From positions 1 through 25,877 of the IMG/VR virus record IMGVR_UViG_3300022539_000055: a stretch of DNA of 25,877 nucleotides. One strand, 5' to 3'. Both the position numbers and the translations under genes were made by a program. Origin of the DNA: a virus. The notes beneath the pieces were generated by a model, which saw nothing but the letters and a program-made list of their open reading frames with translations, was not told where the DNA came from and searched no databases. Below, piece after piece: positions 1 to 25,877 of the stretch; within the stretch, counting starts at the first letter, position 1; each line of letters starts with the position of its first letter.

Positions 1-123
1 AGACGTTGGGCTGCTGGTGAGACTTGGGGACAAAGAGAATCTAAGGCTCAAGAGTTTATGAAAGCATACCAAGAGAATCTTGAACGACTTAGAGAGGCTG
101 AGAGATATGGATTTAGGGAATAA
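1..123 (+). CDS. C-terminal end of a helical virion-type protein (partial)
   Basis: The reading frame is open from the first base to a TAA at 121-123, giving the last 40 residues of a protein that begins outside the window. The visible part is charged and helical, rich in Glu, Arg and Gln, with no motif that names a function. It resembles in character the helical C-terminal tail of the 539-residue protein further along the same operon. It overlaps the start of the fibre gene by 17 nt, so both belong to the late operon. Product unknown; a structural role is inferred from position only. Confidence 0.6.
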   Translation, partial: RRWAAGETWGQRESKAQEFMKAYQENLERLREAERYGFRE

Positions 124-3100
124 AAGACCAGACCTAACTACAATGAATAGATTCCCTGACTTAGAGAAACCTGAAAGAGGTAGAATAAATCAGTTATTTA
201 GACTCTTTATCCTTACCACTAGAGGAGATATACTCACCAGAGGAGCTACTTATCTTAAACGACTAGCTCTTGGAACTAGTGGTAAGGTATTACACTCTGA
301 TGGTACAGATGTAGAGTGGGCTACATTACTAGCAAGTGAAGTAGAAGTAGAGGAGTTAAGTGGTGCTACCTATGATGATGTTCAAAACTTCATCAACTTC
401 TTTGGAGACAGGACTATTCTTGATGGGGGTACTATTACTGCTCATGGTGATGCTGACGGTAAAGTCGTTATTGCTGCTTGTAAAGCTTGGTGTAAAGTAA
501 CTGATTCAGGAACAGCAATCGGTAAGTTCTTTGACTTTGCTGGTAAGGCTAGTCAAACCTTAACAGACCTTCAGGCTAATTTCGTTTACCTTCATTATAA
601 TGCAGGAACACCACAAGTTGTAGTAGCCACAACATTACTTACATATGGACAGAAACTTGACCATATTCTGTTAGGGGTAGTATTTAGAAATGGTACTGCT
701 ACACATATACACAATACAGACCCCATTGGAATAAGTGGTGTTGGTAGGAGTAATCTTCATTGGCTTGAACATTTCTTAGTTCACCGTGTAGCTGGTGCTG
801 TAACATCTTCAACAGGTACTAGGCAGTTAGTTGTAACTACAGGTGTTGTATATGCAGGACTGAGTAGAATTGATACTAATGCCTTTAACACAAGCACTGG
901 TGATACATTCTCATATTGGTATTATGATGGTGATGCTGGCCCTGCTGTGTGGGTAGAAGTAACAGGACAGACAGCTATTAGTAATACTCAATATAATAAT
1001 ACGGCTACTGGATTAGTTAATCTCTCTGCTGCTGCTAAACGTGGTGTGCATTGGGTATATTTGGATAATGATGGTGTTCATCTGCATGTGGTCTATGGAC
1101 AAAAAGATTATAGTACCGCAGAAGCAGAGTTAGCTACTCCTCCTACTACAGTACCAGCATTGGTGTCCAATTATTGTGTACTCATAGCTAAGATTATTGT
1201 TCAGAAAGATCAGAGTACACTATTCATCTCATATCCTTGGACAGAAGCATTCCAGACTAGTCTTGCTACGGATCATGGTAGTCTTGCAGGACTTCTTGAT
1301 GATGACCATACACAGTATGTCAAAGAATCTGAGTTTACAGCAGCAGAGGATATATTGGTAGGTACAGGTTCAGGAACTTTAGTAAAGGCGACTCCTGCTG
1401 AAGTGTTAGCAATCCTCAGTAGTGAGGCAGGAGCAACATTTAATTTTAATGCCCAGAATGTAGGCAACATAGGACATATAGGGTTGGGCAATAATGCTGC
1501 TGAGACAACTTATGGCATTATATACTATGAAGATACTCCTGCACTAACAAATAACGCTTACTGGTATGGTCATTGGTCAGGTCTTGATGGACATAAGACA
1601 TCAGCACCATATACTGGAGTATTTCTTGGTGCTCACTTTGAAGCTGGTATAACTGATGCTAATACACAACCTTGGTCAAGTACCATAGGCTTAGTAGGGG
1701 TTCGGGGATATGTACGCCTAGATTCAGGTGTAGCATCTTCTTCACTTATTGCAGGTGCAGCTAGTTTTTATGCTCAAGCATATGTAGGTGGTGCAGTTGA
1801 TGATATGGTACTAACTAACCTATATGGTCTTTACATACCTGCCACGATATTAATTGGTAATAGTAAGTTAACTAATCGTTATGGTATATACATTGAGAAT
1901 CAGGCGGGTGGAGCTACCTTAAACTATGCTATATTCACTAATGCAGGATTAGTTCATTTTGGTGATAACGTAGATATAGCAACAGGAAAGACATTCAGCC
2001 TAGATGGTCTGTTGACTACTGCTGAATCAGAGCTTACATTAGACACAGACGGTGCTATCACAGTCACCCAAATGAGACATAAGGTAGATACATTTGAAGG
2101 TGCTGCTTCAGATGATTTGGTAACTATCAATGGTGGTGGAACTGTTAATCTTATTATCCTTCGTGCTGAAGCTGATGCTAGAACAATAGTTGTAAAGCAT
2201 GGTTCAGATAATATATGGTTACAAGGTAAGGCTGATATAAGCCTTGATGATCTTGAAGATGGTATCATGTTGGCTTGGGACAGTACCAATTCTAAGTGGT
2301 TTGATATAGCAGCAGGTGGTGGAGGATTATCTAGTCCTCTAAGTGCAGATTTAGACTTTGCTGAATATAAAGCTATTGCATTAGTGTGTGATAATGGAGC
2401 AACTATTCCTGCTGCACCAACAAAGGGACAATGGTTCTTACATACTCCAACAGGTCGTAATGTGTTGATGATGTATGATGGGAGTAATTGGGTCAATATT
2501 ATATCCATTGGTGCAATGACAGTTTATGTAGATGCTACTGATGGTTCTGACGCTATGGATAAAGGTACTGGCGTAGATTCAGATGCTTTTGCTACAATGC
2601 AGTATGCTGTTGACCAAATACCAGGACTTGTGGGTGGGAATGTAATTGTCTACATAAATGCTGAGACTTATAGTGAGACTATAACTATACTTGGTAAACA
2701 GGTCATAAATGACTATACAATTAAACTCCAAGGGACATTAACAACAGATGAAGCTGCACAATCCCCTAGTGCTGTAACAACAACAACACTGACTGATGCT
2801 GGTCAGTTTACAGGTGACTCCTACACAGGATTCTTGTGTAGGTTTACTAAGGCAGCAGAAGATGATGTAAATATTATTATCAAATCCCATACTAATGATA
2901 TATTAACCTTTGCAGGACAGATACCATCTACGGTAGATACTACATGGGATTATGCAGTATATCATTGGGGAACAATATTACAAGGAGTTAATGCTACCTT
3001 AAAGAGTAATGTTGTTGTCTATGCTAGAAACATAGAACTCTATCAGCTTGACCTCACTAGCCAGAATACTTCTTGTTTTGATTTGTATGTTGAGGAAGGT

Positions 3101-3553
3101 GCATTAGTATCATCCCTTGACAGTTGCACCTTTAGGAATACTTATTATGGCTTACTTTGTTATGGAACAGTATTTATCTATGGATGTCATATGCAGAAAC
3201 AAGATACAAAGTATTGTGTTTATATCTCAAATGGTAATGGTTATGTTGAAATAAATAGAAGCTGGTTCAGAGGACAAGGAGATAAATCGGGTAGTGTAGC
3301 AATGATTCAGGCAGCCCAAAATGGTTATGTATTCCCTAAAACATCATTGATTAGTATGGGGAACTATGGTGTTTTTGCTACACAGGGAGCTATTGTAGCT
3401 TTTGCATCTGGGGCAGCTAGTTTATGCTATGTTGAAAACTGCACCACAGGTATCTATGTTACCCTAAATGCTGTTAGTAACAAAGCTACAAACCAGAACT
3501 TTGCTAACAACACAGCAGATACAGCTTCAGCTACAGGAGGACAAGTAACATAA
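107..3553 (+). CDS. Tail fibre / appendage protein with beta-helix-like C-terminus
   Basis: 1148 residues from ATG 107, which has AGAGAGG about 9 nt upstream; an in-frame TTG at 80 is a less likely start. At about residue 389 lies the segment HGSLAGLLDDDHTQYV, a motif seen in many siphovirus tail-fibre and baseplate proteins. A middle region repeats short Tyr-Gly-Ile-Tyr-type strands, as in fibre shafts, followed by a small Gly/Asp-rich strand module ending in a glycine run near residue 740. From about residue 805 the sequence changes to Val/Ile/Asn-rich strands of the kind that form right-handed beta-helices (pectate-lyase-like folds), so the end may bind or degrade a surface glycan. No catalytic residues can be assigned. 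It sits among virion genes and probably determines host contact. Tail-fibre call strong; enzymatic activity only a possibility. Confidence 0.85.
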   Translation: MDLGNKRPDLTTMNRFPDLEKPERGRINQLFRLFILTTRGDILTRGATYLKRLALGTSGKVLHSDGTDVEWATLLASEVEVEELSGATYDDVQNFINFFGDRTILDGGTITAHGDADGKVVIAACKAWCKVTDSGTAIGKFFDFAGKASQTLTDLQANFVYLHYNAGTPQVVVATTLLTYGQKLDHILLGVVFRNGTATHIHNTDPIGISGVGRSNLHWLEHFLVHRVAGAVTSSTGTRQLVVTTGVVYAGLSRIDTNAFNTSTGDTFSYWYYDGDAGPAVWVEVTGQTAISNTQYNNTATGLVNLSAAAKRGVHWVYLDNDGVHLHVVYGQKDYSTAEAELATPPTTVPALVSNYCVLIAKIIVQKDQSTLFISYPWTEAFQTSLATDHGSLAGLLDDDHTQYVKESEFTAAEDILVGTGSGTLVKATPAEVLAILSSEAGATFNFNAQNVGNIGHIGLGNNAAETTYGIIYYEDTPALTNNAYWYGHWSGLDGHKTSAPYTGVFLGAHFEAGITDANTQPWSSTIGLVGVRGYVRLDSGVASSSLIAGAASFYAQAYVGGAVDDMVLTNLYGLYIPATILIGNSKLTNRYGIYIENQAGGATLNYAIFTNAGLVHFGDNVDIATGKTFSLDGLLTTAESELTLDTDGAITVTQMRHKVDTFEGAASDDLVTINGGGTVNLIILRAEADARTIVVKHGSDNIWLQGKADISLDDLEDGIMLAWDSTNSKWFDIAAGGGGLSSPLSADLDFAEYKAIALVCDNGATIPAAPTKGQWFLHTPTGRNVLMMYDGSNWVNIISIGAMTVYVDATDGSDAMDKGTGVDSDAFATMQYAVDQIPGLVGGNVIVYINAETYSETITILGKQVINDYTIKLQGTLTTDEAAQSPSAVTTTTLTDAGQFTGDSYTGFLCRFTKAAEDDVNIIIKSHTNDILTFAGQIPSTVDTTWDYAVYHWGTILQGVNATLKSNVVVYARNIELYQLDLTSQNTSCFDLYVEEGALVSSLDSCTFRNTYYGLLCYGTVFIYGCHMQKQDTKYCVYISNGNGYVEINRSWFRGQGDKSGSVAMIQAAQNGYVFPKTSLISMGNYGVFATQGAIVAFASGAASLCYVENCTTGIYVTLNAVSNKATNQNFANNTADTASATGGQVT

Positions 3554-3907
3554 ATGATTATTATATATAAGTTAAATAGTACTAACATAGATGAATGTAT
3601 AGTACATCTGATTATACCTGACAAGTATGCTCTTATACAGGTAGACAATGAGTTATATATTGATGTATCATTTCCACCTGTGATAAACATTGCTTCTAAT
3701 GTAGGTTGGTTTGCTTGTCCTGAACAACATATACCATCACTTAGATATGATGAAGATGAATTTCTACTTCCTCAAACAGTAGGGGAATTAAATTTACACT
3801 ATGACTGGCCTGAAGGATTTACACCCTTGCCAGGAACAGGCATACCAGAGAAAATAGAACATATTGAGAACTTCTTAACAAAGATGTTTCCAACAAGGGG
3901 GATATAA
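3554..3907 (+). CDS. Small late protein of unknown function
   Basis: 117 residues. The ATG directly follows the fibre stop codon and the TAA overlaps the next ATG by one base (TAATG), so it is translated as part of the late operon. The N-terminal half is beta-rich and hydrophobic; the C-terminal half is acidic, with a short Pro/Gly linker and a final amphipathic helix. No signal peptide or membrane segment. Its place directly after a fibre gene would suit a fibre chaperone or a minor virion component, but nothing in the sequence proves that. Confidence 0.75.
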   Translation: MIIIYKLNSTNIDECIVHLIIPDKYALIQVDNELYIDVSFPPVINIASNVGWFACPEQHIPSLRYDEDEFLLPQTVGELNLHYDWPEGFTPLPGTGIPEKIEHIENFLTKMFPTRGI

Positions 3908-5526
3908 TGACAGCAAAACTTAGAACAACTATGAGGGCAGACATACTCACTGATCTTAGTGGTGTGGCTGATACTGAGTGGACTGATACAGAACTCAACA
4001 GAGCTATTGAGAAGGCTACGGCTGACTTGTCAAGATTCTTACCCAGACAGATGTTATGGGAGAAGACTCTGGACTTGGATGAAGTCACTGATGAGCAGGT
4101 AACGCTTACTGCTCACGGTACTTATAAGGAGTTTGCCAATAAGCCTATTAAGTTTGGTTCGGAGAGAATATGTGATGATGCTAGTGAGACTACCAGATAT
4201 ACTAGAGACACTGACTATACCATAGACTATATCAATGGTGAGATTACATCTATCTCTGGTGGTAGTATTGGAGCTACTGCTACCATCTATTGTAACTACA
4301 CAATAAGTAAGATTATGGTATACATTGGTCATGCTACTACTGGTATTATGGATGCCCTAATCAGGATAGACAGAGTAGAGTATCCTGTAGGTGATGTTCC
4401 CCAGTCTTATCCGTCTTGGGGAATATGGGGAGATTACTTAATCATAGAAGGTTTGGGTGATAGTTCTCAACAACCATTGTCAGATAGCAAACATCTTGTG
4501 GTTTATTATCATGGAGTACATACACCACCTACAGACAGTGTAGCAGGTACATATCCTATATTCCTAGAGAATACTGTTATCTTAGCTGCTAGTGCTTATG
4601 CTCTATTCCATAAGGCTGTTGAAGCTGAACATCAAGCTGTTGATAACATGAACCATGTTGTAACAGCAGCACTCAAGATGGCTACATATCTAGATAACAA
4701 TTCTGAAGAAGATGCTGTTGGTATCTTAAAGGACATTACTGATAATACATCTGAATTGAGACAAGCTATTGGAGCAGCATTAGTATGTCAAGATAACTAC
4801 CTTGATGAAGTAGACTCTACAGACCTACAAGGGGCAGAAGCAGTATGGGCTGATGAAGAGAAGCACATTAGAGGAGGTATTACTGCTGGTTCAGATACAA
4901 CAGGAACAGCATTTAAGCTGACTGACAATACTAAAACATTCACTACTGCTGATGTTGGTAAGATTATCCATAACTTGACAGATGATACTTGGACTTATGC
5001 GGTAGCTCTTGATAGCACTACAGTCTTGAGCATTGCTGAAGACATCATGGATAATACTGAACTGTATGCTATGTACCATGCTAACATGCAAGCTTATATA
5101 GCAGATGCATCCTACTATGTCAACAGGATTACTACAGGTCAGAATGTTCCTGAGAGATTTACGGCATTAGCTCAAATAGCAACTCTTCAACAGACAGCAT
5201 GGAGACAAAAGAGACAGGATTGGATAGCTCAGGCTACAGCTAGAACATCTGCTGCTATAGGCTACATACAGGGAGCTAATGCCAGGTTAGCTAATCTAAG
5301 GACATACATTGAGGAAGCTGGCATGTGGACTAACATAGCTAGAGGCTTCTCTGACCAAGCAGGACAATTCCTTAGTGTTGTTCAGGCATACCTGTTACTA
5401 GCTCAACAATACAGAACAGAGGCTATTGAAAGAAGAAGTGAGGCATGGGCTATATGGCGTGATCCCAAACAATACACAGGAGACTTTACTTACACTGCCC
5501 TTCGTCAACCTGGGAATTATAAATAA
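3907..5526 (+). CDS. Virion-associated protein, adaptor-like N-terminus and helical C-terminus
   Basis: 539 residues, starting at the ATG that overlaps the previous stop. Residues 1-60 (start MTAKLRTTMRADI, then TEWTDTELNRAIEKATADLS) have the short helical pattern found at the N-terminus of many phage head-tail adaptor/neck proteins. A beta-rich stretch follows, then a long Ala/Gln/Glu/Arg-rich helical region from about residue 390 to 525 that probably forms coiled coils. No enzymatic motif is visible. The late-operon position after the fibre gene supports a structural role; whether it is neck, baseplate or fibre-attachment is not decidable here. Confidence 0.7.
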   Translation: MTAKLRTTMRADILTDLSGVADTEWTDTELNRAIEKATADLSRFLPRQMLWEKTLDLDEVTDEQVTLTAHGTYKEFANKPIKFGSERICDDASETTRYTRDTDYTIDYINGEITSISGGSIGATATIYCNYTISKIMVYIGHATTGIMDALIRIDRVEYPVGDVPQSYPSWGIWGDYLIIEGLGDSSQQPLSDSKHLVVYYHGVHTPPTDSVAGTYPIFLENTVILAASAYALFHKAVEAEHQAVDNMNHVVTAALKMATYLDNNSEEDAVGILKDITDNTSELRQAIGAALVCQDNYLDEVDSTDLQGAEAVWADEEKHIRGGITAGSDTTGTAFKLTDNTKTFTTADVGKIIHNLTDDTWTYAVALDSTTVLSIAEDIMDNTELYAMYHANMQAYIADASYYVNRITTGQNVPERFTALAQIATLQQTAWRQKRQDWIAQATARTSAAIGYIQGANARLANLRTYIEEAGMWTNIARGFSDQAGQFLSVVQAYLLLAQQYRTEAIERRSEAWAIWRDPKQYTGDFTYTALRQPGNYK

Positions 5527-5536
5527 TGGGGTTTAA

Positions 5537-5710
5537 ATGTCTAAGTGTGAGAAGTGTCTATACTACAGAAGGCTTCAGTTGATTAAGAAGTACCTGCCTT
5601 ATATAATCCTTGAAGCCCTTACAACTGCTATGAACAGTGGTATAATAGAAGACACAGTGAATGATGCCTTAAAGAAACTTCTGGATGAAGACAATGATTG
5701 CTGTGATTGA
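5537..5710 (+). CDS. Small Cys-containing late protein (57 aa)
   Basis: ATG 5537 to TGA 5708-5710, 57 residues. An N-terminal CxxC pair (Cys4, Cys7) and a C-terminal Cys-Cys pair flank a helical core, so it could bind a metal or form a disulfide. It begins 10 nt after the previous stop and its end overlaps the next gene by up to 26 nt in another frame, fitting the tight operon. Only a weak ribosome site is visible. Family not recognised. Confidence 0.5.
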   Translation: MSKCEKCLYYRRLQLIKKYLPYIILEALTTAMNSGIIEDTVNDALKKLLDEDNDCCD

Positions 5711-6254
5711 GTTCAACAGTCAGGGAGCTAGAGAGATAGCTAAGAACTTGACAGAAGCCAGGTTGGTAAATCCCTATGAGGAGATTGACTTGGCTTCTTT
5801 TAATGGTATCATATTGTCTGGATCAAGTAATCTTAATGTCTCTTATAATCCAGCAGACTACTCTAAATCACTAATCACTGAGCTTACCATAGCTAGAGTT
5901 CCCATCTTAGGAATATGTTTTGGTATGCAGTTCTTAGCTGACTTCTATGGGGGAAGGATTAACTGTAGAGATGAACATGGCTGGACTGTGACATCCCTGG
6001 ACACCAAATCATCCCTCCTATCAGGCTACAACAGAAGAGAACTCACCTACATGAGCCACATCTACAGCCTGATAAGTCTACCAAATGATTTCAAGATTAT
6101 TGCCACAACAGAATGGAATGCCATAGCAGGATTCAGTCACAGAGTCTTACCTGTCTATGGTGTGATGTGGCATCCTGAGAAGATGCATAAGAGAGGGAGT
6201 ATACTGTTTAGGAACTTTGAGAAGATATGTCGGGTTGAACATCATCTTCCATAA
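5685..6254 (+). CDS. Class-I glutamine amidotransferase
   Basis: 189 residues, about the length of one isolated GATase1 domain as in the N-terminal half of GMP synthase (GuaA). Visible marks: start MIAVIEFNSQG, an oxyanion-type loop IILSGSSN around residue 46, the nucleophile elbow PILGICFGMQ with Cys78, and YGVMWHPEK with His163 and Glu165, which complete the Cys-His-Glu triad. Such domains hydrolyse glutamine and pass ammonia to a partner synthetase or amidoligase; no partner lies in the window. It is the last gene of the late operon, and its end overlaps the convergent early operon by 47 bp. The start may be ATG 5685 or ATG 5694. Family certain, substrate unknown. Confidence 0.9.
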   Translation: MKTMIAVIEFNSQGAREIAKNLTEARLVNPYEEIDLASFNGIILSGSSNLNVSYNPADYSKSLITELTIARVPILGICFGMQFLADFYGGRINCRDEHGWTVTSLDTKSSLLSGYNRRELTYMSHIYSLISLPNDFKIIATTEWNAIAGFSHRVLPVYGVMWHPEKMHKRGSILFRNFEKICRVEHHLP

Positions 6255-6651
6255 TAAAATGAAGTCTTAGTATTCCTTGAGCACCACAAACTTTACAGAC
6301 AACAACATCCTCATAACCTATATCTGTACCAATTCTGAGAAGATGTATGTGCTCACAATCCTTGAGTAGTTCAGCTTTCTCTTCTTCCCACATACTACAT
6401 TGTTCTCCAGCTTCATCAGCTACACAATAGGTTCCAGTGAACTTACACCTACTGAGACATTCATCACCAAACCTACATAAGGTATATTCTGAGCAGTCTC
6501 TATAGGTTAGGTCAGTCTTTGAATCAACCATAATATCTTTACAAGTATGTAATGTATTATCTTGATTATAAACCTTGTACTCTGTAGCAATAGTTACAGT
6601 CAAACGGCCACATTTACAGAAAGTTGTTATCCTAATCGGGTAATCAGCCAT
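6208..6651 (-). CDS. Cysteine-rich zinc-ribbon-type protein
   Basis: 147 residues from the ATG at 6651, chosen because AGGAGG stands 9 nt upstream; a longer in-frame start at 6705 lacks a ribosome site. It holds 12 cysteines, including CKC (12-14), a central group between residues 37 and 85, and CKVC (119-122), enough for two or three metal sites. No catalytic motif. It is the last gene of the leftward early operon. Function unknown; nucleic-acid or protein binding is the usual role of such ribbons. Confidence 0.7.
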   Translation of the reverse strand: MADYPIRITTFCKCGRLTVTIATEYKVYNQDNTLHTCKDIMVDSKTDLTYRDCSEYTLCRFGDECLSRCKFTGTYCVADEAGEQCSMWEEEKAELLKDCEHIHLLRIGTDIGYEDVVVCKVCGAQGILRLHFIMEDDVQPDISSQSS

Positions 6652-6854
6652 AAGAACAAACCTCCTATTGGTATTCCCGCAATAGCTCCTTGAATATCTA
6701 TCCAAGCATTCTCATTCTGTGTTACCTCATACACTATGAACATAGCAATGAAGCATAGTGCTAATGCCCAACCATCCTTGTGACAACATAGAAGTAATGC
6801 TGCAATAATCCCTATGGGAAGGTGAAGGAAGAAGCTTGACCAATCTATAACCAT
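6627..6854 (-). CDS. Small membrane protein, two to three helices
   Basis: 75 residues from the second of two tandem ATGs (6854), which has GGGGGA at a better distance than the first. Hydrophobic segments near residues 5-22, 27-45 and 55-73 indicate two or three transmembrane helices. It overlaps the neighbours at both ends (TGATG at its start, 25 nt at its end), so translation is coupled. No family recognised; a holin-like role is possible but it lies in the early, not the late, operon. Confidence 0.65.
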   Translation of the reverse strand: MVIDWSSFFLHLPIGIIAALLLCCHKDGWALALCFIAMFIVYEVTQNENAWIDIQGAIAGIPIGGLFLWLITRLG

Positions 6855-7291
6855 CATTCCCCCTCTCTAAGATAGAAGTGCTCCAGCATGTCAGCATAAA
6901 CCTTTTCTAGTATCCCTCTCAGCACCTCTTCGTCCTTGGGTTGTAAGTCATCTATTGTTGCATCAAAGGTACTCATACAAGCAACGACTTCAGCATCTAG
7001 CTTCTGGTTCTCTCGCTCAAGTTCTGCTATGTGCTTGGTTCTCTCTTCACTGAGTGCTTGGAACCAGTCGGCAACTCGCTGTAATGTTTCAATTTCCTCT
7101 TTGAGTTGTATATTCCACTCATGGTCATCAGCCCACCACTTCTTAAACCTCTCTGCGTCCTTCAAAGCATTAGCACATAAAGTCTCCATTCCCCACAGCC
7201 TGTCGAACTCTTCAAGGATTCGCCCTGCATCTGGGTCTGTTCCTATATCAAATACATCCAGAAGTATGTTGACCAGCTCTTCTCTGTCCAT
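6854..7291 (-). CDS. Coiled-coil protein of unknown function
   Basis: 145 residues, strongly acidic and helical, with a long heptad-like stretch around residues 50-105 (repeated Glu, Leu, Lys, Gln) that should form a coiled coil. Start taken as the second ATG of ATGATG, 4 nt after GGAGG. Base composition looks somewhat richer in GC than its neighbours, which may point to a more recent arrival. No catalytic residues visible; function not assignable. Confidence 0.7.
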   Translation of the reverse strand: MDREELVNILLDVFDIGTDPDAGRILEEFDRLWGMETLCANALKDAERFKKWWADDHEWNIQLKEEIETLQRVADWFQALSEERTKHIAELERENQKLDAEVVACMSTFDATIDDLQPKDEEVLRGILEKVYADMLEHFYLREGE

Positions 7292-7301
7292 CATTCCTCC
7301 T

Positions 7302-7412
7302 TTATTCTATCCCTAATGCAGCACATACAATTAGAGCTATAACTGCACACATACCTATAAATATAGCAAAGGCACATATTCTGTCCATCCAAATAATCCA
7401 TCTATTTATCAT
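7302..7412 (-). CDS. 36-residue membrane peptide coupled to DNA polymerase
   Basis: The ATG at 7412 overlaps the polymerase TGA (ATGA), and the frame runs to TAA at 7302-7304. The product has a Trp-rich amphipathic start (MINRWIIWMDR) and one hydrophobic helix of about 20 residues with small residues and three cysteines. Exact stop-start overlap upstream, plus a following gene with its own GGAGG, support translation. Function unknown. Confidence 0.6.
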   Translation of the reverse strand: MINRWIIWMDRICAFAIFIGMCAVIALIVCAALGIE

Positions 7413-8992
7413 TCCCATCTTAATGTTTTCTTTACCTCAAAAGGTAAGTGTACTGGAGCTAGGTGCTCTAGTTCTTCAATAGGAAACTCTACATCTCCAT
7501 CACAGGTGATACTATCATGTACTGTGACTGCTAAGGGTAGACCATGTTTCTTACAAATCAGTAGTGCTCTCTTGATAACCTCTCCATCACTACCAAGGAT
7601 AGGATAGTTCACTGACTTGTTCTTCATACCATCTTCATACTCATCAGGTATCTTGATACGTCTACCAAACAGTGTAGGTAATGACCATCCTTCTTCTAGT
7701 CCTACTCTCTGTGCATGTTTAATCCATTCAGCAGCATCCCTAAAGGTATTGAACCATTGGTCTAAATAAGCTTGGTTCCTCTTACGGTCTCTTATCTTTG
7801 TATATTGTTGAATGGTTTGAGCAGTTCCCCCATAGACAATAGAATAGTTGATGTTCTTAGCCAGTGACTTTGGGACATTCATTTGAGTCATTGTATACCG
7901 ATGAAGGTCTCCACCAAAATCACCTTCCTCGTAAACCCTTCTCATGTTCCTATCACCAGACATGTGCATAAGGATACGGAGATGTTCTTGGCTATAATCT
8001 CCAGTAGTGAATGTACCAGAGTCAGGAACAAAGATATGTCTAGTCTCAGGTGGTATGTTCTGTATGTTCCTATTAGAACTATTGAGTCTACCTACAGATG
8101 TCTCCATACCCAGTTCAAAGTACATCCTATCTTGTCCTTTAAGGGGTCTAATGTATGTAGTCAGTAGTTTGTTATTCTCTCTAAACTTCAGGACTACTAC
8201 AGCCCAAGGATCATCTAAGAACTCTAGTGCATCTTTGTCTACCCTTAACTGTTTCCTACTCTTAGTTAGGGGTAAGAAGTTCTTACGATAGGCTAGGAAC
8301 ATACCTATCTGTTGATTACTAGTAGGCTTAACATTGATAGACTCTAACATATCACCATACAAGTCTACCTCTGCTTGTATCTCTGTCTCTAGCTTGGCTA
8401 AGTCATCCTTATGAATCTTTAGTCCTCTAGCTGACATGTCTAGTAAGATAGGTATGACATCTAGCTCTACCTGATAATACTCCTTGTCTACCTGTGGATA
8501 GTACTCATGGTATAGAGCTAGTGTGGCTTTAGTGTCATCACAGCAATGTTTAGCTACATCTATATCAGGTAGGTCAGCCATAGTCTGTCCTCTACCCAGC
8601 ATCTCACTAGCTGGTGTAGTGTGCATGTTTATATCTTTAGCAAGTATAGCTAACTTAGTTTCAGTATGCCCTAATAATCTAGCCATGATGTTAGTGTCAC
8701 TGATATTAGTCCTGTCTATCTCAGGCATTACAGTTAAGTCAAACAGAGCATTATGAAATACCTTCTTGACCTTCTTATCTTTAAGTAATGGCATAACTTG
8801 TTCTACCTCAGGGTCACTAGGATGGAAGTAGAAAGCATCATGAGGAGTAGTAGCTATAGAGAAGCCTAAGAGTGTCCTGTCCTCTAGGGATATAGTCTCA
8901 ACATCCACAGCTACTATGCCTCTAGGATTGAGGATGTGGTCTAAGAATAACTCAGGTGTGAGTGTGTTCTTACCAAAGTATATAACAGACAT
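7409..8992 (-). CDS. Family-A DNA polymerase with 3'-5' exonuclease domain
   Basis: 527 residues, compact for the family. Exonuclease: Asp30/Glu32 in AVDVET (Exo I), Asp85 in FHNALFD (Exo II), Asp152/Asp153 in HCCDDTKA (Exo III). Polymerase: motif A at GDYSQEHLRI with Asp332; motif B at PKSLAKNINYSIVYG with Lys379, Tyr383 and Tyr387; motif C at TVHDSI with Asp493. The two metal-binding aspartates are intact. Three normally conserved positions differ: the Klenow Glu710 position is His337, the Arg754 position is Lys375 and the Glu883 position is Ser494. Tyr383 replaces the Phe762 of E. coli Pol I, as in T7 polymerase. It would replicate the phage genome with the helicase encoded at 15651-16499. 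Its ATG directly follows the upstream stop, and the ribosome site is weak, so coupling is likely. Confidence 0.97.
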   Translation of the reverse strand: MSVIYFGKNTLTPELFLDHILNPRGIVAVDVETISLEDRTLLGFSIATTPHDAFYFHPSDPEVEQVMPLLKDKKVKKVFHNALFDLTVMPEIDRTNISDTNIMARLLGHTETKLAILAKDINMHTTPASEMLGRGQTMADLPDIDVAKHCCDDTKATLALYHEYYPQVDKEYYQVELDVIPILLDMSARGLKIHKDDLAKLETEIQAEVDLYGDMLESINVKPTSNQQIGMFLAYRKNFLPLTKSRKQLRVDKDALEFLDDPWAVVVLKFRENNKLLTTYIRPLKGQDRMYFELGMETSVGRLNSSNRNIQNIPPETRHIFVPDSGTFTTGDYSQEHLRILMHMSGDRNMRRVYEEGDFGGDLHRYTMTQMNVPKSLAKNINYSIVYGGTAQTIQQYTKIRDRKRNQAYLDQWFNTFRDAAEWIKHAQRVGLEEGWSLPTLFGRRIKIPDEYEDGMKNKSVNYPILGSDGEVIKRALLICKKHGLPLAVTVHDSITCDGDVEFPIEELEHLAPVHLPFEVKKTLRWE

Positions 8993-9187
8993 CTAACTAT
9001 CATCCCAACATCTACAACCGCTATAGTTATCCCAACACTCATGACAGATGCCTTCTACCACTTCTAGGGCATTAGCTATGTCCCTCGGCTCAAGCACCAT
9101 ACGCAACCACTTTATAAAGAGTAGTTCTGGTTCATGGTAGGAATGCTCCCTTTGCCAAGTGGCTATCCTTTCCTCTGCATTACTCAT
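8993..9187 (-). CDS. Small Cys-rich protein upstream of DNA polymerase
   Basis: 64 residues; acidic and helical, ending in a Cys/Trp-rich tail (ICHECWDNYSGCRCW) with CxxC and CxC groups that could hold one zinc. Start ATG 9187 overlaps the previous stop (TAATG) and has GGAAG 7 nt upstream; its stop touches the polymerase ATG. Function unknown. Confidence 0.7.
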   Translation of the reverse strand: MSNAEERIATWQREHSYHEPELLFIKWLRMVLEPRDIANALEVVEGICHECWDNYSGCRCWDDS

Positions 9188-9282
9188 TATAATACTTCCA
9201 ATATTCTAGGCCATAAGTCATAAGTATACATGACTACTGCAAAGATACAACCAAAGATAAAGCCTGAGAACCAGTTAATCAC
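9187..9282 (-). CDS. 31-residue membrane peptide, GTG start
   Basis: GTG at 9282 lies inside the end of the upstream gene (GGTGATTAA) and the frame ends with a TAA that overlaps the next ATG. AGGG lies 9 nt before the GTG. The product is a single hydrophobic helix (about residues 4-20) followed by a short polar tail, a typical one-pass phage peptide. Overlap at both ends is the main evidence that it is translated. Function unknown. Confidence 0.5.
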   Translation of the reverse strand: MINWFSGFIFGCIFAVVMYTYDLWPRILEVL

Positions 9283-9454
9283 CGAGTCTTTCCCTAACCT
9301 TCCATGCGATTATAGCATTCTTGAGGAGTTTGTCAAGGTTTGTTCCGTTTATAAGCACAGTAGGGTGAGAAGCTTTTGGGTCTCCGATTTCTACAACCCA
9401 TCTTCCTTTATCCGCATATTTGAATACTTGTATAGTAGCAGTTCTAGGTCTCAT
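9275..9454 (-). CDS. Small basic protein of unknown function (59 aa)
   Basis: ATG 9454 preceded by AAGGAG about 10 nt upstream, TAA at 9275-9277. Basic, mixed beta/alpha sequence with no cysteine and no membrane segment. A perfect TTGACA/TATAAT promoter lies inside this reading frame. An overlapping open frame on the plus strand (9230-9457) has no ribosome site or neighbours and is rejected in its favour. Confidence 0.55.
   Translation of the reverse strand: MRPRTATIQVFKYADKGRWVVEIGDPKASHPTVLINGTNLDKLLKNAIIAWKVRERLGD
9309..9336 (-). promoter_or_regulatory. Sigma-70 promoter before the DNA polymerase group
   Basis: TTGACA at 9336-9331, 16-bp spacer, TATAAT at 9314-9309. Predicted start site about 9302, 20 nt before the GTG of the membrane peptide at 9282. 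It lies inside the coding region of the 59-residue gene and would drive the peptide, the Cys-rich protein and DNA polymerase. Confidence 0.7.
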
Positions 9455-9498
9455 TAGTACACATCTCCTTCTAGATATTGAATTGCTTTGGGGGTAAA

Positions 9499-9783
9499 TT
9501 ATAGATCAAACACTTCGCCATTTTGAATCCGTTTCATATTCTCATAAGGTTCACCAATACGCCTCATGTATTCCATCTTGATACACTCTAGCAGACCAAT
9601 GACACGTTCAATGTTGAAGTATGACGTTGGTTCATTGAAGAAAGCTAAGAGTATTCTTGTGAAGACATAGTTGATAGCTCCATCAGGAACAATACTTCCA
9701 ACATCAAACCTCTTGAGTCCGTCAATGAGTTTGTCTACCTCAGGGTCAATTAGGTCACGGTATCGTTGTTCAATGTATGGCAT
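9499..9783 (-). CDS. DUF6899-like protein
   Basis: 94 residues from ATG 9783, with AGGAGG just upstream (the GTG one codon earlier is probably not used). The sequence follows the pattern of the small phage/bacterial family DUF6899 as I recall it: MPYIEQRYR at the start, GAINYVFTRIL in the middle, the helix VIGLLECIKMEYMRRIGEPYE, and an ending like NGEVF. No catalytic function is known for that family. The cytosolic helical protein sits between the deoxyribosyltransferase-like gene and the polymerase group. Family call from memory of the pattern, not a search. Confidence 0.75.
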   Translation of the reverse strand: MPYIEQRYRDLIDPEVDKLIDGLKRFDVGSIVPDGAINYVFTRILLAFFNEPTSYFNIERVIGLLECIKMEYMRRIGEPYENMKRIQNGEVFDL

Positions 9784-9791
9784 CACTCCTC

Positions 9792-10160
9792 CTATAATGG
9801 TAAGTCTTCCTTCTTCTCAAAGATTTGAACAAGAGGATGTCTCCTAAACAAGAAGTCATCCCTTGGTTTACCAACAATGTAAACTGGTATTCCTGCACCA
9901 ATAGCTATTCCAGCTTCTACATACCTGTTAGGTGAAGCAGCAAGATATTTATTTTCTTTGGTCAAATAAAGGATTACTATATCAGAATTTTTAATTCCAG
10001 CAATGTCATCCATAGCTTGATTACGGAGTTCTACTTCATCTTTAGTGTCATCTTGTATTGTCCAGTCATGGACTATCTCATGACCTAAGGACTTAATATG
10101 ATAGATAAACTCTCTGGCAGCTTCTTTCTCTTCCCATTTACTAGCTACATATATCTTCAT
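9792..10160 (-). CDS. Nucleoside 2-deoxyribosyltransferase-like protein
   Basis: 122 residues from ATG 10160, which overlaps the upstream stop (ATGA); the in-frame TTG at 10181 is less likely. The protein starts MKIYVASKW, has a helix with DDIAGIKNSDIVILYL, and ends the fold with NRYVEAGIAIGAGIPVYIVG. These are the marks of the PF05014 fold: the N-terminal Tyr, an Asp after the central strand, and the Glu in YVEAG that corresponds to the catalytic nucleophile. The family cleaves or exchanges bases on deoxynucleosides, or hydrolyses modified nucleotides. In a phage it could salvage or remodel nucleotides for replication. Substrate unknown. Confidence 0.8.
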   Translation of the reverse strand: MKIYVASKWEEKEAAREFIYHIKSLGHEIVHDWTIQDDTKDEVELRNQAMDDIAGIKNSDIVILYLTKENKYLAASPNRYVEAGIAIGAGIPVYIVGKPRDDFLFRRHPLVQIFEKKEDLPL

Positions 10161-10303
10161 GATATTATTTCTATCCTCCAAGGTCTACATATGTGCAGTT
10201 CAAAGATTGTTTTTCTATCTAGACTTATAGTCCACCAGATATAAACAAGTCTACAAGAGAAGTAAAAGCTCCAACTTTGGTAATTTCTGGTAAAACTAAT
10301 CAT
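10157..10303 (-). CDS. 48-residue Trp-rich coupled protein
   Basis: ATG 10303 overlaps the TGA of the upstream gene, and its own TGA (10157-10159) overlaps the ATG of the deoxyribosyltransferase-like gene. The product is beta-rich and aromatic (several Trp and Tyr, as in VYIWWTISLD), basic, and ends with short alternating strands. Such small aromatic beta proteins are frequent in phage early operons. The double ATGA overlap is the evidence for translation. Function unknown. Confidence 0.6.
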   Translation of the reverse strand: MISFTRNYQSWSFYFSCRLVYIWWTISLDRKTIFELHICRPWRIEIIS

Positions 10304-10863
10304 GCTTTTTCCAGCAATATTCTAGCTAACTTAGCATATACATGAACATCCTCTAGCCTCTTGTCCATGCCTTCTACTTCACCTTCATAACCTTGACTTA
10401 GCTGCCATAGTGTAGAGTCTAGTTGTTTGAACATGTAGATAAGAGCTATCACAGCAGGAGTGAGTTTTAGTCCTGGGTAGTTAGACAGGATATTGGCTAC
10501 CCTGGTGAAGTTACCAAGAGGATTACCACCATGAGCGTAGTCATAGTTCTTCTTGGAATGAAGAGCCATTTCTTCTATACATAACTCAATAAACCTCTCA
10601 TGACCATAGGGAAATTGTTTCTTGAGATGGTCACGTAAAGAAAATTCATCTGTGTCACCTATAATTCTCCTCTTAGTTATATCTGCTGGAGTTTCCTCTT
10701 CTTCTTCATCAAGGATACTTCTCCAATCTTCTCCAGAGGCATGTTTTATCGGCTGTCTGTAGTTTTCTGGACTATCAGCCATGAAAGCTTCACATACAGG
10801 ACATACATCATCTATATAAGTTTCGTCTAAATAATGACCATATTGACACCTAATTGTTGGCAT
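10300..10863 (-). CDS. Zinc-finger plus helical DUF1599/MazG-like phage protein
   Basis: 187 residues from ATG 10863, five bases after GGAGG. Residues 1-30 form a CxxxH...CxxC knuckle (CQYGHY, CPVC). An acidic linker follows. Residues from about 75 to the end are all-helical with the segment ALHSKKNYDYAHGGNPLGNF, which recalls DUF1599/DUF6378-type phage domains (nucleotide-modification-associated, MazG-like helical fold). If so it may act on nucleotides beside the deoxyribosyltransferase-like enzyme two genes downstream. The metal knuckle is clear; the domain family is a moderate-confidence reading. Confidence 0.7.
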   Translation of the reverse strand: MPTIRCQYGHYLDETYIDDVCPVCEAFMADSPENYRQPIKHASGEDWRSILDEEEEETPADITKRRIIGDTDEFSLRDHLKKQFPYGHERFIELCIEEMALHSKKNYDYAHGGNPLGNFTRVANILSNYPGLKLTPAVIALIYMFKQLDSTLWQLSQGYEGEVEGMDKRLEDVHVYAKLARILLEKA

Positions 10864-11626
10864 ATCTTCCTCCAAGTGAATCAATCAATCTCTTAGCCAG
10901 TACTCTACCAATACCATCCACTTGATACAAGTCCTTAGCCTTGAGTCCAGCTATCTCTTTCAATGATGTGTACCCTGCATCCTTAATAGACTGAGCCTTA
11001 GTCTCACCTATCCTTAACCCTAGAGCAGCACTGAGATGGACTAGAGACTTCACTAATGGGTCATGGCTCTTGAGTAGTACCTTAGGCTTAATGACCCTCT
11101 GTAGTGTATTGTGCTCTGTCTTCTGAGCATTCTGATAATGTGCCACAAGAAGTCTAGCAGTCTGGACATGGTTCATAGTAAAGAATGTAGTAATCCCTGC
11201 TCTGTCTAAGGCATATATCCATGACTGATACTTGTTATAGCTTACCCTATATACTCTCTCACCATAAATGAATCCATTAGCTGAGACATGATAAGCGTAC
11301 ATGACATCAGAAGATACAGCATGAAACTTAATAGACACTTCTTTCTTCTTCTTGAGAGGTATCCTGATAGGTGTAACAATACCCTCAACAATCTGGAAGT
11401 TCCTGTCAGCATTATCATAGTACTCTCTAAGCTGTCTCTCTGCTTCATCCATGTTAGCCAGTAGTTCACCAGCTTGTTTACGGCTATACTGTTCAGACTG
11501 TCCTTCTATGTCCCAGAAGAAGTAATCACTTAGGGTTTGTTGGTTCAGTGGTTCCAGACTGACTTCCACGGTTTGCTTCAGTAGACTTACCACGTCCTCT
11601 GGTTCGCTTATGTCCACTAGTATCAC
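10850..11626 (-). CDS. ERCC4-type nuclease with helix-hairpin-helix domain
   Basis: 258 residues from GTG 11626, chosen because GGAGG lies exactly five bases upstream and the protein then begins MILVDISEPEDV, the usual first strand of phage ERCC4 nucleases. The frame stays open further upstream (to 11686) without a good ribosome site. Residues 33-70 hold the nuclease region with SDYFFWD and YSRKQAGELL; the classical Glu-Arg-Lys is here Ser48-Arg49-Lys50, so the first catalytic acid is changed. From about residue 190 to the end there are two helix-hairpin-helix repeats (LGLRIGETKAQSI, VDGIGRVLAKRLI), as in XPF/Mus81 proteins. It probably binds branched DNA during recombination or replication. 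Whether it still cuts is open. Confidence 0.85.
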   Translation of the reverse strand: MILVDISEPEDVVSLLKQTVEVSLEPLNQQTLSDYFFWDIEGQSEQYSRKQAGELLANMDEAERQLREYYDNADRNFQIVEGIVTPIRIPLKKKKEVSIKFHAVSSDVMYAYHVSANGFIYGERVYRVSYNKYQSWIYALDRAGITTFFTMNHVQTARLLVAHYQNAQKTEHNTLQRVIKPKVLLKSHDPLVKSLVHLSAALGLRIGETKAQSIKDAGYTSLKEIAGLKAKDLYQVDGIGRVLAKRLIDSLGGRYANN

Positions 11627-11834
11627 CGAATCCTCCACATTCATACTTAATCTTCTTACCTTGGACTTCATGCCATTGAGGCTCACTCAGTTCTACATAG
11701 TTACGTACACTCTTGATGATGATCTTCTTAGGTAGCTTGTTATTATTCTTGAATCGGTACTGCACAATGTACCTCTTGAAGAGGAAGTCAAGGTCTACCT
11801 CATTGATAATCATGTTTCCTTTATCAAATTCCAT
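11526..11834 (-). CDS. Small basic protein overlapping the ERCC4 nuclease gene
   Basis: 102 residues from ATG 11834, which overlaps the upstream stop (TAATG). The first 65 residues are ordered, basic and beta/alpha mixed; the last 35 are Gly/Thr/Arg/Ser-rich and look disordered. These last residues are encoded by the same 101 bases that start the nuclease, in another frame. No other gene explains 11627-11834, so the N-terminal part is likely real; the tail is more doubtful. Function unknown, possibly DNA-binding. Confidence 0.55.
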   Translation of the reverse strand: MEFDKGNMIINEVDLDFLFKRYIVQYRFKNNNKLPKKIIIKSVRNYVELSEPQWHEVQGKKIKYECGGFGDTSGHKRTRGRGKSTEANRGSQSGTTEPTNPK

Positions 11835-12073
11835 TAGTTCTCCTTATATGGTTCATCTACCAGAGTTATCAACAACTGCCGTATAGACTCTGGTGCTTGC
11901 CAGAACCTACTATCTGGCAGACCTACTGTGCGTAGCCACTCCTTGAATATCTCCTTTACCTTATCAACTGCATCAGGGATAGGGTAAGGGTCAAGCATAT
12001 TTTCCTTCAGCATTTCAGTTAGTGTTGGTGGTGTAAAGTATTTCTCGGCTGCTACATCCTCTGGTGTTCCCAT
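11834..12073 (-). CDS. Small helical protein of unknown function (79 aa)
   Basis: ATG 12073 with GGAG six bases upstream, one base after the TGA of the Sak4-like gene; its TAA overlaps the next ATG. Acidic, helical, with Pro-rich turns and a conserved-looking WQAPESIRQLL segment. No metal site or membrane helix. It lies between two recombination genes, which suggests but does not show a role there. Confidence 0.65.
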   Translation of the reverse strand: MGTPEDVAAEKYFTPPTLTEMLKENMLDPYPIPDAVDKVKEIFKEWLRTVGLPDSRFWQAPESIRQLLITLVDEPYKEN

Positions 12074-12074
12074 A

Positions 12075-12866
12075 TCACTCTCCTGCCAATGTATTCCTTA
12101 AATCTACAAGACCTTGATAGGATGGTTCAGGTAAGCTCATACCAAGAGCAGTAGTACCCATACCAGCTAAGGCACACTTCTTAACTATCTTAGCCTCAAC
12201 TTCACTCTGCCTGTTGAACTCAAGTCTAACTATGATGTCTACTAGCTTACCTGTATCTTTGAAACCATCAGGTACTATCTCTCCAGAAGGCATACTCTCT
12301 GATTTATCACCTTTCTGGACAGTAATATATACATCTTTGGAATAGTGTGTCAGAACAAGATACTTCTGGTAGCTTTTGGCTGCATTGATAAGCTGTCTCA
12401 TTCTAGCATTAGGATCAGCATACTCCACAGGTATAATGTTGGATCTAAATAGCTTGTCAGTCTCCTTCATACCAGCAGCAAGTTGAGTCTCTTGTAGTTC
12501 TTGTAGGTATCCTCTATGACAGATAGACCACAGTTCAGTAGCAGAATCAATCACTATAGTCTTAACTTTAGGATCACGACATGCTTTGACATACTCCACG
12601 AATATCTGTTGCCACAGTTCCTTGATACCAATGAGTCTCTTAGGAAACTTAACTGTTATCTTCTTACCTTCTTCCATAGGTAGAGGAGGTAGGTAAGTAG
12701 TAGTCTCTATCCCTTTGGTATCAAGTCTCCATGCTGCTCTATTGAATCCCCCAACATCAGTCTCAATATGGACAAGAGGTTTAGGATATGTTAGACCAAA
12801 GGTAGTCTTCCAACTTCCTTCATCACCCCACAAAACTATAACATGGGGAGGTAAATCATTTGTCAT
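12075..12866 (-). CDS. Sak4-like RecA-fold ATPase
   Basis: 263 residues from ATG 12866, four bases after GGAGG and overlapping the upstream stop (ATGA); an in-frame start at 12941 would extend it into the neighbour and is rejected. Walker A is GDEGSWKTT at residues 14-22, Walker B is KTIVIDSATEL with Asp107, and a strand LVLTHYSKD follows as in RecA-like ATPases. The size and plan match phage P-loop proteins of the Sak4/AAA_24 group, which support single-strand annealing recombination. Neighbouring Cas4-like and ERCC4-type nucleases make a recombination module. The exact mechanism cannot be read from the sequence. Confidence 0.8.
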   Translation of the reverse strand: MTNDLPPHVIVLWGDEGSWKTTFGLTYPKPLVHIETDVGGFNRAAWRLDTKGIETTTYLPPLPMEEGKKITVKFPKRLIGIKELWQQIFVEYVKACRDPKVKTIVIDSATELWSICHRGYLQELQETQLAAGMKETDKLFRSNIIPVEYADPNARMRQLINAAKSYQKYLVLTHYSKDVYITVQKGDKSESMPSGEIVPDGFKDTGKLVDIIVRLEFNRQSEVEAKIVKKCALAGMGTTALGMSLPEPSYQGLVDLRNTLAGE

Positions 12867-13081
12867 CTTTCCTCCTTCTTTAGGTCGGATGCTTTGAAAT
12901 ACTTTATAAGTCCAAAGTTGACATTTTTGGCTACAGTCCACTCACATTTGATAATGGGATAACTATGGATGTTTACTCCTGTATGGGGTTTTATTATCTC
13001 TAATACCTTAGCCCACGCATAATTGGGAGCATTCTTATGTCTATAATACTCTCCAATTTTAATATCTTTTATTTGGGTCAT
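12863..13081 (-). CDS. Small beta-rich protein (72 aa)
   Basis: ATG 13081 lies within the end of the Cas4-like gene, and its TGA overlaps the ATPase ATG. The sequence (IKIGEYYRHKNAPNYAWAKVLEI and following strands) has the strand pattern of a small SH3- or KOW-like barrel, often used for nucleic-acid or protein contact. No catalytic residues. Family not identified; role inferred from operon position only. Confidence 0.65.
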   Translation of the reverse strand: MTQIKDIKIGEYYRHKNAPNYAWAKVLEIIKPHTGVNIHSYPIIKCEWTVAKNVNFGLIKYFKASDLKKEER

Positions 13082-13754
13082 TAGTACCTCCTATTTCTAT
13101 AGCATCACATACTATTGAATGTCTACAAGACCACTTAGATTTAAGAAGAGGACATTCCCAATCCTTACACCATACTTTAGGTATAGGTGCTAGTTTAGCA
13201 TTAAGGCTATCCATAAGGACATTCCTTCTGTTGATTATTCTGTACCAATTATCTAATAGTTCTTCATCAGTAAACTTCAGTGTCTCAGCCCTAATCTTAG
13301 GGAATGGTGGCTTGTAGTCACCCATCATATAAAGGATAACAAGCTCGTATTCATTGATACCTCTAATATAACAGCCACCCATGATGTATTCAACCCATGT
13401 CTCAGTTAATGCTTCTTCAGCGTACCTCATGGATTTCCTAGTAGTCTTAATTTCAAAGTACTTATCATCCACCTTGAGCATGAAGTCAGGTGAATAAGTA
13501 ATCCCATCCTTCTCAAACACAGGAGCTTCTGCTTCTTGTGGAGTCAGAACATCCTGTAGTCCGTAGCCTAGTGCAAACAACATAACCTCTTCTTCAGTAG
13601 GTTGTATATACTGAGTGAAGTCAAAGTATGCTCTGGTCAGGCAGTAGATGACAGTAGACAAATGAATACCTTGTCTCTGCTGCCTGATATTATACAGGTC
13701 AGCAAGGTGACTCAGGGCATATTGTTCCATTTCAGGATTGTGTAATCTTTCCAT
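13059..13754 (-). CDS. Cas4-like PD-(D/E)XK exonuclease, probable Fe-S protein
   Basis: 231 residues. Near the N-terminus GIHLSTVIYCLTRAYFD carries His31 and Cys38, as in Cas4/AddB-type nucleases. The nuclease core is SPDFML (Asp90) followed by FEIKTT (Glu101, Lys103), the PD-(D/E)XK signature. Cys196, Cys201 and Cys210 near the C-terminus, with Cys38, can form the 4Fe-4S cluster that holds these folds together. Cas4-family enzymes resect DNA ends. There is no CRISPR array or other cas gene here; beside the Sak4-like ATPase it most likely serves phage recombination. Start ATG 13754 overlaps the upstream gene by 23 nt. Confidence 0.85.
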   Translation of the reverse strand: MERLHNPEMEQYALSHLADLYNIRQQRQGIHLSTVIYCLTRAYFDFTQYIQPTEEEVMLFALGYGLQDVLTPQEAEAPVFEKDGITYSPDFMLKVDDKYFEIKTTRKSMRYAEEALTETWVEYIMGGCYIRGINEYELVILYMMGDYKPPFPKIRAETLKFTDEELLDNWYRIINRRNVLMDSLNAKLAPIPKVWCKDWECPLLKSKWSCRHSIVCDAIEIGGTNDPNKRY

Positions 13755-13917
13755 CTTTTATCCTGTAGTAGACTACTTCTCCAGCAGTCCTTACTGTATC
13801 GTCTATTGGTTTCAGTGCTATGATATGTCCATCATCACCCATAGCTGCATGTGCTCTCTCAAGTACCTCAATAGGGTCAGCACCATCCTTGATTCGTATC
13901 CAGACTAACTCAATCAT
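13732..13917 (-). CDS. Small protein of unknown function (61 aa)
   Basis: ATG 13917 overlaps the previous stop (ATGA). Alpha/beta sequence with a central helix (DPIEVLERAHAAM) between two strands; acidic, soluble, no cysteines. It precedes the Cas4-like nuclease and overlaps it by 23 nt. No family recognised. Confidence 0.65.
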   Translation of the reverse strand: MIELVWIRIKDGADPIEVLERAHAAMGDDGHIIALKPIDDTVRTAGEVVYYRIKDGKITQS

Positions 13918-14105
13918 CTACCAACCTCAATGTATCTAAGCTCTTCTCGGTGTCCGTTTCTTTGAATGTACAAAAGAAGTCCTGCTTCTTTATGGTAGTC
14001 ACCATCATCTATAGAGACTTCAATGTTACCAGCTTCATATGATGGTGAGTTTACACATGATATGTATTCACATTGGACTTGATAAAATAACTCTTCTAGT
14101 GTCAT
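13914..14105 (-). CDS. Small acidic protein of unknown function (63 aa)
   Basis: ATG 14105 has AGGAG seven bases upstream and gives 63 residues: an N-terminal helix with Cys12 and Cys17, then beta strands, soluble. An in-frame GTG at 14213 would add 36 residues but lies in a stretch that can fold into RNA hairpins and has only a weak ribosome site, so the shorter form is preferred. Function unknown. Confidence 0.6.
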   Translation of the reverse strand: MTLEELFYQVQCEYISCVNSPSYEAGNIEVSIDDGDYHKEAGLLLYIQRNGHREELRYIEVGR

Positions 14106-14233
14106 AATAATGCTCCTATGGGTAGGTAAGGGCTGGTACTTATTTTCGGTGCGACCTTGACGATTCCAACTATGGTAGGATACGTCTTTACCTACTACCC
14201 TCACCTTTCCCACATTACCGAGTGGCTTATAGC
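14106..14233 (-). ncRNA. Structured intercistronic RNA segment
   Basis: A 128-nt gap in an operon that otherwise overlaps its genes. On the minus strand an outer stem pairs 14200-14188 with 14129-14120 (GGGUA, 3-nt bulge, GGUAA with UUACC UACCC). Inside it sit a hairpin 14186-14178/14167-14159 (GACG..UCC with GGA..CGUC) and a small GGU/ACC hairpin at 14156-14148. The outer stem ends 8 nt before the AGGAG of the next gene. No T-run and no good promoter are seen. Pairing read by eye only. Confidence 0.4.
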
Positions 14234-14905
14234 CTATGCTACAGCGTGAAAGATACCATCAGCATCTTCTTCAAACTGTCCAGACTTGAGAGCATCAGTA
14301 ATGAAAGTCTTACTGGTGATCTGTGCCTTGATATAACCAGCACCTTGAGCCTTCACTGTAGGATCTGTCATAGCAGCCCTATTGAACTCTACTCTAGTCT
14401 TACCATCCAGTAGACCAGCCAGTACATCCTCTACTGTACCAGTAGCAGCACTGACACCATCAACACCTAGAACTTCCCATGCATCTTTGATAACATTAGG
14501 TCGTTCATTCTCATTGATGGGATTACCATCATCGTCTACAGTAACCTGCCAGTTCTTGTCTTTGAAACCATAGTTATGTCCAGGTGTGTAGCCCATAGTA
14601 ATCACCTTACCTACTGCATCTTTTATGTCTTCATCGTCAGTAAGATACTCAGCAAGTGACTCTGAGAAGACTCCCCAAGCAGAGTTTCTAAGGTTTGAAT
14701 CTTTGATTAGAATCTCTGCTACCAGGAATGGATAAGGCTCTACAGCCTCTTCGACTTCAACATCAGTAAATTCAAGATGATTCTGGGTGACACTCCACTT
14801 ATCCTCTTTATCGTAGCACCTATCAAGTATACCACTGAACTTAACCAGTGGATAACCTGATCGCTGTCCTGATTCTTGAAGTCCTCTGATTGTTACGTCT
14901 GCCAT
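14234..14905 (-). CDS. Replication-module protein, possible ssDNA-binding (unproven)
   Basis: 223 residues from ATG 14905, nine bases after GGAGG; an in-frame start at 14932 has no ribosome site. The N-terminal 120 residues are beta-rich (several alternating hydrophobic strands), the middle is helical, and the sequence is acidic overall. Its size, acidity and place between the helicase and the recombination genes would fit a phage single-stranded DNA-binding protein, but no OB-fold motif can be recognised by eye and the C-terminus is not the usual acidic tip. Treat as hypothetical with that suggestion. Confidence 0.65.
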   Translation of the reverse strand: MADVTIRGLQESGQRSGYPLVKFSGILDRCYDKEDKWSVTQNHLEFTDVEVEEAVEPYPFLVAEILIKDSNLRNSAWGVFSESLAEYLTDDEDIKDAVGKVITMGYTPGHNYGFKDKNWQVTVDDDGNPINENERPNVIKDAWEVLGVDGVSAATGTVEDVLAGLLDGKTRVEFNRAAMTDPTVKAQGAGYIKAQITSKTFITDALKSGQFEEDADGIFHAVA

Positions 14906-14906
14906 A

Positions 14907-15050
14907 TTAGTTTTCCTCCTTCTTTTCTTCAATTACCTCTACATTTTGAATCTCTGCATCACCATAATCAGCCATGCTTTCCATTACCTCTTCCATGTTT
15001 GCATACATTGGATCAACTATGTAGGTAATTGTGTACTTGAGTTTCTGCAT
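14907..15050 (-). CDS. Small acidic protein (47 aa)
   Basis: ATG 15050 follows a TAA directly, with GGGGGGA six bases upstream; TAA at 14907-14909, one base before the next ATG. One N-terminal strand (MQKLKYTITYIV) and a Met/Glu-rich acidic helix with a Glu/Lys tail. Soluble, function unknown. Tight fit to both neighbours supports translation. Confidence 0.6.
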   Translation of the reverse strand: MQKLKYTITYIVDPMYANMEEVMESMADYGDAEIQNVEVIEEKKEEN

Positions 15051-15131
15051 TTAATGTCCCCCCATTTTGGTTATTACTAGCACTGGAACCACCAATACTA
15101 GTAGGAATATGATGCCTGCTGTTACTTCAAT
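15051..15131 (-). CDS. 26-residue membrane peptide with probable AUU start
   Basis: After the promoter at 15152-15180 the RNA begins near 15145, and an AGGAGG stands five bases before ATT at 15131. The frame from that codon is open for 26 residues, mostly one hydrophobic helix (AGIIFLLVLVVPVLVI), and its TAA directly precedes the next ATG. No ATG, GTG or TTG start exists at a useful place. AUU is a rare but real bacterial start codon (as in infC). If the peptide is not made, this ribosome site has no purpose. Moderate confidence. Confidence 0.45.
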   Translation of the reverse strand: MEVTAGIIFLLVLVVPVLVITKMGGH

Positions 15132-15151
15132 ACTACCCTCCTGTATTGTAT

Positions 15152-15180
15152 ATTATAAAGGATTTCTCCCTTCATGTCAA
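15152..15180 (-). promoter_or_regulatory. Sigma-70 promoter
   Basis: TTGACA at 15180-15175, 17-bp spacer, TATAAT at 15157-15152: both boxes match consensus perfectly. Predicted start site about 15145, 14 nt before the AUU codon. It overlaps the last bases of the upstream gene. Confidence 0.8.
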
Positions 15181-15410
15181 CCCTCTGGGATAATAACCAA
15201 CATTCCTGGCCCATCAATACGTTGTTCAGAACCAATACTTATGAATGTAAAACTACCAATAACACTAATACCACTTTCTCTTAGTGCTTCAAGCATAGCA
15301 TCAGCACCAGCTTCATAGGTACTATGTTGTTCTAATTGTCCTGGTAATCCTATGAACCAAGGTAGATTGTCTGGATTGATTGGGTTCTTCCATCCTTCAG
15401 GTCGGTACAT
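15177..15410 (-). CDS. Small phage protein of unknown function (77 aa)
   Basis: ATG 15410 five bases after GGAGG. N-terminal MYRPEGWKNP, then a helix YEAGADAMLEALRESG and two strands. This opening followed by a helix with the EAGADAML pattern is seen in small phage proteins of unknown role. Soluble, no cysteines. Its end carries the -35 box of the next promoter. Confidence 0.7.
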   Translation of the reverse strand: MYRPEGWKNPINPDNLPWFIGLPGQLEQHSTYEAGADAMLEALRESGISVIGSFTFISIGSEQRIDGPGMLVIIPEG

Positions 15411-15483
15411 TATATCCTCCATAAATAGAAACAATAATATATATACATTATATAGTATACTGTCTATTTTCTATTTATTCTAG
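15411..15483 (-). promoter_or_regulatory. AT-rich gap with possible promoter and operator
   Basis: A 73-nt gap almost free of G and C. A weaker promoter fits: TAGACA at 15466-15461, 17-bp spacer, TATATA at 15443-15438, with a start near 15431, 21 nt before the ATG at 15410. An 8-nt palindrome AGTATACT lies at 15454-15461, inside the promoter, and repeats of TTCTATT-like sequence follow on its right. It could be an operator, or an easily melted site. Confidence 0.4.
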
Positions 15484-15651
15484 TTACTTAAAGGGTAATG
15501 TTAGAATCTTCACTAGTAGTATTGCAGGCCAAACAAAAGTACATATAATTAAATCTACATCTTCACGTAGGATTACACATACCTTATTGGCTACAATACA
15601 ACCAATTCCATAATAGGCTATTGATGCTAGTACTATCTGCCAAACTTCCAT
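15484..15651 (-). CDS. 55-residue membrane protein, two helices
   Basis: ATG 15651 overlaps the helicase stop (TAATG); TAA at 15484-15486. Two hydrophobic segments (about residues 5-22 and 34-50) are separated by a short charged loop (LREDVD), so both ends probably lie on the same side of the membrane. Function unknown. Confidence 0.6.
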   Translation of the reverse strand: MEVWQIVLASIAYYGIGCIVANKVCVILREDVDLIICTFVWPAILLVKILTLPFK

Positions 15652-16499
15652 TATTCTAACCCCCTTATACTAATCTGTCTCTCCTCTGGTTCATCAAAGG
15701 GTATGGAGTCTATCTTAGTTACCCTTGGATGTAAGGTCTGTCTACTCCAAGCTACCTCAAACCCAGGGAGATAATCCTCTGCATGTCTAGCATATGTGAA
15801 GTCACACCTGACTCTACTCTTCAGTCCACCAGGATCAAGCAGTTGTAGTCTCATTTCTGTGTCACACCATCCACCTAACCAGCTACTACCCAGTGACTCA
15901 TGTCCCTTAGCATCAATGAGATCACCAGTAATAGTAAACACAGGTTGTCTTGAGTGGTGGAGTAGGATAACAGCAAGGTTAAATTTATTCTTAACCTTGT
16001 TAATGGCTTGAAGAAGACGACCTAACTCTTGTTGTTGAGAGATGTTACCAGTTACCATATTGAGAAGGTTATCTAAGATTAACACAACCTCCTCCTTAGG
16101 GTAGTGCATACGGACATTAGCTAGTATTCTGGATAGGATTTGTTCACCATATGTGGTATCAAGAGGTAAGTCATCAACAGTACGGAACAAGACATTAGTT
16201 CCAAACACAAGGTCTTCATGTGCCTTGAACTTCTTGATTCTCCTTTGGAATCTAGCCTTAGGAATCTCTATCTGGACATACACAGGTAAGACCTTCCTAG
16301 TCTTATAACCAAACCAATCCTTACCTTGAGCTAGACAGAAGGATAAATGAATAGCTGTGTTAGACTTCCATGCTTTAGGATCACCAAAGATAACAAAGGA
16401 TGTGTTAGGTACTAGGATACCTCCTGATATAATATCATCATCCCTTGTTGGTGGTGTCCATAAGAGTAATTCATCGAGTGTATCAAACTCTTTAGGCAT
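15651..16499 (-). CDS. RepA-type replicative DNA helicase (AAA_25)
   Basis: 282 residues, close to the single-domain hexameric helicases of the RepA/AAA_25 group. Walker A is GDPKAWKS at residues 39-46, Walker B is VVLILDN with Asp143, and a LLHHSRQ segment (His181, His182) lies where RecA-fold helicases carry a nucleotide-sensing residue. No primase domain is attached. It should unwind DNA for the family-A polymerase. The ATG at 16499 is the only possible start, as an in-frame TAA lies 15 nt upstream. Only a poor AAAGAAA ribosome site is present, and a long structured leader with its own promoter precedes it, so expression is probably controlled at the RNA level. Confidence 0.88.
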   Translation of the reverse strand: MPKEFDTLDELLLWTPPTRDDDIISGGILVPNTSFVIFGDPKAWKSNTAIHLSFCLAQGKDWFGYKTRKVLPVYVQIEIPKARFQRRIKKFKAHEDLVFGTNVLFRTVDDLPLDTTYGEQILSRILANVRMHYPKEEVVLILDNLLNMVTGNISQQQELGRLLQAINKVKNKFNLAVILLHHSRQPVFTITGDLIDAKGHESLGSSWLGGWCDTEMRLQLLDPGGLKSRVRCDFTYARHAEDYLPGFEVAWSRQTLHPRVTKIDSIPFDEPEERQISIRGLE

Positions 16500-16642
16500 T
16501 ACATTTCTTTAGTACCACGGTGGCTACCATGCTTGGGCTAAGACATGGTACAGGAAGTTGCAAGCCCTATCACCTTCACTCCCCCTACCACCGCAGTACT
16601 GCACTGTGCTGACACCATGTATTCACGGTGATGCAACAGTAC
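16500..16642 (-). ncRNA. Structured 5' leader of the helicase mRNA, switch-like with pseudoknot
   Basis: The predicted RNA starts at 16642. Elements read by eye on the minus strand: P0, 16642-16636 (GUACUGU) with 16602-16596 (GCAGUAC), 7 bp; a hairpin CACCGUG-AAUA-CAUGGUG at 16630-16613; P2, 16599-16588 (GUACUGCGGUGG) with 16523-16512 (CCACCGUGGUAC), 12 bp with two GU pairs; and hairpin UACCAUG/CAUGGUA at 16550-16544/16531-16525, whose 12-nt loop carries AGCCC able to pair with GGGCU at 16567-16563, a pseudoknot. P0 and P2 share four bases and exclude each other. P2 ends 12 nt before the start codon. No known riboswitch class is recognised. Confidence 0.6.
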
Positions 16643-16648
16643 ATTATT

Positions 16649-16677
16649 ATTATACCTGATTTGAAGCTAGTTGTCAA
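16649..16677 (-). promoter_or_regulatory. Sigma-70 promoter of the helicase transcript
   Basis: TTGACA at 16677-16672, 17-bp spacer, TATAAT at 16654-16649; perfect consensus. Predicted start 16642, the first base of the leader stem P0. It lies at the extreme end of the upstream gene. Confidence 0.8.
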
Positions 16678-16906
16678 GTAGTCTTCTAAGATATTTTACT
16701 ATGTAGGCATGCTCATCCTTAGCACCCTTTGTATATGAAATATAGTCTATGGAATGTATATGGCGTGTCTCAGTATATGAGGGTAAGTTCAATTCTATCC
16801 TTTCTATGTCATCAGCAACAGCAGCAAGGATTAGTTTGACTATACACAGTGCAGACTCACCATATTCATCATCTAGGATTTCTGTTATCCATTCCATCAG
16901 ATTCAC
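16667..16906 (-). CDS. Small helical protein, GTG start (79 aa)
   Basis: GTG 16906 overlaps the previous stop (GTGA) and has GGAGG four bases upstream; the in-frame ATG three codons later is too far from it. Acidic N-terminal helices (with ESALCIVKLILAAVADDIERIEL) and a polar C-terminal helix. No membrane segment. Function unknown. Its last codons contain the helicase promoter -35 box. Confidence 0.65.
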   Translation of the reverse strand: MNLMEWITEILDDEYGESALCIVKLILAAVADDIERIELNLPSYTETRHIHSIDYISYTKGAKDEHAYIVKYLRRLLDN

Positions 16907-17124
16907 AGTCCCTCCATATTTAGTTCATTATCTTCTGCATCAAGGTCAACATCACCTGTCTCTTCTTCAGTACAGAACTGACATAACCCATTAGTATCTA
17001 CTGCCAAGTGGTCTTCACCAAACAACAGTCCACATAAAGTACAATGTGGATGTTGTCTACTGAATGACTCCCAATCATCCATAGTTGTACTGAACTCACA
17101 GACAGGACATGTTCTTATTGCCAT
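16903..17124 (-). CDS. Triple CxxC zinc-ribbon protein (73 aa)
   Basis: Three CxxC knuckles: Cys6/9 (CPVC), Cys28/31 (CTLC) and Cys48/51 (CQFC), with His25 and His27 nearby, then an acidic tail rich in Asp and Glu. The pattern allows one complete four-Cys ribbon plus a third half-site. Start ATG 17124 lies one base after the previous stop. Probably a DNA-, RNA- or protein-binding adaptor; no family assigned. Confidence 0.7.
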   Translation of the reverse strand: MAIRTCPVCEFSTTMDDWESFSRQHPHCTLCGLLFGEDHLAVDTNGLCQFCTEEETGDVDLDAEDNELNMEGL

Positions 17125-17125
17125 A

Positions 17126-17497
17126 TTATATCTGCCTCACTGCAAAACCTATGTCTAGTTCTTTTAATGTAGCCTTTATGTCCTCAGATAGATTATCCCA
17201 AGCTTGTTCTGCAACCTGTTGTGTCTTATCTGCACCACTTGTATGAACATTCAGAACTATAGTACCATTGTTACCTTGAGTTCTCATGTCTTCATAATAA
17301 GACACAAACTGTCCAGCAGTATTAAGACTTGCTTGTAGAAGTTCTATGTGAAGTCGGAAGGGTAAAGATTCTAAGTATTCTTCCCCGCCACTTTGAATAA
17401 AAGATCCATCAGGATACAATCTACGAGTGACTGGCCCAATGTAACCCTTAATTGTTTCTAGGTAAAAGACTTGTTCTTTATATGGTTTCTCTATCAC
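17126..17497 (-). CDS. Hypothetical early protein (123 aa)
   Basis: Start taken as GTG 17497, which overlaps the upstream stop (GTGA) with AGGTGG upstream; an in-frame GTG at 17542 would add 15 residues without support. N-terminal beta strands (VFYLETIKGYIGPVTRRLY), a central helix, and a polar C-terminal helix with several Gln, Asp and Lys. Soluble; nothing recognisable. Confidence 0.65.
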   Translation of the reverse strand: MIEKPYKEQVFYLETIKGYIGPVTRRLYPDGSFIQSGGEEYLESLPFRLHIELLQASLNTAGQFVSYYEDMRTQGNNGTIVLNVHTSGADKTQQVAEQAWDNLSEDIKATLKELDIGFAVRQI

Positions 17498-17712
17498 TCC
17501 AGTCCCACCTGACGGCGTAGCTGTTCCCAGCACAGCCGACACGCTATTTTCTTCTTCACTGGGTGAATCATTAAAGGATGATTTTCACATTGACTGTCTA
17601 GCCACTTCACTAACTTCTTCGCCTGTGCTTGGATTAATACCTTAGCTATGGAATTATTTTTCAAATGTGCTTGCCATAAAGCTTCTGACATTTCCTTTTT
17701 GTCAGTTCCCAC
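17494..17712 (-). CDS. Small protein with CxxC (72 aa)
   Basis: Frame from GTG 17712 to the TGA at 17494-17496. The ATG at 17691 is an alternative start, but its AAGGA is only one or two bases away. Helical N-terminal part, then CENH and CRLC (CxxC) near the C-terminus that may bind one metal ion. Basic overall. Function unknown. Confidence 0.55.
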   Translation of the reverse strand: MGTDKKEMSEALWQAHLKNNSIAKVLIQAQAKKLVKWLDSQCENHPLMIHPVKKKIACRLCWEQLRRQVGLE

Positions 17713-17719
17713 TCAGCCA

Positions 17720-17974
17720 TCATCCCTCTCTTATTCTCTTTCTCCACTTACTAACAGTACTTCTATCTACTCCAATATACATAGCCACATCATCAATAGA
17801 ACCAGTAGCAACTAACTCTTGGATAGGTGTACTGTGCTTTAGTTCAATGAACATCATCCTGATAGTCTTCTTGAATGGTGTAGGTAGTTCATCAACACTA
17901 ATAGGATTCTTAGTCCTTGGGGCAAGAACTACATTACGCTTCTTGAGTATCTTGTCCTTCAGATTCTTAGCCAT
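17720..17974 (-). CDS. Small helix-turn-helix DNA-binding protein
   Basis: 84 residues; ATG 17974 overlaps the upstream stop (TAATG). The C-terminal part SIDDVAMYIGVDRSTVSKWRKRI (about residues 59-81) is a clear helix-turn-helix, with the recognition helix RSTVSKWRKR. The basic N-terminal 20 residues (KDKILKKRN) may also touch DNA. It is the only evident DNA-binding regulator in the minus-strand operons and a candidate controller of the early promoters or of the late switch. Confidence 0.75.
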   Translation of the reverse strand: MAKNLKDKILKKRNVVLAPRTKNPISVDELPTPFKKTIRMMFIELKHSTPIQELVATGSIDDVAMYIGVDRSTVSKWRKRIREG

Positions 17975-18165
17975 TACACATCTATTTCAAATAGTACTTT
18001 GTCAGTCTTTGAGCCATCGTCAAAGTATCCATCAATTACTTGAACTTTACCCTTGAATCCTGAACTCCTTAGCCAAAGTAAAGATACTCTTAGGACTCTA
18101 GTAGTAGCTATGATCTCCTTGACCTCAGACACAACATAATCATTTACTTTAAGTTCCTCTGCCAT
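17974..18165 (-). CDS. Small beta-rich protein (63 aa)
   Basis: ATG 18165 six bases after GGAGG. Alternating hydrophobic strands (VNDYVVSEVKEI, VQVIDGYF, VLFEIDV) suggest a small barrel. Soluble, no cysteine. Coupled to the HTH gene by TAATG. Function unknown. Confidence 0.65.
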   Translation of the reverse strand: MAEELKVNDYVVSEVKEIIATTRVLRVSLLWLRSSGFKGKVQVIDGYFDDGSKTDKVLFEIDV

Positions 18166-18168
18166 CTT

Positions 18169-18297
18169 CTACCTCCTTTTCTCTGTTAATACTATATGAA
18201 CACACATAATAGTGTACTCACAGTCTTCACAATCATTACCATACTTTAGGTCTATGAAACCTAAGCAGTCAGGATGATGTTCAAGGGAAGTCGTCAT
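18169..18297 (-). CDS. 42-residue Cys-rich protein
   Basis: ATG 18297 inside the end of the previous gene; TAG at 18169-18171. Cys11, Cys23, Cys26 and Cys32 with His7 and His8 (EHHPDC, DCEDC) fit a small zinc site. Basic C-terminus. No family recognised; tiny zinc proteins are frequent in this operon. Confidence 0.5.
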   Translation of the reverse strand: MTTSLEHHPDCLGFIDLKYGNDCEDCEYTIMCVHIVLTEKRR

Positions 18298-18391
18298 GTT
18301 CTACCTCTATCAGCACCATGACTTCCTCTTCAAACTCTAGTCCACAATCAGGACAGGTTACTGTTACAATTACTTCTGTTTCAACTTCCAT
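18281..18391 (-). CDS. 36-residue acidic protein with CPDC knuckle
   Basis: ATG 18391 with GGGGAAG three bases upstream, overlapping the end of the previous gene. One CxxC (CPDC) between two strands and a very acidic tail. One knuckle gives only two metal ligands, so it may pair with itself or with the following Cys-rich protein, whose start overlaps it by 17 nt. Confidence 0.5.
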   Translation of the reverse strand: MEVETEVIVTVTCPDCGLEFEEEVMVLIEVEHDDFP

Positions 18392-18551
18392 TAACTTCCC
18401 CAGATAATTCCATGACATCTATTATAAGAGGATAAAGGTATTCGTTTCGCCACAATCCTATAGCTTTTTGTCGTGCTTCAAGTGGATCTTTAGTGTCAAC
18501 TACAATCCTTTCTTGATTGACTTGTTCTATATAGACTGCATATCGTTTCAT
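18381..18551 (-). CDS. Small protein of unknown function (56 aa)
   Basis: ATG 18551 (part of ATGATG overlapping the upstream stop), AAGGA seven bases upstream. Starts with a strand MKRYAVYIEQ, then a helix PLEARQKAIGLWRNEYL; an arrangement seen in small phage proteins related to replication, but with no named family. Soluble. Confidence 0.55.
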   Translation of the reverse strand: MKRYAVYIEQVNQERIVVDTKDPLEARQKAIGLWRNEYLYPLIIDVMELSGEVNGS

Positions 18552-18820
18552 CATGCCATCCTTTCATCTGGTGCTTTAGTAGCCTGTACCCTTGCTATTT
18601 TTTCAAGAGAAGGTAGCTTGACATTACTATCAACTACCCTCTCAGGGAATGGATAGCTACCCTGCATAGGACACTTCCTCTGATGGACATATGTACCATC
18701 CTGTCTCTTTATAAGTGATGGAGTACCCTTGATACCTCCAGGCATACCACACTTAACACAACAGATAGGCTTATGTCCTGCTCTTTCTTGTCCTGTAAAC
18801 TTATTCTTGTCTTTAATCAT
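18551..18820 (-). CDS. Basic zinc-finger-like protein (89 aa)
   Basis: Start ATG 18820, which overlaps the upstream TAA by eight bases; longer in-frame starts would overlap the upstream gene more and lack a ribosome site. Cysteines CCVKCG and, after a basic loop, HQRKCP give a CxxC...H/C arrangement for one zinc. Many Lys and Arg residues suggest nucleic-acid contact. Function unknown. Confidence 0.6.
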   Translation of the reverse strand: MIKDKNKFTGQERAGHKPICCVKCGMPGGIKGTPSLIKRQDGTYVHQRKCPMQGSYPFPERVVDSNVKLPSLEKIARVQATKAPDERMA

Positions 18821-18983
18821 GATCCCCATCAGGTAGAATGATAGTCCTTGATATACTAACCACATCAGGTCGTCCTTTCACCCAGTACATCAGTTCTTCA
18901 ATATGCTTCTGAGTATCAAGGATTGCATTGACACCTGAATGGTAGTCTGCATTATAGAGAATCTTTACTTCAACAAGTCTCAC
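18813..18983 (-). CDS. Small protein, GTG start (56 aa)
   Basis: GTG 18983 overlaps the previous stop (GTGA). Strand-helix-strand sequence (VRLVEVKILYNADY, then ILDTQKHIEELMYWV, then VVSISRTIILP) like a small alpha/beta sandwich. Overlaps at both ends support translation. Function unknown. Confidence 0.55.
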   Translation of the reverse strand: MRLVEVKILYNADYHSGVNAILDTQKHIEELMYWVKGRPDVVSISRTIILPDGDHD

Positions 18984-19150
18984 TTCTCTTCCACCAGTTC
19001 TTTATTAAAACATTCCTTACATCTAACAAATGCTGTTTTCCGTGAATTTTCTGTGTACCTTATAAGGTACACAGCCTCATTCTTGAAGTAGCGACCACAA
19101 TTACAATGTAGTGTTTCATTGCCTATTAAATATAAGGTTATGTAGTTCAT
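18980..19150 (-). CDS. Small zinc-ribbon protein (56 aa)
   Basis: ATG 19150 four bases after GGAGG. CNC (about residues 16-18) and CKEC (44-47) flank a beta hairpin, the usual layout of a zinc ribbon. Basic C-terminal helix. Function unknown. Confidence 0.65.
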   Translation of the reverse strand: MNYITLYLIGNETLHCNCGRYFKNEAVYLIRYTENSRKTAFVRCKECFNKELVEEK

Positions 19151-19158
19151 ATCTCCTC

Positions 19159-19632
19159 CTAGTTCACACAAGGATTGAAGTCATCAGGGGGTAAAGCATC
19201 CTCTACCATCTTCCTAACCTGCTTCTTTTCCTCTATTTCATCAGCTACTTCTTGTCTCTCTGGTGTCATCTCATACTCAATACCATACTCCTTGAGTACA
19301 TCAATCTTAGCTTGACAAGAAGTACAGTCACAGTTAGGAGTAATGATAGGCTCTAACACCTTCTTTACATACTCTGGTGACATGGTAGGAGCATCAGCAC
19401 CTATACCATTCTGTCCTAGATAGTAACCGATCCTTAGTGTTGTTGCCATACTGTATAGCATGGCTGCTGGTACATCTAAGTAGTTCTCTAGGGTTATGGC
19501 AGCAATCACTGTCATCATTGATACATTTGTCTGTATCAACTTAGCATCCTCTTCTGGATTACATTCTATTAGATAGAGTATACCATTTACCCACTTAGTA
19601 TGTTGTAATGAGTCTTCATAAGGTATGTCCAT
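19159..19632 (-). CDS. Helical early protein with CxCxxC (157 aa)
   Basis: ATG 19632 four bases after GGAGG. Mostly helical: residues 35-85 form long hydrophobic helices (MMTVIAAITLENYL, AAMLYSMATTL), then a Cys cluster CDCTSC at about 101-106 and an acidic coiled-coil tail. The hydrophobic part is less continuous than a true membrane span. It is the first sizeable gene after the promoter at 19764-19792. Family not recognised. Confidence 0.65.
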   Translation of the reverse strand: MDIPYEDSLQHTKWVNGILYLIECNPEEDAKLIQTNVSMMTVIAAITLENYLDVPAAMLYSMATTLRIGYYLGQNGIGADAPTMSPEYVKKVLEPIITPNCDCTSCQAKIDVLKEYGIEYEMTPERQEVADEIEEKKQVRKMVEDALPPDDFNPCVN

Positions 19633-19644
19633 GTTACCTCCATA

Positions 19645-19740
19645 TTAAGTGTTCTTGCCTATCCAAATACCTAAAGCAATAGCAAGAGCAAGACCAACTG
19701 CTGTCCATACACCAAGAGTTATTGGTATTATTACATCCAT
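19645..19740 (-). CDS. 31-residue membrane peptide
   Basis: ATG 19740 seven bases after GGAGG and 17 nt after the predicted start site of the promoter; TAA at 19645-19647. One hydrophobic helix (residues 4-27) with Gly and Ala faces and a short basic end, a typical single-pass peptide. Function unknown. Confidence 0.6.
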   Translation of the reverse strand: MDVIIPITLGVWTAVGLALAIALGIWIGKNT

Positions 19741-19763
19741 AATGTGTCCTCCGAGATGTCATT

Positions 19764-19792
19764 AGTATAGCAGATACAGTTGATGTTGTCAA
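19764..19792 (-). promoter_or_regulatory. Sigma-70 promoter
   Basis: TTGACA at 19792-19787, 17-bp spacer, TATACT at 19769-19764. Start site about 19757, 17 nt before the membrane-peptide ATG. Confidence 0.75.
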
Positions 19793-19794
19793 CC

Positions 19795-19890
19795 CTATCT
19801 CTTCAGTGACCACTTCTCTCTAGTCTTAGGGTGAGTATGATGTCTGACAGTATACCCCTGACCAATACAAGCATTGATAAACCTATCCAT
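19795..19890 (-). CDS. Small basic peptide (31 aa, or 51 aa from 19950)
   Basis: The frame ends with TGA at 19795. Start ATG 19890 has AAGG about five bases upstream and gives 31 residues; ATG 19950 would add 20 residues but overlaps the upstream zinc gene by 44 nt without a good ribosome site. Strongly basic, with HHTH and a Lys/Arg end. Function unknown. Confidence 0.45.
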   Translation of the reverse strand: MDRFINACIGQGYTVRHHTHPKTREKWSLKR

Positions 19891-19906
19891 ATCACCCTTA
19901 GTTGGC

Positions 19907-20053
19907 TTACCTGCTATGGGCTGGTGGGATACTCTTCTTCTTGCACTCATTACATATCCAGATATAGTGCCATACTGGTAGACCACGATACCATCTGTCT
20001 ATCTTAGGTATCCTGTAAGGTGCATCACTACCACAAAAATGGCACAACATCAT
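19907..20053 (-). CDS. Zinc-ribbon protein (48 aa)
   Basis: ATG 20053 four bases after GGAGG. CHFCG (Cys4, Cys7) and CNEC (Cys34, Cys37) flank a Trp/Tyr-rich strand pair, a complete four-Cys ribbon. Basic tail. Function unknown. Confidence 0.65.
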   Translation of the reverse strand: MMLCHFCGSDAPYRIPKIDRWYRGLPVWHYIWICNECKKKSIPPAHSR

Positions 20054-20061
20054 ATCTCCTC

Positions 20062-20391
20062 CTAGTAAGATGCTATCAAGCCACCTGTGAACTTACCTGC
20101 TGGAACAAACCGCTTACTCTTAGTACCTGTAACTCTCTTGCCAGCACGTAGCACACCACCAAACCTAGACTTCTTAGTAAGAACAACGATGTAACCACCG
20201 TTAGGTTCAGCAAACTCTCTTGAACCACGTTGTTCATAACCTAAAACATTGACTAGCCACTTAGCATGACACTTAAAGGCGGACTCTGTAGAGTAGTGTA
20301 CTTTGGGTTGTTCTTTTCTAAGGTGACTACTCAGGATAGCATCACTACCTTGACAATGTCCTATTGGTACACCACAAAGATAAGCTCTCAT
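20062..20391 (-). CDS. Basic early protein (109 aa)
   Basis: ATG 20391, one base after the previous stop. Soluble, basic, with a helix (ESAFKCHAKWLVNVLGYEQ), a strand GGYIVVLTKKSRFGG and a Gly/Lys/Arg-rich end (RAGKRVTGTKSKRFVPAGK) typical of nucleic-acid-binding tails. No recognised family. Confidence 0.65.
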   Translation of the reverse strand: MRAYLCGVPIGHCQGSDAILSSHLRKEQPKVHYSTESAFKCHAKWLVNVLGYEQRGSREFAEPNGGYIVVLTKKSRFGGVLRAGKRVTGTKSKRFVPAGKFTGGLIASY

Positions 20392-20392
20392 T

Positions 20393-20566
20393 TTATCTTC
20401 TCTCTAAGTAGTCTATCCACTTGTCATAGTCAAACTTATCATTCTCTTCTTCAAACCAATCCATCAACCCCTTGAGTAGTTCAGATCGGTCAATGTATGG
20501 ACTGAGTGGGACATCAGCATCACGTATGATGTCTGCTACTCTCTTAAAGTCCTTCTTAGCTAGCAT
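20393..20566 (-). CDS. Small helical acidic protein (57 aa)
   Basis: ATG 20566 four bases after GGAGG; the longer frame from 20614 enters the structured gap and is not used. Helices with MLAKKDFKRVADIIRDAD and an acidic end DWFEEENDKFDYDKWIDYLE. Soluble, small, acidic proteins in early phage operons are often inhibitors of host proteins, but nothing specific is seen. Confidence 0.6.
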   Translation of the reverse strand: MLAKKDFKRVADIIRDADVPLSPYIDRSELLKGLMDWFEEENDKFDYDKWIDYLERR

Positions 20567-20762
20567 TACTCCTCCTTCGTGTAAGACTGCGTTAAGAATA
20601 CGCTCTGTAATCAATATCTGAGAGAGTATTGACAGTACCTATACATCTGTATGGGTTACCAGAATCCAACCTAAGCCCCTCAGATGTAATTTGTATCTAA
20701 CCTCCCCAGTGTAGAGATTATGAATACTGTCATTATACCCACAATCCCTACGGCTGGACTGA
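20567..20762 (-). ncRNA. Non-coding gap with several hairpins (possible leader)
   Basis: No convincing gene in 196 nt. Minus-strand pairings: 20685-20679 with 20622-20616 (AUCUGAG/CUCAGAU) closing a loop that holds AUAC/GUAU at 20652-20641 and GGUU/AACC at 20671-20654; then GCGU/ACGC at 20603-20589, just before the AGGAGG of the next gene. A TATAAT at 20737-20732 lacks a matching -35 box, so a promoter is uncertain. A structured leader or processing site is possible. Confidence 0.3.
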
Positions 20763-21176
20763 CTAGCTCTTCTTGGCACGTCCCTTCACCCTATCCTTGA
20801 CAATGCGCACATCAAAGTCACCATTGCCAAAGTCTCTTGACAACCACACACCCTCGACTAGCTTGAGTTCCTCTTCACTAAGGTTATCACAGACTTCATT
20901 GATAGCTCCTTCAATGGCATTACGGAAGCAATCTCTCAAGAATGATACTTGTTTGAGTGCTGCTTCCTTCTTAGCTTCTACTGCTGATCTCTCTGCCTTG
21001 CTGATCTCCCTTGACAGTTTGGATACTGTCTTCCAATCCTCTGTTGCCCTGGCAGTATCAAACTGTGCCTTGAGATCATCAACAGTACCAGTCTTGACTG
21101 CACCTAATGGTTGAGAACTAGGCTTAGTCTTAGGCTTGCCAGTCTTATTGATTAGAGTCTTAGTATCCTCATTCAT
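20763..21176 (-). CDS. Coiled-coil protein, first gene after promoter (137 aa)
   Basis: ATG 21176 nine bases after GGAGG. A Lys/Pro/Thr/Ser-rich disordered N-terminus (about 25 residues), then a charged coiled-coil helix (residues 30-75, Ala/Lys/Glu-rich), and a beta-rich end with GNGDFDVRIVKDRVKGR. Soluble. It is the first product of the 21201-21228 promoter and so may be abundant. Family unknown. Confidence 0.7.
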   Translation of the reverse strand: MNEDTKTLINKTGKPKTKPSSQPLGAVKTGTVDDLKAQFDTARATEDWKTVSKLSREISKAERSAVEAKKEAALKQVSFLRDCFRNAIEGAINEVCDNLSEEELKLVEGVWLSRDFGNGDFDVRIVKDRVKGRAKKS

Positions 21177-21200
21177 CTTGTCTCACCTCCTCTCTAGTAT

Positions 21201-21228
21201 ATTATACCTCATAGGTTGCTCTTGTCAA
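21201..21228 (-). promoter_or_regulatory. Sigma-70 promoter
   Basis: TTGACA at 21228-21223, 16-bp spacer, TATAAT at 21206-21201. Start site about 21194, 18 nt before the ATG at 21176. The sequence TTTAATTCTATTT lies just upstream of it at 21251-21263. Confidence 0.75.
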
Positions 21229-21352
21229 CCTTAATACCTTATTTACTCTATTTAATTCTATTTCTTTACGCCTATCAATGTCGTGTTACTTAACTCCTGT
21301 TAACTTCACTTACTCTGGACACTAGTGGAACTAATGCCTAGTACAAGCTAAG
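21229..21352. other. AT-rich gap upstream of promoter
   Basis: No gene is supported. It holds the TTTAATTCTATTT repeat (21251-21263, also at 24832-24844) and a weak ACTAG/CTAGT inverted pair near 21320-21342. No T-tract terminator was found. Confidence 0.4.
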
Positions 21353-21463
21353 TTAATTAAATGACATCTGGATTCTTAACATCCACCACATTGGGATGTA
21401 GTACATCCAGTCTTCGTTACGCTCACCACACAGTACAATCCATCCTAAGTATACGTGGATCAT
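21353..21463 (-). CDS. 36-residue Trp-rich peptide
   Basis: ATG 21463 with GGAGG four bases upstream, TAA at 21353-21355. Aromatic and Met-rich (three Trp pairs or singles, several Met) with an amphipathic rather than fully hydrophobic profile, so it may lie on the membrane surface. The strong ribosome site is the main evidence. Function unknown. Confidence 0.55.
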   Translation of the reverse strand: MIHVYLGWIVLCGERNEDWMYYIPMWWMLRIQMSFN

Positions 21464-21488
21464 GTTACCTCCTTTGCTAACCACTCTT

Positions 21489-21525
21489 GAGCTAGTGAAC
21501 AGAGACCAGGTGTGCTCACTAACTC
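21489..21525 (-). other. Stem-loop upstream of the Trp-rich peptide
   Basis: GAGUUAGUGA (21525-21516) pairs with UCACUAGCUC (21498-21489): 10 bp with one GU, loop of 17 nt. It sits between a stop codon and the next GGAGG, with no U-run behind it, so it is more likely a processing or stability element than a terminator. Confidence 0.4.
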
Positions 21526-21540
21526 GGGACTGACTAGCTA

Positions 21541-21678
21541 CTATTTAGTTTTACCTGTGTTGATGCGCTTTATTGGTTTAGGTTCTTTCTTTGGTCTTTG
21601 GTTACAACTTGTACAGGTTCCTAAATAGGGTGTGTGGAATGTAAACTTGCCACACTTTGAGCAGCTTTTCCACTTCAT
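21541..21678 (-). CDS. Zinc-ribbon protein with basic tail (45 aa)
   Basis: ATG 21678 overlaps the previous stop (ATGA). CSKC (Cys6, Cys9) and CTSC (Cys22, Cys25) form a complete small ribbon, followed by a Lys/Pro/Arg-rich tail likely to bind nucleic acid. Function unknown. Confidence 0.65.
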   Translation of the reverse strand: MKWKSCSKCGKFTFHTPYLGTCTSCNQRPKKEPKPIKRINTGKTK

Positions 21679-21854
21679 TTTCTTGTAATGAGATAGCCTA
21701 CGATAACCTCATGTTCTGTGTCGAGACAGTGCTTGCGTGCTGCTGCTTCGACAAAGTTACCATTGGGTGCTTCGTACAACCACTCACTACACGAGGGACA
21801 GTAGGCTTGCCAAGTGATTTTACCCTGATCGTTGGTTGCTACTTGTGTTTCCAT
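21675..21854 (-). CDS. Zinc-finger protein (59 aa)
   Basis: ATG 21854 after AGGGAGGAGAG. CPSC (Cys19, Cys22), then KHC (His42, Cys43) and EH (His48) give a C2-H/C type zinc site. A plus-strand frame at 21657-21938 over the same bases has no ribosome site or partner genes and is a shadow. Confidence 0.65.
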   Translation of the reverse strand: METQVATNDQGKITWQAYCPSCSEWLYEAPNGNFVEAAARKHCLDTEHEVIVGYLITRK

Positions 21855-22095
21855 CTCTCCTCCCTTCTACCTATAAGTGTACTCTCATTGATTCAAAAGC
21901 ACAATACTCTTAACTTACCTTTACTTACAAGTTTTTAGTGTCCCAACTCTTGACAGTGCAGTGTTAACCAGCAGGAGCCTCGTATAAGACATGATTAGTA
22001 GGGGGTACGGGTAGAGTTGTTTGCAGTGTATAATATCTTCCTGATCTGTCAGTCTGAAATTCTCAAATCTGGAAAACTCTAGGGGAACAGATGTT
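21855..22095 (-). other. Non-coding gap, possible promoter and foldable leader
   Basis: 241 nt without a supported gene. A weak promoter fits (TTCAGA 22058-22053, 17 bp, TATTAT 22035-22030; start near 22023). The RNA could pair CAACUCU at 22019-22013 with AGAGUUG at 21950-21944. A 23-residue open frame inside has no ribosome site. Confidence 0.35.
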
Positions 22096-22287
22096 CTATG
22101 AACTTATAAGCGTAACACTTGGATCTTTTAGATCATAATGTGCATCTGTTATACTAAGATACAAGTCTGTTGGGGGATCAGATAATTGCTGTAATATCCT
22201 TAAGTCTTCGACAATTTCCAAAAAGTACTTTACAGCATCATCAATATTATCCCAACATTGTTCCATTGGTATGTATACCTTTTGCAT
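22096..22287 (-). CDS. Small acidic helical protein (63 aa)
   Basis: ATG 22287 four bases after GGAGG. Acidic, helical (CWDNIDDAVKYFLEIVEDLRILQQL) with a C-terminal strand. Soluble. Small acidic early proteins may mimic DNA or block host factors, but this is only a possibility. Family unknown. Confidence 0.65.
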   Translation of the reverse strand: MQKVYIPMEQCWDNIDDAVKYFLEIVEDLRILQQLSDPPTDLYLSITDAHYDLKDPSVTLISS

Positions 22288-22296
22288 GATACCTCC

Positions 22297-22458
22297 TTAT
22301 TTTTCCTTAAATGTAAACGGTACAGGATGGAAACCTGTCCTTGGACATAGTTTCTTACAGAAAGGACACCTAGCCTTAGTCTTGAGATTACCAACAGGTG
22401 CTCTTGTTGTAAAGATAATTCTACAGCGTTCTTTACATACAAAGTCATAGAATGGCAT
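22297..22458 (-). CDS. FmdB-like zinc-ribbon protein (53 aa)
   Basis: ATG 22458 overlaps the upstream stop (TAATG). The start MPFYDFVCKERC is the FmdB-type opening (MPxYxxxCxxC), with Cys8 and Cys12, then CPFC (Cys31, Cys34). FmdB ribbons are putative regulatory or assembly factors. A longer frame at 22230-22448 in another phase is a shadow of this gene. Confidence 0.7.
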   Translation of the reverse strand: MPFYDFVCKERCRIIFTTRAPVGNLKTKARCPFCKKLCPRTGFHPVPFTFKEK

Positions 22459-22652
22459 TATCCATATCTCTCATCTTCTTCTTTACTGGTGTTCCAGAAG
22501 ATGTGACCTAACAGTACTCCAAGTAGTAGTGTCCCAAACATCCAGGCTATAGGATGTCTCTTGTAACTATCCCTCAGGATAAATGTCCAGGATCTATCAC
22601 CAGCATGTCTCCATACTTGTTTGTATAACTTAGTCCCAAGGTGTTCATCCAT
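22458..22652 (-). CDS. Single-pass membrane protein (64 aa)
   Basis: ATG 22652; basic, aromatic N-terminal half (KQVWRHAGDRSWTFILRD), one hydrophobic helix at about residues 35-53, and a short acidic tail (SKEEDERYG). The charge pattern suggests the N-terminus inside. Function unknown. Confidence 0.6.
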   Translation of the reverse strand: MDEHLGTKLYKQVWRHAGDRSWTFILRDSYKRHPIAWMFGTLLLGVLLGHIFWNTSKEEDERYG

Positions 22653-22658
22653 AATTGT

Positions 22659-22730
22659 TTATTTCCTAAATATATACCATGCCATGAATAATCCTGTACA
22701 TACACCAAAGAAAAACACTAAACCTAACAT
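22659..22730 (-). CDS. 23-residue membrane peptide
   Basis: ATG 22730 five bases after GGAG, TAA at 22659-22661. It is a single hydrophobic helix (LVFFFGVCTGLFMAWYI) with a basic end. It fits exactly in the gap between two genes, each only about 6-9 nt away. Confidence 0.5.
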   Translation of the reverse strand: MLGLVFFFGVCTGLFMAWYIFRK

Positions 22731-22739
22731 GACTTCTCC

Positions 22740-23009
22740 TTATCCATAATGAATCACTTGCCCTAAGATTATTGCACACAGGACAATACCAATACAACAG
22801 TTTAGTTTCCATACCCAGAACTCAGAAGAGAAGGATCTGGGTACATGGAGTACATGACCAAGAAGAATAGCAATTATCCAGAACATAGCTATATCTTCAG
22901 CACTACCTCTATTGAATATCTTAACAATCTGGGTTACTGCTCCGATATGAACCAAGGCAGTACCTAAGAGGTAAGAAGCATTCAGACGATCCTCATGATT
23001 ATGATTCAT
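22740..23009 (-). CDS. SemiSWEET / PQ-loop-like membrane protein
   Basis: 89 residues from ATG 23009 (AGGA eight bases upstream; the ATG at 23027 is less likely). Three membrane helices at about 12-30, 39-56 and 68-86. The loop between the first two reads TQIVKIFNRGSAEDIA, matching the PQ-loop/SemiSWEET pattern (PQ or TQ, then Lys-Ile, then Ser-x-Asp-Ile). SemiSWEETs are about 95 residues with three helices and dimerise into sugar transporters. A role in sugar movement or membrane remodelling in the infected cell is possible. The call rests on topology and this motif, not on a search. Confidence 0.55.
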   Translation of the reverse strand: MNHNHEDRLNASYLLGTALVHIGAVTQIVKIFNRGSAEDIAMFWIIAILLGHVLHVPRSFSSEFWVWKLNCCIGIVLCAIILGQVIHYG

Positions 23010-23406
23010 GTTTCCAGTCCTCACCATTCCATATCTTGTTGTATCTTTTTTTCATTACAAAGGCAAGCCAGAGTTCTTCATATGAAGCCCCCCAATTAAC
23101 TATGCCACGTGGCAGTGAATCGTGTAATCTTTCATTCAATATAAAAGGTGCACAGCCAATAAAATCATTACCCAGACTGGGCATCATCATCTCCTGTAGC
23201 TGGTCTTGCCGAGGGAGCCATGTGGTAAACTGCCCCAAGCCGTAAGAACCTGCATCATTATGCACACTCACGCATGGTCCCAGTGGGCAGTCGGCAGCAT
23301 AAAAGTCACCTGCCTCCCACTTATCAAACGGCGGTTCAATAGGCCGCAACCGTTGTATCTCCTCTGCCTTCTCGCACATTTTTATGTATTGTTCTGAAGT
23401 ATCCAT
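22999..23406 (-). CDS. Conserved phage protein with WLPRQDQLQ motif (135 aa)
   Basis: ATG 23406 overlaps the upstream stop (TAATG), GGAGG five bases upstream; an upstream in-frame start at 23442 is not needed. The sequence EKAEEIQRLRP, then GDFY, then WLPRQDQLQEMM, and a C-terminal EELWLAFVMKKRYNKIWNGEDW, is a pattern I know from hypothetical proteins in many phages. Soluble, mixed fold. Its function is not established. Confidence 0.7.
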   Translation of the reverse strand: MDTSEQYIKMCEKAEEIQRLRPIEPPFDKWEAGDFYAADCPLGPCVSVHNDAGSYGLGQFTTWLPRQDQLQEMMMPSLGNDFIGCAPFILNERLHDSLPRGIVNWGASYEELWLAFVMKKRYNKIWNGEDWKHES

Positions 23407-23636
23407 TATTTCCTCCACTTCTGTATCAGCAACACTATCCACAAAGTAGCATTAACCCCTACTGCTATAGCTGCAAGGTACAGACCTAGTGTTGCAAAGG
23501 TCATACAGTATAGTAACAGTATAACACCAGTTAGTGCTGATGTCAACCTTGTAGGCTTCTCTTTAGCCAGTATGGTAGGGATTAGTGCTGCACCTAGTAT
23601 GAAGTTACCTACCATGAATAGTATATCTTGCCACAT
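23406..23636 (-). CDS. Three-helix membrane protein (76 aa)
   Basis: ATG 23636 overlaps the upstream stop (TAATG). Three hydrophobic helices (about 5-23, 33-50, 52-70) with a Lys/Pro/Thr loop (AKEKPTRLTS) after the first. The plan is like the SemiSWEET-like protein encoded two genes downstream, but without the clear PQ-loop motif. Similar small proteins occur in other phages. It contains a promoter in its coding region. Confidence 0.65.
   Translation of the reverse strand: MWQDILFMVGNFILGAALIPTILAKEKPTRLTSALTGVILLLYCMTFATLGLYLAAIAVGVNATLWIVLLIQKWRK
23518..23546 (-). promoter_or_regulatory. Internal sigma-70 promoter
   Basis: TTGACA at 23546-23541, 17-bp spacer, TATACT at 23523-23518, inside the three-helix membrane gene. 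Start near 23511, about 105 nt before the next ATG (23406). The boxes are identical to those of the 19764-19792 promoter. Confidence 0.6.
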
Positions 23637-23845
23637 TATTCTTCCTCGTTTTCCTTTTGTAACCTAATCCATTCCTTTGCTATTATATCAACAGCATCTT
23701 GGTCTATAAGGATTTCTTGACCACCACTAAGTTCAATGGTGAAATCTTGTATAATTCCAAAATGACCAATTCGTCTTATCTTGCCCCGCAAAAGACATTT
23801 ACCTGAGCTACTAAAGATATTAATATAGATTCTGCTGTCTTTCAT
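23636..23845 (-). CDS. Small beta-rich protein (69 aa)
   Basis: ATG 23845 four bases after GGAGG. Strands (IYINIFSSSGKCLLRGKIRRIG, DFTIELSGGQEILID) then a C-terminal helix (AKEWIRLQKENEEE); may be a small barrel with an acidic tail. Soluble, no family recognised. Coupled to the next gene by TAATG. Confidence 0.65.
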   Translation of the reverse strand: MKDSRIYINIFSSSGKCLLRGKIRRIGHFGIIQDFTIELSGGQEILIDQDAVDIIAKEWIRLQKENEEE

Positions 23846-23854
23846 GATTCCTCC

Positions 23855-24172
23855 TTATAACTCTCCTAATATAGTATCAGCTAATCCCTTTCTTCTAAGT
23901 ATCTTCATCATCTTATCAGATTCATCTACCTTCTGTGGTACATAATCCTTCAGAGCATCCATGTCTCCAGCATTCAATCTCTCAAGCAGTTCTCTAACCT
24001 TAGGCATCCTAACCATCCTGTCTTGATAAGCCCTCTTACCCTTCCTCTCTATCTCATTAGCATAGACCACAGCAGTAGAGTAATTATGTGGCTGCCATAC
24101 AGCATTCTTACAGTGTTTACAGATAAATATCTCATAAGCTACTTCAACATAATGGTGGATGCAGTCTACCAT
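23855..24172 (-). CDS. Zinc-knuckle protein with helical tail (105 aa)
   Basis: ATG 24172 lies in the end of the upstream gene. Cys4, His6/His7 and CKHC (about 18-21) form a likely metal site; the rest is basic and helical with an acidic middle. Function unknown; a DNA-associated role would suit the basic helices. Confidence 0.6.
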   Translation of the reverse strand: MVDCIHHYVEVAYEIFICKHCKNAVWQPHNYSTAVVYANEIERKGKRAYQDRMVRMPKVRELLERLNAGDMDALKDYVPQKVDESDKMMKILRRKGLADTILGEL

Positions 24173-24552
24173 CCTACTGGTACTCCACCCAGAGGCTTAA
24201 TCTCTTCCTTCAAGTCTTCCAGCATTTCTCCTAAGTGTAGCATCTTCACTGGGTCTGTCTCTCTCTTTAACCTCTGGATTACAGAACCTCTACGTTTCAA
24301 TAGACATATCCGTAACTCTCTTTGTTCAACAGTGATAGGCAGACTCTTCCTTCCCCTACTCTCTATTATAGGTCTCTTCTCCATCTCAGCTATCCCTTGT
24401 TCTACCCAACAGTTAGGATGCCAATAGAAGTTAAGAGTCCACTTACCACTTCTCCATAGCCTACCCTTGACCATAGGATTACCTTTAAGGATATGTTGTG
24501 GACAATACTTACACTTAGCTGTCTTACGACAGAGAGTTATCCAGATGTCCAT
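24166..24552 (-). CDS. PARP-type-like zinc finger protein (128 aa)
   Basis: ATG 24552, two bases after the upstream stop. Cys14 and Cys17 (CKYC), then WHPNCW with His45 and Cys48, about 28 residues later: the CxxC...HxxC spacing and the Trp before His recall PARP-type zinc fingers, which bind DNA ends and nicks. The rest is basic and helical with Arg/Lys clusters. It probably binds DNA or RNA. Family call by pattern only. Confidence 0.65.
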   Translation of the reverse strand: MDIWITLCRKTAKCKYCPQHILKGNPMVKGRLWRSGKWTLNFYWHPNCWVEQGIAEMEKRPIIESRGRKSLPITVEQRELRICLLKRRGSVIQRLKRETDPVKMLHLGEMLEDLKEEIKPLGGVPVGW

Positions 24553-24554
24553 AA

Positions 24555-24731
24555 TTACTCATTACAGTCTGCCAAAACCTCTACACACACAGGTTCATTT
24601 GGTTCAAACCCACTAGCTACTACAGTCACTTCAAGTGGGCCTTTTCCATTAGGGGGTTGTTGGTTGTACCACCTTCTTACTTCTATTTCTACACAACCGT
24701 CCTCATCTGCAAAATAATCCCAACCCATCAT
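24555..24731 (-). CDS. First early gene: small acidic beta-rich protein (58 aa)
   Basis: ATG 24731 five bases after GGAGG and 18 nt after the predicted start of the divergent early promoter; TAA at 24555-24557. Acidic, beta-rich (CVEIEVRRWYN, LEVTVVASGF, VCVEVLADCNE) with three Cys. As the first gene made after the early promoter, it is a good place for a host-takeover or anti-defence protein, but the sequence shows no named family. Confidence 0.65.
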   Translation of the reverse strand: MMGWDYFADEDGCVEIEVRRWYNQQPPNGKGPLEVTVVASGFEPNEPVCVEVLADCNE

Positions 24732-24755
24732 TTATTCCTCCATTTTATTATCTCT

Positions 24756-24784
24756 ATTATACAGGAAAGTGGAGGGTTTGTCAA
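24756..24784 (-). promoter_or_regulatory. Leftward early promoter
   Basis: TTGACA at 24784-24779, 17-bp spacer, TATAAT at 24761-24756; perfect match. Start near 24749. It faces away from the late promoter at 24848-24876; the 63 bp between them are almost pure AT. Confidence 0.85.
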
Positions 24785-24847
24785 TAGAATAATAGAAATA
24801 TAAATAACTACTACATAATGTATTATATATGTTTAATTCTATTTATC
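24785..24847. promoter_or_regulatory. AT-rich divergent control region, possible operator
   Basis: Between the two -35 boxes. It carries AATAGAAT at its left edge (24783-24790) and ATTCTATT near its right edge (24836-24843), so the pair is symmetric, plus ACATA...TATGT arms at 24813-24832. The TTTAATTCTATTT (24832-24844) recurs at 21251-21263, upstream of another early promoter. This is where a repressor, or an activator of the late promoter, should bind. Confidence 0.45.
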
Positions 24848-24876
24848 TTGACAGAAGAGACAAGATGTGTTATAAT
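24848..24876 (+). promoter_or_regulatory. Rightward late promoter
   Basis: TTGACA at 24848-24853, 17-bp spacer, TATAAT at 24871-24876; perfect match on the plus strand. Predicted start 24883, which is the G of the GTG start codon. Confidence 0.8.
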
Positions 24877-24882
24877 AATAAT

Positions 24883-25428
24883 GTGGAAGAAACATCCTTA
24901 GTTAAACAAGACACAGAATCTATAGCCCAGAGCATAATCCCTTACCCTTATGATGATAACCGTGCGAAGTATCTAGGGTTAAGGTCAAGTGGGTTTACAC
25001 CAAAGGAAGCAACTAAGTTACTAAGACTTACTGGTGCTGCTCTATCAACATGGAGAAGAAATCCAGAGTTTGTTGAATTGGAACGTAGACTTCCTGAGTT
25101 CCGTAGACAGTTAGCCTCAGAGTATTTGACAATAGAGTTCTACCGAGTATTCAGGCTGATTACTGAGAAGGATGTTAGGGTTGTTAAGAAGAGCCTGGAG
25201 ACAGACAAGGAAGGTAACTCTATAGTTTTAAGCAAACAAGACCATTCATACCTTCTCAAGTTAAGGTCATTCTACACACCACAACAGATACAGGTCTTAG
25301 CTGTGATGGCTATGGGTGAGTCTGCTGAAGGCTTTAACTTTACAGACCTTATTAAAGAGATGGGTAGGAAAGGTGGTCTTAAAGTAACTGCAAGAAGAGA
25401 ATCAGTAGAGGTGAGTGAGGTTGATTAG
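24883..25428 (+). CDS. HTH protein, probable terminase small subunit
   Basis: 181 residues from GTG 24883. An open frame reaches back to an ATG at 24829, but that lies before the promoter and cannot be on this RNA. Residues 24-60 (YDDNRAKYLGLRSSGFTPKE, then ATKLLRLTGAALSTWRR) form a helix-turn-helix like that of small terminases, followed by charged helices that could oligomerise. It is the first gene of the late operon, three genes before the large-terminase start, which supports the terminase role: recognising phage DNA for packaging. A regulator is the alternative. Confidence 0.7.
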   Translation: MEETSLVKQDTESIAQSIIPYPYDDNRAKYLGLRSSGFTPKEATKLLRLTGAALSTWRRNPEFVELERRLPEFRRQLASEYLTIEFYRVFRLITEKDVRVVKKSLETDKEGNSIVLSKQDHSYLLKLRSFYTPQQIQVLAVMAMGESAEGFNFTDLIKEMGRKGGLKVTARRESVEVSEVD

Positions 25429-25571
25429 TGGCAAGGAGACTGAGGACAACAGCAAGGGTCAGGGCAGCAGCCAGAAGGAATATTAGAAAGGCTCAAGTAG
25501 TAAGATTCCGTATGAAGGAACCTCGTAGTCCAGGTAGGCGTAGAAGACAAAAGGTTAGGGGAAGTAGATAA
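25428..25571 (+). CDS. 47-residue arginine-rich protein
   Basis: GTG 25428 overlaps the previous stop (TAGTG) with GAGG seven bases upstream; its TAA overlaps the next ATG. Of 47 residues 17 are Arg and 3 Lys, with runs such as GRRRR, and no hydrophobic core. Such peptides bind nucleic acid: options are DNA compaction during packaging, RNA binding as in N-type antiterminators, or a terminase accessory. The minus-strand open frame over it has no partners and is a shadow. Confidence 0.6.
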   Translation: MARRLRTTARVRAAARRNIRKAQVVRFRMKEPRSPGRRRRQKVRGSR

Positions 25572-25780
25572 TGGAAATAGGTATAATAGGATCAGCATTA
25601 AGTCTTGGTGTCGGTGGTGTCTTAGCACTTGTTATATTCTTTATCTATCGTAAGGATAAGAATGCTACCGAGTCAAGACTTTCTGATATGATAGACCGTG
25701 AGATTAAATCTAGGGAGATGTATACTGAAGCTATTACAGAACTGACTACATTCTTGAAGCAAAAGAACGGTAAGTCATAA
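25571..25780 (+). CDS. Single-pass membrane protein, holin-like (69 aa)
   Basis: ATG 25571 overlaps the upstream stop (TAATG). One hydrophobic helix (about residues 3-26, GIIGSALSLGVGGVLALVIFFIY), a basic YRKDK stop, then a charged helical tail (SRLSDMIDREIKSREMY and so on). This is the plan of BhlA/UviB-type holin-like peptides and of small phage membrane anchors. Its place between the terminase genes is unusual for a holin. Function not proven. Confidence 0.65.
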   Translation: MEIGIIGSALSLGVGGVLALVIFFIYRKDKNATESRLSDMIDREIKSREMYTEAITELTTFLKQKNGKS

Positions 25781-25877
25781 TGAATCAAGAAGAAGCACTT
25801 GAGTTACTTCTTTCTGATCGCATATTGTTTATAGAAACTCTTATGCGGATAGGAGATAAAGAACGGAACTTAGTTCC
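25780..25877 (+). CDS. Terminase large subunit, N-terminus (partial)
   Basis: The ATG overlaps the preceding stop (TAATG) and the frame runs off the window after 32 residues. The start MNQEEALELLLSDRILFIET and then RIGDKERNLVP match the usual first helices of TerL, with the FIExLxxIxDKxxxLVP pattern that comes just before the ATPase domain. The Walker motifs lie beyond the window, so this remains an identification from the N-terminus only. It would pump DNA into the prohead. Confidence 0.75.
   Translation, partial: MNQEEALELLLSDRILFIETLMRIGDKERNLV

Follow-up and report, generated by a model that had tools for sequence, protein, structure and literature searches.

The DNA analysed here (the window) is the whole of a 25,877-bp IMG/VR virus record of an uncultivated phage, for which a megablast search against GenBank phages returned no near relative. 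Its minus strand encodes a helicase-like ATPase of 282 aa, assigned to AAA_25 (Pfam PF13481, E 7.7e-21) and matched by primase/helicase entries in PHROG; a Sak4-like AAA_24 protein and a family A DNA polymerase lie 3′ of it on the same strand. The stretch 16500–17720, which holds four small ORFs, a promoter and the leader described below, separates an HTH gene (17720–17974) from the helicase, and in several relatives (e.g. L018, L115) an HTH-like gene immediately precedes the helicase. The promoter is one of six found in the scanned range 7000–25877 and is followed, 7 nt beyond its −10 box, by a predicted +1 at G 16642. This position, already proposed in an earlier note on this DNA, is at that distance a fair candidate for the RNA 5′ end. 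The note had also remarked on the short leaders made by other promoters, and four other consensus or near-consensus promoters on the minus strand do reach a plausible start codon after about 15–18 nt, as read from the sequence, making the 143-nt helicase leader unusual in this record. The features of the locus are as follows.

15651–16499, minus strand: helicase-like ATPase gene, led by the leader RNA
16649–16677, minus strand: sigma-70 promoter of the leader transcript, TTGACA-17-TATAAT, 12/12 match
16601–16642, minus strand: P1, 5′-terminal hairpin (nt 1–42) of the MFE fold; pair probability about 0.998, last pair 0.51
16587–16600, minus strand: P2 5′ strand (nt 43–56), abutting P1; pair probability 0.905–1.0
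16552–16584, minus strand: P3 hairpin (nt 59–91), 7-bp stem with loop GAAGGUGAUAGGGCUUGCA; pair probability 0.79–0.99
16525–16550, minus strand: P4 hairpin (nt 93–118), loop with AGCCC; pair probability 0.66–1.0
16511–16524, minus strand: P2 3′ strand (nt 119–132), abutting P4; pair probability 0.905–1.0
16563–16567, minus strand: GGGCU in loop 3, by complementarity a possible kissing partner of loop 4
16535–16539, minus strand: AGCCC in loop 4, by complementarity a possible kissing partner of loop 3
16538–16573, minus strand: candidate short leader ORF GTG...TAG with SD-like pairing, 11 codons before the stop; second in-frame GTG at 16579
16497–16504, minus strand: AUGUAAUG, containing AUGUAA (16499–16504), a start-stop minimal frame with its UAA overlapping the helicase AUG (UAAUG)

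The leader (16642–16500, minus strand) folds with an MFE of −64.8 kcal/mol and a z of −4.86; with 1000 shuffles the z is −5.1 and none of the shuffles folds equally well, placing the energy far below chance. Among about 2,000 segments of 150 nt covering both strands of the whole record, the leader region ranks first (−64.6 kcal/mol versus −55.5 for the next), and it has the lowest energy and the lowest z of 58 promoter-proximal 140-mers drawn from the window and the loci collected for comparison. The runner-up segment, 13576–13725 on the plus strand, is antisense to a gene. By comparison, the antisense strand of the leader reaches only −40.6 kcal/mol (z −0.8), and 9 of the 51 pairs in the transcribed sense are G-U pairs, whose antisense equivalents are A-C mismatches. 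This asymmetry, together with the G-U pairs, favours selection on RNA and disfavours a DNA palindrome. The fold thus belongs to the RNA as it is transcribed, and the claim of a structured leader on the helicase mRNA is strongly supported, although a stable fold by itself is no proof of function. Adding 50–200 nt of upstream sequence leaves the MFE fold unaffected, so that read-through transcripts would carry it too.

The folded element spans nt 1–132 and consists of the P1 hairpin followed by a P2-P3-P4 three-way junction. P1 is a two-part hairpin (z −3.7 on its own) in which the first bases of the leader pair with nt 36–42. The predicted first transcript base is itself paired, with a probability of 0.998 if +1 is 16642, and starts at 16645–16642 would leave 0–3 free 5′ bases. 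The long stem P2 of the earlier note is present and longer than had been described, with 14 bp (16600–16587/16524–16511), and the 7-bp hairpin said to lie within it corresponds to P4 (16550–16525). The long P1 arm and the P3 hairpin were absent from that description; it is P3 that makes the second domain a three-way junction. Because P1 and P4 each abut P2 with no free base between, stacking at both contacts is likely in the modelled fold.

A different 5′ stem, P0, had been proposed to compete with P2. The 7-bp complementarity (16642–16636/16602–16596) exists, but its pair probability is 0.000 and the same 5′ bases sit in P1. Forcing P0 yields −56.4 versus −64.8 kcal/mol, a penalty of 8.4 kcal/mol, hence the two stems are not near equilibrium; P1 is already folded in all transcript prefixes tested of at least 42 nt. 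Neither state covers the start codon. A two-state P0/P2 switch is rejected on energies. No terminator was found in the leader, and neither was any other expression platform in the form of an alternative fold masking the start. Nothing in Rfam reached the gathering score; relaxing E to 10 brought in only a chance match to the microRNA mir-33, far below its cut-off. No Rfam ribozyme was matched, which removes a known ribozyme from consideration, and no tRNA was found.

The earlier note had further suggested a pseudoknot. The complementarity it relied on, GGGCU with AGCCC, is there and amounts to −9.5 kcal/mol before loop penalty, but it is not significant, since shuffled loops pair equally well in 8.7% of cases (p about 0.09). 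Opening both loops costs 7.6 kcal/mol (from −64.8 to −57.2). A kissing pair between the loops of P3 and P4 is a candidate feature of the folded domain.

Downstream of the folded element, the helicase start has a near-absent Shine-Dalgarno (SD) sequence, as had been noted; its pairing with the anti-SD is worth −2.9 kcal/mol, near the weak end of the scored starts. P2 ends about 11 nt before the AUG at nt 144. The 153-nt fold leaves nt 133–153 unpaired (probability 0.96–1.0, and 0.98–1.0 for the start itself), though part of this segment pairs when 120 nt of coding sequence are added. Since the fold leaves the start region uncovered, masking is not expected to repress translation strongly. Stop-start overlaps similar to UAAUG are found at the helicase starts of relatives, and judging by sequence AUGUAA is perhaps a relic of the translational coupling seen there.

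Relatives were collected by alignment-based PolA scans, the narrower of which gave about 70 related contigs with a PolA identity of 25–53%. The helicase is encoded in 32 of the 43 records that were searched whole. Our comparison of helicase starts covers 32 relatives with a readable start, two of them (L097 and L197) near-identical; all are distant, the helicases being 24–37% identical. In 30 of these 32 the helicase starts between −23 and +32 nt from where an upstream ORF (45 codons or more) stops; in the remaining two, L189 and L112, this distance is 72 and 101 nt. By the pattern used, only L112 among the 32 has a helicase promoter of its own. This promoter is sigma-70-like and lies about 60 nt upstream of the start, the leader is short, the SD is strong (a GGAGG site) and the region has a z of −3.1. 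That value is the lowest among the relatives, whose leader-region z extends to +2.2, compared with −4.4 for the window in the same run.

None of the 32 relatives carries this leader at its helicase start. Neither nhmmer nor a covariance model detected a homologue, and thus no family with compensatory changes, in 1.09 Mb of loci or in the 43 full records; the model was built from one sequence, so its sensitivity is low and diverged relatives would be missed. Megablast and distant blastn searches of the leader region in phages gave only a chance match of 33 nt. In IMG/VR, an exact 28-mer pattern had no matches, and a loop-anchored pattern had six, none folding like the leader or found by the covariance model. 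A pattern of promoter plus GTACTGTT gave 13 matches, none with the leader fold. Single-protein scans with the helicase and PolA returned no relatives, and the tail protein as query brought up just a short match that was unrelated. The genome collection yielded only two distant PolA matches. As far as sampled, the leader is probably lineage-specific.

Two other intergenic hairpins in the operon, at 21538–21465 and 20767–20694 (minus strand), both open with GCUAGUCAGUCC and close with GGUUAG, and each begins at a stop codon or directly behind one. Their z is about −2.6 to −3.6 in the sense orientation (for the second, over the whole gap) and about −1 in the antisense. The element with both its ends has no copy in the relatives collected. 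The two hairpins look like a repeated RNA element and are possibly RNase III sites.

The leader is thus a real, strongly structured orphan phage RNA, ordinary in kind. What was computed, namely the promoter match, the fold and its bias to the sense strand, the weak SD and the absence from the sampled relatives, leads us to favour, at somewhat less than even likelihood, a structured 5′ leader specific to this lineage. It would have arrived together with its promoter, and would shield the end of the mRNA and adjust helicase translation. Ancestrally, translation of the helicase was probably coupled to the preceding gene; such a history would explain why the SD is weak and why UAAUG stands at the start. 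In the lineage studied here a strong sigma-70 promoter and a folded leader now lie in between. The RNA is predicted to fold during synthesis, with P1 at the 5′ end stacked on the P2-P3-P4 domain and the start region left open, A-rich and with hardly any SD sequence, and the leader most likely acts in cis. A paired mRNA 5′ end hinders RppH and RNase E (PMC3997798), and the terminal pairing in P1 would probably retard 5′-end decay in the same way. Helicase translation would be kept low by the weak SD combined with a stable block about 11 nt upstream of the AUG, and would be open to a binding protein, for which S1, the helicase and other phage proteins are candidates.

Proteins that act on translation at their own leaders are known from T4, namely gp32 (PMC3014915) and gp43 (PMC535899), and by analogy a replication protein of the phage, the helicase or a different one, might bind the leader as an operator, spreading over or blocking the open A-rich start once it exceeds the DNA. 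The layout of a folded 5′ element before such a start in a replication gene resembles that of T4 gene 32, whose element is also patchy in occurrence, being absent in RB49 (PMC3014915); however, the protein here is an AAA_25 ATPase and not an SSB, its binding is argued by analogy and the loop-loop pairing is not significant. We consider this operator unlikely, though worth keeping in view. A somewhat smaller likelihood goes to the proposal, also made by analogy, that RNase III cuts the P2/P4 helix and so separates early mRNAs or trims them, following the T7 example. P2 (14 bp) and P4 (7 bp) abut in the MFE fold to give about 21 bp with no unpaired base between, read-through transcripts from upstream promoters would present the same fold, T7 R1.1 offers a precedent (PMC8708148), and the two further long interrupted hairpins in the operon make such processing more credible. 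Against it, the leader is a three-way junction, unlike the classic single hairpin, and the two intergenic hairpins look different from it. Less probable again is a new kind of phage RNA regulator, in which the 5′ hairpin and a kissing-loop three-way junction would sense a phage protein or ligand and set the dose of the replicative helicase, replacing upstream translational coupling.

The earlier note had also raised a leader peptide. Ribosomes would load at a GTG (16573 or 16579) and translate as far as the UAG of loop 4, where they would stop; with P3 and P4 melted they would reinitiate at the helicase AUG, and this would replace the ancestral coupling to the upstream gene. The SD-like pairing at GTG 16573 is strong (−11.4 versus −2.9 kcal/mol for the helicase), AUGUAA lies in the frame of the GTG with its stop overlapping the helicase start, and the gene layout of relatives makes coupling seem ancestral. 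Yet that SD is paired within P3 (probability about 0.98), the UAG lies 38 nt upstream of the helicase AUG and a frame of 11–13 codons is expected by chance, leaving this route improbable. A chance fold, or a DNA-level repeat (operator or origin hairpin) without RNA function, might be suspected from an ACCRTG word that recurs in several stems and from the missing covariation evidence, but the shuffling result and the strong strand asymmetry render it very improbable. Least probable of all is a riboswitch or two-state switch. The fold is strong, and a compact three-way junction whose loops are complementary is a layout similar to those of ligand-binding RNAs; this is outweighed by the zero probability of P0, which removes the second state, by the lack of a platform masking the start or terminating transcription, and by the absence of an Rfam family or of relatives with the leader.

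Should the favoured structured leader prove regulatory, it would add a further phage case in which the dose of a replication protein is set by a folded leader, and would exemplify a leader RNA arising where translational coupling to a neighbouring gene is given up in favour of a separate promoter; otherwise it stands as a well-bounded orphan structured RNA. Purine-class riboswitches are three-way junctions with kissing loops. The leader shares with them two arms with complementary loops on a single closing stem, and differs in having no Rfam match, no significant kissing and no expression platform. With ompA/papA-type stabilisers it has in common that the first transcribed base lies in a stable 5′-terminal hairpin (PMC3997798), whereas a second, larger domain follows here and an effect on stability is inferred. 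T7 R1.1-type RNase III hairpins likewise provide a long helix in early phage mRNA (PMC8708148), here of about 21 bp and probably stacked, but they are single interrupted hairpins and the leader is branched, with cleavage proposed by analogy. The T4 gene 32 leader combines a pseudoknotted 5′ element with an unstructured A+U-rich start region, and T4-type gene 32 leaders are described as perhaps the only viral pseudoknots in translational autoregulation (PMC3014915). The distance to the AUG is 67 nt in T4 gene 32 versus about 11 nt here, the protein family differs, and the leader has a hairpin and a three-way junction with no secure pseudoknot; what the two share is a folded element 5′ of an open A-rich start, a phage replication gene and a patchy occurrence among relatives (PMC3014915).
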